A stretch of DNA of 64,000 nt from Segetibacter sp. 3557_3 (GTDB taxonomy: Bacteria > Bacteroidota > Bacteroidia > Chitinophagales > Chitinophagaceae), in assembly GCF_004354985.1 (NCBI RefSeq), contig NZ_SMSK01000002.1:405243-469242 (forward strand). Reading direction: 5' to 3'. The notes below the pieces were generated by a model. That model ran no database searches, had not been told where the DNA came from, and saw only the letters and a list, made by a program, of their open reading frames with translations. Both the position numbers and the translations under genes were made by a program. Shown in pieces: positions 1-64,000 of this stretch (the stretch's first letter is position 1; every line of letters starts with the position of its first letter).

Positions 1-121
1 GTTCATCGTATTTTTGCGGCATATACCGGGCAACAAATATAATCAGGGCACACTAAATCCAAGGCCGGCAGGGTGGCGGGAAAGTTTAAAACAATTCGCC
101 GGAAATTTTTCTTTTTTCGTG

Positions 122-150
122 TTGCTTTAAACTGTAAACCCATACCTTTG
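122..150 (+). promoter_or_regulatory. Bacteroidota-type promoter of rplU
   Basis: A TTG at 122-124 is followed after 18 bases by TACCTTTG at 143-150. This fits the Bacteroidota housekeeping sigma pattern (TTG / TAnnTTTG). It lies 22 bases before the rplU start, so transcription would begin shortly before the gene. Confidence 0.6.
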
Positions 151-172
151 CAAACCTAATTTTGGACTAGTT

Positions 173-478
173 ATGTTTGCAGTAGTAAAAATCGCAGGAC
201 AGCAATTTAAAGTAGAAGCCGGTCAGAGCTTATACGTACCTCACCTGCAGGGTAAGTCAGGAGACAAGGTGGAATTCAGTGATGTGCTCTTAGTAAATGG
301 TGATGGCAACTTTTCTGCCGGTGCGGATGTGAAAGCAACTGTGAAAGCTGAGATTGTATCCGACCTGATTAAAGGTGATAAAGTAATCGCCTTTAAGATG
401 AAGCGGAGAAAAGGCTTCCGTAAAAAACATGGACATCGTACGTTCTACACAAGAATTAAGATCGAAAGCATCGCTTAA
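173..478 (+). CDS. rplU: 50S ribosomal protein L21
   Basis: L21 is a primary 23S rRNA-binding protein of the large ribosomal subunit. The 101-residue product has normal family length, begins MFAVVKIAGQQFKVE as L21 proteins do, and carries the basic C-terminal motif KMKRRKGFRKKHGHR, which contacts rRNA. It is followed after 161 bases by rpmA on the same strand, the usual rplU-rpmA pairing, so the two are probably co-transcribed from the promoter at 122-150. Nothing is unusual. The identification is very secure. Confidence 0.97.
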   Translation: MFAVVKIAGQQFKVEAGQSLYVPHLQGKSGDKVEFSDVLLVNGDGNFSAGADVKATVKAEIVSDLIKGDKVIAFKMKRRKGFRKKHGHRTFYTRIKIESIA

Positions 479-639
479 TTGTTAAAGCTTGTTAATTTAT
501 GCATGCGGATCTTAGTGGTCGGCAGGTATAAGATTAAGCTAACCTTAAAGACCTGGATCATTTAGTTATTTTGAGAACCGGTTTTATTCTTTTGAATATG
601 CCGCTTTCGGAATTATAAAATTTATAAAAACAGTTTTGT

Positions 640-894
640 ATGGCTCACAAAAAAGGTGAAGGTTCGGTAAAAAATGGCCGCGACTCACAAAGCAAACGCC
701 TCGGTGTAAAAATATTTGGTGGTCAACCAGCTACTGCCGGCAACATCATCATCCGTCAGCGTGGAACCGTTTATCATCCCGGTAAAAATGTAGGTGTTGG
801 CAAGGATTTTACCTTGTTCGCTTTATCGGATGGCCTGGTTGAATTCAAGCGCGGACGCAACGAAAGAACAACAGTATCAGTGGTTTCCGCATAG
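640..894 (+). CDS. rpmA: 50S ribosomal protein L27
   Basis: L27 sits near the peptidyl transferase centre, where its flexible N-terminus reaches toward the tRNA acceptor ends. The 84-residue protein starts [20 protein letters not shown], the classic L27 N-terminus, and contains the RGT.YHPG.NVG.G.D core at about residues 44-60. It has no cleavable N-terminal extension of the Firmicutes type. It is the second gene of the rplU-rpmA pair. The 161-base gap between the two is longer than in many genomes, and I see no terminator in it. Confidence 0.97.
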
Positions 895-976
895 TTACAT
901 ACGTAAAATTTTTTTGGGATTAAAAAATAAGTAATTATTTTTAATACTTATTTACTAACCCACTAAATTTTACAAC

Positions 977-1222
977 ATGGCAACTGCAAAAAAAGCAGCT
1001 ACTAAAAAGGCTGCTGCTGCGCCTAAAAAAGCTGCGGCCGCTCCTAAAAAAGCTGCTGCGCCGAAAAAGGCTGCTACCGCAAAAAAAGCTGCTGCTCCTC
1101 AGAAAGCTGCTGCTCCTAAAAAGGCTGCTGCTGCTCCTAAAAAAGCCGCTACCAAAAAAGCCGCTGCTGCACCTACAGCTAAGAAAGGTGCTACAAAGAA
1201 AGCTGCTGCCAAAGGCAAATAG
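977..1222 (+). CDS. Lys/Ala-rich histone H1-like protein
   Basis: The 81-residue protein is almost entirely alanine, lysine and proline, built from imperfect repeats of the AAAPKKA / ATKKAA type. It resembles the C-terminal tail of eukaryotic linker histone H1 and bacterial H1-like proteins (Hc1/Hc2, AlgP-type tails). Such tails are disordered and bind DNA through charge, so a nucleoid-associated role is likely but not proven. There is no globular domain or signal peptide. The gene lies 82 bases after rpmA and has its own terminator just downstream. Repeat-driven length variation between strains is to be expected. Confidence 0.8.
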   Translation: MATAKKAATKKAAAAPKKAAAAPKKAAAPKKAATAKKAAAPQKAAAPKKAAAAPKKAATKKAAAAPTAKKGATKKAAAKGK

Positions 1223-1248
1223 TTTTCGAAGGCTGGTTATAAAATTTG

Positions 1249-1275
1249 TCCCGGGACTTTCCCGGGATTTTTTTT
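1249..1275 (+). terminator. Rho-independent terminator after the histone-like gene
   Basis: Perfect 8-bp stem TCCCGGGA / TCCCGGGA (1249-1256 and 1260-1267), a 3-base loop and a run of eight T. It lies 27 bases after the stop codon of the histone-like gene. Confidence 0.9.
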
Positions 1276-1400
1276 GTCTTATAAGGTCGTTGCAATGCTA
1301 ATTGCGGGCCCAATGTTCATCTTCTTCATTGAAAGGCCTGTATGATCCAATAGTATAATGCCGCAAATACAATCATTATGATAGCCCGGTTATACCTGTA

Positions 1401-2009
1401 TTAGTGCATCCGGTCGCCCCTTACTTCCATTTCATCCATCACCTGCTTTTCAAACTCCAGCCACTGCCTCCATCGCGTTCTCACTTTTGCCGGATCGATA
1501 TATGTCTCAGCAAGGTCGATAAATAATGCATAATGGCCTGCCTCGCTTTCCATAAACCGACGGTAAAAATTGGAAAGATATTCATCGTTTAAGCCCTCAC
1601 TGAGTCGTTTAAACCGTTCGCAACTTCTTGCTTCTATCAAAGCAAAAATCAGGAGTTTGTCAAGAAAAAAATCTTCCTCACTTCCTCCCTTCACCTGGAA
1701 GGTCATTAGCTTGTTTACATATTCATCTTTCCGCTGTTTGCCAAGCGATAATTTTCTTTTCCGCAATTCGCCGAGCACCAGCCTGAAGTGTCCCCATTCT
1801 TCAGTTACTATCGGTGATAGCTCATTCACAAGTTTTTCCTTTTCCGGGTATCTTTGAATCAGTGAAATGCAACTTGTAGCTGCTTTTTGTTCACAGTATG
1901 CGTGATCGGTAAGTATAGCCTGAAGTGAAATACTGGCAAGGTCAACCCAACGCGGGTCAGTTGGCAGTTGTAGCCCAAGAATATTCTTTTGGTATTCTGA
2001 TTCTTCCAT
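1401..2009 (-). CDS. miaE: tRNA-(ms2io6A)-hydroxylase MiaE-like
   Basis: Diiron monooxygenase family that hydroxylates the isopentenyl group of ms2i6A37 in tRNA. The start chosen is ATG at 2009 (MEESEYQKNILGLQLPTDPRW), giving 202 residues, close to family size; an in-frame extension to 2084 has no recognisable content. Four-helix diiron ligands are visible: E40 (AYCEQ), E71 and H74 (EEWGH), E126 (IEARS), E156 and H159 (ESEAGH). It stands alone on the minus strand, pointing at the histone-like gene. The family call is firm; activity on the same modified base is inferred from the family. Confidence 0.88.
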   Translation of the reverse strand: MEESEYQKNILGLQLPTDPRWVDLASISLQAILTDHAYCEQKAATSCISLIQRYPEKEKLVNELSPIVTEEWGHFRLVLGELRKRKLSLGKQRKDEYVNKLMTFQVKGGSEEDFFLDKLLIFALIEARSCERFKRLSEGLNDEYLSNFYRRFMESEAGHYALFIDLAETYIDPAKVRTRWRQWLEFEKQVMDEMEVRGDRMH

Positions 2010-2211
2010 CACGGATCTTAGTTTTAAGTTAGCGGTTCCGACCCTGCCAGAAAAGAAGCAGGTAGTGCATTCGTTTCCCGGCAAGGGGCAGCAAAGATCA
2101 GCAAAGAACGAATAGTTTTCACATCAGTCATCAAATGCTTAATTCAATGGTATCTTGCGCGCCCGCCTGGCGGATACCCTTTAAAACATTCTTCCACATC
2201 AACCCCTACAT

Positions 2212-4677
2212 ATGAAATGGATAGCATTCCTGGTTTCCTTAATGCTAACAACAGGACTCATCATAGTTCTAAATGTTCCCCTTCCGGCAGGTGGAAATAA
2301 AACCCCGCGTATTGGGGCCTTCTTAAGTCCCCAACATGGCTGCTGGCAAAATGCAGAACCTTTAGATGCTGACTTCAATGCTGACCTTCGTCTCGCAGGC
2401 ATTTCGGGCAAGGTCACGGTAAGTTTCGACGAGCGGCTTGTGCCACATGTAAATGCTGCTAACGATCGGGATGCCTATTTTGTACAGGGATACTTACATG
2501 CAAAATTCAGGCTGTGGCAAATGGAATTTCAAACCCATGCAGCAGCAGGAAGACTCAGCGAGATCATGGGTGCAAAAAGTGGTGGAACTGACTTCGTACA
2601 GATCGATAAGTACTTCCGTCGACTAGGTATGGTGTCGGCTGCCGAGGCTTCACTGATAGAAATGGAAAAGAACCCGGTTACCAAAGCTGAGTCCGATGCT
2701 TATACTGCCGGGGTAAACGCTTACATCAGTGCACTCTCCCCCAACAAATTTCCGCTTGAATATAAACTGCTGGGTTATCATCCCGAACCATGGACGAACC
2801 TTAAGTCGGTTTTGTTTTTAAAGTATATGTCGTTCGACCTTGCAGGCGGTGAAAACGACTTTGAAATGACCAATGCAAAAAGCCTGTTTTCTGTTAAGGA
2901 GATTGAACAGCTTTATCCTGTTGTTGCTGATAGCCTTGATCCTGTAATTCCAAAAGGAACGGTTTTTTCTAATCCCGGGTTAAGCTTGAAGGTGCCGGTA
3001 GGTGCGGACTCAGCTTACTATAACGAACGGGATACCGCCGCGGTTGCTGTAAACATAAAACCCGATCGCGACAATGGCAGTAATAATTGGGCAGTAGCAG
3101 GAAGCCGCACAGTAAGTGGTAAACCCATCCTTTGCAACGATCCGCATCTTGGCCTTAACCTGCCATCACTCTGGTACGAAATGCAGATCACTACCCCGTC
3201 TTACAACGCATACGGCGCAACGTTTCCCGGTTCCCCATCAGTAATCATTGGCTTCAACGATAGTTGTGCATGGGGCTTTACAAACGCTCAACGCGATGTA
3301 AGAGATTATTATGAGATCCGTTTCCGGGATACAACAAGAAAGGAATATTGGTTTAATGGATCATGGCACAAAGCAGGTAACAGGAGGGAGGTAATCAGGG
3401 TAAAGGGACAGCCTGACATTATAGAAAATATCGCCTTAACCCTATTCGGGCCGGTAATGTACGATCCCACCTACAGCAATAAACTTAACAATGGCAAGTC
3501 GTATGCTGTTCGTTGGAAGGCGCATGACCCCGGAAACGAATTGCTGACTTTCAACAAGCTTGAACACGCAAAAGTTTACAACGATTTTGTTGAGGCAATA
3601 TCAACTTATAAATGCCCCGGGCAAAACATGTTGTTTGCAGCAAAAAACGGCAACATTGCCATCGTGCAGCAAGGTGAGTTCCCTGCCAAATGGCGAAGGC
3701 AGGGCGATTTTGTAATGCCCGGTAACGATAGTGCGTACATGTGGCAGGGCAACATTCCGATGAATGAAAATCCTATGATGGAAAATCCGGCGCGCGGTTT
3801 TTTAAGTAGTGCGAACCAGTTGCCTGTCGATGGCAGTTATCCCTATTACCTTGGTGGGAGTTTCACCCCGTATCGCGGCATTATCATCAACCGCAGGCTG
3901 GGCAATATGGTTAATGTCACCGCCGATAGTATGAAGCAGTTGCAAACTGACAACTATAACATTTTCGCCGAAATGGTAAGGCCGGTGCTGCTGAAGTACC
4001 TGGATGTTGCGAAGCTCCAAACCGGGGAAGCAGCATACGTTAACCAGCTGAAAAACTGGAACCTTCGGAACGACATCGATGAAACCGGACCCACAATTTT
4101 TAAAGTTTGGTGGGACAACCTTGAGTCAACGCTTTTTAATGACGAATTTGCAAGGGCAAACCTGCCGCTCAAGTGGCCTGATAACAGTGCGGTGCTGGAA
4201 GGCATCATCCGCGACTCTTTGTACCACTTTGCCGATGATATTCGCACACCGGTAAGGGAGGATCTTAAAATCGCTGTCCATCGTGCCCTTACAAAATCCA
4301 CCATGCAGCTGGATAGTCTTAGAACAGCAGGAAAACTTTCCTGGGGCAAATACAAGAGTACTGCTGTCCGGCACCTGCTACGTATACCGGCGTTAGGCAG
4401 GTACAGTTTACCTATCGGTGGCGGCGTGCATATCATAAATGCAACAAAGCCTTACCACGGACCAAGCTGGCGAATGATCGTTCATCTTACTAATGAAATT
4501 GAGGCTTATGGGGTATATCCTGGTGGACAAAGTGGCAATCCCGGAAGTCGTTATTACGACAGCTTTATTGACACCTGGGCCGCCGGAAAATATTATAAGC
4601 TGCTATTTATTCCACGAGGTACGGCTTCCAAAAACGTGGGTCAGCTCAGGTGGACAATGACCTTTTCGAAAGCATAA
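2212..4677 (+). CDS. Penicillin acylase family protein (Ntn hydrolase)
   Basis: N-terminal-nucleophile hydrolase of the penicillin/acyl-homoserine-lactone acylase type, which cleaves amide bonds between an acyl chain and an amine. Residues 1-21 form a hydrophobic signal or membrane segment. The alpha-chain region follows. The autocatalytic nucleophile is Ser290 in GSNNWAVAG, followed by the family motif NDPHLG and, near the C-terminus, GQSGNPGS. At 821 residues the length is normal for the family. The mature enzyme should be a periplasmic alpha/beta heterodimer. True substrate unknown: beta-lactam, N-acyl-homoserine lactone or peptide-like amides are all possible. A small membrane protein follows after 10 bases. 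Confidence 0.9.
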   Translation: MKWIAFLVSLMLTTGLIIVLNVPLPAGGNKTPRIGAFLSPQHGCWQNAEPLDADFNADLRLAGISGKVTVSFDERLVPHVNAANDRDAYFVQGYLHAKFRLWQMEFQTHAAAGRLSEIMGAKSGGTDFVQIDKYFRRLGMVSAAEASLIEMEKNPVTKAESDAYTAGVNAYISALSPNKFPLEYKLLGYHPEPWTNLKSVLFLKYMSFDLAGGENDFEMTNAKSLFSVKEIEQLYPVVADSLDPVIPKGTVFSNPGLSLKVPVGADSAYYNERDTAAVAVNIKPDRDNGSNNWAVAGSRTVSGKPILCNDPHLGLNLPSLWYEMQITTPSYNAYGATFPGSPSVIIGFNDSCAWGFTNAQRDVRDYYEIRFRDTTRKEYWFNGSWHKAGNRREVIRVKGQPDIIENIALTLFGPVMYDPTYSNKLNNGKSYAVRWKAHDPGNELLTFNKLEHAKVYNDFVEAISTYKCPGQNMLFAAKNGNIAIVQQGEFPAKWRRQGDFVMPGNDSAYMWQGNIPMNENPMMENPARGFLSSANQLPVDGSYPYYLGGSFTPYRGIIINRRLGNMVNVTADSMKQLQTDNYNIFAEMVRPVLLKYLDVAKLQTGEAAYVNQLKNWNLRNDIDETGPTIFKVWWDNLESTLFNDEFARANLPLKWPDNSAVLEGIIRDSLYHFADDIRTPVREDLKIAVHRALTKSTMQLDSLRTAGKLSWGKYKSTAVRHLLRIPALGRYSLPIGGGVHIINATKPYHGPSWRMIVHLTNEIEAYGVYPGGQSGNPGSRYYDSFIDTWAAGKYYKLLFIPRGTASKNVGQLRWTMTFSKA

Positions 4678-4687
4678 TCAACCAATC

Positions 4688-5059
4688 ATGAAATTTACAG
4701 CTGCGCTTATACTTACGATGCTACTGGCTTTTGCCATGTGTTTATTTCTTCCCTGGTGGACGATTGCATTGGCAGCTATGATTGTGGCAGTTTGTATATA
4801 TCAATGGCCATTAAGAGCTTTTTTCGCGGGCTTTCTTGCGCTTTTTTTATTGTGGGGAATGCAGTCCTTTTTCATCGATCAGCAAAATGGCCATCTGCTT
4901 GCGTCTAAGGTAGCCCAAATCTTACCCCTTGGTGGATCTCCCTTTGCATTAGTACTGGTTACTGCATTCGTAGGAGCATTGGTTGCCGGAATGGGAGCAC
5001 TAACAGGCAGTTTGCTGCGACGAGCAATAGAAGGCTCAGGAGCCCGGCAGATGTTTTAA
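4688..5059 (+). CDS. Small integral membrane protein of unknown function
   Basis: A 123-residue, very hydrophobic protein with about four membrane segments (roughly residues 5-20, 25-42, 46-63 and 83-107) and a short basic C-terminus (SLLRRAIEG). No family was recognised. It starts 10 bases after the acylase stop codon with no terminator between them, so the two are probably co-transcribed, but nothing else ties their functions together. Confidence 0.75.
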   Translation: MKFTAALILTMLLAFAMCLFLPWWTIALAAMIVAVCIYQWPLRAFFAGFLALFLLWGMQSFFIDQQNGHLLASKVAQILPLGGSPFALVLVTAFVGALVAGMGALTGSLLRRAIEGSGARQMF

Positions 5060-5060
5060 T

Positions 5061-5175
5061 CCCTGGTTTGGTCCTGCTTTCCGCTGTAGCCCTCGCTGAG
5101 CGCGCAGCCAACCCACGTCGGGGCTGCCGCTCCAATCAGGGCTATGATCCCGGCCGCTGGTCTTTGGTGGTCATT
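5061..5175. repeat. Palindromic intergenic element
   Basis: The otherwise gene-free stretch 5060-5381 begins with a long imperfect palindrome. An outer stem TAGCCCT (5087-5093) pairs with AGGGCTA (5138-5144), and an inner stem GCAGCC (5104-5109) pairs with GGCTGC (5122-5127). The flank GTCCTGCTTTCCGCTGTAG and the phrase GGGCTGCCGCTCCAATCAGGG look like dispersed intergenic repeats that recur in Sphingobacteriales and Chitinophagaceae genomes, as I recall them. There is only one copy in this window, so repeat status rests on that recollection. I see nothing else up to 5381. Confidence 0.45.
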
Positions 5176-5381
5176 TACCGGGTATCACCAAAATTGTTTT
5201 TCTAAATACTTGCTTTCCGGAAAGTCTGCTAATTGCTGCCGATGATCCAAAATCCTCAATCTCCTGCTGTTCACTACCCCGTGGTAAACGGTAAAACTTA
5301 TTCAAGCAAAGAGTCTTTTACCGGTTCTTAATAAACCAACCTGGTGGCACAGTATTGGTACCCATTTATAAAAAAGAACTT

Positions 5382-5579
5382 ATGCCAATTTCAAACGATA
5401 ACCAGGACTATAAAGACGAACCGGTACAGCAGCAGAAAGATAAAAAGCAAGGTGAAGGAGCCGACAAAAACACTCCAACTCCAACACCGGAATTTGATTC
5501 AGACGACCTCAAAGGAAAAAAGATTGATGCTGACCTTGACCGGCCCGAGGATAGACCTGCGGATCAAAAAGGTAATTGA
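5382..5579 (+). CDS. Small acidic hydrophilic protein
   Basis: A 65-residue protein from ATG 5382 (MPISNDNQDYKDEPV). It is rich in Asp, Lys, Gln and Pro, with no hydrophobic core, signal peptide or cysteine. It is therefore probably disordered and cytoplasmic. A longer in-frame start at 5355 is possible but adds unrelated residues, and an overlapping +1 frame is also open but has a less protein-like composition. No family was recognised. Low-complexity proteins like this are common in Chitinophagaceae. Confidence 0.55.
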   Translation: MPISNDNQDYKDEPVQQQKDKKQGEGADKNTPTPTPEFDSDDLKGKKIDADLDRPEDRPADQKGN

Positions 5580-5875
5580 TCTGTTCCTGCAAATGAAAAC
5601 CCATTTGCAAATTTTAGTTTAAGCACGTCCTGGTATTTCGCCGAGACGTTTTTGTTTATCCCCTAACCCTCCGCTAATTATGGATCGTAATTTTCGACAC
5701 TGTACCTTCCTGGGGGGTTATCCATTTTGAAAAGCTGCACTGTGACGAATGGTAAATTGGGCGTGGGTCAAAGTTGTTTAAATCGTTAGCCGATATCCAG
5801 TGATAACAGGGGATAAAGTTTGCTGCTAAACTTGCTTTACATAGTTAACATCCACCTGCTTATTTTCGTAAGTAT

Positions 5876-8311
5876 ATGCGGTTATTTCTTGTTTTTCTTT
5901 TGTTGTCTTTATATCAGCTTGCTATTGCCGGCAAAGTCACCGGGCTCATTACGGACTCTTTAAACGCGCCACTACCATTTTCCTCTGTAATCATTAAGGG
6001 CACAACAAAGGGTACCTCGGCAAACAACATCGGGGTCTATTCGCTTACCCTGCCAGCAGGTGAGTATACCCTCCTTTGTCAACACATAGGCTATAAACCG
6101 GCTGAGTTAAAAGTAGTTGTAGCCGGGGGAGATTCCCGGGTTGATTTCAAGCTTGCTGAGCAGCAGTATAATCTCGATGCCGTTACAATTAAAAATGGAG
6201 AAGATCCCGCATATGCGATTATCAGAAATGCTATTCGCAAAAGAAGCTATTATGAAAATGAGCTGAAGCGTTTCCAGGCTGATGTATATATCAAGGGACA
6301 GTTTAGTTTCCGGGACTATCCAAATCGTATTTTTGGCCGGCCAGTTGACCTAGAAGATGGTGATACGAGTAAACGAAAGATGATTTTCTTGTCGGAGACT
6401 TTGGCGAGGTACTCTGTAGATAACAAACGCAGTAAGGTAGAGGTTTTGTCTACAAGGGTAAGTGGTGATAAGGATGCGTTTGGCTTTAGCAACCCGCAGA
6501 TTATCTCTTTTTATGCCAATAACATCAACCTGGTTACATTAAACCCAAGGGGATTCATTTCACCAATTGCATCGAGCGCATTGAATTACTACAATTACCA
6601 TTTTGAGGGCACCTTCTTCGAGAGTGGCAAGATGATCAATAGGATTAAAGCCAGCCCGAAGAGAAAGTATGAACCCCTTTTTAATGGTTACATAAATATC
6701 ATTGAAGACGACTGGCGTATACACAGTGTTGATCTTTTTCTTTTCCGCGAGAACCAGATGCAACTAGCCGATACACTTAAAATAGAACAGGTATATATTC
6801 CTGTCGGAAACGTTTGGGTGATCAAACAACAAACTATTTACCCTTCGATAGACGTGTTAGGGGTTAAGGCGGCAGGCAGCTTTGTTCAGGTCTACGAAAA
6901 TTTCAACCTGGATCCGGCTTTCTCTCCAGGATTTTTCAACAACACTATCCTGAAGGTTTACGATAGTGCCAACAAGAAAACCGCCCTGTACTGGGATACC
7001 ATTCGTCCGGTGCCATTGCTGGCAGAAGAACAACTTGACTATAAAAAGAAAGATAGTCTCGAATTAGCCGGGCAGGATCCTCGCTATAAGGACTCGCTTG
7101 ACAGGGTAAGAAATAAACCCAACATTGTGGCACTGCTAACCACAGGGCAAACATTTTCCAATTCAAACCGGCATACCTCGGTTAAGGTAGATGCACTCGC
7201 CGATGTCTTAAACTTCAACACCGTTGAAGGTGCAGTTATTAACTTGTCTCCGGTAATCACTTATCGCCGGAGAGAAAATGGCCGCAGCTCGTTTTCGCTT
7301 ACCCCGAATGCCAGGTTTGGGTTTAGTTCTAAACGGTTTAATGCACACTTAACGGGGACATACACTTTTGGCAAAAAGTATCTTTCATCGGTAACGCTTT
7401 CCGGTGGCCGGCGAATCTTCCAGGTGGATAACACCAGTCCGGTCGCCAGCCGTACCAATACCTTTAGCACATTGTTGTGGGAAAATAACCTGATTAAGCT
7501 GTACGAAGCCCGGTTTGGAAGATTAACGGTGAGCAAGGGTCTTGGAGATGGGTTGACCATTGGCGCAGGGTTCCAGTTCCAGGACAGGGTGGGCTTGCAA
7601 AACACCACCTTGCACAAATGGCGCGATATTAAAGAGCGGGAGTTTACCCCGAATCTTTATTTTCAGAACCACCAGGCTGCGATCGCATCCGTTAATCTTA
7701 CCTGGCAACCTGGAGCAAAGTATATCGAATTACCTGGAAGCAAGATTAATGTAGGTTCGAGGTTCCCTACTGTTTCGCTATCCATTGTTTCGGGAATTAA
7801 AAACGTCCTTGAAAGCGACGTTGATTACACCAAATGGAAGGCAGGTATTACTGATAAGCTGGATATTAAACTTGCTGGTAGGTTTGATTACAGAATTACA
7901 GCAGGTGGTTTTTTAAACAGAAAACAGGTTTTTCTTCCGGATTACCAGCATTATTTCGGTAATCAAACCAACACCGCAGCACCCTACCTCAACAGCTTTC
8001 AGTTAATGCCATATTATTCATTCAGCAACACTGAAAGATTTCAGGCAACTGCCCATGTTGAGTACCACCTGAACGGATTTTTGACCAATAAAATTCCGGT
8101 ATTTAAAAAGCTGAACTGGTTTTTAGTAAGCGGAAACAATACCTTGTACCTCAATAATCGCGACGTTTACACCGAAGTATTTGCAGGCCTCGAAAATATT
8201 TTTAAAGTTTTCAGGATTGATTTCGTGAAGTCGTTCAGCAATAGCAGGGTGGGGGCAACAACAGGTTTGCGGTTTTCCTTGCCTGGTGTATTATCAGGCG
8301 AAGCAGATTAA
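5876..8311 (+). CDS. DUF5686 outer membrane protein with carboxypeptidase-like regulatory domain
   Basis: Signal peptide at residues 1-18 (ending AIAGK), then a carboxypeptidase-regulatory-like beta-sandwich at about 20-100 (GKVTGLITDSLNAPLPFSSV), the same plug-preceding domain seen in SusC-type receptors. The DUF5686 region follows (AYAIIRNAIRKRSYYENEL) and then a long Tyr/Asn/Phe-rich part typical of an outer membrane beta-barrel, ending in alternating aromatic strands. At 811 residues it is of normal family length. There is no TonB box or TonB-dependent plug, so energised uptake is not implied. It is a single-gene unit with a TATTTTCG box close to the start. The biological role of the family is unknown to me. 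Confidence 0.85.
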   Translation: MRLFLVFLLLSLYQLAIAGKVTGLITDSLNAPLPFSSVIIKGTTKGTSANNIGVYSLTLPAGEYTLLCQHIGYKPAELKVVVAGGDSRVDFKLAEQQYNLDAVTIKNGEDPAYAIIRNAIRKRSYYENELKRFQADVYIKGQFSFRDYPNRIFGRPVDLEDGDTSKRKMIFLSETLARYSVDNKRSKVEVLSTRVSGDKDAFGFSNPQIISFYANNINLVTLNPRGFISPIASSALNYYNYHFEGTFFESGKMINRIKASPKRKYEPLFNGYINIIEDDWRIHSVDLFLFRENQMQLADTLKIEQVYIPVGNVWVIKQQTIYPSIDVLGVKAAGSFVQVYENFNLDPAFSPGFFNNTILKVYDSANKKTALYWDTIRPVPLLAEEQLDYKKKDSLELAGQDPRYKDSLDRVRNKPNIVALLTTGQTFSNSNRHTSVKVDALADVLNFNTVEGAVINLSPVITYRRRENGRSSFSLTPNARFGFSSKRFNAHLTGTYTFGKKYLSSVTLSGGRRIFQVDNTSPVASRTNTFSTLLWENNLIKLYEARFGRLTVSKGLGDGLTIGAGFQFQDRVGLQNTTLHKWRDIKEREFTPNLYFQNHQAAIASVNLTWQPGAKYIELPGSKINVGSRFPTVSLSIVSGIKNVLESDVDYTKWKAGITDKLDIKLAGRFDYRITAGGFLNRKQVFLPDYQHYFGNQTNTAAPYLNSFQLMPYYSFSNTERFQATAHVEYHLNGFLTNKIPVFKKLNWFLVSGNNTLYLNNRDVYTEVFAGLENIFKVFRIDFVKSFSNSRVGATTGLRFSLPGVLSGEAD

Positions 8312-8512
8312 CCGAAAAAAGCAGAATTTTAACACTTGAATTCTATCATCAGTTTTAATCGCCACTCACAATAATAATTCATGGCGTTTCCTACTTTTTA
8401 CGTCTATTTACTGCATAGTAATAACAACATCTACTACAGATAAAGTTTTCTCATGTGCGTTTGAATTTTGCAAATGTACAACGGCGGGTATTTCAATACC
8501 TGCCCCTTTTTT

Positions 8513-10321
8513 TTACATACGTTCCGGTACGCTAATACCTAATAAGTGCATGCCGTAAGCGATTACTGAAGCAGTTAGTGAGGCAATTTTCAAACGTAAT
8601 GCTTTCTTTCCCGGAGTTTCAGCATTTGCAATCGAGTGTTCAGTATAAAAGGCATTAAAGCCCTTTGCGAGGTTAAATACATAAATGGCAATCTTTGATG
8701 GGTCAAGTTCTGAACCCGCTTCCCTTACCACTACAGGAAATTGTTCAAGTTGCGAAATCACCTGTTTTTCCAGCGGCAGCAATGTATCCTGTCCATCCCC
8801 GAAAACAGGATTTGTTTGAATAGTTCCCTGGCCTTCTTCTATTTTGCGCAACACGCTTTTAATCCGGGCATGGGTATACTGCACAAATGGACCGGTAAAC
8901 CCATGGAAGTCGATGCTTTCCTCCGGGTTAAAAACCATTTTCTTTTTTGGATCTACTCGGAGCAGGAAAAATTTCAGGGCACTAAGACCAAGCACATTAT
9001 ATAGCTCCGATAGTTCTTCAGGATTGAAATCTTTTACTTTTCCAAGTTCTTCTGTTTTCCCTCTCGCTACGGTGATCATCTCATCGAGTATATCATCTGC
9101 ATCTACAACTGTTCCTTCCCGGCTTTTCATTTTACCGGTAGGTAACTCCACCATCCCATAACTCAGGTGATGTATGCCGTTTGCGTAAGGGGCGCCAAAC
9201 TTCTGCAGGATGAGTTTCAAAACCTTCATATGATAGTTTTGCTCATCCCCAACTACGTAAATGCTTTCTTCAGCGCCAAATTGTTCATATTTCTGTTGCG
9301 CCAGCCCAAGGTCCTGTGTAATGTAAACAGAGGTGCCATCCTTACGCAATACCAGTTTTTCGTCAAGTCCGTCAGCAGTCAGGTCTATCCAAACGCTTCC
9401 GTCGTTCTTTTTATAAAGGATGCCCGTTTCGAGTCCTTTCTCTACAATGTCTTTGCCCAGTAGATAGGTTTGACTCTCGTAATAGACTTTGTCGAAGTCG
9501 CTGCCGATTCGTTTATAAGTAACATCGAATCCGGCATATACCCAGCTGTTCATCCGGGTCCAAAGCTCCATAACATCCGGATCACCCTGTTCCCATTGTT
9601 GCAACATCTCCTGGGTTGCCTTCATAATGGGCGCTTCTTTTTCTGCAAGCTCTTTTGCTATTCCGGATTGCACCAACTCTTCGACCTGGCGTTTATACTC
9701 ATCGTTAAACTTAACGTAGTAGTCTCCAACAAAATGATCTCCTTTTGTGCCGGCGCGTTCAGGGGTGTCACCATTACCAAACATTTGCCAGGCAATCATG
9801 CTTTTGCAAATATGAATGCCCCGGTCGTTTACAATGCAGCTTTTAATCACTTCATTGCCATTTGCATGAAGTATTTCTGCAATGCTCCAACCAAGGAAAT
9901 TGTTCCTGAGGTGGCCAAGGTGTAAAGGCTTATTAGTATTCGGTGAAGAGTACTCCACCATTACTTTGCTTCCTGTTGCGGGCTGTTTTCCAAACTGAGT
10001 TGTTGCGTTATGCGCTTCCAGGAAACTGACCCAATAGGCTTGATTAATTACAAGGTTCAGGAACCCTTTTATCACATTATAGCTTGTAAACAATGTGGGA
10101 TGATCTTGCAATAGCTGATCTCCCAGTTCTTTTCCAAGCACATCAGGTGATTTCCTGAGAGGCTTGGTAAGCGCAAAGAGCACAACAGTATAATCGCCTT
10201 CAAACTCGGGTTTTGTAGCATTAATCAGGATATTGGTAGTTGCACCTTCATATTGGTATAATGCGGCAATAGCGTCGAAGGCGGCTGTTCTTATTTTATC
10301 TACGATACTCATTCTCATCAA
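8513..10321 (-). CDS. argS: Arginyl-tRNA synthetase
   Basis: Class I aminoacyl-tRNA synthetase that charges tRNA-Arg. The N-terminal Arg-specific additive domain spans about residues 1-110. The HIGH signature appears as HLGH within PNTNKPLHLGHLRNN, the KMSK region as GKMKSREG, and the C-terminal DALR anticodon-binding domain includes FVQYTHARIKSVLRK. At 602 residues it is full length. The first ATG (10321) gives MMRMSIVDKI; translation could equally start at the third Met. A TACTTTTG box (10330-10337, minus strand) just upstream is a good -7 element, although no clear -33 is seen. Confidence 0.97.
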   Translation of the reverse strand: MMRMSIVDKIRTAAFDAIAALYQYEGATTNILINATKPEFEGDYTVVLFALTKPLRKSPDVLGKELGDQLLQDHPTLFTSYNVIKGFLNLVINQAYWVSFLEAHNATTQFGKQPATGSKVMVEYSSPNTNKPLHLGHLRNNFLGWSIAEILHANGNEVIKSCIVNDRGIHICKSMIAWQMFGNGDTPERAGTKGDHFVGDYYVKFNDEYKRQVEELVQSGIAKELAEKEAPIMKATQEMLQQWEQGDPDVMELWTRMNSWVYAGFDVTYKRIGSDFDKVYYESQTYLLGKDIVEKGLETGILYKKNDGSVWIDLTADGLDEKLVLRKDGTSVYITQDLGLAQQKYEQFGAEESIYVVGDEQNYHMKVLKLILQKFGAPYANGIHHLSYGMVELPTGKMKSREGTVVDADDILDEMITVARGKTEELGKVKDFNPEELSELYNVLGLSALKFFLLRVDPKKKMVFNPEESIDFHGFTGPFVQYTHARIKSVLRKIEEGQGTIQTNPVFGDGQDTLLPLEKQVISQLEQFPVVVREAGSELDPSKIAIYVFNLAKGFNAFYTEHSIANAETPGKKALRLKIASLTASVIAYGMHLLGISVPERM

Positions 10322-10380
10322 TTGGGGGGCAAAAGTACAAATTTAAGCGCCTAACTTCGCAGGCATTCAGATGTGATGCA

Positions 10381-10893
10381 ATGGGAAAGTATATACTGCA
10401 ATTTATTGATCTGTTTTATCCGTTCTTTCGAAGGTTGATGCCACTTCAGACATTCCGTTACGCCGCCTGTGGTGGTTTTAACACTGCACTCGACATCTTC
10501 ATTTTTTTTATCAGCTACAATTACCTTTTTAGAAAGCAAAATGTCGATCTCGGCAATTTGGTTATGAGTCCGCACATTGCCTCCTTTGCTACTGCCTTCA
10601 TCATTACCTTTCCCATAGGATTTTACCTCAGCCGTTATGTTGTTTTCACGTCCAGTAACCTCCGAGGACGGGTGCAGTTACTCCGGTATTTTCTGTTAGT
10701 AATGGCATGTATTGCCTTAAATTATACCTTCATCAAAATTTTTGTCGAGCAGCTCAATATCTATCCAACTGTTTCGAAAATGCTTACTACTGTAATTGTG
10801 GTTACGTTTAGTTACTTCACCCAAAAACATTTTACGTTTAAAACCGCTCCCCGGCCCGCAACAAAAACCATCAAGATCCACCTGCCCGATTAA
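10381..10893 (+). CDS. GtrA family membrane protein
   Basis: A 170-residue protein with four predicted membrane helices and the GtrA-like features RYAACGGFNTALD near the N-terminus and FSYFTQKHFTFK near the C-terminus. GtrA/DPMS-like proteins are thought to help move undecaprenyl-linked sugars across the inner membrane. It is transcribed away from argS and followed after 95 bases by an exosortase-family gene on the same strand. The pairing suggests a cell-envelope role, but the glycan is unknown. Confidence 0.82.
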   Translation: MGKYILQFIDLFYPFFRRLMPLQTFRYAACGGFNTALDIFIFFISYNYLFRKQNVDLGNLVMSPHIASFATAFIITFPIGFYLSRYVVFTSSNLRGRVQLLRYFLLVMACIALNYTFIKIFVEQLNIYPTVSKMLTTVIVVTFSYFTQKHFTFKTAPRPATKTIKIHLPD

Positions 10894-10988
10894 GGATATC
10901 TGAAAACCTTCGCCACATACGTCAGGCAAAGATCAAGGATTGGTCCCCTGCTGTCATTCTGCCGGGCAAATCAGCAAATTATTATTGT

Positions 10989-11612
10989 ATGAGTTGGTTA
11001 CCACAAAACAAAGGTTTCATTTACATTATTAAATTCCTGTGTTGGTTTGCTGTGTTATATGGAGGCACTATTTTCTTTATTGGTTTAACCTCACCGGCAG
11101 GAGGTTTTTACAGCTCCTTTCTCGACAACAACCTCAATTACATCAACTGGTGGCGTACAGCGATTCTGGAAGTCTCCAACATTTTCGCTCATCTTTTTGG
11201 AATGAACACTTTTGTACAACATCCTATGAAACTGAAGGCGGTTGATGGTGCCGGGGTAAGAATGGTTTATTCGTGTATCGGCTATGGTGTAACAAGCTTC
11301 TGGTGTGCCTTTGTGCTTGCTAACGAGGGCAAGTGGCAAAAAAAGTTATTTTGGGCGATTGCGGGCGGGGTAGGTCTGTTCTTAGTTAATTGTCTTCGTG
11401 TATCCTTACTATTACTCGCCGTTCAGAGCCGCTGGCAGGTCAACCGGTTCTTCGACCATCATACCTTGTTTAACATCGCAGCTTATGCGCTGATCTTTTT
11501 CTTGATGTACATATATACACGAAACTCCGCCAGCGACCTTGCTGCTGCCGACCATTTGGCTCTTCAGAAAAAACTGTCTGAACCAGGAAATGTAAGTCAT
11601 CCCGAACGATAG
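10989..11612 (+). CDS. Exosortase/archaeosortase family protein
   Basis: Multi-pass membrane protein of 207 residues with the catalytic triad of exosortases in the right order: Cys96 in YSCIGYG, Arg137 in NCLRVSLL and His157/158 in DHHTLFN. Exosortases are membrane transpeptidases that cut and anchor proteins bearing a C-terminal sorting tail. I found no protein in the window with an obvious tripartite sorting tail (motif, membrane helix, basic end), so the substrate must lie elsewhere. It is short compared with proteobacterial EpsH-type enzymes, which fits the compact Bacteroidota types. Which Xrt subtype it is cannot be told here. The gene follows the GtrA gene in the same orientation. Confidence 0.82.
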   Translation: MSWLPQNKGFIYIIKFLCWFAVLYGGTIFFIGLTSPAGGFYSSFLDNNLNYINWWRTAILEVSNIFAHLFGMNTFVQHPMKLKAVDGAGVRMVYSCIGYGVTSFWCAFVLANEGKWQKKLFWAIAGGVGLFLVNCLRVSLLLLAVQSRWQVNRFFDHHTLFNIAAYALIFFLMYIYTRNSASDLAAADHLALQKKLSEPGNVSHPER

Positions 11613-11795
11613 TAATCGGCTGTGTTTACCTTTTTATTCGTGCTTAAATCAAGGCGGTTACTATTCGGCTAAGTTGGCGTGATTGGGCGTTCACTTGCCT
11701 GACTGATTTTGCAATACAGTTGTTTATTCCCTGCCATATGTAAGTGTGTACCCGATGTTTGTTCGCCCTATGACATTTTTACATTGAAAAATCCG

Positions 11796-11812
11796 TTGGC
11801 ACAATGATTGAA
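11796..11812 (+). promoter_or_regulatory. Possible sigma-54 (-24/-12) promoter of dnaK
   Basis: TTGGCAC-aatga-TTGAA at 11796-11812 matches the RpoN pattern TTGGCAC-N5-TTGC apart from the final C. It lies about 45 bases before the dnaK ATG, giving a leader of roughly 33 bases. No TAnnTTTG box is evident at that position. No bacterial enhancer-binding activator gene is in the window. Confidence 0.4.
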
Positions 11813-11855
11813 CACTTGCCTAGACAATTCGAAAATCAATTTAAAAGCATATTAT

Positions 11856-13763
11856 ATGGGAAAAATTATTGGCATTGACCTTGGAACCACCAACAGTTGC
11901 GTGGCAGTTATGGAAGGTAATGAGCCAGTGGTGATTGCTAACGATGAGGGTAGGAGAACTACACCGAGTATTGTTGCTTTTTTACCAAACGGTGAACGTA
12001 AAGTGGGTGACCCGGCCAAACGCCAGGCAATTACCAATCCATCAAAGACCATTATGAGCGTAAAACGCTTTATGGGTCATAAACATGATGAAATTACCCA
12101 GGAAGCCGGACATTGGAGTTATAAAGTTATTAAAGGTGACAATAATACGGTACGTATTGACATAGACGGCCGTCAATATACCCCGCAGGAGATTAGTGCG
12201 ATGATCCTGCAAAAGATGAAGAAAACAGCCGAGGACTACCTGGGACAAGAAGTAAGCGAAGCAGTGATCACTGTTCCTGCCTATTTTAATGATGCTCAGC
12301 GCCAGGCTACCAAAGAGGCAGGTGAAATTGCTGGTCTTAATGTTAGACGTATTATAAATGAGCCTACAGCAGCTGCACTGGCGTATGGTCTTGATAAAAA
12401 ACATGCTGATCAAAAAATCGCTGTATTCGACCTTGGAGGCGGTACATTCGACGTATCTATTCTTGAACTTGGTGAAGGCGTATTTGAGGTGAAGTCAACA
12501 AATGGTGATACACATCTTGGCGGTGACGACTTTGATAAAGTAATCATGGATTGGTTGGCCGATGAATTCAAAAAAGACGAGGCAATCGATCTTCATAAAG
12601 ATCCAATGAGCTGGCAGCGTTTGAAAGAAGCTGCCGAAAAAGCAAAAGTGGAATTGAGCTCCTCAAGTGAAACAGAGATCAACCTGCCTTATATTACTGC
12701 AGTTGATGGTGTTCCTAAGCACCTGGTTAAAAAGCTTAGCCGTGCTAAATTTGAGCAGTTAAGTGATAAACTTTTCGAAAGGTGTTTAAAACCTTGCGAG
12801 CTGGCATTGAAGGATGCAGGTTATTCAACTAACGATATTAATGAAGTAATCCTAGTTGGTGGTAGTACGCGTATCCCTAAGGTGCAGGAAATTGTAGAAA
12901 AGTTCTTTGGCAAAAAACCAAGTAAAGGAGTAAACCCGGATGAAGTGGTTGCAATAGGTGCAGCTATCCAGGGTGGAGTACTTACCGGCGAAGTTAAAGA
13001 CGTGTTGTTGCTCGACGTTACACCACTTAGTCTTGGTATCGAAACCATGGGCGGCGTAATGACCAGGTTAATCGAAAGCAATACAACCATTCCTACCAAA
13101 AAGACCGAAGTATTCTCCACTGCCAGCGATAACCAGCCAGGTGTACAAATTCATGTACTGCAAGGTGAAAGACCTATGGCGACCCAAAATAAAAGTCTTG
13201 GAACCTTCAACCTGGATGGTATTCCTCCGGCGCCAAGAGGTGTTCCACAGGTGGAAGTTACCTTTGATATCGACGCAAATGGTATTTTGCACGTGACTGC
13301 AAAAGACAAGGGAACCGGCAAATCGCACAACATCCGGATTGAAGCAGGTAGCGGATTGAGCAAAGAGGAGATTGAAAAAATGAAGAATGAAGCTAAAGCT
13401 AATGAGGCTTCAGATAAGGAAGCAAGAGAGAAAGTCGAAAAAGTCAATGCGGCTGATAGTTTGATTTTCCAAACGGAGAAGCAATTAAAAGAATATGGCG
13501 ACAAACTGCCTGCTGACAAGAAACAGCCTATTGAATCAGCGCTCACTCAATTAAAGGATGCCCACAAGTCGCAGGACCTGTCGCAGATAGATACTGCCAT
13601 GGCGGCCTTAAATGCGGCATGGACCTCAGCAAGCGAAGAAATGTATAAAGCAACGCAAAATGCAGGTGGACAGCCAAGTGCCGACGGACAGTCTGCAAAT
13701 GGTACAGCAGATGCGCAGGGTAGCGAAACCGTAACTGATGCAGAGTTTGAAGAAGTAAAATAA
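11856..13763 (+). CDS. dnaK: Molecular chaperone DnaK (Hsp70)
   Basis: ATP-dependent Hsp70 chaperone. The start is ATG 11856 ([18 protein letters not shown]), giving 635 residues; an in-frame extension to 11808 adds 16 non-family residues. The nucleotide-binding domain covers about residues 1-380 (phosphate-1 motif [30 protein letters not shown]), followed by the substrate-binding domain and lid, and an acidic tail ending EFEEVK that matches the EEVK/EEVD-like terminus. grpE and dnaJ are not adjacent. A strong terminator follows. Confidence 0.98.
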
Positions 13764-13789
13764 ACTAACGTTAACCTGTTGGTATACCG

Positions 13790-13816
13790 GCCCCGCAATA
13801 TGCGGGGCTTTTTTTT
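13790..13816 (+). terminator. Rho-independent terminator of dnaK
   Basis: Perfect 8-bp GC-rich stem GCCCCGCA / TGCGGGGC (13790-13797, 13801-13808) with a 3-base loop and a run of eight T, 26 bases after the dnaK stop. Confidence 0.93.
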
Positions 13817-13891
13817 GCTCCTGCCCATGTTAGTTCATCCTCGTGGATCGCGAGGGGTATAAAAATTGATACAAGCCTTAAAACAGCAGTT

Positions 13892-14152
13892 ATGTCATCA
13901 TGTAATTTTTCTATTCCGTTTACCGGGCAGGCAGAAGATATACTCAGGAAAGCAGATAGCGCAATTAAAGCCCAGGGTGGTTCATTTGCAGCTAACTCGT
14001 CCGGAGGTAATTTTAATGTAAGCGTATTAGGGAATTCTATTCGTGGCAGTTTTACGGTTACAGGTAACTTGCTCAATGTGGTGATTGACGCTAAACCCTT
14101 CCTGGTGCCATGTAGTACAATCGAAAGCTTTCTAAAAAGCAGGCTTGTTTGA
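13892..14152 (+). CDS. Conserved small hypothetical protein
   Basis: An 86-residue soluble protein with no signal peptide. The pattern is an N-terminal helix (FTGQAEDILRKADSAIKAQGG), then alternating polar and hydrophobic beta strands, then FLVPCSTIESFLKS. It resembles small uncharacterised cytoplasmic proteins found across many bacteria. A shared SFAANSSGGNFNVSVLG-like central stretch suggests a small alpha/beta fold. No function can be assigned. It has its own downstream bidirectional terminator, shared with the convergent gene. Confidence 0.7.
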   Translation: MSSCNFSIPFTGQAEDILRKADSAIKAQGGSFAANSSGGNFNVSVLGNSIRGSFTVTGNLLNVVIDAKPFLVPCSTIESFLKSRLV

Positions 14153-14168
14153 CTGGCTTTACCAAACA

Positions 14169-14204
14169 AAAACGGGCGCATACCTACTGGTATGCGCCCG
14201 TTTT
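14169..14204. terminator. Bidirectional terminator between convergent genes
   Basis: A 16-bp perfect stem (14169-14184 with 14189-14204) around a TACT loop, with A-run and T-run ends, so it can end transcription from both sides. It lies between the genes ending at 14152 (+) and 14219 (-). Confidence 0.92.
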
Positions 14205-14218
14205 ACATAAACTAACTG

Positions 14219-14893
14219 TTATAACTTTATTGCAATTCCGAGATCGATATCGTAAATGCGATATTCATAAGCACCAATAACATCAGCACCGAGATTGCCG
14301 AAATAGTTCTGAAAGCCCGGTAGGGTAACGTTATAAGGTGACAGGGAGCCACTCGCAAACCAAACGATATTTTTCGATTGAACAGAGAAGTTTGCTTCCA
14401 CAAACGAATAGCTCGATCCGGCTTCACTAAGGCGAATCATCTGACCTCCGGCTAAGCCAACCTGTAATGTTGTATTTCTGCCCTGAACAAGATCGTAGCG
14501 TACACCAAAGTCAATTTTCAGTCTTGGTATAAGGGTCGAACTATATTCTTTTGAATAACCCACCACCCCTGGAACAGCGGCAACGCGTTTGAACCCTGAC
14601 TCAATGTTTAGTTGTTGCATATCAAGTCCTGCCGTATTGGTGATAGCGAAACGGTTGTTTACTTGTTTAGAACTCTTTAGCGAGGTAAAAAAAGAGTAGC
14701 TGTTTTTAACGAGCGGTGTTATCAATGATTGATCATAGTTCGGCGTGGTATTGAACGCCATGATGTCTTTTTTAACATTTTCAAAAATGTTTCTTTTTAC
14801 CCCTGCCGCTAAACTAAATTCAATCGGACGCGATGTTTGTGCTCCCGCTGCAAAGCTTATTGTTACCAGGAATGCTGCCAGTTTGATTCTCAT
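14219..14893 (-). CDS. Secreted hypothetical protein, probable small outer membrane barrel
   Basis: Start ATG 14893 gives MRIKLAAFLVTISFAAGAQ, a clean signal peptide cleaved after about residue 19; the longer reading to 14941 adds a charged stretch without function. The mature part (about 205 residues) is rich in alternating polar and aromatic strands (SYSFFTSLKSS, IKIDFGVRYDLV-like segments) and ends in LGIAIKL. This fits a small beta-barrel or beta-rich periplasmic protein. No family was recognised. Confidence 0.65.
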   Translation of the reverse strand: MRIKLAAFLVTISFAAGAQTSRPIEFSLAAGVKRNIFENVKKDIMAFNTTPNYDQSLITPLVKNSYSFFTSLKSSKQVNNRFAITNTAGLDMQQLNIESGFKRVAAVPGVVGYSKEYSSTLIPRLKIDFGVRYDLVQGRNTTLQVGLAGGQMIRLSEAGSSYSFVEANFSVQSKNIVWFASGSLSPYNVTLPGFQNYFGNLGADVIGAYEYRIYDIDLGIAIKL

Positions 14894-14993
14894 TTTGTTT
14901 CTATAATTTTTGAGGCGCGAAAATAGTACACGAAGGAACATGTCCTTGAAAAACTGCCCTAAACATCTGCAGCTTTCTTGAAAGAATCAACAA

Positions 14994-15022
14994 AAAAAGC
15001 CGTTTGGCTTAAACGGCTTTTT
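14994..15022 (-). terminator. Rho-independent terminator of the Tyr/Arg/Asn-rich protein gene
   Basis: Stem AAAAAGCCGTTT / AAACGGCTTTTT (14994-15005, 15011-15022) with a 5-base loop. Read on the minus strand it ends in a T-run, 18 bases after the stop of the gene ending at 15040. Confidence 0.85.
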
Positions 15023-15039
15023 AAAACTTTCGAAACAAA

Positions 15040-15735
15040 CTAGAACCTTCTGTAAGGGCGACCCTCTCTTCCGGGATTACCGGTTTCCCTTAGGTCCGGA
15101 CCCCGTCTGTTATCCCGGAAAGACTCATTTCCCCGCGGAATAGGGTTAAACCGCTTTACATCATTGTTGTTGAATTCACGGCTATCAAATGATCGATTAT
15201 TGTTGCGATCATTGAAGGAACGGTTGTAGTCCCTGTTGTCATAGCGACGCGGATTATTAAATTCATCATTCCGGTAGTTACGACCGTATTCGTTTGATCT
15301 TCTACTTGCAAGCCAGCGACTATGTTCAGGATGTTTTTCGATTATATAGTACCGGGGATCGCGGCTGTCGTAAATGATGGTTTGCGATTGGCCCCTAAAA
15401 TTGCCGTACCTGCTGCGGTAATAATCGTTCCGGCGGAAAGGATCCGGATCATTGACAACAACCTTATAGGAGCGAAACAGATCATAATTGCTGTACCGGC
15501 CGGGAAGTGCGTAAGCGGAAACCCACCGTCGTCCGTCGAAATAGATGAACTGCTGTTGCGGAACGTTATAGTAGAAATCTGCTTCCGGAAAATAGTAGTA
15601 GTCCACAAAGTCGTATCCCACAGGTCCCCATACTGGCTGGTCGCCAATGTTTACCCGGATACTAACCTGGGCGTTAGCGCTTTTGTACATTGCTGTGGCT
15701 AACAGAACGGAGGTTAAAAGGAGTATTTTTTTCAT
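15040..15735 (-). CDS. Secreted Tyr/Arg/Asn-rich protein of unknown function
   Basis: A 231-residue protein with a signal peptide (MKKILLLTSVLLATAMYKSANA). The first half has an aromatic pattern (VWGPVGYDFVDYYYFPEADFYY, then FIYFDGRRWV) seen in Bacteroidota secreted proteins that wrap around Tyr and Trp. The second half is low-complexity, dominated by Arg, Asn, Asp and Tyr (RDYNRSFNDRNNNRSF), and strongly basic. It is likely periplasmic or surface-exposed and partly disordered. Function unknown. It has its own terminator. Confidence 0.7.
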   Translation of the reverse strand: MKKILLLTSVLLATAMYKSANAQVSIRVNIGDQPVWGPVGYDFVDYYYFPEADFYYNVPQQQFIYFDGRRWVSAYALPGRYSNYDLFRSYKVVVNDPDPFRRNDYYRSRYGNFRGQSQTIIYDSRDPRYYIIEKHPEHSRWLASRRSNEYGRNYRNDEFNNPRRYDNRDYNRSFNDRNNNRSFDSREFNNNDVKRFNPIPRGNESFRDNRRGPDLRETGNPGREGRPYRRF

Positions 15736-16011
15736 GTGTTCGTTTGCCCATACTATATGCTAAACAAGTGCCGGATTTTGATAGTTTAGTTAGGGAAATG
15801 TGAACCTGAAAGCTGTTTCGGTTAATTTAGTCCCGTTGTCGGTGACAGTGGAGGATTGCTTATTAAATTGATCCCTGCTCAGCACTTCAGGCTGCTCTAA
15901 ATTACCAGGTAGTGTAGGCACATACCTTACAATAATGCCGGCTACAGCTAATATCGTTGGCTCTAAACCGGGCAGTTTTTCAAGCCAAACGCAAACCTTA
16001 CTGCCGGAATA

Positions 16012-17244
16012 TTATTTTAGTGTCTGCAGTGAACGTTTAATAAGGTCAAGTGCTTCTAAGAGTTGCTCACGATTGATTATCAATGGGGGCGCAAAACGAA
16101 TCTTGTTTCCATGGGTTGGTTTTGCAAGCAAGCCTGTTTTCTTGAGGTTCATGCATAGTTCCCATGCGGCATCAGGGTTTGGATGTTCGATAACGATGGC
16201 ATTTAGAAGACCCTTGCCGCGAATTTCCTTGATAAACGGTGACCCTATTGATTGAAGGTTATGCCGGAATAACGAACCCATCTCCATGGCATTGGCCGCG
16301 AGATCTTCGTCTTTAAGTACCTGTAAAGCAGCTATTGCCACGCTGCAGGCTAGCGGGTTACCACCATAGGTTGAGCCATGTTCGCCGGGTTTGATATTCA
16401 TCATAATCTCATCGTCGGCGAGTACGGCTGAAACCGGGAACACACCGCCGCTAAGAGCCTTTCCTAAAATGAGAATGTCGGGTCGTACGTTTTCGTAATC
16501 GCATGCGAGCATTTTGCCGGTTCTGCAAAGTCCTGTTTGTATCTCATCTGCAATTAACAGTACTTCGTATTCGGTGCAAAGCCGACGAACACCAGCCAGA
16601 TATCCGTCAGTTGGAACAACTACACCTGCTTCGCCTTGTATCGGCTCAACCATAAAGGCTGCTACGTCGTGGTTCTGAAACGCTTGTTCCAGTGCAGGAA
16701 GATCATTGTAAGGCACCAGGTCGAAACCGGGCATGTAAGGTCCAAATCCCCGGTAACTTGAAGGATCTGTAGAGGAGGAAATGGCTGCAAGGGTTCGCCC
16801 CCAAAAATTATTTTCTGCAAAGATTACCCGGGCCTTATTTTCCGATATGCCCTTGCTTACGTATCCCCAGCGGCGGGCAAGCTTAACGGCTGTTTCGCCC
16901 CCTTCAACTCCGGTGTTCATCGCCAGCACTTTGTCGTAACCAAAGTAGCTGGTAATATATTGTGCAAATTCACCGAGCAGGTTATTGTAAAAAGCCCGTG
17001 AAGTAAGGGTGAGTTTTTTGGCCTGTGTTGTTAGCGCATGGATGATTGCGGGGTGGCAATGTCCCTGGTTAAGCGCAGAATAGCCTGAAAGAAAGTCGAA
17101 GTACCTTTTTCCTTCGACATCCCACATATATATTCCCTCACCTCGCTCGAGCACAACGGGAAGAGGATGATAATTGTGTGCATTAAATTTTTCCTCCAGG
17201 GTCATGTAGTGCCCCGGGTCTGCTTTTACTTCAGGTGTGCGCAT
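16012..17244 (-). CDS. rocD: Ornithine aminotransferase
   Basis: PLP-dependent class III aminotransferase. It converts ornithine and 2-oxoglutarate to glutamate semialdehyde and glutamate, linking arginine breakdown to proline and glutamate. The 410-residue protein shows the family hallmarks: the ornithine-binding N-terminus ([19 protein letters not shown]), [15 protein letters not shown], the PLP-stacking [28 protein letters not shown], and the Schiff-base lysine in [21 protein letters not shown] is typical of ornithine rather than acetylornithine enzymes. It is a single-gene unit; neither an arginase nor a P5C dehydrogenase gene is adjacent. Confidence 0.94.
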
Positions 17245-17596
17245 AGAATAGTTTGAAAAAAGAAAATTGGTTACAGATCAGTACGTCGGTAACACGGATG
17301 GTCGAGAAAGTCGAGGTTAAGCAGAAGAAAGGCCATAATAAAAGTTGCGTATGCAAGATAGTGTATTAACAGGTTCGTTTCTAGCACTTAGCGTAATGGC
17401 TGGTCTATGGTGTGACCTGGTAGGAAATCCAGGATATGCATGATGATTTCTAAGGTATTTTCCAGGTTTAGTCAATGCAGTGCAAAAGAAGTATACTTTT
17501 ATATGCTTGTTTGTTGTGTATAGCCTATCCTGAGCGGTTAAAATAATAGGTGGAAGAATTGGATTGATAAAAACTTGCGTAAAAAACTGTTTTTCT
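17245..17596. other. Gene-free stretch between rocD and the rpmB promoter
   Basis: About 350 bases between the divergent rocD and rpmB genes. I see no open frame of protein-like composition, no tRNA and no clear hairpin. It presumably holds the rocD promoter at its left end. Confidence 0.5.
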
Positions 17597-17627
17597 TTTT
17601 GATTGTTCGTTGGATTTTCCGACCTTC
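17597..17627 (+). promoter_or_regulatory. Promoter of the rpmB-rpmG-DUF4295-ftsY run
   Basis: TTTG at 17597-17600, a 19-base spacer, then GACCTTCG at 17620-17627, close to TAnnTTTG. It lies 22 bases before the rpmB ATG. Spacing is ideal; the -7 box deviates at two positions. Confidence 0.5.
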
Positions 17628-17648
17628 GCCGTCCGAAAATTTATCATC

Positions 17649-17885
17649 ATGTCGAGAGTATGTCAGGTTACAGGTAAAAAGCCAATTACGGGTCATAAGG
17701 TATCGCACTCGAATATAAAGACCAAGCGTAGGTTTTTACCAAATTTGCAAACCAAGCGTTTCTTCTTGGTTGAAGAAGATCGTTGGATCACGCTTAAGGT
17801 TTCTACCGAAGCGATTCGTACGATCAACAAAAACGGTTTGTCTACTGTAGTGAAAGAACTCAGAGCCAACGGATCGAAAATCTAA
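17649..17885 (+). CDS. rpmB: 50S ribosomal protein L28
   Basis: The start is ATG 17649 ([21 protein letters not shown]), giving 78 residues; the upstream in-frame extension to 17610 is not conserved in L28. The motif [18 protein letters not shown] is diagnostic. First gene of the Bacteroidota-typical run rpmB-rpmG-DUF4295-ftsY, 24 bases upstream of rpmG. Confidence 0.97.
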
Positions 17886-17909
17886 CATTCGTTTTTAAAT
17901 AATTATACA

Positions 17910-18092
17910 ATGGCAAAGAAAGGTAACAGGGTTCAGGTAATCATGGAGTGTACGGAGCATAAAGCAAGCGGTATGCCCGGTACAAGCCGTTACATTACCA
18001 AGAAGAATAAGAAAAATACCCCTGAGCGTCTGGAGTTGAAGAAGTTTAACCCCATTCTGAAGAAAGTAACCGTTCATAAAGAAATCAAATAG
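17910..18092 (+). CDS. rpmG: 50S ribosomal protein L33
   Basis: A 60-residue L33 ([18 protein letters not shown] ... [17 protein letters not shown]). The zinc-ribbon CxxC pairs are missing: only one cysteine (in MECTEHK) is present, so this is the zinc-independent C-minus type. It overlaps nothing and is spaced 24 bases from rpmB and 57 bases from the next small gene. Confidence 0.96.
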
Positions 18093-18149
18093 GTCTTTCG
18101 GTATTCAACAGGTTTCTATAAGGTTTATCATCCTATCAAGTAATATATC

Positions 18150-18323
18150 ATGGCAAAAGCAGCGAAAACCGCGATCAAAACAAAGGACCAAAAAGCAGCA
18201 GCTGAGGCAAAGAACTGGAGTAAAGTTATCAAAGCTGTTCGTAGTCCAAAGACCGGTGCATACACTTTTAAAGAAGCAATTGTGCACAAGGATAAAGTGA
18301 AAGATTTTTTATCAGCTAAATAG
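18150..18323 (+). CDS. DUF4295 small basic protein
   Basis: A 57-residue, lysine- and alanine-rich protein (MAKAAKTAIKTKDQKAAAEA ... KDKVKDFLSAK). The position directly between rpmG and ftsY, the small size and the motif KAVRSPKTGAYTFKE identify the Bacteroidota family DUF4295. Its permanent place beside ribosomal protein genes suggests a ribosome-associated protein, but that is inference. It shares the run's promoter and is followed by a terminator before ftsY. Confidence 0.88.
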   Translation: MAKAAKTAIKTKDQKAAAEAKNWSKVIKAVRSPKTGAYTFKEAIVHKDKVKDFLSAK

Positions 18324-18346
18324 TTTTACGCTGAAACCTATGTTAA

Positions 18347-18376
18347 AGCTGTCCGTTTTTAGCGGATGGCTTTTTG
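18347..18376 (+). terminator. Terminator between the DUF4295 gene and ftsY
   Basis: A 9-bp stem AGCTGTCCG / CGGATGGCT (18347-18355, 18363-18371, two G-T pairs) followed by five T. Because ftsY starts only about 50 bases later, it may attenuate rather than fully stop transcription. Confidence 0.7.
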
Positions 18377-18423
18377 TATTTTACACCGGTGGTTAATCCA
18401 AACTAAAATCAAACAAAAAGACA

Positions 18424-19389
18424 ATGAGTTTTTTCGGAAAGTTATTTGGGAAAAAAGAAAAGGAAAGCCTTGACCAGGGTTTACAAAAGACAAAGGAAAA
18501 CTTTCTTACGAAGATCACAAAAGCCATTGCTGGTAAAAGCACCGTAGACGAAGAAGTGCTGGATAATCTTGAAGAAGCACTTGTTAGTGCCGATGTAGGT
18601 ATCGAAACCACGGTTGAAATCATTAAGCGAATTGAAGATCGGGTTAGCCGCGATAAATATGTAAATACAAGTGACCTGAACAGGCTTTTGCAGGAAGAGA
18701 TCCGTGCGGTGCTTGTTGATGCTCCTGAGCAGAGTTACAAAGACTTTTCTACCCCAACCGGAACCAAGCCCTATGTAATACTTGTGGTAGGTGTAAATGG
18801 AGTAGGTAAAACAACTACCATTGGTAAACTCGCTTATAATTTTAAGAAAGCAGGTAAGTCTGTTTTGCTTGGAGCGGCTGATACTTTCAGGGCGGCGGCT
18901 GTTGATCAGCTTACCATTTGGAGTGAGCGTACAGGTGTTCCCATTGTTAAACAATCTATGGGCAGCGACCCGGGAGCAGTGGCGTTTGATACAGTACAAA
19001 GTAGTATTTCGAGGGGATCTGATGTTGTTATTATTGACACGGCAGGCCGCCTGCACAATAAGGCATACCTGATGGATGAACTCGGAAAAATCAAAAGAGT
19101 TATCCAGAAAGGAATACCAGATGCACCACATGAAGTTTTGCTTGTGCTTGACGGATCAACCGGCCAAAATGCCCTTGAACAGGCAAAACAGTTTACAGCA
19201 GCCACCAATGTTACCGCATTGGCGATTACCAAGCTTGATGGTACAGCCAAAGGTGGGGTTGTGCTGGCTATCGCAAACCAGTTTAAGATACCGGTAAAGT
19301 TCATTGGTGTAGGGGAGAAAATGGAGGACTTGTTGATCTTTGATAAAAACGAGTTTGTTGATACGCTCTTTAGTTTGGCAGAGGAATAG
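18424..19389 (+). CDS. ftsY: Signal recognition particle receptor FtsY
   Basis: SRP-type GTPase that docks ribosome-SRP complexes at the inner membrane. The 321-residue protein is the short form: a brief basic N-terminus (MSFFGKLFGKKEKESL) replaces the long acidic A-domain of E. coli. It then has the four-helix N domain and the G domain with G1 VGVNGVGKTTTIGKLA, DTFRAAAVDQL, DTAGR and TKLDGTAKGG. The start matches other Bacteroidota FtsY. It ends the ribosomal run. Confidence 0.96.
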   Translation: MSFFGKLFGKKEKESLDQGLQKTKENFLTKITKAIAGKSTVDEEVLDNLEEALVSADVGIETTVEIIKRIEDRVSRDKYVNTSDLNRLLQEEIRAVLVDAPEQSYKDFSTPTGTKPYVILVVGVNGVGKTTTIGKLAYNFKKAGKSVLLGAADTFRAAAVDQLTIWSERTGVPIVKQSMGSDPGAVAFDTVQSSISRGSDVVIIDTAGRLHNKAYLMDELGKIKRVIQKGIPDAPHEVLLVLDGSTGQNALEQAKQFTAATNVTALAITKLDGTAKGGVVLAIANQFKIPVKFIGVGEKMEDLLIFDKNEFVDTLFSLAEE

Positions 19390-19704
19390 CTGAAGTGCTT
19401 TTTCCTGCATCATATAACACCCATTTTATTATTGTTTTACCTGGCGCTTTCTTTATCCTAAGGATCGTTGTAGGGTTTGTATGAAGGATATCAGGGACGA
19501 ACGCCCTTACATCGAAGAATTTTCCGTGAACTTTTCTTGATCCTACAGTAACAATATTAAACGATAAACCAGATTGGGTAGGTGCTGTTGCCAGGAAGCT
19601 GCGCAATGGAAATAAAGTACAAGAGTGCGACGCAACGATGTTTGGCAGAATTACACACGCCGGGTTCCAAAAAAATTTCTTGACGAATAGACATTGATCT
19701 ACCT
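19390..19704. other. Gene-free stretch with an unusual open minus-strand frame
   Basis: On the minus strand the frame stays open for about 110 codons (19702 down to 19370) but has no ATG; the first possible start is TTG at 19606. The reading (KVHGKFFDVRAFVPDIL, LRIKKAPGKTIIKWVLYDAG) has a protein-like composition but no recognised family, and it runs into the ftsY 3' end. It may be a decayed gene. The right part contains one copy of a dispersed repeat (19618-19668). Confidence 0.35.
19618..19668 (+). repeat. Dispersed intergenic repeat, copy 1
   Basis: TACAAGAGTGCGACGCAACG at 19618-19637 matches 19 of 20 bases of a second intergenic site at 50989-51008. Both copies have GCCGGGT(T)CC at nearly the same distance downstream (offset 41 here, 42 in the other). 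The conserved ends with a variable middle point to a dispersed short element of about 50 bases. Confidence 0.55.
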
Positions 19705-20874
19705 ATGGACATTCTTCTGTTTGATACAGCCATCCGGGATCAGCTGATGCCCCTCACGCTTACTAAAGCGCTTTCCGGAATTCGGATGGGTATTTTTACT
19801 GGGATGGAGCGCTGGAACTTAATATCTGGTACACGTGTACAGGTATTGACGGATACTTACCTAGCTGAACTTTACGACCCTTTGGAGCTGCGGGATTTTC
19901 TTATGATTGACAGCAGTGTTATTGTAACCGAAGCTCTCGTGGAGTCGCTTTTGAGCCTTGATAACGGCGAGGGTTTATTCGACAATAATGGATTAATTGG
20001 AGGGAGGGTACTGCCAGGCGCACTGCCCGAATTTGGCGACGATTTTTCGTCATTGTTTTCGCAGAAGCGTTCCTTTGAATTGGTGAAGCGGATAGATCTT
20101 CCATGCCATGTATTTCAATGGAACGCCGAAGTGCTTGAATTTGACTTTCGGCTGGTGACGAAAGGGCGGGCGTCCGCAGGAGGGTACGATTCGGTTCAAA
20201 TGTCCAATCCATCAAACATCTTTATCGAAGAGGGAGCCGTTCTTGATTTTTGTATACTTAATGCTTCGCATGGCCCGATTTACGTTGGAAAGGGTGCTAC
20301 GATTATGGAAGGGTCGACAATACGTGGGCCATTTGCGTTGTGTGATACGGCAACGGTGAAGATGGGTACAAAAATTTATGGTGCCACAACGATAGGTCCG
20401 GGCTGTGTTGCAGGAGGAGAAATCAAGAATGCGATTATGATGGGTTATACCAACAAAGCGCATGACGGGTACCTTGGTGACAGCGCGATTGGTGAATGGT
20501 GTAACCTTGGTGCAGGAACAAGCAACAGTAATGTAAAAAATACCGCTGGTGAAGTGAAGCTTTGGAATTATCACCAACGCGCCTTTGTTTCGGCAGGTAA
20601 TAAAGGGGGACTGGTGATGGGCGACTACTCCAGGACAGCGATCAATACATCCATCAATACAGGAACAGTGGCAGGTGTGTGCTGCAACATTTTTGGAGAG
20701 GGCCTGACGCCTAAGATAATTCCCAACTTCACGTGGGGCACAAAAGAACTGAGCCGTTATGAGTTCGATAAAGCCCTAAAAGACATCTCGAAATGGAAAC
20801 AAATGAAGAATAAATTATTCTCGGAAAGTGAAATTTCGATTTTGAAGTATGTGTTCGATAATTACAATGACTAA
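19705..20874 (+). CDS. GlmU-like putative sugar nucleotidyltransferase
   Basis: A 389-residue protein of the Bacteroidota alternative GlmU family. The N-terminal half replaces a canonical Rossmann nucleotidyltransferase (MDILLFDTAIRDQLMPLTLTK; the usual GxGTRMxP loop is not present). The C-terminal half is a left-handed beta-helix of hexapeptide repeats (GPIYVGKGATIMEGSTIRGP, IGPGCVAGGEIKNAIMMGY, LGAGTSNSNVKN). It is thought to act in UDP-GlcNAc supply or related sugar activation; the exact reaction is not established here. It is followed by tpiA after 47 bases on the same strand, probably in one transcript. Confidence 0.82.
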   Translation: MDILLFDTAIRDQLMPLTLTKALSGIRMGIFTGMERWNLISGTRVQVLTDTYLAELYDPLELRDFLMIDSSVIVTEALVESLLSLDNGEGLFDNNGLIGGRVLPGALPEFGDDFSSLFSQKRSFELVKRIDLPCHVFQWNAEVLEFDFRLVTKGRASAGGYDSVQMSNPSNIFIEEGAVLDFCILNASHGPIYVGKGATIMEGSTIRGPFALCDTATVKMGTKIYGATTIGPGCVAGGEIKNAIMMGYTNKAHDGYLGDSAIGEWCNLGAGTSNSNVKNTAGEVKLWNYHQRAFVSAGNKGGLVMGDYSRTAINTSINTGTVAGVCCNIFGEGLTPKIIPNFTWGTKELSRYEFDKALKDISKWKQMKNKLFSESEISILKYVFDNYND

Positions 20875-20921
20875 CTTTCGCAGGTACATAACAACCATAA
20901 ATTAAACTTAAACCGGATAAT

Positions 20922-21683
20922 ATGCGATATCAGATTGCGGCAGCCAACTGGAAAATGAATCTAAGCTGGGATGAAGCCGATAACCTTCTTACAGAAGTGC
21001 TTTCTTTAACTGCTTCAGTAAAGGAGAGTCAGCGGGTTGTTTTTGCCGTACCGGCACCTTACCTTGATATGGCGGTGGGTCATATTGCCGACAAGTTTCA
21101 CATGCATGTTGCTGCGCAAAATTGTCACTCTAAAAAATCCGGTGCCTTCACTGGCGAGATCTCTGTTCAAATGCTTAACTCCGTAGAGGTGGAATACGTG
21201 ATAATCGGTCACAGTGAGCGAAGAGAGTATTTCAACGAGTCTAATCAATTCCTTGCTGAAAAAATTGATATCGCGCTTGAATACGGGATCAAACCAATTT
21301 TTTGCTGCGGTGAAGCTTTACCCATTCGTGAAAGCGGAGGACAAAATGAATTTGTGAGCACCCAGCTTCAAGAGTCGCTTTACCATCTTTCGGCGGAGCA
21401 GGTGAAACAAGTGGTTATTGCTTATGAACCGATTTGGGCAATCGGAACGGGCAAAACAGCCTCGAGTGAGCAGGCACAGGAAATGCACGCGCACATCAGG
21501 AGCGAGTTAGCTGGTAAATACGGCCGTGAAATTGCGGACCAAATATCCATTTTATACGGTGGAAGTGTAAAAGCTTCAAATGCGAAAGAAATATTTCATC
21601 AGCCCGACGTTGATGGGGGACTCGTGGGAGGAGCATCGCTGGTTGCTGAAGAATTTGTTGCCATTATAAATGCACTTAAATAA
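20922..21683 (+). CDS. tpiA: Triosephosphate isomerase
   Basis: Glycolytic TIM-barrel enzyme interconverting dihydroxyacetone phosphate and glyceraldehyde-3-phosphate. The 253-residue protein has the N-terminal substrate loop AANWKMN, catalytic His in IIGHSERRE, catalytic Glu in AYEPIWAIGTGKTA, the flexible loop 6 and phosphate-binding YGGSVKASNA and DGGLVGGASL. Full length and canonical. It shares orientation with the GlmU-like gene and ends at a strong terminator. Confidence 0.98.
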   Translation: MRYQIAAANWKMNLSWDEADNLLTEVLSLTASVKESQRVVFAVPAPYLDMAVGHIADKFHMHVAAQNCHSKKSGAFTGEISVQMLNSVEVEYVIIGHSERREYFNESNQFLAEKIDIALEYGIKPIFCCGEALPIRESGGQNEFVSTQLQESLYHLSAEQVKQVVIAYEPIWAIGTGKTASSEQAQEMHAHIRSELAGKYGREIADQISILYGGSVKASNAKEIFHQPDVDGGLVGGASLVAEEFVAIINALK

Positions 21684-21686
21684 ATG

Positions 21687-21725
21687 AAAGTGCCGGCGGG
21701 GCTAGTCCTGCCGGCACTTTTACAA
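21687..21725 (+). terminator. Rho-independent terminator of tpiA
   Basis: An 11-bp stem AAAGTGCCGGC / GCCGGCACTTT (21687-21697, 21710-21720) and a following T-run, starting three bases after the tpiA stop. Confidence 0.9.
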
Positions 21726-21818
21726 TTCATGTTGGGAACCTGAACGGCCAGGTTACTCTTAGGGATAGATGAAGAATCCTATGACTGTAGATGCTTCTGT
21801 CAGGATGTGTATCCCAGG

Positions 21819-22298
21819 TTACCAAAGCATCTTCTTACGCTCCATAAGCACAAACTCGTCTTTCGCTTTTATAGCATGCCTGGGTTTACCAATGGCTGAA
21901 AAAAGTTGTTCCAAAATGTTCGTTAATCCGCTAAGGGTGACCGGCTTTATGAGGTAAAAGTCTGCTTGTTCTTTGTAGCAAGTGTCAATATCGCGCATGT
22001 TATGCGATGTAGAATAAACGATAACCCAGGTGGTTTTAAGTACAGGATTTAGCCTGATCTGCTTCAAGCATTCCACTCCGTTTCGCACTGGCATATTCAG
22101 GTCCAGAAAAATCAACTCCGGTGGAGGGTTTGTTTTCAGATAGGTAATACATTTTCCGCCATCGGTGGCGTGAAACACCTCATAACTGGAAATGATTTTT
22201 GAAATACCTTCACTAAGGAAGTCGGCATCATCTTTATCATCATCCGCTATGAGTATATTGATGTTTGGGTTCATAGAATTATTCAGGTTTACGATCAT
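21819..22298 (-). CDS. Single-domain response regulator (CheY/Rcp1-like)
   Basis: A receiver domain without an output domain, 159 residues from ATG 22298 (ATG 22274, MNPNINILIADDD, is an equally good start). Acidic pocket DDD at the end of strand 1, phosphoacceptor Asp66 in LIFLDLNMP, Thr/Ser in VYSTS and the lysine in LIKPVT are all present. The EGISKIISSYEVFHATDGG pattern is the Bacteroidota Rcp1-like type that usually pairs with hybrid PAS histidine kinases. No kinase gene is adjacent, so its partner is unknown. Confidence 0.9.
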   Translation of the reverse strand: MIVNLNNSMNPNINILIADDDKDDADFLSEGISKIISSYEVFHATDGGKCITYLKTNPPPELIFLDLNMPVRNGVECLKQIRLNPVLKTTWVIVYSTSHNMRDIDTCYKEQADFYLIKPVTLSGLTNILEQLFSAIGKPRHAIKAKDEFVLMERKKMLW

Positions 22299-23281
22299 TG
22301 TAAAAGGTTTCGAAAATCACCTATAATCGTTGTCATGATTTTGGTTTCGTAAAGAGAAGATAATAAGCCCAATTGGATGCTTTTACCAGGTTATCGGCTT
22401 ATTAAATTCTTTCTAACTCGCTCGTGTTCAGTTCTTGTAACACCACTGTCTTGTGAAAAGTTTACCGTACAGTTGAAATTTGCTCATGCCTGTTTCGGTC
22501 ATAAAACCTGTTAATTGTAGGTATGTGATGGAGAAACACCGCAGAATGTTGCAATCACATCATTTTTCCAGTCCGACAGATAGAAACAGCTCAAAAACAT
22601 GATAAGGCTAAGCAGTCATCCGTCCTTATAAATTCTTCCAATTGAAAGCGCTAATGCAAGCTTAACAAAAGGAACTTTTTCAAGTACCTGGCATACGCAA
22701 ACAATCATTTTTTAAGGTTGACAAGCCTTTACGGGTTAAGTTTGTTTAAGTGTGTTATAACAAATCACTTCTTTTTCTACTCATATCAAAGTTAATCATA
22801 TTTGTTGATCAGAAAAGTTTTGGAGTCCTTAAATTAGAAAAAGTATAAGGTGTAACTCACTGTTCACCAGGTGAATGCATGTTTTAAGTGGGGGTGAGCT
22901 AAATGTGGAATATGGGATCAGCCAGTTGCCCCGTTTGGCCGGGCAAGACTGTAATGAGATTACGGTGTACTTGCTAGATCATGGTGGGGCAAACGAATTA
23001 ATAATAAACCAAAGAAGGGGCGTGTTATTCCCGGCCCTTCACTGAGCTGGCATTCTAATAACTCGGACGGAAGTAACAGCGAGGAGTAGCTATTGCAGTT
23101 GTTCTTTCTGCCGGGAACAAGTGTTGTCAACAGGGTACCCTGTACATGGATGGCGTTATAACAGATACATTCAAACCGATGATCTTGCTGCATGCCGTAA
23201 AAACCCTTGACTTACGGAGTAATGCTTTACAAGTGCTTGGGAAACCGTCGTATTTTTAGCCATTAACACTGCGTAGCATAA
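22299..23281. other. Long gene-poor stretch
   Basis: Nearly 1 kb without a convincing gene. It is AT-rich in the left half (22300-22860). Two weak frames occur on the right: a plus-strand frame 22875-23045 (56 residues, starts MHVLSGGELNVEYG) and a minus-strand frame 22960-23193 (77 residues). They overlap and neither has a recognised family. They may be remnants. No tRNA, riboswitch or terminator was recognised. A TATTTTTA box about 30 bases before the flippase gene may be its promoter. Confidence 0.4.
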
Positions 23282-24577
23282 ATGAGCTTTCAACAACAGG
23301 TTATACAAGGTCTGATATGGAGAGGGATGTATTTTCTAACCGTTCTGTTGATAAACATATTTGTTTCCCGGTATTTCGAAGCTGAGAATGCGGGTTGGAT
23401 ATTTTATTTCTGTAATAATCTGTCGTTACTGATGCTTATCGCCGGATTAACAATGGAAAATGCGGTAAATTATTATGGGTCGAATGGTCAGATCAATCGC
23501 AATAGCCTTGCCTGGTTTTCTTTGATCTGGTCCCTGGTGGTGAGTATCATTGTCGGTCTCTTCCTGGTCATATATTATACCTGGATCCATACCGTTACAA
23601 CAGAGCAGCGGAATGACTACCTGTTCTATTCCCTTTGTTATATTGCCGGTATACAGCTGACCAGTCTTTTTACTGTCCAGTTTTATTCGCTTAAAAACTT
23701 CATTGTACCTAATGTCCTGATGATCCTCCTGAATATGTTGTTGATCTTGTCTATTCCAAAAAAACAAACGATCGCACAGACGGGTTCAGGCTTTTCTGTA
23801 GACATTTATTTCGCGTACTTTCTTGCAACAGGTGTTTTACTGGCGGGAGGATTTCTTGTCTATAACAAAAGTTGGCAGCAGGTTTCATTGCCCACTTGGC
23901 CGGAGTATCGTAAGCTTTTTAAATACGCGCTGCCGGCACTTGGGGCAAACCTGGTTTTTTTTCTGGTATACCGGGTTGATTACTGGTTTGTGGAGAAGTT
24001 CAACAGCGATGCGGCGTTAGGCAATTATATACAGGTTTCGAAGCTTGCTCAGATGCTCTTGATTATTCCGGCAATTGTTTCAAGCGTTGTATTCCCGCAT
24101 ACAGCCAGCGGAAGCGAGCGTTCGACCATAAAAGATAACATCCTGAGAATTGGTCGTTTTACCTCTGTAGGGTATGTTGTGTTATTTTGCCTTGTACTCA
24201 TTGCCGGCAAATGGTTATTTCCCTTTGTGTTTGGTAAAACATATGACCTGATGTATGTGCCTTTTTTGTTTATTCTTCCGGGTATATGGGCACTTAGTAA
24301 TCTTACTGTTTTGAGTGCGTATTTTGGCGGCATCAACAAGGTAAGTGTCAACCTCAAGGGGGCAGTATTGGCTCTCGTGCTGATACTTGTTCTTGACGTC
24401 ATTTTCATTCCCAAACATGGTATTATTGCTGCGGCCATGATAAGCTCAGCCGGCTACATGGTTAACTTCCTGTATTCCTTTGTTCATATGAGGAAAGAAC
24501 ACGGGATTGCTTTTAAAGATTACTGGACCATTAAAAAAGGTGACATACAATGGCTGAGATCCTTGACGCAATCTTAG
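23282..24577 (+). CDS. Oligosaccharide flippase family protein (Wzx/MurJ-like)
   Basis: A 431-residue polytopic inner-membrane protein with about 12 hydrophobic segments, of the MOP exporter (polysaccharide biosynthesis) family. The N-terminus (IQGLIWRGMYFLTVLLINIFVSRYFEAENAGW) and central KYALPALGANLVFFLVYRVDYWFVEKF are typical. It probably flips a lipid-linked oligosaccharide. It overlaps the next gene, a glycosyltransferase, by 28 bases, so the two are translationally coupled. Only these two genes of a larger polysaccharide locus are here. Confidence 0.86.
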   Translation: MSFQQQVIQGLIWRGMYFLTVLLINIFVSRYFEAENAGWIFYFCNNLSLLMLIAGLTMENAVNYYGSNGQINRNSLAWFSLIWSLVVSIIVGLFLVIYYTWIHTVTTEQRNDYLFYSLCYIAGIQLTSLFTVQFYSLKNFIVPNVLMILLNMLLILSIPKKQTIAQTGSGFSVDIYFAYFLATGVLLAGGFLVYNKSWQQVSLPTWPEYRKLFKYALPALGANLVFFLVYRVDYWFVEKFNSDAALGNYIQVSKLAQMLLIIPAIVSSVVFPHTASGSERSTIKDNILRIGRFTSVGYVVLFCLVLIAGKWLFPFVFGKTYDLMYVPFLFILPGIWALSNLTVLSAYFGGINKVSVNLKGAVLALVLILVLDVIFIPKHGIIAAAMISSAGYMVNFLYSFVHMRKEHGIAFKDYWTIKKGDIQWLRSLTQS

Positions 24578-25767
24578 GGAAGGTAAACTTTCCGTATAAG
24601 GATTATGTGCTGGTGTTGCCGGGCTGGTACCCTACCTGGCTGGATCCATACCCAGGCGACTTCAACCAGCGCCAGGTTTTCGCCGCGGGATTACATGTTC
24701 CGCAACTTGTTTTGTACATCGGTAAAGACACGAGCGGAACCTTAAAGTCAGTTGAAGCGAGGGTTTACCAGCCAAAGGAGACCGTAACGGAAATCATCGT
24801 GGTTTATCCTGGTTCAAATGGCATCCTTGAGCCGGTAAAGTCAAATTATACTTTCTTCAGACTGCTGCTTCAATACAGTCTGTCTATCCGGAAGCGGTGG
24901 GGCAGACCCTTGCTTTTGCACAGTTATATTGTCATTCGTGGTGGTTTGGCCGGCTGGCTGCTGTCCGTGAAGTGGAACCTTCGACTCGTTCTTTCTGAAC
25001 ACTGGACAATTTATGATCCGGAAGATCCCGGGTACCTGCCTAAGAGAAATCCGGTATTTCAATCGGCGGTAAGATTGGTTTTTAAGCGTATCAGCAGGCT
25101 CTTGCCAGTCTCGGAAAAACTTGGCATACAGGCGGTTAAGTTGAATAGGGAAGTGCCATACAAGGTTATTCCTAACGTAGTAGACACAAGGCTGTTTTAC
25201 CGGACCAAACGTGATACGGCTCCCAGCCGACACTTCCGCTTTATTCATGTATCAACCATGACCTACCAAAAAAATGCAATTGGGATTATAAAAACCTTCA
25301 ATCGTTTTAGTCAACATCACGACAGTTGCAGCTTGCATATGGTTGGTCCATACCCGGCTGAAGTTTTTGAGTATGCAAGCAGGTTGAATGCGCCAGGAAA
25401 GATTCTTTTCTCAGGCCCGGTTACCTACAGCGAGGTGGGGGCTTTCATAAGGCAAGCCGATGCACTGGTTTTATTTAGCAGGTATGAAAACCTGCCATGC
25501 GTGGTTTTAGAATCGCTATGCTGCGGGGTTCCGGTGATCAGTACCGGGGTTGGTGGTATACCCGAAGTAATTAATGATACCAACGGGATTTTGATTGATA
25601 ACGAAAACGAGCAGCAGTTGGAACGCGCATTCGAAAGAATGCTTAATCAGCACTTTGACGTTAACAGCGAATTGATGGCACAAAGGGCCTGTGCGCTTTA
25701 CAGCCTTGAAAGTGTGGGTAAGCAAATAAAGGGAGTGTATGAAGAATTATTGCATAGGCGACTTTAG
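24550..25767 (+). CDS. GT4-family glycosyltransferase
   Basis: GT-B fold glycosyltransferase, 405 residues. The N-terminal domain starts after about 18 residues (YVLVLPGWYPTWLDPYPGDF). The C-terminal nucleotide-sugar-binding domain is the Glycos_transf_1 type with the EX7E-like motif ENLPCVVLESLCCG and TGVGGIPEVIND. The start at 24550 lies inside the flippase gene; a GTG at about 24607 would also fit but would remove the coupling. Donor and acceptor are unknown. Its stop codon overlaps the convergent acyl-CoA-binding protein gene by four bases. Confidence 0.88.
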   Translation: MAEILDAILGKVNFPYKDYVLVLPGWYPTWLDPYPGDFNQRQVFAAGLHVPQLVLYIGKDTSGTLKSVEARVYQPKETVTEIIVVYPGSNGILEPVKSNYTFFRLLLQYSLSIRKRWGRPLLLHSYIVIRGGLAGWLLSVKWNLRLVLSEHWTIYDPEDPGYLPKRNPVFQSAVRLVFKRISRLLPVSEKLGIQAVKLNREVPYKVIPNVVDTRLFYRTKRDTAPSRHFRFIHVSTMTYQKNAIGIIKTFNRFSQHHDSCSLHMVGPYPAEVFEYASRLNAPGKILFSGPVTYSEVGAFIRQADALVLFSRYENLPCVVLESLCCGVPVISTGVGGIPEVINDTNGILIDNENEQQLERAFERMLNQHFDVNSELMAQRACALYSLESVGKQIKGVYEELLHRRL

Positions 25768-26021
25768 TTCTTAAGTTTATTGACCAGCCGAATGTAATCG
25801 TTCTGGGCTTCCTGTTGAGTTTTACCTTTTAGCGCCGACCAGGCTTCGTATTTTGCTTTAGCAACAAAATCAAAAGGGTTTTCCGGGGGAGCTACATTTA
25901 CATCTCCAAGGGTTGACTGCTTATAAAGCGAATACAACTGGAGCAGGGTTTCATTACTCGGTTTTTGACCAAGCCTTTCACTTTCTTTTACTGCTTTTTC
26001 AAATAGCGACAACACTTCCAT
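25764..26021 (-). CDS. Acyl-CoA-binding protein
   Basis: An 85-residue, all-helical protein with the ACBP signature: LLQLYSLYKQSTLGDVN, then FDFVAKAKYEAWSALKGKT and EAQNDYIRLV. It binds medium- and long-chain acyl-CoA esters in the cytoplasm. The Tyr and Lys of the acyl-CoA pocket (YKQ, KAKYEAW) are present. ACBP is scattered in bacteria but widespread in Bacteroidota. It is transcribed toward the glycosyltransferase with a 4-base tail-to-tail overlap and has no functional neighbours. Confidence 0.92.
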   Translation of the reverse strand: MEVLSLFEKAVKESERLGQKPSNETLLQLYSLYKQSTLGDVNVAPPENPFDFVAKAKYEAWSALKGKTQQEAQNDYIRLVNKLKN

Positions 26022-26204
26022 ACGATCTGATTTTCAGTTCGAAAATAAGTAATTCTACCACCAACCATTCGAAGTTTTATTAACAGCATTTGCAGCGGCT
26101 AAACTAAGGCAGCGGAAGCTCAGGCAAATACTGAATTGCTGTTGTTTTGATAACAACCAGGAATTGTTTCGCCCGGGGTTTTAGGCTTCCTGAAAGGCAG
26201 AATG

Positions 26205-26236
26205 TTGCGTAGGCAACTTAATATAAGATAGATTTG
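26205..26236 (+). promoter_or_regulatory. Promoter of the ABC-2 permease gene
   Basis: TTG at 26205-26207, a 21-base spacer and TAGATTTG at 26229-26236, a full match to TAnnTTTG. It lies 19 bases before the ATG at 26256. Confidence 0.6.
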
Positions 26237-26255
26237 CGCCCCATAACCTTAATAA

Positions 26256-27362
26256 ATGGCCGAAAAGTATAACCAGGTAAGCGCAATGCTTGCAATTACA
26301 AGAGCGAGCCTGCAGGCCATCAGGCGAAGTCCTTCTGCTATCATTTTCAGCCTTGCGTTCCCAATGATCTTCATCCTCATTTTTGGTTTCATAGGTGGTG
26401 GTGGAGCAATGTCATTCAACCTCTCAATTGATCCCGTTTCCGATACTTTGAACCCCGTCTACTTTGCCTTGAAGTCGGTGCCGGGAGTTACTATCATTAA
26501 AAAAGGTGAGCAGGAAACCCGGGAGGATCTCGAAAAAGGGAGAATTACCGCTGTACTCAATATCCGCAACAACCCGGATGGTGATATCCCCTATGAGATC
26601 AATATTCGAAGTTCTGAGTCAGTAAACCCCCAGAACTTACAGGTGCTGCAATCTATTCTAAATGCGATTATCGCTGAAATAAATAAGCAAAAGTTCCCGC
26701 GGGCACCTACTGTTGCCACCATTAATAATGATATACAAAAGATACCCGGAAGAACATTCAGACGAATCGATTTTATATTACCAGGCCAACTCGGTTTTTC
26801 CCTGCTTAGTTCAGGTGTATTTGGGGTTGCATTCCTGTTCTTCAATCTACGGCAACAGCTTGTGTTAAAACGATTTTTTGCAACTCCGATTAGCCGGACC
26901 TACATTGTACTGGGTGAAGCGTTGAGCAGGGTTATTTTCCAGATGATCACGGCTGTTGTCATCATACTTATGGGCTATTTCGCTTTCAATTATACACTAG
27001 TGAATGGGTTTGTTACTTTCCTCGAGATCATGGTGCTTAGCTTTATCGCCTTGATTGTATTTATGGGATTGGGTTTTGTTGTAAGCGGGCTTTCAAAAAG
27101 TGAGAGCACCATCCCGCCCTTTGGCAACCTGTTTACATTGCCGCAATTTTTACTGGCAGGTACCTTTTTCCCCATAGAAGTTTTCCCGGCCTGGTTGCAA
27201 CCCATTTGTAAAGTATTGCCGCTTACTCATTTTAATGCAGCCATGCGTAAGATTGCATTTGAAGGGGCGGGGCTTGTTGATTGCTCTATGGAGATTGGGA
27301 TTCTTGTTGTTTGGGGAATTGTTATTTATACGGTTGCCATAAAAGTATTTAAGTGGGAATAA
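26256..27362 (+). CDS. ABC-2 type transporter permease
   Basis: A 368-residue membrane permease: one N-terminal membrane helix (FSLAFPMIFILIFGFIGG), a large extracytoplasmic loop (about residues 50-180) and five C-terminal helices with the ABC-2 motif NLFTLPQFLLAGTFFPIEVFP. It matches the ABC2_membrane_3 / YhhJ type used in drug or polysaccharide export. No ATPase gene is adjacent, so the nucleotide-binding partner must be encoded elsewhere. An SRPBCC protein gene begins one base after its stop. Confidence 0.88.
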   Translation: MAEKYNQVSAMLAITRASLQAIRRSPSAIIFSLAFPMIFILIFGFIGGGGAMSFNLSIDPVSDTLNPVYFALKSVPGVTIIKKGEQETREDLEKGRITAVLNIRNNPDGDIPYEINIRSSESVNPQNLQVLQSILNAIIAEINKQKFPRAPTVATINNDIQKIPGRTFRRIDFILPGQLGFSLLSSGVFGVAFLFFNLRQQLVLKRFFATPISRTYIVLGEALSRVIFQMITAVVIILMGYFAFNYTLVNGFVTFLEIMVLSFIALIVFMGLGFVVSGLSKSESTIPPFGNLFTLPQFLLAGTFFPIEVFPAWLQPICKVLPLTHFNAAMRKIAFEGAGLVDCSMEIGILVVWGIVIYTVAIKVFKWE

Positions 27363-27363
27363 T

Positions 27364-27870
27364 ATGCGCTATCTAAAACTTGCTCTGATAAGTGTTTTTG
27401 TGCTGTTTGCTCTACTTACGGCGATCTCCTTACTGATACCTTCTACAATTGTAATCTCACGTTCCGTTACAATCAAACGTAATCCTGCTGCTATTCTACC
27501 CTTAGTGAATAACCTTCGCAACTGGCCTTCCTGGATCCATGATCACGACACCACACCTGTGGCAATGAAGGCAACACAAGCCGGTATGTCACCCAGGCTG
27601 ATGATTGGCCAAACGATGGTACAACTAATATCGGCCGACAGTGCCGAGGTTAAAACAACATGGCGTACAAACAAGGGTAGGAGCATGGACGCGTCTTTCT
27701 ATGTATTACCGCGTGAAGACGGCTCATCGATGTTGCAATGGCGGTTCATTCAAAAACTCAGGTGGTACCCGTGGGAAAAATTCTCGTCTGTTGCTACAGA
27801 AAAGGTTCTTGGTCCCTATATGGAACATAAACTTAACCAACTCAAACTAGTCGCAGAAAACGCCACGTAA
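27364..27870 (+). CDS. SRPBCC (START-like) family protein with membrane anchor
   Basis: A 168-residue protein with an N-terminal membrane helix (LALISVFVLFALLTAISLLI) and a polyketide-cyclase/SRPBCC beta-sandwich. Recognisable segments are SRSVTIKRNPAAILPLVNNLRNWPSW near the start of the domain and a long C-terminal helix (EKVLGPYMEHKLNQLKLVAE). The fold makes a hydrophobic ligand pocket. It begins one base after the permease stop, so the two are co-transcribed; whether it acts with the transporter is unknown. Confidence 0.8.
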   Translation: MRYLKLALISVFVLFALLTAISLLIPSTIVISRSVTIKRNPAAILPLVNNLRNWPSWIHDHDTTPVAMKATQAGMSPRLMIGQTMVQLISADSAEVKTTWRTNKGRSMDASFYVLPREDGSSMLQWRFIQKLRWYPWEKFSSVATEKVLGPYMEHKLNQLKLVAENAT

Positions 27871-27947
27871 AAGAATTTTCTAAAGGTTTGAAAACAGCAA
27901 TGGCGTTCGGATGAGGAAAGGCTTTGCTGTTTAGATGCGATAGTTGC

Positions 27948-28420
27948 TTAAATATAGATGGTATGTATGCCTGCCCCGGACCCCTTGCTACCTACCCCGC
28001 TTGTGCCAGCGGAAAAGGTCAGGTTACTTGAATTAAAAGTGATGTTGAAGCTTGCTGTAGCGGTTGCCCAACCGTAGCCCCATGCCATCTTTGACACAGA
28101 ATACCGACTTAATGAATTGTCGGCCACCCCGCACTTGCTGAACCCGCACTCATCCGGGCATCAGTGCTTCCACCGTGATCGTTGATGTAGCTGCCGTTCC
28201 AGAAAGATATATTTGGCTCGTTGGTGGCTAATGGCTTATATGGTGATTTTACGGTCTGTATGATTTCAATGCCGAACACGTCCGGGCTTAAACCGTTAAT
28301 AACTGCCCGGCTTTTCTTATCGCACGATAAAGGCTAAGAAGTGATGCAGGTTATCCTTCTCAGCTCAGGTTCACCCTTCATCCGGGCATTCCAGGCAATT
28401 AACAGTTCATTTGCGCAGAT
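27948..28420 (-). pseudogene. Broken gene: in-frame stop plus frameshift
   Basis: Read on the minus strand, one frame gives LLIAWNARMKGEPELRR, then a TAG, then VINGLSPDVFGIEIIQTV and NISFWNGSYINDHGGSTDAR up to a stop at about 28110. A different frame takes over there (CGVADNSLSRYSVSKMAWG, ATATASFNITFNSSNLTFSA, GSGAGIHTIYI) and ends at TAA 27948. The two halves look like one beta-rich, Gly/Ser-rich protein split by a frameshift. No start codon context is visible and the family is unknown. It could instead be an assembly error at one site, but the separate stop codon argues for real decay. Confidence 0.6.
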
Positions 28421-28469
28421 CGGTTTTTTAGATAAAGCGTTTTTATGCGCTTAAAGAACCGATGTTCCA

Positions 28470-29138
28470 TCAACCGGTAAATGTTCTGAAGGTAAGATTC
28501 ACCCGTGGGTTTGTTACCTTGATTGACTTTGGAAGACTATGCATCCAATTGGCCTGGGTATCCCTTTTCATGATCAACAGGCTACCATGCTCAAGCATGA
28601 TGGATAGGGATGCTTTGGTTTGTTTATGTTTAAACGAGAACTTTCTTTCCGCACCAAAACTTAGGGAAGCTATAGCGCCATTTTTTTTAAGTGAGCTTTC
28701 GTCATCACTGTGCCAGCCCATTCCTTCACCACCATTATGGTAGAGATTTAGCAGGCAGGAGTTAAATGTTTCACCACTGGAGTCTTCAACCAGCTGCTTC
28801 AATGCAATCAGTTCCGATGTCCAGGGTAACGCCAGTTTTCTACTGTTCGAATAGGTATACAAAAAGGGCTCATCCCCATACCAGGCAACTTTCCGGCTGG
28901 TAACAAAGCGTTTCCCAAATATGACTACTTCATCACTGTTCCACGCTATGTTGCCCATCAACTTCTTAAAGTAATCGTCAGCTTGCCCTGCTGGGAGAAT
29001 GGTGCCATGATAAGTAGCAAGCCCATCATATGGTAGTAGGTTGACGAGTGGATCGTTTTCGAATAATGTCACTACGGAGTATATTTTAAAGGAACAGCCT
29101 TTATTTGTTATCATGCTTGTTGTTAACCCGCTCACCAT
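28470..29138 (-). CDS. AlkB-like alpha-ketoglutarate-dependent dioxygenase
   Basis: Fe(II)/2-oxoglutarate dioxygenase of the AlkB/AlkBH2-3 type, which removes alkyl groups from DNA or RNA bases oxidatively. Iron ligands appear as HxD in GMGWHSDDE and a later His in WMHSLPK; 2-oxoglutarate is bound by Arg in PRVNLTFR. The substrate-specific loop region FGKRFVTSRKVAWYGD is present. The family part begins at about residue 25 (LFENDPLVNLLPYDG), so the first 20-odd residues may not be translated; a GTG start near 29072 is an alternative. Single gene. Confidence 0.9.
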   Translation of the reverse strand: MVSGLTTSMITNKGCSFKIYSVVTLFENDPLVNLLPYDGLATYHGTILPAGQADDYFKKLMGNIAWNSDEVVIFGKRFVTSRKVAWYGDEPFLYTYSNSRKLALPWTSELIALKQLVEDSSGETFNSCLLNLYHNGGEGMGWHSDDESSLKKNGAIASLSFGAERKFSFKHKQTKASLSIMLEHGSLLIMKRDTQANWMHSLPKSIKVTNPRVNLTFRTFTG

Positions 29139-29351
29139 GGTAAGATGGTACTCAATGTCGCCAACTTAGCCCTTTAAAATGGTTGTTTTCGCAGCTAAGT
29201 TATACATAGGGCAGCGCACGCATTTGTATAAGCGTGCAATGCGCCAGGGGTGATAGGAATTGCTATCGGATCCGGAAAATGATTATTCCGCAGATAAAGC
29301 TTACCGATACTGATACTTTGGGAGGCATTTTCAAAGCGGATGTCGTCCCGG

Positions 29352-30068
29352 TCAATCCCTTTTTCTCCAAACGTGATAAACGTGTTCGACCGAATGTAGG
29401 CGAAAACCCGCGCTTTCGTAAAGCTTACAAGCTGGCTTGTTCGCCAACTGAGTGACGACTTCTGCCTGGCTTAAGCCCTGCTTAATAAACCAGTTCTCTG
29501 CAGCATTGAGCAGCCTTTTCCCAATACCTTTATTGCGGTATCCTGGATCTACTGCGAGCAGGCCGATCTTCCCCAGGTTGTTTTTCTTGCTCAAAGTAAT
29601 AAAAGCAAGTATTGCTGTACCCAGGGTGTACACCAACACCGCATCCGCAATTTGTTTCTTTATCGACGCGTCAAGCCATGAAGTATATAAGCCCTCAAAC
29701 TGCTGGCGGTTAAAATGTGGATCTACATTGAAGCGTGAGTAAAATCCACTTTCAAGCGCAAGCATCTGCAGCTTATCGTTAGCATAATTCTGTGTATAAT
29801 CCGTTATATGAGGGTTTGCTTCTGTGGTTCCAACAACCTGTTTGTGGTACGTGACTTTTTGATCAGCTAATATCATTTCGAACCCGGTTGGTATAACCAG
29901 GTTAAAGGGACCTTTTGTATACAAATATGCAAGGTCGAGCTGCTCCTGTCTCATTAAGCTGGCGAGGTCAACAAGATCGTCGGCTGATGCAATTTGCTGG
30001 TGAGCAGCGATTATTTCAAGATTAAAGAACCTGCTGTCCCAATCAAGTCTTTTGTAGGTGAAACTCAT
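29352..30068 (-). CDS. GNAT N-acetyltransferase (WecD/RffC-like)
   Basis: A 238-residue protein with a C-terminal GNAT domain: acetyl-CoA-binding motif A is VDPGYRNKGIGKRLLNAAE, followed by NKPACKLYESAGF and the end VEHVYHVWRK. The N-terminal part (YKRLDWDSRFFNLEIIAAH) resembles dTDP-4-amino-4,6-dideoxyhexose acetyltransferases of the WecD/RffC type, so an amino sugar is a plausible acceptor. The usual partner aminotransferase (WecE) is not adjacent, so the substrate is uncertain. Confidence 0.82.
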   Translation of the reverse strand: MSFTYKRLDWDSRFFNLEIIAAHQQIASADDLVDLASLMRQEQLDLAYLYTKGPFNLVIPTGFEMILADQKVTYHKQVVGTTEANPHITDYTQNYANDKLQMLALESGFYSRFNVDPHFNRQQFEGLYTSWLDASIKKQIADAVLVYTLGTAILAFITLSKKNNLGKIGLLAVDPGYRNKGIGKRLLNAAENWFIKQGLSQAEVVTQLANKPACKLYESAGFRLHSVEHVYHVWRKRD

Positions 30069-30149
30069 CGTTGCTTTAGTTTATAGCAGATGCGACTAAA
30101 CGCTATTCATTATTAGATTCTATTGGGGGACTGTGTTACCCGTCCATTC

Positions 30150-31856
30150 TTAATTTTTTTCACGGAAAGCTTTAAACTCCGAACCTTCCTTCCACTTTGG
30201 CCAGGTGGTTTCATAAGCAAGGCGTTTACCTACCAGGAAGAGTAGTTTTAAATCGTCAATTGCACCTTTAAGCGTCCAGGTTTTTGGATCGTATTCGTCG
30301 GATGGCCGGTGGTAATGTTTCGAGCGGTATTCTTCTTCGGCTGCTTCACCGAAGGTCGCTCCTTTCCCTGGCACATCCACTCCCCGCTTGGTGTACAATG
30401 CCGGAACACCCACTTTTGCGAAATTAAAATGGTCGGACCGGTAATAGTAGCCGGCCTCAGGATGTGTTTCAAAGGCAAGCACCCTACCAGCTTTCTTTGC
30501 TGCCACTTCAAGGTAGTCCTCTAAATCACTTTGTCCTTTGCCAATGGTAATGATATCATGTGTCGCATCACCGGGGTTTAGCCCATCCATGTTGATGTTT
30601 GCAACAGTTTTCGCAATAGGGTATACCGGGTTTTGTGCATACCATGCTGATCCCCACAAACCTTGTTCTTCGGCAGTCACGCTAAGAAAAACAATGGTTC
30701 TTTCTGGTTGTACCTTTAGTGATTTGAATGCCCTTGCCAGTTCTAATAAGCCGGCGGTGGCACTGGCATTATCAAGTGCACCGTTATAAATGCTGTCACC
30801 CGAAAGATCAGGCTTACCAAAGCCAAGGTGATCCCAATGCGCCGTGTAAATGATCGTCTCGTCGGGTCGCTTGCTGCCCGTAATCTTTGCAATAACATTG
30901 TGCGACATATTATAGGTTGCCTGTACCTTCATGCTGGTGGAAACTTTAAGGCTCAAAGGCTCAGCTTTAAAGCCGCGCTGGCTGGCTTTCGCGAACAACG
31001 TACTGTCTTTCCCGCCTGCTGCAAGTAGCCTGCTTGCCGCAGGACCTGAGATCCAGCCGATAATATCACTATATGGTACATTTTTCCCGCGGTCATCCAA
31101 ATGCAGGTGTGAACCATTCCAATTGTTTTGCGGCACCGTAAACGGGTAGCTGGCACCTGCCTGGTTATGTATCACAAGACACCCTTTTGCACCCTGGCGT
31201 GCTGCTTCTTCAAACTTATAGGTCCACCGGCCATAGTAGGTCATTGTCGTACCTTTAAATAGTGAAGTATCGCTTGTGGAAAAACCAGGATCGTTGACCA
31301 TTACCAGCACAATTTTTCCCTTTACATCAAGCTCCGCATAATCATTCCAATTGTATTCCGGCGCAACCACACCATAACCTGCGAATATCACGTCCGCCCG
31401 TTGCACATTGATCACCGGATCAGTTTTGTCGGTCCACACTACGTAATCATGAAATCCCCGGAGCGTAAAGTTGCCGCCTGGAGCCTCTACCTGCATGCTT
31501 GAGTCGGCAATTGTAGAGATGTTTACCATTGGAACATCCTGAAAATAGCTGTCCCCGTTGCCAGGTTCAATACCTGCTGCTAAAAATTCGTTTTTTAGAA
31601 AATTGATCGTCTTGGTTTCATAAGGCGTAAACGGTTTTCTGCCGCCGAAAGAGTCCGATGCAAGCACAGCGATTTTTGCCCCAAGGCTGTCTGCAGAAAA
31701 TGCAGCAAGGCCATCTTCACCGGTTTGCTCTCTGCTTTCTTTCTGACTACAAGAGGCTATAAACAATAGTACAGTAAGCGTGATGAACATTGCTGCTTTG
31801 TCGCGCAGCATGTTTCCTGTCACCGTAGCATTTTTCAACAATTCTAACGTTTTCAT
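30150..31856 (-). CDS. M28 family zinc peptidase, lipoprotein
   Basis: Secreted aminopeptidase-type metallopeptidase. A lipoprotein signal ends in FIASC; starts at 31856, 31811 and 31790 are all in frame, and 31811 (MLRDKAAMF) gives the most typical signal. A PA (protease-associated) domain covers roughly residues 140-270, then the M28 catalytic domain with co-catalytic zinc ligands: His/Asp in AHWDHLG, Asp in GALDNASA, Glu-Glu in TAEEQG, Asp in NINMDG and His in SDHFNF. At 568 residues it is normal. It probably sits in the periplasm or on the outer membrane and trims peptides. Monocistronic. Confidence 0.92.
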   Translation of the reverse strand: MKTLELLKNATVTGNMLRDKAAMFITLTVLLFIASCSQKESREQTGEDGLAAFSADSLGAKIAVLASDSFGGRKPFTPYETKTINFLKNEFLAAGIEPGNGDSYFQDVPMVNISTIADSSMQVEAPGGNFTLRGFHDYVVWTDKTDPVINVQRADVIFAGYGVVAPEYNWNDYAELDVKGKIVLVMVNDPGFSTSDTSLFKGTTMTYYGRWTYKFEEAARQGAKGCLVIHNQAGASYPFTVPQNNWNGSHLHLDDRGKNVPYSDIIGWISGPAASRLLAAGGKDSTLFAKASQRGFKAEPLSLKVSTSMKVQATYNMSHNVIAKITGSKRPDETIIYTAHWDHLGFGKPDLSGDSIYNGALDNASATAGLLELARAFKSLKVQPERTIVFLSVTAEEQGLWGSAWYAQNPVYPIAKTVANINMDGLNPGDATHDIITIGKGQSDLEDYLEVAAKKAGRVLAFETHPEAGYYYRSDHFNFAKVGVPALYTKRGVDVPGKGATFGEAAEEEYRSKHYHRPSDEYDPKTWTLKGAIDDLKLLFLVGKRLAYETTWPKWKEGSEFKAFREKN

Positions 31857-32125
31857 TAGCCAGGATTTTAAAGGGATAAGATAAGCAAAATGGTTTAAAC
31901 GGGGTTCTGGAAAACGCAGTCCTAAAAGCAGGAGGTGTATGAATAACGGCTTAGTCGACTAGTGTTAAAGCACCTTCATAGAATGCTAAACCATACGAAT
32001 GCAAACATTAAAGAAGGCTGGCATTTTGTTAAAGTCGTTACTTGTTTGCTGTTGCAAAGGCGGGCGAACCTAAGCGCTGTGTTCCTCCGGTATGGTAATT
32101 GGAAAGAAAATGTAAATGACTGATC

Positions 32126-32671
32126 ATGAAAAAGTTATTGTTTTTTCTTCCGGTGGCAATTTTACTCTTTAGCGTGTCTTCCTGTAAGAAAATTGTCGAA
32201 CAGTTCTTCTCCCCAATAGATGTGAATATGCCGTCCTTTCAGCTCGTTATACCCCCGGTTCCTGTTGTTTCGCCTTCGGAGGTTTCCCTGGGAAGTTATA
32301 CTGTTTATTTTAACCTTGACAGCGCTATAAAGGCGAACACCCGTGGTGTTTTTGGCGTGTCTACGATTAGCACTATAAAGGTCAGGCAGATGAACCTTGA
32401 AGTCCTGAATGCCGACCAGCAAAATAACCTTGCGAATTTTGAAACTGCAGGGATTTCGCTTGCATCAAATTCCAATACCTCGCAGGCCAACGTAGCTGCC
32501 TTCACCTTTGCTGATGTATATGCTATATCCGCTTCATCGCAGATAGATGGAGCCGAGCTTAAAAATTATTTCGCCGGCAACGAACTTTCGTTTACCCTGA
32601 CGGGAAAAAACCGCCGCCCAACACAGAAGGCACTAACCATCCTGGTAAAAACCACCTTAAGTGTTAAGTAA
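32126..32671 (+). CDS. Hypothetical lipoprotein
   Basis: A 181-residue protein with a lipoprotein signal (MKKLLFFLPVAILLFSVSSC, lipobox SVSSC, mature Cys20). The mature part has alternating beta-type segments (SEVSLGSYTVYFNLDSAIKA, STIKVRQMNLEVLN) and ends KKTTLSVK-like. This fits a small beta-sandwich anchored to a membrane. No family was recognised. It is isolated between the peptidase (divergent) and the GIN-domain gene (convergent). Confidence 0.72.
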   Translation: MKKLLFFLPVAILLFSVSSCKKIVEQFFSPIDVNMPSFQLVIPPVPVVSPSEVSLGSYTVYFNLDSAIKANTRGVFGVSTISTIKVRQMNLEVLNADQQNNLANFETAGISLASNSNTSQANVAAFTFADVYAISASSQIDGAELKNYFAGNELSFTLTGKNRRPTQKALTILVKTTLSVK

Positions 32672-32740
32672 TACAGTTGCCACCATCCTGATTTAAAAGG
32701 ATGATGTATAGTACATTAACGGTATGTTACCGGAATCAAA

Positions 32741-32763
32741 ACGGCAACCCGCCGGGTTGCCGT
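32741..32763. terminator. Hairpin terminator between convergent genes
   Basis: A 10-bp perfect stem ACGGCAACCC / GGGTTGCCGT (32741-32750, 32754-32763) with a 3-base loop. On the minus strand it is followed by TTTT, so it mainly serves the gene ending at 32791. Confidence 0.75.
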
Positions 32764-32790
32764 AATTATAGTTGGATGACCTGTTAGGTG

Positions 32791-33447
32791 CTATTGCCGC
32801 TTTACTTTACCACTGCCGCTTATTTGAACATCAAGGTTCGGATCGCCCCAGTACCTCACACTGCCACTTCCCGAGATTCGCGCCTTCAATGTTTTTTCGC
32901 ATTGCGTTTCTATGTCGCCACTACCGTGAATGGTTGCGTCTGCATGATTCACTTGCATACCTGCAGCCCTGATGTTGCCACTGCCATTTACGTCGAACAC
33001 AGCTTTGTTGTAATTGCTGTTTCCAATGTGTAAACTCCCGCTGCCATTAATCCTGGCCTCCACCTGTGTACCCGTTTTAAAGCCATCGATATGCGTATCT
33101 CCACTTCCGTTGACCATTGCCGCGTTCAAGCTAGGAACAGTAATATATACTACAGCATTGCTATTGCGTACGTTAAGGTAATCTTTGCTATACCTGATGC
33201 TTAGCATTTCATTTACTACATCGGTTTCAACGATGTTGATGATGTTATCGTATGCCCTTACTTCAACTTTCGGGGTGTTTCCTTCGCTAATGTGCACACT
33301 GATATCGCCACTGGTATGCACCCGGTTAAAACTTGCTACGTTCCGCTGTTGGGTGGTATTGTTCCCGTTGCCACGGATCACATCTTTTTCGCATGCACTG
33401 AAAAAAACGATTATAAGTAACGCGAGTATTCCTGGTAATTTCTTCAT
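32791..33447 (-). CDS. GIN domain (DUF2807) lipoprotein
   Basis: A 218-residue protein with a lipoprotein signal (LLIIVFFSAC) and a DUF2807 domain built of short repeated beta-helix turns marked by GSGD/GSGS (for example MVNGSGDTHIDGF, RINGSGSLHIGN, DVNGSGNIRAAG, RISGSGSVRYWG). The family (auto-adhesin or head GIN domain) forms a right-handed beta-helix on the cell surface or in the periplasm; its function is poorly known. Single gene with its own terminator. Confidence 0.86.
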   Translation of the reverse strand: MKKLPGILALLIIVFFSACEKDVIRGNGNNTTQQRNVASFNRVHTSGDISVHISEGNTPKVEVRAYDNIINIVETDVVNEMLSIRYSKDYLNVRNSNAVVYITVPSLNAAMVNGSGDTHIDGFKTGTQVEARINGSGSLHIGNSNYNKAVFDVNGSGNIRAAGMQVNHADATIHGSGDIETQCEKTLKARISGSGSVRYWGDPNLDVQISGSGKVKRQ

Positions 33448-33554
33448 TGTTTGGTATCCTCTTGATTTTTAGATTTATGTTGATTGTTTAATGGTGTTTT
33501 TTAAACCCATTGTATAGGTGGTGCTGGTTAACGGCCAGCTCAAGCCTGGTTAGG

Positions 33555-33746
33555 TTACAGGTATCTTTCTGCAATTACCGACTGCTTGGATGCACCGTTG
33601 TATTTGCTCCAGAGAATTTGATGTGCCTGCATCATTGCCTTGGTTTCTTTTACTTCGTCGGTTTTCCTGATGTTGATCCCGGCTTGTTTTTTACCACCTG
33701 CGAGCAATGCAAGTCTTATTGTGGTAGATATGAATTTGCCTGACAT
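33555..33746 (-). CDS. Possible small basic protein
   Basis: A 63-residue frame from ATG 33746 (MSGKFISTTIRLALLAGGKK), with a Lys-rich, helix-compatible middle (RKTDEVKETKAMMQAHQILW). It lies about 110 bases upstream of the GIN-domain gene on the same strand. No family was recognised and there is no clear promoter. The composition is protein-like, but the frame is short enough to be chance. Confidence 0.35.
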   Translation of the reverse strand: MSGKFISTTIRLALLAGGKKQAGINIRKTDEVKETKAMMQAHQILWSKYNGASKQSVIAERYL

Positions 33747-34091
33747 TTTAAAAAGTTTTATGAGTTTAAAATCTTGTTTGTAAGCTTTGAAGCGAAGGGG
33801 CCAGTTAGTAACCCGGCCGAAAAAACGAAATCGCTACTATCATCTCGTCTGCTATCCTCGTTCGATTTTGATAACACAAAGATGATCGATGGCAAGTGCT
33901 TATACAATCACACAATGATGTGAAGTTCAGGAGCGTCTGTTTTTACAAACGGCTTGCGGCTGTCTCCGAACGGTAACAGGGGTGGTCGGGACACAAAAAA
34001 CAATTGATACCATTGAACACTAACCACATAAATGGGTGAATCTGTTATCGGCAGAAACAACATATAAATCCATTTGTTAGATTTGCCGGTT
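33747..34091. other. Gene-free stretch upstream of the sensor kinase
   Basis: About 345 bases between divergent genes. No convincing frame, hairpin or consensus promoter was recognised; the minus-strand frame here is in antisense to the kinase start. Confidence 0.4.
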
Positions 34092-37000
34092 GTGAAATTT
34101 GTATTCCTGATAGCCCTGCTTTTCTGCCAGATCATCGGCCGTTCGCAGCAGGGTTTTGCTTTCACCCGAATTACTACTGACGACGGAATGGGACTTGCCA
34201 GTAATGTCGTCAGCAGTTTGCACCAGGATGCAAGAGGGTTCATTTGGGTTGGCACCGCAAATGGACTGCAGCGGTTCGATGGCAGTAAGTTCATTCAGTT
34301 TGGAACGGAAAAAAGAGGTAGCGATCTGCTTCCGCATTCCGGAGTCTCGCAAATCATACCCATTGGTAAAAGCCACCTGATCTTGTCATTCCCATCCTTA
34401 AGGGAATTCGGTCTCTTTAATACATCAACATATAGTTACCAGAAAATTGCGTTTCACCTGGATAAACCATTACCCGCACGCGCAGAGTTTTGGATGTGGA
34501 ACGACTCCCATGGCGATGTGTACCTGAACGTATTGCGGTATGGAATGTTGCGCTTTGATCGTGTAACCAAAGCCTTTATCAACTCCCGGTCCTTTGGCAT
34601 ACCTGCCGGTTGGCAGGTAAGTCTTGCAGGCATTCATGAGGACGTTAAGCTGAAACAATATTGGTTTGCCTGCGACAGCGGCCTTGTCATTTACGACCGG
34701 CCCAGCGGTCAAACATTTACCAGGGATAACAATCCTAAGCAATTACCGGTACTAAAGCATAAAGAACTCCGCGAGAGGCTAACTGAAGTATACCTTGACA
34801 AACAGCGAAGGATTTGGGTTTTTGGCTGGCCATTAGCAAAAAACGGGGTACAGGATAAGTATTGTCTCGACCCAACAGGAAGCAAATTTCTGCACGCCGA
34901 TACTGCAGGCATCAATATGGGCCCGGTCGGCTATACCGAATACCGGCACTTTTACGAAACAAAAGAAGGCGACCTGTGGATTTATGGGAATGGGGTGTTG
35001 TTTAATTTCGACAAGCTGAACCGACGCTTCATCTATACCAAAAACGAAGCGGAAAGTGAAAGCGTTGGTATCAGCTACGGGGTGGTACACCAAATGATCG
35101 GCGATCGTGATGGTAACATCTGGCTGGCAACCGACCAGGGTTTATATTTTACGGTGCATGGGGACGGGGTTTTTTCGGTGGTTAACCTTAGGTTTAGCAA
35201 CAGAACCGAAACAACTTCGATAACCGACATACTAGAATTGCCCAATGGCGATTTGTGGTTTAGCTCATGGGGTTCGGGTATAAAGTCGATCGATCGGCTG
35301 ATGAATAAAAAGCAAAACTATGTTTATGAACAGCCGCCGCCTGGTTCATGGAACGAGGTTCTTCGTGCGGCTACCCGTCTCCCCTGGAGTATGACAAGGC
35401 AAACTGGAACGGGCAAAATCTGGATTGGCTGCAATATGGGTGTGTTGATGATTCATGATCCTGCAACAAAGCAAACCCAATACCTGCATCCTGATGAACT
35501 GGCAAATTCGACGGTTCGTTTTATAACCGAAGATCAAAAGGGGCAAATGTGGCTCGGAACTCAATCGGGCCGGTTGCTTAAGTGGACGAATAATGAGATG
35601 CAGGTTGTAATGGATTTCGGGACCATCATTTATAAATTGTTTTTCGACCGCCAAGGGTGGCTTTGGATCGCCACACACGAGAAAGGCCTGTATGCCATTA
35701 ACCCGGCAAGCGGCGAACTAATCCAGCATTATACAGCCGGCACCTCAAAAAGCAGGCTGTTTAGTAATACCGGAAACGATATCGAGCAGCTGAATGACAG
35801 CATTATCGTATTTGGTGCCGGCGCGTTGAATTTCATCAATAAGAACAATGGTCATGTAAGGCTCTTGACATACGAGGAAGGCCTGCTTTCAAATAACGTG
35901 AGCAGGCTCCGGATGGATAAAAATGGCTTTTTATGGATCATTACTTCAAATGGCTTGTGCCGGTACAATCCAAGGAATAACCGTATAACACCTTATGGTC
36001 GTAAAGACGGTATCGTGCTTGCGGAACAGGCGAGCGAGTCTGATTATGTATCGCAGGACAATTACCTGTTGTTTGCCGGTAGTAATGCGGTTATCATGTT
36101 TAATCCTGATGTATTCCTCAATACGGCTCCTCCACCCGATGTAACCATAACCGACTTCAAGGTTTTTAATGATTACCTGCCGGTAGACTCGCTGCTCATG
36201 TTTCCACAGGTAAGTCTCAAGCCCGATCAAAACTCATTCAGCATCTATTTCTCGTCATTGAGTTATATGCAGCGCGATAAGCTAACGTACTACTACAAGC
36301 TCGAGGGTGTCGACAATAGTTGGATAAAAGCGGATCGTTCATTTTTTGTAAACTATTCACTCTTGCCCCCGGGTAAGTATACGTTCTCCATCTATTGTGA
36401 AAGCCTGGAAGGACTCCGGAGTTTAAACACAACGAGGGTGATGATTTACATAAAGCCACCATTCTGGCGCACCTACTGGTTTTATACTTCGCTCTTGTTT
36501 ATCGTGGCTTTGCTTGCGTACGCAATCCACGATATGCGCGTGAATAAATTACTTGCAGTAGAACAAATCCGCAACAGGGTTGCCCGCGATCTGCACGACG
36601 ATATGGGCAGTACACTTAGTACAATCAATATCCTCAGTTCAATGGCTAAAACAAAGATGACAACTGATGCGGTCAAAACTGCGGAGTACCTCAGTAAGAT
36701 CAGCGATAACAGCCAGCGTATGATGGAAGCAATGGACGATATTGTCTGGAGCATTAAGCCTACCAACGACAGCATGCAAAAGATCATCGCCCGTATGCGC
36801 GAGTTTGCCACAAGTGTACTGGAGGCAAAAGATATCGAACTCCAATTTACAACCGACGAGGATGTGTATGATGTTAAACTCAATATGGAAGCCAGGCGCG
36901 ACTTCTTCCTCGTTTTTAAGGAAGCTGTAAATAATGCAGCCAAGTATTCACATGCTTCAAGGGTTACCGTTAAACTGGCGCTCAAAAATAAAAAACTAAC

Positions 37001-37166
37001 AATGCTGGTAGAAGATAATGGTAAAGGGTTCGATGTTCCAAAAGCCGACGGCGGTAATGGCTTGGGTAATATGCAAAAGAGGGCAGAGGCAATGAACGGC
37101 ACCATCGACATCGAGTCCAGACCCGGTAATGGCACCCAGGTAAAGGTTTCAATATTCGTTGATTAA
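34092..37166 (+). CDS. Two-component sensor histidine kinase with beta-propeller ligand domain
   Basis: A large membrane kinase of the two-component-regulator-propeller class. A GTG start at 34092 gives a neat signal (VKFVFLIALLFCQIIGRSQQ) and 1024 residues; a TTG at 34074 is also possible. Repeats typical of the propeller occur (DARGFIWVGTANGL, DRDGNIWLATDQGL, DKNGFLWIITSNGL), then a Y_Y_Y domain (about 690-770), one membrane helix (YWFYTSLLFIVALLAYAI), HisKA_3 with His835 in RDLHDDMGS, and an HATPase_c domain (DNGKGFD, GNGLGNMQKRA). It has no fused receiver or DNA-binding domain, so it needs a separate regulator; the NarL-type gene at 38985 is the best candidate. Confidence 0.92.
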   Translation: MKFVFLIALLFCQIIGRSQQGFAFTRITTDDGMGLASNVVSSLHQDARGFIWVGTANGLQRFDGSKFIQFGTEKRGSDLLPHSGVSQIIPIGKSHLILSFPSLREFGLFNTSTYSYQKIAFHLDKPLPARAEFWMWNDSHGDVYLNVLRYGMLRFDRVTKAFINSRSFGIPAGWQVSLAGIHEDVKLKQYWFACDSGLVIYDRPSGQTFTRDNNPKQLPVLKHKELRERLTEVYLDKQRRIWVFGWPLAKNGVQDKYCLDPTGSKFLHADTAGINMGPVGYTEYRHFYETKEGDLWIYGNGVLFNFDKLNRRFIYTKNEAESESVGISYGVVHQMIGDRDGNIWLATDQGLYFTVHGDGVFSVVNLRFSNRTETTSITDILELPNGDLWFSSWGSGIKSIDRLMNKKQNYVYEQPPPGSWNEVLRAATRLPWSMTRQTGTGKIWIGCNMGVLMIHDPATKQTQYLHPDELANSTVRFITEDQKGQMWLGTQSGRLLKWTNNEMQVVMDFGTIIYKLFFDRQGWLWIATHEKGLYAINPASGELIQHYTAGTSKSRLFSNTGNDIEQLNDSIIVFGAGALNFINKNNGHVRLLTYEEGLLSNNVSRLRMDKNGFLWIITSNGLCRYNPRNNRITPYGRKDGIVLAEQASESDYVSQDNYLLFAGSNAVIMFNPDVFLNTAPPPDVTITDFKVFNDYLPVDSLLMFPQVSLKPDQNSFSIYFSSLSYMQRDKLTYYYKLEGVDNSWIKADRSFFVNYSLLPPGKYTFSIYCESLEGLRSLNTTRVMIYIKPPFWRTYWFYTSLLFIVALLAYAIHDMRVNKLLAVEQIRNRVARDLHDDMGSTLSTINILSSMAKTKMTTDAVKTAEYLSKISDNSQRMMEAMDDIVWSIKPTNDSMQKIIARMREFATSVLEAKDIELQFTTDEDVYDVKLNMEARRDFFLVFKEAVNNAAKYSHASRVTVKLALKNKKLTMLVEDNGKGFDVPKADGGNGLGNMQKRAEAMNGTIDIESRPGNGTQVKVSIFVD

Positions 37167-37267
37167 TACCTTAAGAAATCACCAGGCATCCTTGCGCGTA
37201 TTGAATGGTAATGGATGCTCCTGTAACAACGTACGCATTTAGCTGCGGCCCTAAAAACATGAAGTAA

Positions 37268-38374
37268 ATGAATCGGTTCCTTAGTCAGAAATTCAGGTTC
37301 TACTCTTTTGTCTGCATCGCATTGCTGCTGTTTGTACATGGGTATAACCTGAATGAAACATACCTGCAGCCATTCAGCCTGGTAAGGGAGCGCATTACGT
37401 TTACCACATTTTTTGAATACCTGTTTGCTAACGGCTTGCTGCGTTTTCGGCTGCCCGTGCTGTTTATTATTTCGGGATATATTTTTGCTTTACAAGACTC
37501 CCAACCCCACCTTAGCCGCATAAAAAAACGCGTCAAAACGCTTGTTGTTCCTTTTCTTATCTGGAGTGCTGCCGGGTTGGCCATGACCTGGCTCTGGCAA
37601 CAACACCCGGTTACCGCGAAAGCTGTAGCCGAAGCGCAGCTCGACCAGTTGGGCGACAACAGGCCTTATAGTGAGTTGAGCTGGGGCGATCTGATTTACA
37701 GGTGGCTGCGTTACCCGGTCTCATTTCAACTTTGGTTTATCCGCACCCTTTTTGTGTATAATGTATTTTACCCTGTTTTCAGGTGGGCGATCGTGAAATA
37801 CCCGGTAATTTGGTTTAGCCTCATGCTGCTCTTTTGGATCACCATGTTCAACGGGCTCTTCTTCGAAGGCCAGGGTATGTTGTTTTTCTCACTGGGTATA
37901 TGGTTATGCAAAACCAATTACCGCATCGATAAAAAACCCGAATGGTTCAGTCATTACCTGAGTTGGTTATTCTTCGTTGGTATCTCGGTAATAAAAACCT
38001 TTATGGCGTTTGAATTCGAATTGTATTCCACGGTTAACATATGGGTGCTGGCTACGCTGCACATTATTTCCGTAGCTGCTGGTGTGCTTGCAATATGGTT
38101 TAGCTGCGATAGAATTGTACGTTGGTGTATGCGGCGCAAATGGTTTGTATGGGCAACTGCTTTTGCTTTCCTCATCTATGGGCTACACGTACCCTTGCTG
38201 CCTTATATGAACCGGCTCGCGTTTATGTATATGAACCATATTCCAAACTACCGCTTGCTGGTCTACCTGGGTGTGCCAATCCTTGTACTGTTTTTTTGCA
38301 TTGGCTTTGGTGCCGCTCTGAGGGCTGCAGCCCCAAAGGTTTATCGTATTGCAACCGGTGGAAGGGGATTCTAG
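37268..38374 (+). CDS. Acyltransferase 3 family membrane protein
   Basis: A 368-residue protein with about ten membrane helices of the acyltransferase-3 (OafA/NodX/WecH-like) family, which transfers acyl groups, often O-acetyl, onto envelope sugars. The early VHGYN takes the place of the conserved His-containing motif after helix 1, and FRLPVLFIISGYIFA is characteristic, as are QLWFIRTLFVYN and FLIYGLHVPLL. It lies between the sensor kinase and the response regulator, 101 bases after the former, which may mean it is part of their regulon. Confidence 0.87.
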   Translation: MNRFLSQKFRFYSFVCIALLLFVHGYNLNETYLQPFSLVRERITFTTFFEYLFANGLLRFRLPVLFIISGYIFALQDSQPHLSRIKKRVKTLVVPFLIWSAAGLAMTWLWQQHPVTAKAVAEAQLDQLGDNRPYSELSWGDLIYRWLRYPVSFQLWFIRTLFVYNVFYPVFRWAIVKYPVIWFSLMLLFWITMFNGLFFEGQGMLFFSLGIWLCKTNYRIDKKPEWFSHYLSWLFFVGISVIKTFMAFEFELYSTVNIWVLATLHIISVAAGVLAIWFSCDRIVRWCMRRKWFVWATAFAFLIYGLHVPLLPYMNRLAFMYMNHIPNYRLLVYLGVPILVLFFCIGFGAALRAAAPKVYRIATGGRGF

Positions 38375-38935
38375 TTCAATTTGCAGATGCATTTTTCAGA
38401 TTATGCTCAACCGTAAAAAAAGTTTCCAGTTGATTGGTGTAACAGCTAGTGCCCGCAATTGTGCCTCGTGAAGTAAGCATTTGTCGAAGCGGATGCTTCC
38501 GGTTACCAACCATTTCTGTTTCATGGATTTTTTTGGAGACCGGCTTCAGGAAGGCTATTTAACATCGTTGTGTCACTCACTTGTACGGCATAATTACAAT
38601 TCACCGGGCTGTAGACCGGGCCAATTGATAACGCGAATTGACCGGGTGTAGATTAGTGCAGGGTTTACTACCTGGCGGCTGATTTCTGAGAGTCGACCAG
38701 CGCTGTGCCTTGGTTGGTGAAGACTTCCGGTACAGCAAACCGTCTTTGACTTTCGCATGGTATTATTTCTCTACTCACGAGGCGAAAAGGCGGATGTAGG
38801 AGGGGAGTTGCCGATAGATTATTGGAAAAATCAGCGCGACCCGCATGTTGCATCAGTCGAAATCAGTCTCCCCGGCAAGCGCCCTATCCTGAAGTTTTAT
38901 ACGCTTGAATGGACTTCTTTAACATGATTATGTGG
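38375..38935. other. Gene-poor stretch with a short open frame
   Basis: About 560 bases after the acyltransferase gene. The only protein-like feature is a plus-strand frame 38757-38927 (56 residues, starts MVLFLYSRGEK, with PHVASVEISLPGKRPI and ending FYTLEWTSLT). It remains open upstream to 38721 and has no family. It may be the tail of a decayed gene. I see no terminator or RNA gene. Confidence 0.35.
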
Positions 38936-38966
38936 TTGGTTGCCATTTCTGGCTAATGTACTTTTG
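38936..38966 (+). promoter_or_regulatory. Promoter of the NarL-type regulator gene
   Basis: TTG at 38936-38938, a 20-base spacer and TACTTTTG at 38959-38966, a full match to TAnnTTTG, 18 bases before the ATG at 38985. The regulator therefore has its own promoter, separate from the kinase. Confidence 0.6.
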
Positions 38967-38984
38967 TTAAAATGATCGCAACTT

Positions 38985-39617
38985 ATGATTAAGGTTATGC
39001 TATACGAAGACAATCCACAACTCCGGGAAGGTCTTACAATGCTTATAAATGGTTCAGAAGGGTTTGAAGTGCTCGCAGCTTTTAAAAATTGCGATCATGC
39101 AGTTCAGGAAGTATCAGCTTTCAAACCAGACGTCGTGCTAATGGATATCGATATGCCTGGCACGAACGGCATAGAAGGTTTAAAAAAGATCAGGTCGGTA
39201 GATCCGGACGTAAAAATCCTGATGCTTACCGTTTTCGACGATAATAAAAATGTTTTCCAGGCAATCAGCAACGGCGCAAACGGGTATATTCTCAAGAAAA
39301 CACCTCCCTCGCGTTTGCTCGAATACATCTCCGAGGCGCAAACCGGCGGTGCGCCAATGACTGCTTCTGTTGCCACCCAGGTTTTAAAGATGTTTTCATC
39401 TATGAATAACGAAAAGGGAGAGGACTATAATCTCTCTGATCGTGAAAAGCAGGTGCTTCAACTGCTTGTTGATGGATACAGTTATAAAATGATCGCCGGC
39501 GAAATGTTTATCGCCATCGATACTGTTCGCAGCCATATTAAAAAAATCTACGAGAAGCTTCATGTCAACAGCAAAAGTGAGGCTGTTGCAAAAGCATTCA
39601 AGGACAAGATCGTATAG
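38985..39617 (+). CDS. LuxR/NarL-family DNA-binding response regulator
   Basis: A 210-residue regulator: receiver domain (about 1-120) with the acidic pair in YEDN, phosphoacceptor Asp54 in VLMDIDMPG and Lys in YILKK, then a C-terminal LuxR-type helix-turn-helix (LSDREKQVLQLLVDGYSYK, then IAIDTVRSHIKKIYEKLHV). HisKA_3 kinases such as the one at 34092 normally signal to NarL-type regulators, and this is the nearest one, so the two probably form a pair. It has its own promoter and terminator. Confidence 0.93.
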   Translation: MIKVMLYEDNPQLREGLTMLINGSEGFEVLAAFKNCDHAVQEVSAFKPDVVLMDIDMPGTNGIEGLKKIRSVDPDVKILMLTVFDDNKNVFQAISNGANGYILKKTPPSRLLEYISEAQTGGAPMTASVATQVLKMFSSMNNEKGEDYNLSDREKQVLQLLVDGYSYKMIAGEMFIAIDTVRSHIKKIYEKLHVNSKSEAVAKAFKDKIV

Positions 39618-39651
39618 TAATAGTTGTTTTAGAGTTTAGTTACACAGGATT

Positions 39652-39672
39652 GCCGCTGAAAAGCGGCTTTCT
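39652..39672 (+). terminator. Terminator of the NarL-type regulator gene
   Basis: Stem GCCGCT / AGCGGC (39652-39657, 39662-39667) with a GAAA tetraloop and a short T-rich tail, 34 bases after the stop. Confidence 0.75.
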
Positions 39673-39993
39673 TGTTTATAACATATTATACAGCTTTCCT
39701 CTTTTTGCGGTGGTTATAGCAATTCTTCTCATTCAAACAAGTGCACCGGGGCTAGTATTTCTAAATAGTATTCTTTATTTTTCTAAGTGTTGTGGTAAAG
39801 CGGTGGCAAAGTAGAACCGGTTTGGCTGAGACCGAACGACAGATAAGCTGGTTTAAATAATGGTCCGGCTTGCTAAAACAGGATCAAGTCAAAACGACGG
39901 TATCGTAATGCAGAGAAACTGCACACGAGTTTGCCGGGCCGAAAAGTGCCTCGCCAACCATGTTGATTGATCATCCAAAACTTGAACCCGGGC
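39673..39993. other. Gene-free stretch before the TPR protein gene
   Basis: About 320 bases with no convincing frame, repeat or consensus promoter. A weak TTG-started in-frame extension of the next gene begins at 39967 but adds nothing conserved. Confidence 0.4.
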
Positions 39994-41817
39994 ATGAAAA
40001 CAGGTCCTGCAATTTACCTAATGCTTTTTCTTGTGCTTTCCGTTAAAGTATCAAAGGCTCAACCATTGAACATCCAGGGTGATACGGTTTATGTTCACAC
40101 CAATTTTCCTGTTGAACTTCGCTTTCCGTCTACAAACAGCATCTTGCGGTGGCTAGCATCTGATCCTGCCTATAAGACTGAACCAACAAGTATTGGCTTT
40201 TCGGTACGTGCCATCAACGAGCTAGCTTCTCCTGCCGTGTTGCTCGTAACAGAAGGGCCAGGACAAATACCAAGGCAACACCGTTTTATAATCGTGTACA
40301 AAAAAGAACTTAAGCAACTGCCTGCTGAAACAGTTAAGGATTGGTCGACGAAGGAGAGGTTGCAGAAACATATTGATGAGCTTGCCCGTAAAAGGCCAAG
40401 GGAGTCTCAAAATACCGCGTTTGCGAATGCCGGTTCAGCCACCCCGGACAGTGTAGCCGACAACGCCCCTGACGCTTACCGGGCCTTGATTAAACAAGCG
40501 GATGAGGCGTATGAAAACAAGAAGTATTCAGATGCAAGAAAGTTATACCTGCAGGCTTCCGACGTGCAATCACAGGAAGTTTATCCCGTTTACCAGTTGA
40601 TCCAGATTGCACGTATCCTTGAGAGTCCGGCGACCAACAATCTTACAAAGACCGACAGTATTGCGGCCGCAGCTAAGGCCAACCGGAACTTCGAAGCAAC
40701 TATGCAGAAAGCCGAAGCTGCTTTTTCAAAAAACGACCTGGTTAGTGCCAGGAGCCTGTATATGCACGCTTTGCAACTTAAGCCAACCGAAATTGAGCCA
40801 AAAGAACGGCTGCAAATGATCATCAAGCGGATTGCTGAACAAGCCCAACGATTAAAATACGATTCCGCTTTAGCGAAGGGGGGTATCGCTCTATCAAATA
40901 AGCAGTATGATGCTGCTCTGCGGCAATTCAGGGAAGCCCTGCGCATTAAGCCGGGTGATAATTATGCATTAAACCAGGTAAAGTGGATCGAAAGCGTAGT
41001 GGTAAAAAGCAGCTCACAGCAAGCAGAAAAGCAAAAAGCGGTCGAATTTAATATATCTGAGGAGATGTACCGTAAGCGCTTCGAAGAGGGAATGCGGGCT
41101 TATTCGAATTACGAGAAAGCTGCGCAATTAGCGGACTACGAATTACAACTGCATTACCTTAAGCAGTTTCTCAATATTATACCCGACAATTCGCTTTTTA
41201 ACAGGCTACAGTACAGCGAGGATCCCATCGGCTTTGCAAAAAACAAGATAAAAACAATCCGCGATTACCTCACCCGCACAAAGGGCTCACAATACCAGGT
41301 AGAAGCGATACCATTTTCGAACCAGGAACTGGAAAGCAAATATGCCAACATAAACTTTGGGGTTCCGCCTCCTGAGCAACTTTACGATGCTGACCAAGCA
41401 AATAACGGGGAAGAAAAGGTGGCAGTTTGCAAAACATTGCTGGCGAACAAACCCAACCTCCAGTTATCCGATAGCGCAAACAACATAAAGGTAGTTTGCG
41501 AGGCTATCAGCAAGAAAGGCAGCGATGCCTATTTCGTGTTAAGGCTCCGTAATTCGGGCAGTAGCGAGTTCATCAGCGGTCCCGTAATCCTCACCCAGCA
41601 GAAAAAAGACAAAACGACCATACACCACAAGGCAGGCTATATTTCGGCTTTCCCCATTGTACTTCCAGGTAAAGAATTTTCAATGGTCTATCAAACAAAG
41701 TATTTTCAGCCAGATAAGTCTGATGTGCTTCGGCTTGAGCTCGCCGATCGTTTAATGAAGCAGAAGTTTTCCATCAGGATACCTGCAACAACCTTTGAGG
41801 CGGAGTCTGCAAAATAG
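39994..41817 (+). CDS. Periplasmic TPR-repeat protein next to the type VI genes
   Basis: The start is ATG 39994 (MKTGPAIYLMLFLVLSVKVSKAQ), a signal peptide; 607 residues. After it come a beta-rich N-terminal domain (DTVYVHTNFPVELRFPS, then HRFIIVYKKELK), about 3-4 TPR units at roughly 155-350 (RALIKQADEAYENKKYSDA, LALAKGGIALSN-like repeats), and a second beta domain near the C-terminus (DAYFVLRLRNSGSSEFISG). The arrangement loosely recalls DUF4138/TraN-like conjugation proteins with TPR repeats inserted, but I cannot confirm that. It faces the type VI genes from the other side of two small genes, so an envelope role in that system is possible. Confidence 0.65.
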   Translation: MKTGPAIYLMLFLVLSVKVSKAQPLNIQGDTVYVHTNFPVELRFPSTNSILRWLASDPAYKTEPTSIGFSVRAINELASPAVLLVTEGPGQIPRQHRFIIVYKKELKQLPAETVKDWSTKERLQKHIDELARKRPRESQNTAFANAGSATPDSVADNAPDAYRALIKQADEAYENKKYSDARKLYLQASDVQSQEVYPVYQLIQIARILESPATNNLTKTDSIAAAAKANRNFEATMQKAEAAFSKNDLVSARSLYMHALQLKPTEIEPKERLQMIIKRIAEQAQRLKYDSALAKGGIALSNKQYDAALRQFREALRIKPGDNYALNQVKWIESVVVKSSSQQAEKQKAVEFNISEEMYRKRFEEGMRAYSNYEKAAQLADYELQLHYLKQFLNIIPDNSLFNRLQYSEDPIGFAKNKIKTIRDYLTRTKGSQYQVEAIPFSNQELESKYANINFGVPPPEQLYDADQANNGEEKVAVCKTLLANKPNLQLSDSANNIKVVCEAISKKGSDAYFVLRLRNSGSSEFISGPVILTQQKKDKTTIHHKAGYISAFPIVLPGKEFSMVYQTKYFQPDKSDVLRLELADRLMKQKFSIRIPATTFEAESAK

Positions 41818-41926
41818 TAAGGGAAAAAGAGGCCTCCAGAATAGAATATACAGTTTAGCCTTTGAGTCGATTGTCATTGTGGTTCCGGTGCCCGGAGCAT
41901 GCAGTTAGGTTTATAATGATGGGCTG

Positions 41927-42322
41927 CTAAATGTTCGGAAGAAGGTACAGCACCAATAGAATACTCCCGAAAACAATACAGAGGGTGACTAAAGCGGACA
42001 ACCATTTTGATGGGAAGAATTTATTTTTGATCAACTGTTTCTCAATGTGTCGATAACGCAGGTAAGACAATGACGCCATTACAGCCCCTAGCGCAACCAT
42101 AAACACACCGATCTCACCGGAATATCCCTGCCCGGTAATCATAACCTTTCCGCCAATTGCATAGCCAACTTGCCTGATGAATACCGCAAATTTTACAATT
42201 ACAAAGCCAAAGCCCATCAAAGCAATACTCGTACGTATCCAGGCAAGAAATGTTCGTTCGTTGGCCAGGTAGTCGGCGGGCCCTGCAGGTTTGTTGTTCT
42301 TGAGGTTCTCTGGTGCTTCCAT
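41927..42322 (-). CDS. DUF202 (YidH-like) membrane protein
   Basis: A 131-residue protein from ATG 42322 (MEAPENLKNNKPAG). The DUF202 hallmark is LANERTFLAWIRTSIALMGFGFVIVKF, followed by two more membrane helices (GVFMVALGAVMASLSYLRY and SALVTLCIVFGSILLVLYLL). Three helices in all. Related to E. coli YidH; function unknown. It lies downstream of the type VI genes on the same strand, but nothing suggests it belongs to them. Confidence 0.85.
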   Translation of the reverse strand: MEAPENLKNNKPAGPADYLANERTFLAWIRTSIALMGFGFVIVKFAVFIRQVGYAIGGKVMITGQGYSGEIGVFMVALGAVMASLSYLRYRHIEKQLIKNKFFPSKWLSALVTLCIVFGSILLVLYLLPNI

Positions 42323-42453
42323 TGTTTTTAACGCTGTGGTTGCAAACATAGTACCTGCAAACAGCTGCAGTACCCTGGTTTATACAAGAACGAGAAAATT
42401 GATCTGGTATGATTGTCCACCGTACTAGAGCCAGAACAGCCGACCCTTTCCGC

Positions 42454-43017
42454 TTATCGGTAGTGTTTAAGCAATTGTTCGTACGTCCAAATATTGCCTT
42501 TTACAAAAAAGTTATAGGTATCGTTCCATTCCTTACCAGTTCCAAAGCCAACCATGGTAGAAATGATCCGGGTTTGATTTTCTCCTGTTTTTCGAAATTG
42601 TATAAGTTCCTGGAGGTTGCCATCGCTGTTTCTTACAGCAGGAGGAAAGAAGTTATTCAACTTTACTTTCAAGGTAATTAACTCCTGGTCTAAAAAGTTT
42701 ACTATGCCAAGCCGAATGGAGGTACTGTCTGACAAATTTTTTGATGTATCATAATTTGTCAACATGTAGCCGCCTGTTTTTAGGTCTATGTGTACGACTG
42801 GTGCAATCCAGGTTTTCAATTTTTCGTTTTTTGTAAAGAGCTCCCATGCCGACTTAATATTGAGTGGAAGCAAAAATTCAAGCCGCAATAATTTTTCCCC
42901 AGCCTGGTTAGTATAAGATGTGTTTTTAACCTGCTGGCAAACGGTTGTTGCGGCTATTAACAAGAGTAGGGTGGTCAGGCAAGTTTTCACGTGTTTGGGT
43001 TTGGGCTTGTGCCACAA
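42454..43017 (-). CDS. Secreted SRPBCC (AHSA1-like) domain protein
   Basis: A 187-residue protein with a signal peptide (HVKTCLTTLLLLIAATTVCQQ, cleaved near residue 29) and an AHSA1/SRPBCC domain (LLPLNIKSAWELFTKNEKLK, then GGYMLTNYDT, then STMVGFGTGKEWNDTYNFF). The fold is a helix-grip with a hydrophobic cavity. An exported copy is less common than the cytoplasmic one. It lies 121 bases downstream of the PKD-protein gene on the same strand. Function unknown. Confidence 0.78.
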   Translation of the reverse strand: MWHKPKPKHVKTCLTTLLLLIAATTVCQQVKNTSYTNQAGEKLLRLEFLLPLNIKSAWELFTKNEKLKTWIAPVVHIDLKTGGYMLTNYDTSKNLSDSTSIRLGIVNFLDQELITLKVKLNNFFPPAVRNSDGNLQELIQFRKTGENQTRIISTMVGFGTGKEWNDTYNFFVKGNIWTYEQLLKHYR

Positions 43018-43138
43018 TTTACTCCCATTTAATTACGATAGTAATCTTCTTTAACGTTTTCCTGCAGAACAGCCTTTATCAGGCTGGCAAACCAAAGTAT
43101 GATGATCCCTGAATGCCGGCTTTGAAGATCCCCGAAAC

Positions 43139-44245
43139 CTATAAGTGTATGGATCGGCCGAATAATCCTTTGCGCCGGATAGCAATGTTTAGCACAAGAA
43201 CACAGCGATTGTTTTCATTGTTGCGCGCGGCTTTCAAAGACTCTATTTTATACTTTTTGTGCTCGATCTTTTTGCATAATTCTTCAAACGTGATAAAGTC
43301 TTTGGCATCATTCAACAAAACGTGGGTTTGTGAACCGTTACACAAAAGGTCAGCGAAGTCCTCCATAGTCTTTGAACCATCCATTACGTTTTCGAGGCTT
43401 CTTTTGATATAGGCATCAGGTACATCTAAAAATTGGCGTTTAACGGTATTTGTCTCTATTTTAGCAATGGTATCGGTTGGCGAGCTAGCCGTCTGATTGG
43501 GCTGAATAACTGATTTTTCCGGGACCAATGGCTGAAACGCGAAGTTGTTTTTAGGGGGTTTTGATGTTGGCATCCGTAGTGGTGTACCTGCAAGTACATA
43601 AACGTTTTTGACGAAGGTGCGCTTTCGATCCTTATCCAGTTTTAACTGAATGGTGTATGTTCCGGGAAGAGGAAAGGTGAAGGAAACAATTTTACCGTAC
43701 TGTGTATTGAATTCATTCCGGTTGAGCACTGTCCACTCATAGGTACTGGCAATTTCATTGCTGATGAATACCACCCCTTTATTTGCGGTAGTCGAAGACT
43801 CTGATATAATTGCGGCTTCATTGTTCGGGTAAGCAGCCCACTCGTCAAAGCTCACTTCCCTTGCTTTTACGAGTATTGCAACACTCTGGCGGCAACCGCC
43901 ACCGTGGTCAGCAATAACATTATACCTGCCTTGCTTTTTATAACTATGGGATACAACAGACATCCCGTCGACTAAGCTAACCCCATCACCAAAGTCCCAA
44001 CGCATTTTGTTGCTGCCGGCTGAAGCAGTAAAACGGATGGTTTCTCCGGTGACCACTTCATTTCCAACTCCGTTTATGGTTCGTGTTTGGATATCATAGG
44101 CCGGGCACGGTTCAACGGAGAGCAGCTTATAGCTAAGCAGCCCCGTGCATACAATAGTAAACAAGATCATTGTAATCCAAACCCGGAAGTCCAGTGCGCC
44201 GAACATTCCGGTGTTTATATGGGAGGATTTAATTTGACCGGGCAT
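43139..44245 (-). CDS. tssP: PKD-domain membrane protein of the type VI locus (TssP-like)
   Basis: A 368-residue protein with one N-terminal membrane helix (about residues 20-42, VWITMILFTIVCTGLLSY) and a periplasmic part. The first PKD domain (about 60-130) has the signature MRWDFGDG and SHSYKKQGRYNVIADHGGG; a second PKD-like fold follows (STYEWTVLNR, FPLPGTYTIQL), then a Pro-rich linker and a helical C-terminus. It starts two bases after tssO, so they are co-transcribed. In Bacteroidota type VI loci a membrane protein of this kind belongs to the envelope complex (TssN-TssR). Calling it TssP rather than another of these is an inference from order and topology. Confidence 0.6.
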   Translation of the reverse strand: MPGQIKSSHINTGMFGALDFRVWITMILFTIVCTGLLSYKLLSVEPCPAYDIQTRTINGVGNEVVTGETIRFTASAGSNKMRWDFGDGVSLVDGMSVVSHSYKKQGRYNVIADHGGGCRQSVAILVKAREVSFDEWAAYPNNEAAIISESSTTANKGVVFISNEIASTYEWTVLNRNEFNTQYGKIVSFTFPLPGTYTIQLKLDKDRKRTFVKNVYVLAGTPLRMPTSKPPKNNFAFQPLVPEKSVIQPNQTASSPTDTIAKIETNTVKRQFLDVPDAYIKRSLENVMDGSKTMEDFADLLCNGSQTHVLLNDAKDFITFEELCKKIEHKKYKIESLKAARNNENNRCVLVLNIAIRRKGLFGRSIHL

Positions 44246-44247
44246 AA

Positions 44248-44775
44248 CTACCTGGTTTTAATCTGGTTTGTAAGCAGTATCTGGCACGACTGCAGATCGT
44301 TATTTGCCATCTGGAGCCGGGTGTGCAGGTCGGCATTTTCCTTTTGGAGGTTGCCAAAAGCAACATCTTTCCCACTTACCTCCCGAAGTTGTTTTTTTGC
44401 ATGCTGCAGGTCGTAACAATTCTCAATAACATTAGAATACAAAGTTTTCAGTTGCATCGTTGAGTCGCTGTGGACTATCGACTTCATCACTTTTAGGTTT
44501 TCATCAATGTCACCGTCGATCAATGCGGCTTGTACCCCGGCCAGGTTTACGCTGTCCAGCAATCGTATAGTTCGGTCCATACGTTCTAGAAAAAGCATGG
44601 TGGTATGCTGATGTTGATCAACCGTTGCCAGCTCATTCCGGAGTTTTTCGTTTTCTTTAAGTGGTACCTGAAAGCTGTAGAATATACATGCTGAAATTAC
44701 CGCTGTGGTAAACAGGAAAAGCACCAGGAAATTGACGAAGGCCCTTCTTCTTTCACGATGGTTCTGAGGTTTCAT
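44248..44775 (-). CDS. tssO: Type VI secretion protein TssO
   Basis: A 175-residue protein: a short basic cytoplasmic N-terminus (KPQNHRERRRAFVNFL), one membrane helix (VLFLFTTAVISACIFYSF), the conserved juxtamembrane VPLKENEKLRNELA, then a long periplasmic coiled coil. This matches TssO of the subtype iii (Bacteroidota) type VI system, a component of its trans-envelope complex that takes the place of TssJLM. It is followed two bases later by the PKD protein and lies 176 bases after tssK. Confidence 0.82.
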   Translation of the reverse strand: MKPQNHRERRRAFVNFLVLFLFTTAVISACIFYSFQVPLKENEKLRNELATVDQHQHTTMLFLERMDRTIRLLDSVNLAGVQAALIDGDIDENLKVMKSIVHSDSTMQLKTLYSNVIENCYDLQHAKKQLREVSGKDVAFGNLQKENADLHTRLQMANNDLQSCQILLTNQIKTR

Positions 44776-44951
44776 AGAGAGGAAAATTGTTATTAGTTGA
44801 TGTACCAGACGAGCACTCCAAGTGGCTTATCCGGGCTTATTTGTTTGCCTTATCTGGCCCTTGCTCAATGGCATATATCTGAAACAGATCAATCCTTTTG
44901 TGGCCTTAGGTCAGTCGGCAGAGAATTCCTGCACCGGCTAGTACAATGCGG

Positions 44952-46091
44952 TTAGCCAAAAAATCGTCTTCGGGGAACCTGCTCCTCCACTTTGATAAAA
45001 GTTTCTACGGCTTTCCTGCGCTTGCCGATAAACTCCAATTCGGTAAGCGTATTAAAAAGTGTTGTGATAACTTTTAAGAAGGTTGAAATTTTTTCAATTG
45101 CTTCTGTGATATTGTGGTTGTCGTACCATATTGATACGACTTCGTTGATCAGACCCTCTAAATTACCGGGATTAAGGTGGTTCCATTCGCTGAAATAGTT
45201 CATCAGTTCTTCTTTGCCGCAACCTATCCTGGTATCGATGGTGCCTTTTATGATCCTGGCAAAGCCGGTTACCGTAGAAAGCATTGCTGCCGGCGAATCA
45301 TGCAAGGCATTCCAGTGAAGGTCGTTAAGTGTTTTTGCGGTAAACGGTAACAACTTATCGCATAAATCCTTGACCATCTTTGCCACTTCGTTATCCTGGT
45401 TTTTGCCATAGATATTTTGCAGGATAACCAGGCAGCTGTTTTCCAAACCTGCATAGAATTGATCGAGATCTGAATGTAATGCGGTCAGGTCCGGGTGAGC
45501 AGCATTTGAAAAACATGGTGGTATGTATTCCTGAACCGCTATGCTGTTTACATCCGCGCTTATCCTGCCAATAGGCAAGGCGAATGGATGATTTGCAAAT
45601 TGCCGGTACTCGTTTGAAGAGAGCATCTGCACCGAGTACGCGGGTGCTACATACGGTAACCTCGGTGGGAAATCTGCAGGATCGGGTTCGCCAAAAGGAA
45701 CTCTTTCAAATGGATTGGTGATGAGGAAAATCCAGAAATTTGTTGGTGTAACTGCAGGTGGTACCTGGAATGACCACGTGGATAAACTTTCCTGCTGCAA
45801 ATGCTTGTTGGATGATCGAATGGAGATTCGTGCCCCTCCCCGGGTTATTGCATCAAGCGACAGGACAGTTACGCGAACCTCCCTGTGACCATCAGCAATA
45901 ATCTTAACGTTAAAGCTTTCGTTTGCGCCCCCTGCTGATGGAAGCAAGCCATACCGGATTGCGGAAAGTTGCAGAGCAGCAACGTCGTGAAACTGGCACT
46001 GTACCGCATTATCCTGGCGGGTGAAATGATCTTTAGAGATCTTCATTCCGTCTACCCAATTAACCGGGAAATGTCTGTGGTGTTGTAGCAT
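44952..46091 (-). CDS. tssK: Type VI baseplate protein TssK
   Basis: TssK connects the phage-like baseplate to the envelope complex in the cytoplasm. The 379-residue protein begins with the family hallmark NWVDGMKISKDHF, followed by the shell domain, a helical middle (LTALHSDLDQFYAGL) and a C-terminal region (FIGKRRKAVETFIKVEEQV). It is shorter than proteobacterial TssK (about 440), as usual in subtype iii. It starts 10 bases after tssN ends. Confidence 0.85.
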   Translation of the reverse strand: MLQHHRHFPVNWVDGMKISKDHFTRQDNAVQCQFHDVAALQLSAIRYGLLPSAGGANESFNVKIIADGHREVRVTVLSLDAITRGGARISIRSSNKHLQQESLSTWSFQVPPAVTPTNFWIFLITNPFERVPFGEPDPADFPPRLPYVAPAYSVQMLSSNEYRQFANHPFALPIGRISADVNSIAVQEYIPPCFSNAAHPDLTALHSDLDQFYAGLENSCLVILQNIYGKNQDNEVAKMVKDLCDKLLPFTAKTLNDLHWNALHDSPAAMLSTVTGFARIIKGTIDTRIGCGKEELMNYFSEWNHLNPGNLEGLINEVVSIWYDNHNITEAIEKISTFLKVITTLFNTLTELEFIGKRRKAVETFIKVEEQVPRRRFFG

Positions 46092-46101
46092 ATGGTCGGC
46101 A

Positions 46102-46953
46102 TTAAATTCTTTCGCAAATGATTATTGCATTCTCGCGGATACCATTTTCAGCCAGCGTTAGAGCAGGGTCAAGGACTTGATAGCCGTTCAGCCATTTCCG
46201 CTTCAGGCGGAACCACCAACTATATGGTTGATGCCCCGCGTCTGCGTACGCGATTGGCAATTGGTGGTGTAGTTCGTTATAGTCATTTATAAAGTAATAA
46301 TAAAGGTCGCCAAGAGGCATGTTTGCAGGCCCCTTCGCACGGAAATGGGTGGTGTTACTGCCCCCAATATCCCGGCTTAATTCAAAACCCAGTACTACCA
46401 GTGCATCTGTGGAATGTGCGGGTGGTAATTGTTGCTGTAGGTTTACAGGATAGCTCCAGGTGGAATAGAAAGGTAGCGGAATGCGGTATGCTGCTTCAAA
46501 GGTTTGTAAGAAAAGCACTGGAACAAAAAACATTAAGGTGCTCATCAATAAAGGATAAAATAGAAAACTTTTGTCAACCAGGAAGTACTGGATTGTAGAA
46601 AAAACGGCTACTGTAAAAAGCAAGACTGAAAGAACAAAAAGGAGCTCAGCAACAAATTTCTTGAAACCTGGTTGTAACCTGCCCGCATAAAATCTGCGTA
46701 CCAGGTAAACATGAACAATGCCAAATAAAAGAAAAACCAGGCAAAGGATCCAGAAAGTAATAAAAAGATGTGTGCTGATATAAGTAGACAAATATGCAAT
46801 TGCAGATACTACTGCAGACGAAACAGATCCGTATAAAACAGGTTTCTTGCCTGTTACAAAAAAATCGCTGATAAATTGTTTTATGCAAATAATTATTAAA
46901 GCGCTTATTGTAACGAGGCTACCAATATATACCAGAAATAATTTGATTGCCAT
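46102..46953 (-). CDS. tssN: Type VI membrane protein TssN
   Basis: A 283-residue protein with about six membrane helices in the first 165 residues and a cytoplasmic C-terminal domain (QPYSWWFRLKRKWLNGYQVLD, ending TLAENGIRENAIIICERI). The ending resembles a ubiquitin-like or beta-grasp strand-turn pattern. TssN is specific to subtype iii systems and is part of the inner-membrane complex. It sits between tssC and tssK on the minus strand, 146 bases after tssC. Confidence 0.82.
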   Translation of the reverse strand: MAIKLFLVYIGSLVTISALIIICIKQFISDFFVTGKKPVLYGSVSSAVVSAIAYLSTYISTHLFITFWILCLVFLLFGIVHVYLVRRFYAGRLQPGFKKFVAELLFVLSVLLFTVAVFSTIQYFLVDKSFLFYPLLMSTLMFFVPVLFLQTFEAAYRIPLPFYSTWSYPVNLQQQLPPAHSTDALVVLGFELSRDIGGSNTTHFRAKGPANMPLGDLYYYFINDYNELHHQLPIAYADAGHQPYSWWFRLKRKWLNGYQVLDPALTLAENGIRENAIIICERI

Positions 46954-47100
46954 CTGACAATTCTTAGGTCAACGGGAATTGAAGTCCTGAGTTAATTAAC
47001 AACAATAGGTTGTTATTACCGGCACAACATGGCCAGTACAGCTAACAAAAGTGTACACCGTCAAAATGATTACTGCTAACCGGATGTTTCTAGTTAAGAA

Positions 47101-48474
47101 TTACTTTTGTTTGTACGCAGCTTTCCATTCTTCGCCATCATCCCCTTTATAGCCATCTAGAGAAACAATAAAACTTTTCGCCGGAAAAAAAGGTGTGATA
47201 TGCATGTCCAGATAAATGTGATCTTTTTGCGTGTCATCTTTTTCAAATCGAACAATTTGAAACTTCTCAATTAATTTATCAGGACCTTGAATGCCATCCA
47301 GAAACTTTACAATTTGTGATCGCAGGTTAACTTCCATTTTTGTATTCCAAAGTTCAAATGCACGACGATTTAAGAAGTCAGAAACCACTTTTGCAATAAA
47401 ATCGAAGACCCGAACAACCGAATAGGTTTGCATGCCCAGGTTGTCCCCGGTAAATAAGGTTTTCGCACTGAATGGCATAACCTTGCCCCACTCACTTACA
47501 AACGGTATTAGTCCAACGTTTTCGAGTTCTGATATTTCCGCTTTCTTTTGATCGAATCTAACGGTATCGGCTTCATCGATTGTACCATATGTTTTGCCCG
47601 CTACAGGTTGCGATAGTTTTGTAGCATATAGCTTGCCCGCAAGCGCCGCAGATCCCGGAACATAGATATCATCTTCTTCACCAAGTTGTTCATTTTTGCC
47701 CCGTGCGATGATGTAGTTGCACGTCATCATTACATTTGCCTTGTGTGGCTCGGCACCGGTGTGGTTAGCATCGGTAAACATATCAAGCACATCTTCGGGC
47801 GTTTCGATATTTGCAAAGTCAGTAACCAGCATTACCTTGTTCTGGTGCGCAATCTTTGCCCATTTATTTAATACCATCTCCGACTTAAGATATCCGGGAA
47901 TTACCAGTAGTGAATAATTTTGTCTTAGATCAAGCCGGTCATACTTCTGCTTAAGTTCTTGTTCAATGAAGTTGATAAACCGGGGTTCATCCATGTCGGT
48001 TAGCTGGTTCAGAGATGCATTTATTAGTACTACATTCGTGACCCTCGATGTCTCTGTATTCGTGTAAAACAGCTGCACCGATCGGTATGCGGCTTCCAGT
48101 TCTCTTGTCCTTTCCAGGATGGTCTTAAGGTTGGCCTTAATAAGACGGTTGCCCGAGTCGGTTTTTGTAATACATTCGTTGACCATTTCTGCTACGCCCG
48201 TGTTTTCTTCCAACAAGCTAAGCCACAATTCCATTCGTTTTTTCAGGTCCTCGCGTTGATCTCCTTTTAAGTTGTCTGTTAAAAATATGTTTCTTCTTGC
48301 TTTGCGAACCGGATTGAGATTATCTACACCTTCAATGATAGACTCTAAAAAGTCGAACCCACCTGCTTTGACCAGTGTATTCAACGATGTGTCGAGTACG
48401 AGCTCCGGTTTAGATTCTACAGGTGTGTCCACCCGGTAATCAAGTGCAGTTACACTTTTGGCTTCCTCGGTCAT
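47101..48474 (-). CDS. tssC: Type VI sheath large subunit TssC
   Basis: TssC forms the contractile sheath with TssB. The 457-residue protein corresponds to the Bacteroidota TssC form (DUF5458). It has an N-terminal helix (TSLNTLVKAGGFDFLESII), a sheath-like core with FINFIEQELKQKYDRLDLR, SLLVIPGYLKSEMVLNKWA and LVTDFANI, and a C-terminal part ending KDHIYLDMHITPFFPAKSF, the last strand-helix typical of sheath subunits. It lies 44 bases after tssB and is co-transcribed with it. Confidence 0.88.
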   Translation of the reverse strand: MTEEAKSVTALDYRVDTPVESKPELVLDTSLNTLVKAGGFDFLESIIEGVDNLNPVRKARRNIFLTDNLKGDQREDLKKRMELWLSLLEENTGVAEMVNECITKTDSGNRLIKANLKTILERTRELEAAYRSVQLFYTNTETSRVTNVVLINASLNQLTDMDEPRFINFIEQELKQKYDRLDLRQNYSLLVIPGYLKSEMVLNKWAKIAHQNKVMLVTDFANIETPEDVLDMFTDANHTGAEPHKANVMMTCNYIIARGKNEQLGEEDDIYVPGSAALAGKLYATKLSQPVAGKTYGTIDEADTVRFDQKKAEISELENVGLIPFVSEWGKVMPFSAKTLFTGDNLGMQTYSVVRVFDFIAKVVSDFLNRRAFELWNTKMEVNLRSQIVKFLDGIQGPDKLIEKFQIVRFEKDDTQKDHIYLDMHITPFFPAKSFIVSLDGYKGDDGEEWKAAYKQK

Positions 48475-48518
48475 ATATCTATATTTAGGTTGTTGAATAT
48501 TGGTGAGCAGGTATTTAT

Positions 48519-48965
48519 TTATTCCAATTCAGCAATAAGCGCTCTTAGCGAGTCGATCAATGCTTTTTTAGTTGCAGGATTTTCGATTACATTTTTTAGG
48601 GACTTGTTTGTGCCGAGCTGTTTTCGCATTTTTAAATACGCCTCGTTTTGAAGATTTAATTCACGTAAATGGTTGCTCTTTGATATTAGGTGTTTCACGT
48701 CAAAATCGCCTAAACTGTGAAACGTGTATTGCTCATTAACAGTTGAGCCGTCTTCTGTTATTAATTCTACCTCGCATCCCGGTTTAAAATAATTAAAAAC
48801 AGCTTCCACACTATGCAACCCTTCAACGACTACAGGTTTGAGGGGCTCTTCGTCTGTGAGCTTTTGAACAAATAATGTTTTATTTGGCGTTATTTCGACG
48901 AAACCTTCACCTACAGGATCAGGCGCAAGAATAGTTGTGGCGATACCAGGTTTTGTTTGTGGCAT
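48519..48965 (-). CDS. tssB: Type VI sheath small subunit TssB
   Basis: A 148-residue protein from ATG 48965 (MPQTKPGIATTILA); an ATG two codons upstream is also possible. It has the TssB pattern of a sheath subunit: beta strands at the N-terminus (VVVEGLHSVEAVFNYFKPG), the conserved FHSLGDFDVKHLISKS, then a C-terminal helix pair (LNLQNEAYLKMRKQLG, KKALIDSLRALIAEL). First gene of the minus-strand cluster tssB-tssC-tssN-tssK-tssO-tssP. Confidence 0.85.
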   Translation of the reverse strand: MPQTKPGIATTILAPDPVGEGFVEITPNKTLFVQKLTDEEPLKPVVVEGLHSVEAVFNYFKPGCEVELITEDGSTVNEQYTFHSLGDFDVKHLISKSNHLRELNLQNEAYLKMRKQLGTNKSLKNVIENPATKKALIDSLRALIAELE

Positions 48966-49454
48966 ACACAATATTTAATAATTAAAAATGGAGGACTTTT
49001 ATTGCCGTCAGGGTTAAATAAACTTAGAAATTATCATTTGTATTTCCTAGTGTTTTAACCTGCTAATTAATTTTATTTAGTTTTTGGCTTGCAAACCTTT
49101 CTATCAATATAATAATTAAAACAAGTTTGTAAAATTATTTACCCCTTTTTTTTATTCCCATTTTTCAACTGGAAGCTTCTGATGTAATAACCAATTGGTC
49201 AACAAAGCGTAAGGGTGAGAAAAGAACGCGAGCGGGGTGGTAGCGGCGGCACAATAAAAAGAAATTATGAGGGCGGATAAAGTATCAGGCCGGTAATCAG
49301 CAGTAAAGAACTGCCGTTTTTGCGCTATTTTGGGCAAAAAAAAACTTCAATTTATTTCATTTGCAGAACAATCGGGGCATGATACTGCAGTGTGCGATGC
49401 ACAATTGCAAAGGCCTGAATGTCGACCATAATTTAGTTGGTGCGGTTGACTCGT
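48966..49454. other. AT-rich leader region of the type VI cluster
   Basis: About 490 bases upstream of tssB. The part next to tssB (48975-49150) is strongly AT-rich and likely carries the cluster promoter, although I found no clean TAnnTTTG box. A 61-residue minus-strand frame at 49152-49337 (MPKIAQKRQFFTADYRP, then ISFYCAAATTPLAFFSH) is probably not a gene. No terminator was found here for the ATP-grasp gene that ends at 49455 on the same strand. Confidence 0.45.
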
Positions 49455-50651
49455 TTACTGCTCGAAAAAAGCAAGGCTTCCACCGACCCACTCTTTGTCT
49501 TTATTGTAACGTACGCCGATCATCTTGCCCTTACTAAGCCTTGCAAGGTTGGTGGTTGCTATGGGACGAGGATCGCCTTTTTTCCAGAAGTAAAATATCC
49601 TGATTTCTGCTTTCGCCGGCACATCGGGGGTGGGTATCACTTCTGCATAACGTACCTTCTTTTGCAGAATCCAGTTTTCGGGATCTTTTACGTTTTTAAT
49701 ATCGTCCGGTGTAACGTCGATGACAACACCCTGACCTGCAAAAGAAAAAAGTGGTTTTAGTACAAAATTTTCCAGGTCGGAGGGAACATCGGCTACCTCG
49801 TTGAGGAACTTTGTTTCGGGTACATAGGGATGGTTAATAAAAGGAAGGGTGTATTTGCTTATGCGGTAAAACCAGTTCGGATGTGGTGCCCACTCCACGT
49901 CAAGCTCCTCGAGCAGGAGTTTGCCGAAGTCCTGCACCTCCTGTGTTTGTTGCTGTAAGTCGTCGAATATAACCCGGTTATAGATGCGTTTGATTGGAGT
50001 TTTCTCACCGTCTTTCATATAAAACAGCTTTTTCCCTTCTTTGATCAGGTCTGTAAGGCTAACCGGCTCTATGCCCAGGTATTTTTGGGTACAATAAAAG
50101 TCGATCCTGGTTTTTTGCTGATGAGGGAAAATTTCCAGCAGGATCACATTTTCCGGGGCGTGATCACCGAGAATGATCTCGCTAAGTAGTTGCAGGTAAG
50201 TTTCTTTTTTATAGCCGTTCAGGTATGCAGAATACCCCTCAGGAACCGGGAAGTAACGTTCTGTGACTTCAATGTGATGGACCTGGTAAGCAAAAAGTGT
50301 AGGAAATCCCTGCATCTCGATTAGCTGTGGTTCAAGTTCGCCCCTTTCGTTTTCGCAAACGCCAAAGTCGAAGGCTATGAAGGCGCTGTATTCGTTTTCA
50401 CCAGGTACGAGTACAGAACCAGGTATTGCACGTTCAGTAAGTTTTTTGAAATCGGGTGCAACTATAATGTCGACAATGCTTTCGCAAGCAGAAATCATTT
50501 TTTGCGTAAAAGCGCGGTCACAAAAGATTGGCGTTTCCGCAAGTCTAAAATCAATTTTTCCCGGGAAAAGGTTGTCCAGCTCGGCAAGGTAGGCCTCGTA
50601 TTTAGCTTTCGTAAAACTGCTGTTGAATGCCTTTCTTATCGCTGGAACCAT
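49455..50651 (-). CDS. ATP-grasp-like amidoligase (uncharacterised)
   Basis: A 398-residue cytoplasmic protein. The C-terminal half has ATP-grasp features: the phosphate-binding strand-loop FVLKPLFSFAGQGVVID at about residues 290-306, the hinge strand PENWILQKKVRYAEV, and the metal-binding end region AEIRIFYFWKKGDP. The N-terminal half (TPIFCDRAFTQKMISACESI) carries QLIEMQGFPTLFAYQV. It looks like the uncharacterised ATP-grasp enzymes found next to GCS2-type ligases in Bacteroidota, which probably form amide bonds between a carboxylate and an amine. The exact substrates are unknown. First recognisable member of the 49.4-59.6 kb amidoligase island. Confidence 0.65.
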   Translation of the reverse strand: MVPAIRKAFNSSFTKAKYEAYLAELDNLFPGKIDFRLAETPIFCDRAFTQKMISACESIVDIIVAPDFKKLTERAIPGSVLVPGENEYSAFIAFDFGVCENERGELEPQLIEMQGFPTLFAYQVHHIEVTERYFPVPEGYSAYLNGYKKETYLQLLSEIILGDHAPENVILLEIFPHQQKTRIDFYCTQKYLGIEPVSLTDLIKEGKKLFYMKDGEKTPIKRIYNRVIFDDLQQQTQEVQDFGKLLLEELDVEWAPHPNWFYRISKYTLPFINHPYVPETKFLNEVADVPSDLENFVLKPLFSFAGQGVVIDVTPDDIKNVKDPENWILQKKVRYAEVIPTPDVPAKAEIRIFYFWKKGDPRPIATTNLARLSKGKMIGVRYNKDKEWVGGSLAFFEQ

Positions 50652-50988
50652 AAGTGTTAGTTTAGTGCTTTTTACAAAAAAACATCGGCAATGCCAACCA
50701 TATTCTTACAGGTTTATACTGCGATGTAGTAACCACAATATTAATCAAGTATAATTAAAGGCAATAAACTATAGCCTTCTTCGCTAAACTTCTTTTTGGT
50801 TGGGTATACAGCAAACACTTTTACCCCGTTGCACCCCGGCCTTGTTGGTGAGGAGCGATGTTGCCCTTCCGTGTGGTGCTGGTTATCATAATGAGTGGAG
50901 TTTATGTAATGCAATCTTCAATTAGTTGTTGCTTTGATTGTTGCTGTGCATAGGTTTTTGTTTTCCTATGCTGCATAAAGTTATCCGG
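50652..50988. other. Gene-free stretch upstream of the ATP-grasp gene
   Basis: About 340 bases with a hairpin GCATAGG / CCTATGC (50948-50954 and 50965-50971) near the right end. No convincing frame or promoter was recognised. Confidence 0.4.
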
Positions 50989-51040
50989 TACAAGTGTGCG
51001 ACGCAACGGCAGCCGCATAGCCTTACTATAGCCGGGTCCA
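50989..51040 (+). repeat. Dispersed intergenic repeat, copy 2
   Basis: TACAAGTGTGCGACGCAACG at 50989-51008 and GCCGGGTCC from 51031. The same two anchors, 19/20 identical at the left end and one base different in spacing, occur at 19618-19668. The middle differs, as expected for a short intergenic element that diverges between copies. Confidence 0.55.
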
Positions 51041-51125
51041 TAAAAAAGGCAGGCAAGCACTTTTAACCCGCAGACGCTTGGCGGAAACGGTATGATTTTT
51101 TTATTATATACATAAACTTACTAAC

Positions 51126-51305
51126 ATGGCAAAATCATCAAATGGCAGAAGCCAGGACCGCGCAAAAGTTGCCGGCGGGCAGGAACATGAAGTGAATTAT
51201 GCGAAAGACAAATTAAACACCAGTAAAGATGCGGTAAAAGGTGCGATTAAAAAGGTAGGTAACAGCCGTAAGAAGGTAGAAGCGGAAGTAAAAAAGGGCA
51301 AATAG
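51126..51305 (+). CDS. DUF3606 small lysine-rich protein
   Basis: A 59-residue basic protein from ATG 51126 (MAKSSNGRSQDRAKVAGG). The pattern QDRAKVAGGQEHEVNYAKDK and AVKGAIKKVGNSRKKVEAEV matches the DUF3606 family, in which a similar pattern (DR.R....EVRYW..) precedes a helical AV..VG segment. Family function is unknown. It is on the plus strand, facing the gene at 51323 tail to tail with a 17-base gap, inside the amidoligase island. Its lysine-rich C-terminus (EVKKGK) could in principle be an acceptor for a ligase, but that is speculation. Confidence 0.7.
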   Translation: MAKSSNGRSQDRAKVAGGQEHEVNYAKDKLNTSKDAVKGAIKKVGNSRKKVEAEVKKGK

Positions 51306-51322
51306 CCGCTTTGCGCCGACTG

Positions 51323-51769
51323 CTAGCGTGCCCGGTATTTGCCTGCCCCGCCCGTGTTCTGGATTAATTGTCCGGTCGCAGGTGGTTGAGCCGGTTTAGA
51401 AACTGGGTTTTCTCCTTCTTGTCGCAGCAGGAGTTCCCCGGTAAGGTCGTAATAGAGGTTTTGTAACTGGTGGATATTTAAGATGTGCTTCAACCTGATC
51501 TCCTGGTTAAGTACCAGCAGCAGTGCATTGGTCCTGGTCCGGTGAAAGTCGAAACAGAAGTTATTGCAAATTTTTTGCAGCATCCTGTTCTGACTTTCGC
51601 CTGCAGGACTAAAATTTAAACGGACAAGTCGCTGTGGTGTTATGGAAAGCGGGCGGAGTTCCGGTAAAATAGCCTGGATGTTTGCCAGGTCCCGCTCTGT
51701 AATCTGCAGTACCGCGTTGTTCCGGGCGAAATAGTTAGAAGCCCTGACTTCGATAATGTCTGTTTCCAT
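51323..51769 (-). CDS. Hypothetical protein in the amidoligase island
   Basis: A 148-residue soluble protein (METDIIEVRASNYFARNN). The core reads like mixed alpha/beta (RDLANIQAILPELRPL, NRMLQKICNNFCFDFHRT, LKHILNIHQLQNLYYDL), with a Pro/Gly-rich C-terminus. No family was recognised. It lies 61 bases downstream of the amidotransferase gene on the same strand and may share its transcript. Confidence 0.6.
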   Translation of the reverse strand: METDIIEVRASNYFARNNAVLQITERDLANIQAILPELRPLSITPQRLVRLNFSPAGESQNRMLQKICNNFCFDFHRTRTNALLLVLNQEIRLKHILNIHQLQNLYYDLTGELLLRQEGENPVSKPAQPPATGQLIQNTGGAGKYRAR

Positions 51770-51830
51770 ACCACTAAATTACTAAAAGATTTAGCAATTT
51801 ACCAAGAGCATAACAACAAAGATTTCCTGG

Positions 51831-52682
51831 TTAAGCTACTGCGGGAACAGTTTGATTTTCAAAGGCAAGAACGGCCTGGTTGAGAAAATTTGGCAGAATG
51901 TGGCTGTAGGTAGACAAGATTTTGCCCGGATCATTCAATTGTTCAACCATGCTGGCCCACTTGGCTTCTCCATGGTTTTCGATCACCATTTTCTTTTTAT
52001 CGTCACGCTGAAGATACATGCTCATACCTTTTGCATCTGCCTCAGGGTGAAATTGTGTGCCGACAAAATAATCATTAAAGCGAACAGCCATTACAGCGCG
52101 CTCATATGGAACGTGCATCCTTTCTTTTTCGATTGCCAGCAGGGTAGCCCCCATTTCGTTGATGCGTTGCAGATCCGGTGAGATGAGCTGGTAGTCGCGG
52201 CTATCCACCGCATAAAAGGGATCTTTCAAACCCCCGAATATGTCTTCTTCGTGATTGTCGAGCCGGTGAATGGGGAATACGCCAAATGAGGTAGACTTTC
52301 TCTTGCAAACTGTTCCGATCTTATAATGCCTGCTGACGAGCTGGAAACTGTGACAAATAAAGAAAACGTGTTTTTTAGGAAAGTTATCGCTGGTATTCCA
52401 ATCCTCAATTTGATGCAGCCAGTCGAAAAAGCTGTTCTCCCATGCTGTGCCCTCGCTTTCAAGCGGAGAGCCAGGCCCACCTGATGATATGTAAACGTCA
52501 AACTCAGTTCCGGGAAGTTCTTCTTTTAACCGCACCTCGAATTCCTGCATATTCAGGTTATAATTATGCTGTGCGGCCCATTGTGTAACAATATCCTTGA
52601 TACAACGCATACCCTGGTTGTCAAAACCTGCGTTCATATCGAGAACAGCTACGTTTATACTTCTTGATTCATTCCAACTCAT
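51831..52682 (-). CDS. Class I glutamine amidotransferase-like protein
   Basis: Starting at ATG 52682 (MSWNESRSINVAVLDMNAG), 283 residues. It has a class I GATase (GMP-synthase type) fold: the nucleophile elbow FFICHSFQ with Cys110 replaces the usual GICLGHQ, and the catalytic His-Glu lies in GTQFHPEADAKG. It also has an ISSGGPGSP oxyanion strand. Glutaminase activity supplying ammonia is plausible, or it may act as a gamma-glutamyl hydrolase as some stand-alone members do. It belongs to the island with two ATP-grasp enzymes and a GCS2 ligase. Confidence 0.82.
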   Translation of the reverse strand: MSWNESRSINVAVLDMNAGFDNQGMRCIKDIVTQWAAQHNYNLNMQEFEVRLKEELPGTEFDVYISSGGPGSPLESEGTAWENSFFDWLHQIEDWNTSDNFPKKHVFFICHSFQLVSRHYKIGTVCKRKSTSFGVFPIHRLDNHEEDIFGGLKDPFYAVDSRDYQLISPDLQRINEMGATLLAIEKERMHVPYERAVMAVRFNDYFVGTQFHPEADAKGMSMYLQRDDKKKMVIENHGEAKWASMVEQLNDPGKILSTYSHILPNFLNQAVLAFENQTVPAVA

Positions 52683-52688
52683 GTGCAA

Positions 52689-53207
52689 ACATACAATTTT
52701 TTAAAAAGTGGGGATTTCAGCCCGGTTGTTATTGGCCCGTTGTACAGTCATACACCTATACGTGCCGGAATTCCGGGCATGTCTCCCCGTTATAGATGCG
52801 ACAACAAACGGTAATAGTTTGATGCGAATTGTATGCCACGGAATAGTAGGGCAGATGGGGTGTTAAAAGCATTGCTATGGAGCAACCCTACTTTAAGTTA
52901 AAGTTTGTGCGTTAATTTCAGAGGCGGCGGAAGGATGCTGTCGCCGCGAGTTGGATTGCTGGTAAAACGTGCCCTGGCCAGGGCAAGGACTTCAACCGTA
53001 CATGATGGGTAGAAGATCCGGTACATTCAGATCCAGGTGGGGCTTGTTAAAGCAGGGCGCTCCGAACAAGCTCCGGGAACCCGGCTGAAACTACATTAAC
53101 CCACATCTGTTTAGGCGTCGTGTGCCAACCGGAAGGGAACTGCACGCTTGTACTTCCGGGGTGCTAAGATGCTAAACGCAATTGGGCCGCACCTAAACTG
53201 TGAAGAT
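52689..53207. other. Gene-free stretch inside the amidoligase island
   Basis: About 520 bases separating the amidotransferase gene from the lipoprotein gene upstream of it. It contains a perfect 14-base palindrome GCCCTGGCCAGGGC at 52971-52984. A minus-strand frame near 53050-53165 (FPSGWHTTPKQMWVNVVSAG) is open for about 38 codons and may be chance. No tRNA or terminator was recognised. Confidence 0.4.
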
Positions 53208-54197
53208 TTACAACTGGTCTAAAAAGGTATTAATTTCTGATTTGGTTTTTTTCTCCGGTTCAAGACGAAGCAATGCGTCGGCAGAAACGTTTAACTGTTT
53301 GGCGCCGTAATAAAGCTGGTCGCCGATGATCCCTAGAGCAACCAGGCTGACATTACTGCCGATAGGAAGTGCCGGTGCAAAAAATGTTCGGCTCAGGTAA
53401 TCTGCATCGAGCCGGACAACAATGCGCTGGTCCCGGAGTATGGCATATACACTGGTGTTGGTGTTGGTAAAATTAGGAGGGAGGATGGCATTGACCCTGG
53501 TGCGTGGTTTGGAGGTATCCACAAAATAGTCGCAATTAACCCAGGCAAACCTTGCGGAGATCATTTCGTAACCACGGAATACACCACCCATTGAGTCCTG
53601 ACGCTGAAAGGTTGCAACCCTTGAGCTATCCGCTGCGGGTACCCAGGTAAAGCCGCTGTTTGTTCCGGGTGGGGTACTGCCGGCATTTTGCTCGCCGTAA
53701 AATACGCGCATTAGTGGGTTGGTGTTTGGCTCACGGAACCTGATCATTATACTCTTGCCAGCTGCTAACCCAAGTTCCTGGCCTTCCTTAGAAGCCTTTA
53801 TGTGAACGGCACCACCTGACTCCAGCAACCGGTGGAAGCTGGTGGTCGGCCGGGCAAAACGTACCATGTCGCCCTTTGTTTTAAGGTAAATTACCTCCAG
53901 GTTTACGGCGCCTGTAGCGAGCGTTCCATTTGGGTATGCAAAAGCCGAAGGGGGAAATATCATCTCAAGGTCGCGGGGAAAGCTAATCATCCCCCCGGCA
54001 ACAGCGTTTACGCTACCATTATTTGCTGCCTGGTCCAGGCTTTTCTCAAGCTTGTGTACCGCGGCAGCTGCTCCGGGTTCCGCCACCCAAACAGTATCGT
54101 TTAATGGATTGCTTCCATATGGATAGAAAGAGTCAGAAGTTTCTTTCGCGCAACTGTAAGCCATGGTAATTAAAACCAGGCAGAGTAATCTGTTCAT
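53208..54197 (-). CDS. Hypothetical lipoprotein of the sigma-factor cassette
   Basis: A 329-residue protein from ATG 54197 (MNRLLCLVLITMAYSCAKE, lipobox MAYSC). The mature part has a beta-sandwich-like core: GGMISFPRDLEMIFPPSAF and GAVNLEVIYLKTKGDMVRFA recur in Bacteroidota lipoproteins and resemble the start of ZU5/GAIN-like beta domains. It lies 22 bases after the anti-sigma/barrel gene on the same strand, so it is the third gene of the cassette and may bind a surface ligand sensed by it. Confidence 0.7.
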   Translation of the reverse strand: MNRLLCLVLITMAYSCAKETSDSFYPYGSNPLNDTVWVAEPGAAAAVHKLEKSLDQAANNGSVNAVAGGMISFPRDLEMIFPPSAFAYPNGTLATGAVNLEVIYLKTKGDMVRFARPTTSFHRLLESGGAVHIKASKEGQELGLAAGKSIMIRFREPNTNPLMRVFYGEQNAGSTPPGTNSGFTWVPAADSSRVATFQRQDSMGGVFRGYEMISARFAWVNCDYFVDTSKPRTRVNAILPPNFTNTNTSVYAILRDQRIVVRLDADYLSRTFFAPALPIGSNVSLVALGIIGDQLYYGAKQLNVSADALLRLEPEKKTKSEINTFLDQL

Positions 54198-54219
54198 CGT
54201 CATTTTAATTTAAATGTCA

Positions 54220-55659
54220 TTACCGGAAGTATCGTGAAGAGCCTGGCAGCCGGTAGCGTATGCCAAGGCTTAGACCTGCGACCTGGAATTTCTGGGTAAA
54301 AGGATTTTGGGCAGTGGTCATCTGCGAGAAGTTGTACCTGAACCAGGGTTCTGCAAAAATTTGCAGGTTGTTGGAAATGCCTTTCATTATGCTTACACCT
54401 GCGTACAGGCCAACTCCGAGATTTCTTTTAAAGACCTGCCCACCCGGGGCTTTGTTTATTGGCACTGCGTTATAGCCGGTGTCGAGCATTTGTCCCGTTT
54501 GCCACGATGATAAGTTCAGCAGCACACCCGCATTAAGTGCTACCCTCAGGCGGTCGCTTCCCCATTCGTAGCCTACGATCAATGGCAGGTCGATACTACG
54601 GTATTTGTTCATGGACGAAGTAACCAGGTAGCCGATTTGTTCAACCGTACTCGTGTCGCGAACCAATAGGGTATCTCCAGGCGATCGTATGATGCTTCGG
54701 ATCGTGATCACCGTCGTTTGCCGGCGCTCGTTCTCTCGTCGGAAGAGGAACTTTTCGTTGATCTGCGCATATTGCAGACCTGTTTTTAGAACCATGTTCT
54801 TTCCAAATGGCTTGACCAAACGAAAACCGGCTGTGAAAGCATAACTAAAGTTTTCACTGCTGTCTTTTCGGGCCAGGTAATCCGCGGTCATGTTAGGTGC
54901 AACAACAGATTTCCTGGCATAGTCGGGAGAACCATACACCTCCAGGAACATGGGGTGGTTGCGGTGCCTGTTGCTGGTTGGGCAGTCGACAGAACAAGCA
55001 ATGGCAAATTGTTTTAGCGACCCGGGGAGAGTTCGGTTTGCCTGCTTAAAATCCCTGCGGTTATCAGTAATGACGGCCTCACCCCTAAGCAAAGCAATCT
55101 TTTCTGAGCGCAGTTGATCAACCGCTTTCTCCTGATTTCCGGCATTGAGCATACGGTTTTTACCCCCGTTTAGCCGTATGCCACTGGTGTATGCTGGTTT
55201 GTTGGTTTTTTGTAGTGACGTGAGCTGGACAACTTTTGAATGATTGTCTACTTTATTGTTCAATCCGCCTGGTGTCTTTTTGCTGGCTGCTAATGGCGCT
55301 TCGACAGCCTGGTTTAACACTGGTTTTAATGTTGCTGAGCCGTTAGCATTTGCAGTTGTTGTTTCGGCTGTCGAGGGATTGCGTTTGCCGTTCGGCCGTT
55401 GATTTGTTTGAGGTACTGGTATATGGTGTTTGCTATGATTGGCCGGAATGACTTGCCTGTTTTTTGTTGATTTCGTGAAGATGACCAGACCGGTAGTTAT
55501 GGCGATCAGCAATAAGGCTCCGCCAGCTTTCCACCACCAGCCAAATCGCGGTGCTGCACTTTTTTGCGCATGTATCCGGTTCCACATATCCCCCGGAACT
55601 GCCGACGAGTGGTCGTGTAACTTATCGTGGACCCATTTATCAAAGTTGTTGTCGGTCAT
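54220..55659 (-). CDS. Fusion of anti-sigma-like domain and outer-membrane-type beta-barrel
   Basis: A 479-residue protein. Residues 1-40 form a cytoplasmic region (NNFDKWVHDKLHDHSSAVP and GDMWNRIHAQK) typical of Bacteroidota proteins encoded right after an ECF sigma factor. One membrane helix follows at about 43-62 (AGGALLLIAITTGLVIF), then a long Asn/Thr/Pro-rich linker to about residue 220, then a porin-family beta-barrel-like domain (LKTGLQYAQINEKFLFRREN, and ending VAGLSLGIRYRLPGSSRYF). It overlaps the sigma gene stop by one base. It may control that sigma factor from the membrane. How a protein with an inner-membrane helix would carry a barrel-like domain is unresolved. Confidence 0.72.
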   Translation of the reverse strand: MTDNNFDKWVHDKLHDHSSAVPGDMWNRIHAQKSAAPRFGWWWKAGGALLLIAITTGLVIFTKSTKNRQVIPANHSKHHIPVPQTNQRPNGKRNPSTAETTTANANGSATLKPVLNQAVEAPLAASKKTPGGLNNKVDNHSKVVQLTSLQKTNKPAYTSGIRLNGGKNRMLNAGNQEKAVDQLRSEKIALLRGEAVITDNRRDFKQANRTLPGSLKQFAIACSVDCPTSNRHRNHPMFLEVYGSPDYARKSVVAPNMTADYLARKDSSENFSYAFTAGFRLVKPFGKNMVLKTGLQYAQINEKFLFRRENERRQTTVITIRSIIRSPGDTLLVRDTSTVEQIGYLVTSSMNKYRSIDLPLIVGYEWGSDRLRVALNAGVLLNLSSWQTGQMLDTGYNAVPINKAPGGQVFKRNLGVGLYAGVSIMKGISNNLQIFAEPWFRYNFSQMTTAQNPFTQKFQVAGLSLGIRYRLPGSSRYFR

Positions 55660-56195
55660 TAAACGGCGATTTTTTGTAGTTCAAAAACCTGGTTTTGCAA
55701 CATCTTGCGAGCTTTAACCAACTGGCTCCTGCTGGTTCCCGGTTGTATATTGAGCATCGTGGCAATTTCTTCATGAGTAAATCCTTCGATTACACTCAGG
55801 TTGAAAACAAGCCTGTAGCCTTCGGGCAATTGGTTAATAAGTTTCATCAGGTCTTCTTCGCCCAGGTTTGAATAAGCAAATGGCTCAAGGTGTTCGGCCA
55901 CATGTGTGCGGTCGTTTATTTCCTGGAAGTTGATCTTTTTCTTCTTGACGCTTTTTAGCGCATTGTTAACTACGATCCGCCGGATCCATCCTTCAAATGA
56001 CCCTTCAAATTTAAACTGGTGTATATAGCGGAACACTTTAATAAATGACTCCTGCAACAGGTCCTCGGCTTCCATGCTGTCCTTAGCATAGCGCAGGCAA
56101 ACCGTCATCATTTTGCCCGCATAGTGCTCAAAAAGCTTCCGCTGGCAGTTAACGTCGTGCTTAAGACATCCCCGGATGATTTCGAATTCGTTCAA
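55659..56195 (-). CDS. ECF-type RNA polymerase sigma factor
   Basis: A 178-residue extracytoplasmic-function sigma-70 factor. Region 2 is at about residues 20-85 (YAGKMMTVCLRYAKDSMEAE, then DLLQESFIKVFRYIHQFKF) and region 4 at about 115-165 (LPEGYRLVFNLSVIEGFTHE, then EEIATMLNIQPGTSRSQLVK). Regions 1 and 3 are absent, as expected. It shares one base with the following anti-sigma-like gene, so they are coupled. Its target promoters are unknown; nothing in the sequence tells whether the amidoligase genes on either side are among them. Confidence 0.93.
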   Translation of the reverse strand: MNEFEIIRGCLKHDVNCQRKLFEHYAGKMMTVCLRYAKDSMEAEDLLQESFIKVFRYIHQFKFEGSFEGWIRRIVVNNALKSVKKKKINFQEINDRTHVAEHLEPFAYSNLGEEDLMKLINQLPEGYRLVFNLSVIEGFTHEEIATMLNIQPGTSRSQLVKARKMLQNQVFELQKIAV

Positions 56196-56299
56196 AGTTT
56201 TACATACGTTTTCGATGGTTCACACACAGATAGGTGCAGCCGATGAAATGCTGCCTGATAAAATAAGAATTTTCAGCAGAAAGCTTGCGGTATGTACAT

Positions 56300-56333
56300 A
56301 AAAAAGCCCCGAAACACATTTGGCGGCCGGGGC
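56300..56333 (-). terminator. Rho-independent terminator of the carboxylate-amine ligase gene
   Basis: Stem GCCCCG / CGGGGC (56306-56311, 56328-56333) with a 16-base loop, and a T-run on the minus strand (56300-56305). It lies 33 bases after the stop of the gene ending at 56366, so it separates the ligase pair from the sigma-factor gene. Confidence 0.75.
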
Positions 56334-56365
56334 GTTGGATATTCTCGAGTTCGAAATCGTTGTAC

Positions 56366-57475
56366 TTACACTCTCAGAAAGCTATCATGGATGTAGTCCA
56401 TAACGCTTACAAGACTTTTTGTTTCGTTATAAACCGCCAGTTGCCTGTCGGCACCTGTACCATTTTCGATCATTCTGTTTACGTAATTTACAGCAGAGCG
56501 GCTACCAAGTTGATCCACCACGTCGTCAACAAAGTCGAGCAATTCATAAATGAGGACCCGGGTATTTACTTCGGACTCTTTTCCAAAGTCGATCATGGTA
56601 CCATCGATACCATACCTGCCGGCGCGCCATTTATTTTCCATGATCAGCCTGCGGTGGTACATCATGAAGTTCAGGTTCTGCATCCGCAGCTTGTACAACT
56701 TGGCACAGATCGCCTGAAACAGGGCTGCAATGGCTATGGTTTCATCGATTGTCATCGGCACGTCGCAAATCCTGAACTCCACTGTGTTGAAGAAAGGATG
56801 GACCCTGAGGTCCCACCATATCTTCTTGGCATTGTCGATGCAGTTTGTTTTAACCAGCAGCTTTATATAATTGTCGTAGTCTTCAATGCTTTCAAAGTGA
56901 TCGGGAATGCCGGTACGCGGAAACTTGTCGAAGACTTTAGTCCGGAAGGATTTATAACCGGTCAAACGCCCTTCCCAGAAAGGAGAGTTGGTGCTGAGTG
57001 CATAAACGTGTGGGAGAAAGTACCTGGCCGAATTTGCGATATGAATGGCCATCTCGCGTGTTTCCATGCCCACGTGTACGTGTAAGCCAAAGATCAGGTT
57101 GCTGCGCGCGGCTTCCTGCAATTCGTTAACGATATCTGCATAACGTGCATGGTCGGTAATCAGCTGACTTTCCCAATGGCTAAATGGATGGGTTCCCGCG
57201 GCGCCAACCCACAAACCCAGGTCGCCGGCAATCTTGGAAATGGTGTGGCGCAGTACAGAAACGTCTTTATACGCTTCTTCAATGTTTTCACAGATATCCG
57301 TACCCACCTCAACAACGGCCTGGTGCATCTCTGCTTTTACTTTATCCTTGATCACCTTCTGACCCTCGGTAACAATCTTCTGCTCATGACTTTTTAGTTC
57401 ACGGGTGGTCGGGTCTATGACCATATATTCTTCTTCAACACCTAATGTAAAATGCTTGAAACTGATATTGCCCAT
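56366..57475 (-). CDS. GCS2-type carboxylate-amine ligase (YbdK-like)
   Basis: A glutamate-cysteine-ligase-2 family enzyme that joins a carboxylate to an amine with ATP. The 369-residue protein has the family start ISFKHFTLGVEEEYMVIDP, the middle signature ENIEEAYKDVSVLRHTISK, GAAGTHPFSHW, FGLHVHVGME, and the end RAGRYGIDGTMIDFGKESE. YbdK in E. coli has weak gamma-glutamylcysteine synthetase activity, but Bacteroidota members in such islands probably act on other substrates. It is the second gene of a pair, 104 bases after the ATP-grasp gene upstream, and has its own terminator. Confidence 0.92.
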   Translation of the reverse strand: MGNISFKHFTLGVEEEYMVIDPTTRELKSHEQKIVTEGQKVIKDKVKAEMHQAVVEVGTDICENIEEAYKDVSVLRHTISKIAGDLGLWVGAAGTHPFSHWESQLITDHARYADIVNELQEAARSNLIFGLHVHVGMETREMAIHIANSARYFLPHVYALSTNSPFWEGRLTGYKSFRTKVFDKFPRTGIPDHFESIEDYDNYIKLLVKTNCIDNAKKIWWDLRVHPFFNTVEFRICDVPMTIDETIAIAALFQAICAKLYKLRMQNLNFMMYHRRLIMENKWRAGRYGIDGTMIDFGKESEVNTRVLIYELLDFVDDVVDQLGSRSAVNYVNRMIENGTGADRQLAVYNETKSLVSVMDYIHDSFLRV

Positions 57476-57579
57476 ATTATAAGTAGTTTGTTGAGCCCTT
57501 AAGGCTTTGCGCGAAGCACCGCTGGGTTGATGGTAAAGTAAATACTGCTGTACTCTTGATCGACTGGCTTTACGTTGAG

Positions 57580-58533
57580 CTAGTACAACGGCTGACCACT
57601 GGTACTGCGTTTTACATATTCGCCCCAGGTAAGGTTGTCTGCGCCGGATTTGTTTTCCTGTGCTTTTTCAATCGCATAATTTGCTGAGGTTTCAACAACC
57701 CAGTCGAAGTTTTCCTGGCCGACACTTGTTCTTTCCGCATCGGGTGCCGGGTTGCAAAAGTCAATTGCATATGGTACACCATCACGCCATGCCAGTTCAA
57801 CCGTATTAAAGTCGTATCCAAGATAGGTGCAAATTCTTACGACAATATCTTCCATAAGCTTAAGCTTGGACTCATCAGGCTGGAAGTCGGCAGCGTAGCG
57901 AAGGTGGTGGGGGTTCCGTGGCTCATAACTCATGATCCGCACGTGTTTCGTTCCTATGCAATAACACCGGTAGTACTCAGTAAACACAATTTCTTCCTGC
58001 AGCATCATTACCAACTGGCCGGTCTCGGCATGCTTATCAAAAAAGTCATCTATACTTTCCAGCTTATAAACATTCTTCCATCCTCCGCCTGCAAATGGTT
58101 TCATGTAGGCAGGAAATCCCACGTACTTAAAAATGCCTTCCCAGTCAAGGGGGTATGCAAGGTTGCTGAATGAACCGTCACTTGTATCATCTGGTAAATC
58201 CCTTGAAGGTAGAATTACGGTTTTTGGAACCGGAACGTCAATTTTTGTTGCCAGGCAATTGTTGAAAAACTTTTCATCGGCACTCCACCAGAAAGGGTTA
58301 TTGATTACAGTTGTTCCGGTAAGCGCCGCATTTTTGAGATAAGCACGGTAGAATGGCACGTCCTGGCTGATGCGGTCGAATATAACAGCATATTCGGTGG
58401 GTTCGCCTTGCATCACCTTGTCGATTTTAACAGCTTCGGCAGTAATGCCATCTACTTGTTTACTGTTCACCCTGTCAATAAAAGCTTCCGGGAAACTTCT
58501 TTCTTTGCCAAACAGCATTCCGATTTTTTTCAT
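57580..58533 (-). CDS. RimK-type ATP-grasp ligase
   Basis: A 317-residue ATP-grasp enzyme. Pre-ATP-grasp region at about 1-115 (MKKIGMLFGKERSFPEAFID, then AVIFDRISQDVPFYRAYL), ATP-binding lysine in YMKPFAGGGWKNVYKLE, then LQEEIVFTEYYRCYCIG and the metal-binding AIDFCNPAPDAERT with Asp and Asn ligands. Similar to RimK and glutathione-synthetase-like ligases, so it should activate a carboxylate as acyl phosphate and couple it to an amine. It precedes the GCS2 gene, and an esterase gene is divergent across a 237-base gap. Confidence 0.88.
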   Translation of the reverse strand: MKKIGMLFGKERSFPEAFIDRVNSKQVDGITAEAVKIDKVMQGEPTEYAVIFDRISQDVPFYRAYLKNAALTGTTVINNPFWWSADEKFFNNCLATKIDVPVPKTVILPSRDLPDDTSDGSFSNLAYPLDWEGIFKYVGFPAYMKPFAGGGWKNVYKLESIDDFFDKHAETGQLVMMLQEEIVFTEYYRCYCIGTKHVRIMSYEPRNPHHLRYAADFQPDESKLKLMEDIVVRICTYLGYDFNTVELAWRDGVPYAIDFCNPAPDAERTSVGQENFDWVVETSANYAIEKAQENKSGADNLTWGEYVKRSTSGQPLY

Positions 58534-58770
58534 AAATGGTTGGTTTTGGTTTGTAATGTCTTGCCTCGATGCGACTTAAAAACACCCATAATAATCATTC
58601 CAAGTCAGGCACTTGAAAGCTGAACAGTTTAAAGGAGAAGGATATAGGAAGTTTATTCTGGAAGGTCTGAGTAACCCTCCCAATATACCAAAGTATTTTT
58701 CACTGAACTCACATAGCATTAAAAATGTTTGTTGCCATACCCTTTTGGCTAATTCGCTATTTTTGAACAT

Positions 58771-59598
58771 ATGGATGAGCAGTATTTACAAGTTGAAGAA
58801 CGCAGCGGATATTCAGTGCTCGTAGAACAAAATGAGATTGCTTCCGACTTTCTGGAACGACAGGTTATCATCGACACTTACCTGCCAACCAATGTGGCAC
58901 ATACCGGTAACTTAAATCTTTTACTGCTCAACGATGGCCAGGACCTACTAAAAATCGACTTCGCGGAGATCCTGCACAAGTTGATGATCAACGGGGCTAT
59001 TGAACCATTGATTTGCGTAGGGGTACATTGCGGTCCTGACCGCAAAATGGAATATGGTACGGAATGCCAGGCCGACTATAAGGGACGAGGTGCAAGAGCA
59101 GGTTTATACACGAAGTTTATCTTCGATGAACTGTTGCCTTTTATCCGGAAAACGTATCATATACCATCTTTCAAAGAAAAGTCCTTCGCGGGATTTTCGC
59201 TTGGTGGACTTAGCGCCATGGATATCGTTTGGAATCATGCAAGCGAGTTTTCGAAGGTGGGTGTTTTTAGTGGCTCCTTATGGTGGCGACGCAAAGCATA
59301 TGATGAAGGCTACGACGATGAACTGGACCGTATCATGCACCTCCAGGTTCGCAAAGGTCAGCTTCATCCGTGGTTACAGTTCTTTTTTCAATGTGGTGCG
59401 CTCGACGAGGAAAATGACCGTAACAACAATGGGGTAATCGATTCGATAGATGATACACTCGATATGATCCTTCAACTCAAACTTAAGGGATACACCGATA
59501 AGCATATCCGTTACCTTGAGTTAAAAGACGGGCGGCACGACGTAGAGAGCTGGGCACGGGCCCTGCCTGACTTTTTAAAATGGGGCTGGGGAAGATAA
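58771..59598 (+). CDS. Alpha/beta-hydrolase esterase with EF-hand-like loop
   Basis: A 275-residue esterase of the enterochelin-esterase/esterase-D type. Nucleophile Ser143 is in GFSLGG; the catalytic Asp probably lies around 210-240, and the His is in GRHDVESW near the C-terminus. Unusually, residues 216-227 (DRNNNGVIDSID) form a textbook EF-hand calcium-binding loop: acidic or amide residues at positions 1, 3, 5, 9 and 12, Gly at 6 and Ile at 8. There is no signal peptide, so it is cytoplasmic. A TATTTTTG box lies at 58758-58765, unusually close to the ATG. It may cleave the product or an activated intermediate of the adjacent ligases. Confidence 0.85.
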   Translation: MDEQYLQVEERSGYSVLVEQNEIASDFLERQVIIDTYLPTNVAHTGNLNLLLLNDGQDLLKIDFAEILHKLMINGAIEPLICVGVHCGPDRKMEYGTECQADYKGRGARAGLYTKFIFDELLPFIRKTYHIPSFKEKSFAGFSLGGLSAMDIVWNHASEFSKVGVFSGSLWWRRKAYDEGYDDELDRIMHLQVRKGQLHPWLQFFFQCGALDEENDRNNNGVIDSIDDTLDMILQLKLKGYTDKHIRYLELKDGRHDVESWARALPDFLKWGWGR

Positions 59599-59640
59599 GC
59601 GTTGTTCAAGGTATGGGCTATTACGGTATTAGGTATAACT

Positions 59641-59679
59641 AAAAAGTAAAAAGCGGCCAACAGCCGCTTTTTACTTTTT
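59641..59679. terminator. Bidirectional terminator between the esterase and the TonB receptor genes
   Basis: A 17-bp stem AAAAAGTAAAAAGCGGC / GCCGCTTTTTACTTTTT (59641-59657, 59663-59679) with a 5-base loop, ending in T-runs in both directions. It sits between two convergent genes. Confidence 0.93.
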
Positions 59680-59692
59680 AATCTTCACTCAC

Positions 59693-59735
59693 ACCATATA
59701 GCTCAATACCATATACCTCAATACCCAATACCGCT
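59693..59735. repeat. Short tandem repeat between convergent genes
   Basis: Two adjacent 15-base units ACCATATAGCTCAAT and ACCATATACCTCAAT (59693-59707, 59708-59722; 14/15 identical), followed by a shortened ACCCAAT and ACCG. A small array of this kind in an otherwise empty gap may vary in copy number. Confidence 0.75.
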
Positions 59736-59746
59736 AACCTAAACCA

Positions 59747-62700
59747 TTAATTAAAAAGGTATCTCACTCCCAGCTGACCCTGCCAGCGCGAAAAGATTGC
59801 GGTATTGTCCTGGAAGCTGTTTACAAATGGGATTTGATTTGCTGCATCCTGGTAAGGAAAAGAGTACCGGGGTTTACCAAAGTTTGGATCGCCGGGAGTT
59901 GAAACAAGGCCTTCATATTTGAGGAAGCTTGCCGCGTTCTGGCTTGTATTAAATGGTGTGGATACCGTCTTGCTTATTCCCCAATTCTTATTAACGAAGT
60001 TACCCAGGTTGATCATGTCGAAAGAGACCCTCAATGTATGGCGGTCTTTTCCGGTATTGAAATAAAAGTCCTGTGTTATGTTGAGATCAAGACGCTTAAA
60101 ATAAGGGAGCACAACCGCGTTGCGTTCTGCAACTTGTCCGCGATGGGTACTCATATACGGATCCTGGCTAATAAAGTTATTTAGCTGGTTCCATATCTGT
60201 GCAGGTGTACGGGTATCGGTGATAACCCCTCCACCCGTATTTACCGGAACAAGGATGATTTCGCTTTGGTTACGGGGAATGTAAATGAGGTCATTATTAC
60301 CGCCTGTGCCATCATTATTCGGGTCGCCGGTATAGGTATATGAAACCGCACCTGTTTGCGGAATATTTGTGCTTGAAGGACTTGGTGCGGCCTCAAATAT
60401 CAACCCTATTGATGTTGCATAGTGTTTGCCGTACTCTTTCCGGTACGATGCCTGGGCGATCACACGGTGTGGCTGGTAAAAGTTAGGGTAGCCGAGCTCT
60501 GCAGCATTCGGGTCATTACTTACCGGCCGGTCCCTCCACATGCTCTGTGCAATTGACCCGCCGTCGTTGAGTGTTTTTGCATCGGTATAGGTGTAGGCAA
60601 CACTCGTGTACAGGTTACGGAAAGTTTTCTGCAATTGAAGGGTTGCTACGGAAGCATAACCTTTGGAGTAATTCTGCATCAGGATGGCACTGCTGATATT
60701 TGGATCGGTGACAGTGTTCTGCGTGCCGGCATTTGCTCCCGTTGCTGGTATAGGTCCGTATATCCGCTGCGACGAAAAGCGCGTTCTAGTATCTGGTCCG
60801 GCAAACTGGGTCCCGGTTGTTCCCAGGTTTACGTTTTCGAAATTCACCGCATTGATCTCTTTTGAATAGGTGAACTCGGCTGTAGCAACGATGTTCCCCG
60901 GTAGTTTCTGGTCAACCGCTAAACTTGCTTTCAAAACCTGCGGATATTTGAATTCTTTATCCGTAAAGACCAGGTTATACGAAGTATTGGCCGCACCCGC
61001 TGCAGGACGATAAGCATTTACATCAGGGTTAAAAGCGACATTGCTCGTAACAACGGAACCAAACTGAACCCCGTTATTACTTGCCTGGTTGCTGATGTAA
61101 ACAAATGGAGGTGGACCTGAGAACGAACCTACACCACCGCGAACCTGTGTCTTTTGGTTTTTAAATACGTCCCAATTGATACCAACGCGTGGTGAAACCA
61201 GGATGTTTGTGCCTGGCTTTTGTCCAACGTCATAGGATTTGCCGTCGCGGAAAATGAGCGCGGGCACATTTGGATTAGATTCAAAATTGTCATCAAAGAT
61301 GGGTGCGTCGATACGCAGTCCGTAGGTTAGCGTGAAGTTGTCTTGTACCCGCCATTTATCCTGTGCAAAAAATCCCAATTCCGTAGCACCGATGTTTGCA
61401 AAAGGAAAAGATCCGTCCTTGGTAAGGGCATAAGATAGGAGGTAGCTTCGGGCATTCGCGGTTCCAAGGTTCGCACTATTGTAAAAATCGGTAAGCGAGT
61501 TAAACACGTACAATCCCTGGTAATTTGGTGCAAAGCCGTTCTTAAACGTTTTTTTGTAGTTCTGTGTGCCAAAGGTAAACTCGTGGCGACCGGTGTAGTA
61601 AGTAAAAATATCCGATAGCTGCAGGATATCCGTATTCAGCAGGTTGTTGTAGGTAAATGGCTCATACCCGAAGCTCGTATAAGTTGCGCCCTGGCCATTT
61701 AAAATGTCAACGAGTGGAAAGGTTCCACTGGCAAGGGGAGAACGGAAATCCCTAAGTGCCGTATATCCAACCTGTAACTTGTTGCTGAACCGGCTGCTGA
61801 ACCTGGTGTTCAACTCCCCGATAACAATGTTGAAGTTGTTATTAATTGTATATCCGTTACCACTGAAAGGCAGGCCGGTATTTGAAGGTTGTCTTGAACC
61901 AACTGCTCCGCTGTTGCTGGCCGTAATGTCGCGCAGCGATTTTAAGTAGTTGTATTTGATGGTAAAGGTGTTTGACTCATTGATGTTCCAGTCGAGTCGA
62001 ATGGTGGCCTTGTCGCTGTGTGTTCGATAATTGTAATCCTGGTATACACCAGGATCGTATCCAAACTTGGTAATGAGATACTGTTTTAACGCATCGAGCG
62101 TATCTGCTATCGCCTGTGAAGTAATGCCCGGGACTGCTGTTTGCCCGGGTTTATTTGCAACCAGTCCCGTAGCTGGTTGACTGATCCGTTCCTGCTCGCC
62201 GCTCACAAACACGAACAACTTATTTGGAACGATCGCACCACCAAAGGAAACTCCCCTCAGATTGTATTCAAAAACCGGTTTGGGAACAGTACTGGTCCGA
62301 ACCCTGTACCCCTGCAACTCCGGGTTCCGGATATAGGTATAAACCGAACCTTTAAACTGGTTTGTTCCGCTTCGGGTAACGGAATTGATCCCGGCTCCGG
62401 AGAAACCGCCTTGTCGCACATCATAAGGCGAAACGTTTACCTGTATCTGGTCAATCGCATCAAGGCTTATCGGCTGTGAATTTGTTTGTCCACCTAAGGT
62501 CGACGATAGTCCAAACGCATTATTAAAATTGGCTCCATCGACGGTGACATTATTGTAAAGGTTGTTCCTCCCCCCAAAACTCTGGCCATTCGATGACGGG
62601 GTCAGCTTTGTAAAGTCTTGCAGGCTCCTGTTTATGGTTGGCAGCCGCTCAATTTGCGACCGGCTTATAATCTCCTGGCTGCCGGTTCTGCTACTATTGA

Positions 62701-63082
62701 AAACCCTGTCGGGCCTCGTTGAAACAACGGTAACACCTTCCAGCGATGCACTTGAGGGCATCAGCTTGATATCAGCGTTGAACTCCTGGCCGAGTAACAA
62801 GGTGACGTTCTGTTGCGTTTCGGTTTTATAACCCACAAATGAAACAGTGATTTCATATGGCCCGCCAATCCTCGCATTGGGTAAATTGTAACGCCCATCT
62901 CTTCTTGTTGTCGTAGAATATTTGGTGCCCGTAGGCGTATGCGTGGCAGTCACGGTTGCTCCTGCTACACCACCATTCTGATCTGAGACTATGCCGCGTA
63001 TTTCAGATGTGGTCTCCTGTGCGAAGGATTGCAAAGAAAGTAGGATGAGGAACATCCACACTAAGGCAGTTGTTGTTTTCAT
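59747..63082 (-). CDS. Oar-like TonB-dependent receptor
   Basis: An outer membrane receptor of 1111 residues. Signal peptide MKTTTALVWMFLILLSLQSFAQ, then a carboxypeptidase-regulatory/Cna-B-like beta domain at about 25-105 (TSEIRGIVSDQNGGVAGATV), a plug domain at about 120-230 (QEIISRSQIERLPTINRSLQ, then NVTVDGANFNNAFGLSST), and a long 22-strand-type barrel ending GQLGVRYLFN. It belongs to the Oar/TonB-dependent group without a SusD partner. No SusD gene is adjacent, and the substrate is unknown. The next gene on the same strand is a paralogue cut off by the window edge. Confidence 0.9.
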   Translation of the reverse strand: MKTTTALVWMFLILLSLQSFAQETTSEIRGIVSDQNGGVAGATVTATHTPTGTKYSTTTRRDGRYNLPNARIGGPYEITVSFVGYKTETQQNVTLLLGQEFNADIKLMPSSASLEGVTVVSTRPDRVFNSSRTGSQEIISRSQIERLPTINRSLQDFTKLTPSSNGQSFGGRNNLYNNVTVDGANFNNAFGLSSTLGGQTNSQPISLDAIDQIQVNVSPYDVRQGGFSGAGINSVTRSGTNQFKGSVYTYIRNPELQGYRVRTSTVPKPVFEYNLRGVSFGGAIVPNKLFVFVSGEQERISQPATGLVANKPGQTAVPGITSQAIADTLDALKQYLITKFGYDPGVYQDYNYRTHSDKATIRLDWNINESNTFTIKYNYLKSLRDITASNSGAVGSRQPSNTGLPFSGNGYTINNNFNIVIGELNTRFSSRFSNKLQVGYTALRDFRSPLASGTFPLVDILNGQGATYTSFGYEPFTYNNLLNTDILQLSDIFTYYTGRHEFTFGTQNYKKTFKNGFAPNYQGLYVFNSLTDFYNSANLGTANARSYLLSYALTKDGSFPFANIGATELGFFAQDKWRVQDNFTLTYGLRIDAPIFDDNFESNPNVPALIFRDGKSYDVGQKPGTNILVSPRVGINWDVFKNQKTQVRGGVGSFSGPPPFVYISNQASNNGVQFGSVVTSNVAFNPDVNAYRPAAGAANTSYNLVFTDKEFKYPQVLKASLAVDQKLPGNIVATAEFTYSKEINAVNFENVNLGTTGTQFAGPDTRTRFSSQRIYGPIPATGANAGTQNTVTDPNISSAILMQNYSKGYASVATLQLQKTFRNLYTSVAYTYTDAKTLNDGGSIAQSMWRDRPVSNDPNAAELGYPNFYQPHRVIAQASYRKEYGKHYATSIGLIFEAAPSPSSTNIPQTGAVSYTYTGDPNNDGTGGNNDLIYIPRNQSEIILVPVNTGGGVITDTRTPAQIWNQLNNFISQDPYMSTHRGQVAERNAVVLPYFKRLDLNITQDFYFNTGKDRHTLRVSFDMINLGNFVNKNWGISKTVSTPFNTSQNAASFLKYEGLVSTPGDPNFGKPRYSFPYQDAANQIPFVNSFQDNTAIFSRWQGQLGVRYLFN

Positions 63083-63293
63083 GTTTTGGAGGTTTGTATA
63101 ACATCGCTCCCGGTTATAGTGAGAACGATAATGTCATGATACAGCAGCAGATCTACGGGCTAAGACAAGCTCTTGTGCAACTCCGATGCTTATACAGGGG
63201 CCTATTTTTAGTAGCCTGATATAAATAGCATATGGAGTGGCGGTCCTGCATCTGGTTTTTATTCAAGACCTAAATACGGTCATACCATCAAAT

Positions 63294-63320
63294 AAAAACC
63301 CCCACCTTGTTGGGTGGGGG
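63294..63320 (-). terminator. Rho-independent terminator of the truncated receptor gene
   Basis: GC-rich stem CCCCCACC / GGTGGGGG (63299-63306, 63313-63320) with a short loop, followed on the minus strand by a T-run (63294-63298). It lies 25 bases after the stop of the gene ending at 63345. Confidence 0.9.
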
Positions 63321-63344
63321 CTGTTGTAACTTTTACAGTAACGA

Positions 63345-64000
63345 CTAATTAAATGAGTAACGAAGACCAAGTTGTCCCTGGAACCTTGAACCGAAGGTTA
63401 CGCTCCATGGATCTTGTGGATTAAAGTTGTATCCTTTTCCAGCAAACGCTCCGCTGGTTCTGTTGATAACCGATAACAGGTTATAAGCCTGGTTGCTAAC
63501 ATTATACTGTCTGCCCCAGCTGCGGTTTAACAGGTTGGTAAAATTAAACACGTCGAATGTGATCTGCAGGGTGTGTTTTACGTCGTTTGTGGTGATGTAA
63601 AAGTCCTGTGCAAAGCGCATGTCAATTACGTGTTCCCATGGTGTACTGCTGCCGTTTCTTTCTGTATAATTTCCGCGGCGGCTATTCAGGTATTTGTTTG
63701 CCGTAACATACTTGTCAAAATCTTCAGCCTGCTGCGCTGCAGTTCTTGAAACTGCAGTACCCGCACCGTTTAGCTGGTCCACAAACTTGATCTCAGAAAG
63801 ATTCCTTGGAATGTAAGCCAGGTCGTTACCAAAACGCCCGTCGCTGTTAAGATCACCATTCACAAGGTATGTCATTCTTTGGCCGGAGTTGCCGGAGTAA
63901 AACAAGGCAATAGACGTTCTCAGGTATTTGGTATAGTTCACGTTATAGCTGAAAACACCGGTGATACGATGGGTAAGCGCATAGTTCGATGTTGCCAATG
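63345..64000 (-). CDS. Oar-like TonB-dependent receptor, C-terminal part only
   Basis: Only the last 217 or so residues are in the window; the gene continues beyond base 64000. The barrel end is clear (TNLLNRSWGRQYNVSN, ending GQLGLRYSFN) and closely parallels the complete receptor at 59747 (FVNKNWGISK, GQLGVRYLFN); both also share YIPRNLSEI/YIPRNQSEI. The two are paralogues in tandem, separated by about 260 bases with a terminator, so they are expressed separately. Not a pseudogene as far as can be seen. Confidence 0.88.
   Translation of the reverse strand, partial: LATSNYALTHRITGVFSYNVNYTKYLRTSIALFYSGNSGQRMTYLVNGDLNSDGRFGNDLAYIPRNLSEIKFVDQLNGAGTAVSRTAAQQAEDFDKYVTANKYLNSRRGNYTERNGSSTPWEHVIDMRFAQDFYITTNDVKHTLQITFDVFNFTNLLNRSWGRQYNVSNQAYNLLSVINRTSGAFAGKGYNFNPQDPWSVTFGSRFQGQLGLRYSFN

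Follow-up and report, generated by a model that had tools for sequence, protein, structure and literature searches.

A conserved five-gene island with three ATP-dependent ligases in Segetibacter sp. 3557_3, and its possible role in making a small gamma-glutamyl-type product

Organization of the island

The window, the whole stretch of Segetibacter sp. 3557_3 DNA analysed here, is 64,000 nucleotides long, and reading its ORFs confirms all five genes of a preliminary description at their positions and with complete frames. Four are on the reverse strand: GRASP2 (49455..50651) codes for a predicted ATP-grasp ligase of the glutathione-synthetase / glutathionylspermidine-synthase type (398 aa), GAT (51831..52688) for a class-I glutamine-amidotransferase-like protein (285 aa) that we take to be an amide hydrolase, GCS2 (56366..57475) for a YbdK-type carboxylate-amine ligase (369 aa), and GRASP1 (57580..58533) for a predicted RimK/LysX/Ddl-like ATP-grasp ligase (317 aa). 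The fifth, EST (58771..59598, forward strand), codes for a PF00756-type esterase of 275 aa and is divergent from GRASP1; the intergenic region between them (58534..58770), which we read directly, presumably holds both divergent promoters. Also within the island are a DUF3606 protein (51126-51305; Pfam DUF3606, E 4.5e-14), a 148-aa ORF, and a group comprising ECF sigma, outer-membrane protein and 331-aa genes (53208-56195). This group and the 148-aa ORF fall outside the widely conserved core of the island, which corrects the preliminary description, and the ECF sigma genes seem to be mere passengers.

The ligases and the esterase

The protein at 56366 is a YbdK-type GCS2 ligase. It matches Pfam GCS2 (E 1.7e-59), passes the curated NCBIfam cut-offs of both PRK13515 (522.1 against 371 bits) and TIGR02050 (288.9 against 176.4 bits), and has E. 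coli YbdK (1r8g, E 3.8e-66) as its nearest solved structure. It differs from YbdK in its setting, as the GCS2 gene lies no more than 3 kb from GRASP1 in 66 of 67 genomes of the family to which the window genome belongs, and YbdK is not known to act jointly with partners of the GRASP1, GRASP2, GAT or EST types. EST matches Pfam Esterase (E 1.5e-20; 74.5 bits against a cut-off of 22) and carries GFSLGG, an instance of the G-x-S-x-G motif.

The two ATP-grasp proteins of the window fall outside every Pfam family. For GRASP1 this includes the curated ATP-grasp models; NCBIfam gives only LysX/RimK matches below cut-off (E 0.0005 and 0.0015), and among 37 aligned members Pfam matches are weak and few (PF02222 in two, R2K_2 in two, Dala_Dala_lig_C in one). 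The AlphaFold2 model of GRASP1 (mean pLDDT 93.2) has an ATP-grasp fold by Foldseek, with ArgX (3vpb), the graspetide ligase PsnB, Ddl and RimK as its best PDB matches at probability 1.00. Residues K145, P146, G149-G151, E246, D258 and N261 are nearly invariant (90% or more) in the 37 sequences; we take K145 and G149-G151 to be the phosphate-loop lysine region and E246, D258 and N261 to be the acidic/Asn metal residues, so that both catalytic elements would be conserved. GRASP1 therefore models as a RimK/LysX-like ATP-grasp enzyme that shares fold and catalytic residues with LysX/ArgX, RimK and the graspetide ligases, although identity is only 10-16% among the 50 matches listed.

GRASP2 of the window matches nothing in NCBIfam either, and Pfam GSP_synth is matched by four of 32 aligned members (best E 5.2e-5), the window protein not among them. 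Its AlphaFold2 model (mean pLDDT 93.2) finds yeast and human glutathione synthetase, the GspS-like protein 3n6x and YgiC with E values of 9e-15 to 1.1e-13, and 19 of the 20 Foldseek matches with E < 0.001 are glutathione synthetases, their relatives, GspS or YgiC, the remaining one being 'Ligase Cp1B'. The model thus places GRASP2 in the glutathione synthetase / GspS fold, as an ATP-grasp enzyme nearest to eukaryotic glutathione synthetase, GspS-like proteins and YgiC (TM by query length 0.51-0.63, probability 1.00); a profile also aligns the KP..F..G.G loop region with that of YgiC (E 0.0072). In contrast, identity to these enzymes is only 11-16% with an rmsd of 6 to 10 angstrom, and GRASP2 has no fused amidase and is partnered with GCS2, GRASP1 and esterases. 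D95, E112 and Q114 are invariant in the 32 aligned rows, and may correspond to the metal-binding residues D318, E330 and N332 of GspS. The glycine-rich loop reads SFAGxG in GRASP2 as against SREGAN in YgiC; because the glutamate of the YgiC 'REG' loop is replaced by alanine, GRASP2 is not a plain GspS or GSS. The earlier count of three ATP-dependent ligase types thus holds, for GCS2 through Pfam and NCBIfam and for both ATP-grasps through AlphaFold2 and PDB matches.

A hydrolase slot filled by GAT or Peptidase_M29

GAT matches Pfam GATase (30.5 bits against a cut-off of 22.8), and a Cys-His-Glu triad, C112, H214 and E216, is invariant in 28 sequences. Class-I glutamine amidotransferases have a G-x-C-x-G nucleophile elbow, which is absent from GAT: the window protein reads ICHSFQ, and 18 of 19 phylum-wide copies have ICH-S-[FY]-Q or ICYSFQ. 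No ammonia-using synthetase that could partner GAT is present within the compact clusters described below. In those of other lineages the GAT slot is often occupied by a Peptidase_M29 gene; across 80 cross-phylum loci GAT is found in eight, M29 in 40 and both in none. All 13 slot M29 proteins tested match PF02073 (Peptidase_M29), the aminopeptidase AmpS is a further match of this group, and E196, E268, H294, H314 and D316, which we take to be the metal ligands, are invariant in the 13 rows. This exchange in one slot is a direct clue to the chemistry of the cluster, and makes amide hydrolysis, not ammonia supply, the probable role of GAT; the proposal that the GATase supplies amino groups is thus unsupported. 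Homoserine acyltransferases are likewise among the matches of the GAT profile (2vdj, E 3.7e-4; best match 3l7n, E 1e-4), so that GAT could be an acyltransferase. The hydrolase is not obligatory: of the 25 genomes in which both ATP-grasps occur without GAT, 22 are devoid of a cluster-type M29 too, and among the 41 cross-phylum loci that hold the three ligases, seven have neither hydrolase.

The idea of a ligase with a GATase-like hydrolase has a precedent in PMC2588565, which in the portion drawn on here pairs a carboxylate-amine ligase with a GATase-like peptidase and predicts glutathione or related peptides as the product. That family is of another GCS2-size group, the Clostridium CJD_1902 type of proteobacteria and firmicutes, and the same portion does not contain the six-gene cluster of the present analysis.

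Conservation and clustering across genomes

The full set of five is present in 63 of 98 genera in the family, and 23 genera lack every one of the genes. EST follows GRASP1 closely: with a chosen cut of about 43% identity or more, a close EST homologue is found in 67 of 70 family genomes with GRASP1 and in none of the 28 without it. In a phylum survey of 247 genomes, GRASP1 and GRASP2 occur together in 70 (discordant, 16 and 3), and 65 of these 70 have GCS2; the five without it include all four members of one family of the same order. In 28 of these 70, some perhaps through contig breaks, the two ATP-grasp genes are on different contigs or more than 15 kb apart, so their co-occurrence does not reflect only a shared neighbourhood. 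Across the searched genomes, GRASP1, GCS2 and GRASP2 almost always occur as one copy each.

The usual state in the family is two separate loci, EST-GRASP1-GCS2 and GAT-GRASP2 (GRASP1 and EST no more than 3 kb apart in 59 of 67 genomes, GAT and GRASP2 in 45 of 72), and in the window the ECF sigma group separates the two halves. These arrangements could suggest that unrelated genes adjoin by accident, but presence and absence are joint, 16 of 63 family genomes have the five within a single stretch of 5.0-14.4 kb, and distant lineages have a single compact cluster with the order esterase-ligase-GCS2-hydrolase-ligase, which is also found in Acidobacteriota, Ignavibacteria and Opitutaceae. The full order EST2-GRASP1-GCS2-GAT-GRASP2 occurs in 10 of 40 phylum loci, and with either GAT or M29 in the hydrolase slot it occurs in 31 of 80 loci drawn from several phyla; GRASP1 stands alone in 11 of the 80. 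These counts refute accidental adjacency, to which we give almost no weight: the island is not a chance assembly, and the five genes are a real unit, mostly retained or lost jointly. The preliminary description had treated them as one set, and held that the pathway idea would fall if they were not conserved together or if one were clearly a housekeeping enzyme of a known pathway; since the unit is conserved and none of the five was recognised as such an enzyme, neither observation refutes that idea. Five family genomes keep GRASP2, GAT and GCS2 and lack GRASP1 and EST, and there may therefore be two linked pathways.

GRASP1 and GCS2 are conserved on par with RibBA (median identities of 77.1, 79.2 and 76.8 respectively, from 60 random pairs at 18 loci), and EST (53.4%), GAT (59.8%) and GRASP2 (59.8%) are below it, the last two measured from other loci. 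Conservation of two ligases like that of a riboflavin-biosynthesis enzyme, together with inheritance as a unit in most genera of the family and clustering in several phyla, argues for a basic metabolite or modification absent from textbooks.

A gene for a sodium:solute symporter adjoins the GRASP2-type ligase gene directly on its upstream side, or is fused to it, in two related genomes, and nothing within the window contradicts the earlier remark that no transporter is visible. Amidohydrolase genes immediately precede GRASP2 in four of 20 loci.

Precursor and acceptor

Four of the tightest clusters (L095, L144, L147 and L148) have no gap greater than 44 nt and thus no room for a precursor peptide; clustering of ORFs took only those above 50-60 aa. 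GRASP1 structurally resembles PsnB and MdnC, but a graspetide or other ribosomal-peptide cluster is very improbable given the lack of an internal precursor gene in these clusters and the RibBA-like conservation of GRASP1 and GCS2.

We regard it as rather unlikely that GRASP1 and GRASP2 modify a protein or carrier protein by attaching amino acids or a peptide, with the GATase-like and M29 enzymes trimming or removing them. LysX and ArgX work on the carrier protein LysW, and the structural matches of GRASP1 include ArgX with LysW, RimK and the peptide-modifying graspetide ligases; hydrolases are also located between the ligases. PafA, in pupylation, is a precedent for protein ligation in the GCS2-type superfamily (PMC2588565, in the portion drawn on). 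However, the nearest folds to GRASP2 are small-molecule enzymes, and no small acceptor gene was found at the loci: unlike LysX/ArgX and graspetide systems, the tightest clusters have no internal carrier or precursor gene, the DUF3606 protein, once suggested as an acceptor, is unsupported in that role, since no other genome represented in the loci compared has a homologue of it, and the 148-aa ORF has none in the other loci. This verdict covers the loci, and an acceptor could be encoded elsewhere.

A proposed pathway to a small product

The reading we prefer, at a probability of roughly 0.4, is that the island specifies an intracellular non-ribosomal pathway in which three ATP-dependent ligations couple amino acids or amines to yield a small gamma-glutamyl-type oligopeptide or amide; that GRASP1's RimK/LysX relatives act on proteins counts against it. 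We infer the substrates, order of steps and product as follows. GCS2 would form the first amide, probably on a side-chain carboxylate, that of glutamate or of a comparable diacid, and GRASP2 would extend the intermediate at its free carboxylate, in the manner of glutathione synthetase with glycine and of GspS with spermidine. GRASP1 would attach a further residue, GAT, or Peptidase_M29 in other lineages, would cleave an amide bond for turnover or trimming, and the substrate of the PF00756 esterases may be an ester or thioester form linked to the GRASP1 step. The set is apparently retained as a whole by many bacteria of soil and water, to make a small molecule. More tentatively, the product could be a core intracellular metabolite, perhaps resembling a cofactor, that has gone unrecognised in Bacteroidota, Acidobacteriota, Ignavibacteria and Opitutaceae; it would be made by YbdK-type, eukaryotic glutathione-synthetase-fold and RimK-type ligases, with a trimming slot filled at least twice by unrelated enzymes, GATase-like or Peptidase_M29.

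A gamma-glutamyl product could instead be transient, with GCS2 glutamylating an amine or amino acid, other enzymes converting it and GAT removing the glutamate. PuuA and PuuD protect and deprotect putrescine in this way, and the ligase beside a class-I GATase-like hydrolase fits that logic, as do the symporter and amidohydrolase genes beside GRASP2. We consider such assimilation improbable, however, since protection needs fewer than three ligases, the compact clusters consist of ligases, GAT or M29, and esterases with no dehydrogenase or oxidase, and GRASP1 and GCS2 are as conserved as RibBA.

GCS2 with a glutathione-synthetase-fold ligase is in outline the glutathione pair, and EST3 of a variant cluster weakly matches S-formylglutathione hydrolase (E 0.0048), consistent with synthesis of the main low-molecular-weight thiol. 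This is more doubtful still, and the product is probably not a replacement thiol, because the bacillithiol enzyme BshC is found in 242 of 247 genomes with or without the cluster, the window genome included (the search also matched three of 14 control genomes, including Bacillus subtilis), and in Bacteroidetes, Chlorobi and Acidobacteria the thiol reported or predicted is bacillithiol (PMC6282198, in the part used here).

The variant cluster has one further feature. Circularly permuted ATP-grasp, alpha-E and Anbu proteins form a known peptide-tagging cluster; whereas the compact clusters contain no alpha-E or NTN-peptidase gene, in the variant cluster the neighbour of GRASP1 is a CP_ATPgrasp_2-like protein (two members tested).

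Enzyme classes and catalytic residues of the five proteins

The preliminary description had assigned five genes to an amidoligase island, and each was found where it had been placed, as a complete open reading frame. The esterase EST (58771–59598) is on the plus strand; the ATP-grasp ligase GRASP1 (57580–58533), the YbdK-type ligase GCS2 (56366–57475), the class-I GATase-like protein GAT (51831–52688), and the second ATP-grasp ligase GRASP2 (49455–50651) are all on the minus strand. Profile searches bear out the proposed classes of EST (Pfam PF00756), GCS2 (NCBIfam PRK13515, 522 bits against a cut-off of 371), and GAT (Pfam class-I GATase, 30.5 against 22.8 bits). Among the window proteins searched, no Pfam family was found for either GRASP1 or GRASP2, and both were therefore modelled with AlphaFold2 from alignments of related sequences (mean pLDDT 93.2 for each).

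Structural matches of the GRASP1 model are ArgX/LysX, graspetide ligases, Ddl, and RimK. The GRASP2 model gives 20 matches at E <0.001, of which 19 are glutathione synthetases or relatives (yeast, human, soybean, and nematode relatives), a GspS-like protein, YgiC, and E. coli GspS; the remaining one, 'Ligase Cp1B', could not be assigned to a group. Sequence profiles agree weakly for GRASP2, with Pfam GSP_synth found in 4 of 32 members and YgiC at E 0.0072. The alignments retain the catalytic signatures of GRASP1 (K145, G149–151, E246, D258, N261), GRASP2 (D95, E112, Q114, K299), and GAT (C112, H214, E216), residues whose roles we take to be those of their families. At its elbow GAT has ICHSFQ where G-x-C-x-G is usual, and a search with its profile recovers homoserine acyltransferases (2vdj, E 3.7e-4) as well as a GATase-like protein (3l7n, E 1e-4), so the chemistry of GAT is not fixed by its sequence.

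The five genes are inherited jointly and usually occupy two loci

Linkage of the genes, like their enzyme classes, is directly observed. We compared the window's family across 98 genera, each represented by a single genome, some of the assemblies being fragmentary. GRASP1 is present in 70 genomes, GRASP2 in 72, GAT in 74, GCS2 in 72, and EST in 67 at a stringent cut that we chose (E below about 1e-60); with any E to 0.001 the EST tally is 87 of 98, because paralogues are included. All five are found in 63 genomes and none in 23, a joint inheritance that agrees with the treatment of the five as one set in the preliminary description. Five genomes keep GRASP2, GAT, and GCS2 without GRASP1 and EST, and only EST, only GCS2, or only GRASP2 is missing in two genomes each. 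Fisher values for these and the other co-occurrence counts (family, phylum, and GCS2 tallies) ignore kinship and are descriptive only. One genome (G014) has a distant GRASP1 alone (L101:9131–10096, 34% identity), with the glycine-rich loop lost in the alignment and the other four genes absent; this copy may have been repurposed or be decaying, and it was excluded from the location counts.

GRASP1 lies at most 3 kb from GCS2 in 66 of 67 family genomes and from EST in 59 of 67, and GAT is within 3 kb of GRASP2 in 45 of 72. A single stretch of 5.0–14.4 kb carries all five genes in 16 of the 63 genomes, the window among them. The usual state in the family is therefore two loci, EST-GRASP1-GCS2 and GAT-GRASP2. 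For 60 pairs drawn at random from 18 loci, the median identity is 77.1% for GRASP1, 79.2% for GCS2, and 76.8% for RibBA, so the first two genes match a core-metabolism enzyme in conservation; at the same 18 loci the medians are 53.4% for EST (47 pairs) and 36.7% for a TonB-type receptor (51 pairs). GAT and GRASP2, compared from other loci than the GRASP1, GCS2, and RibBA set, each give 59.8%.

A compact cluster in Bacteroidota and other phyla

In five family loci (L085, L095, L096, L098, L100) a second esterase, EST2, precedes GRASP1, and three of these (L095, L096, L100) have the complete contiguous order EST2-GRASP1-GCS2-GAT-GRASP2, which we term the ancestral form. A close EST2 was found in 6 of 27 family genomes searched, always adjoining GRASP1; most of the others, the window genome included, have only EST2 relatives of 28–39%, located elsewhere.

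Across 247 Bacteroidota genomes, GRASP1 is found in 86 and GRASP2 in 73 (both in 70, GRASP1 only in 16, GRASP2 only in 3), after one weak GRASP1 match (G133), one weak GRASP2 match (G141), and 12 weak GAT matches had been discarded. Partial GRASP2 matches in two genomes (G043, G095) were scored as present. GCS2 accompanies both ATP-grasps in 65 of 70 genomes, and in 28 of the 70 no contig carries GRASP1 and GRASP2 within 15 kb of each other. The full EST2-containing order occurs in 10 of 40 phylum loci, and 6 of 40 have EST.

A scan of GTDB genomes returned at least 586 GRASP1 relatives; the first row of its query was deliberately distant, and the sample of the best 80 is therefore uneven. Acidobacteriota and Ignavibacteria supply most of these 80, and the others are from Kapaibacterium, Chlorobiota, Calditrichaeota, KSB1, Opitutaceae, and Bacteroidota (e.g. 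Dyadobacter, Algoriphagus, Cryomorpha). The order EST2-GRASP1-GCS2-M29-GRASP2, in which M29 is a Peptidase_M29 protein, is seen in 24 of the 80 loci and the order with GAT in 7; GRASP1 stands alone in 11, and several of the 80 are cut by contig ends. Reading frames were called as the longest frame, such that some lengths extend beyond the actual start, and the gaps could be slightly larger than stated. An apparent GRASP2 fusion in L185, where the frame crosses unknown residues into unrelated sequence, was treated as an assembly artefact.

In several families a CP_ATPgrasp_2-like protein lies beside GRASP1, replacing GCS2 and GRASP2; two members were tested in Pfam, one falling just below the cut-off. 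At five loci (L155, L156, L165, L173, L174) a ligase of this type is beside GAT, and in four of the five beside GRASP1. Five genomes with GRASP1 and without GRASP2 keep GCS2 elsewhere in the genome. A fourth ligase, the Ddl/ATP-grasp_4-like GRASP3, is at or near the cluster in six loci (L137, L142, L145, L155, L214, L218; the L145 copy was run in Pfam).

The plasmid collection contained no match to GRASP1 or GRASP2. It held 14 EST2 relatives, of which four were inspected: one, in Peptoclostridium, is beside an ATP-grasp gene, one is not, and two are on stretches without an annotated feature. The Peptoclostridium copy (L177:4779–6744) is directly 3' of the ATP-grasp gene, and the esterase/ATP-grasp pairing may reach Bacillota.

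Exchange of GAT and M29 between GCS2 and GRASP2

Where the position between GCS2 and GRASP2 is filled, it holds either GAT (8 of the best 80 loci) or M29 (40 of 80), and never both; among the 41 of these loci with all three ligases, GAT is found in 7, M29 in 27, and neither in 7. All 13 aligned M29 members are assigned to Peptidase_M29, with a match to the aminopeptidase AmpS and a weaker one to NicX, and E196, E268, H294, H314, and D316, presumably metal ligands, are invariant in the aligned members. GAT had been proposed to trim or supply amino groups, and the presence of M29 in the same slot in other lineages speaks against a supplying role. We read GAT as a putative amide hydrolase, because an ammonia-supplying amidotransferase would hardly be exchangeable for a metallo-aminopeptidase.

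Among the 70 phylum genomes that carry both ATP-grasps, 25 have no GAT, and a cluster-type M29 (E <1e-100) is present in only three of the 25, in the slot in two; weaker matches were left uncounted, M29 matches being found in 71 of 247 genomes in all. The other 22 count against a universal need for a slot hydrolase. In four loci with both ATP-grasps and no GAT (L269, L270, L275, L276), an Amidohydro_3-type gene directly precedes GRASP2, possibly a third replacement in the slot. In five family loci (L063, L064, L066, L073, L123) such a gene immediately precedes GAT. Four of these proteins, which we take to be YtcJ-like, were run in Pfam, two of them from the pre-GRASP2 loci.

Neighboring genes

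No precursor peptide was found inside the tightest clusters, where no gap exceeds 44 nt (L095, L144, L147, L148); gaps in other loci reach about 155 nt. The preliminary description had suggested the DUF3606 protein (51126–51305) as an acceptor. Neither it nor a 148-aa frame (51323–51769) can be sustained as acceptor or partner: tblastn over the compared loci (E 1e-3) matched pieces of the window's own genome only, and 80 other loci contain no family member of either. The genes for an ECF sigma factor, an outer-membrane beta-barrel protein, and a 331-aa protein (53208–56195, minus strand) form a conserved trio of their own; the ECF gene follows GCS2 in 12 of 58 GCS2 loci, and the group is therefore taken as a local neighbor and not as a member of the pathway. 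Bacteroidota-type type VI secretion genes (43139–48971, minus strand; TssC at E 3e-200, TssN, TssO, and a sub-cut-off VipA match) adjoin GRASP2 directly on its outer side; with family members in none of 80 other loci, they were rejected as part of the pathway.

A putative gamma-glutamyl-type pathway

We tentatively propose, at a probability of roughly 0.42, that the island encodes a cytosolic gamma-glutamyl-type oligopeptide or amide pathway, for which we infer substrates, step order, and product. GCS2 would make the first amide, the glutathione-synthetase-like GRASP2 together with GRASP1 would extend its product, and GAT or M29 would hydrolyse an amide. The esterases would work with the GRASP1 step, where we place them because EST at the stringent cut was never found without GRASP1 in the 98 family genomes. 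That the ligases instead modify proteins seems rather unlikely to us, but is given some weight because the GRASP1 relatives LysX, ArgX, and RimK act on proteins. Nor does the cluster probably make a main or replacement thiol, since BshC is present in 242 of 247 phylum genomes, the window's own included, and bacillithiol has been reported or predicted as the thiol of these phyla (PMC6282198).

The 2009 amidoligase review of Iyer and colleagues may already list this cluster, and any claim of novelty is therefore limited to a variant of a known theme. No paper on this gene set was found among the matches listed in open-access full text. In 2008 Iyer and colleagues (PMC2588565) described a GATase-like thiol peptidase beside a ligase of GCS2 size that differs from the island GCS2, and predicted glutathione-like peptide synthesis for the pair.

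In one genome a sodium:solute symporter is fused in frame to GRASP2 (L277:6637–9237), and in a related one it lies directly upstream (L288:9987–11369); it may carry a substrate or product of the pathway.
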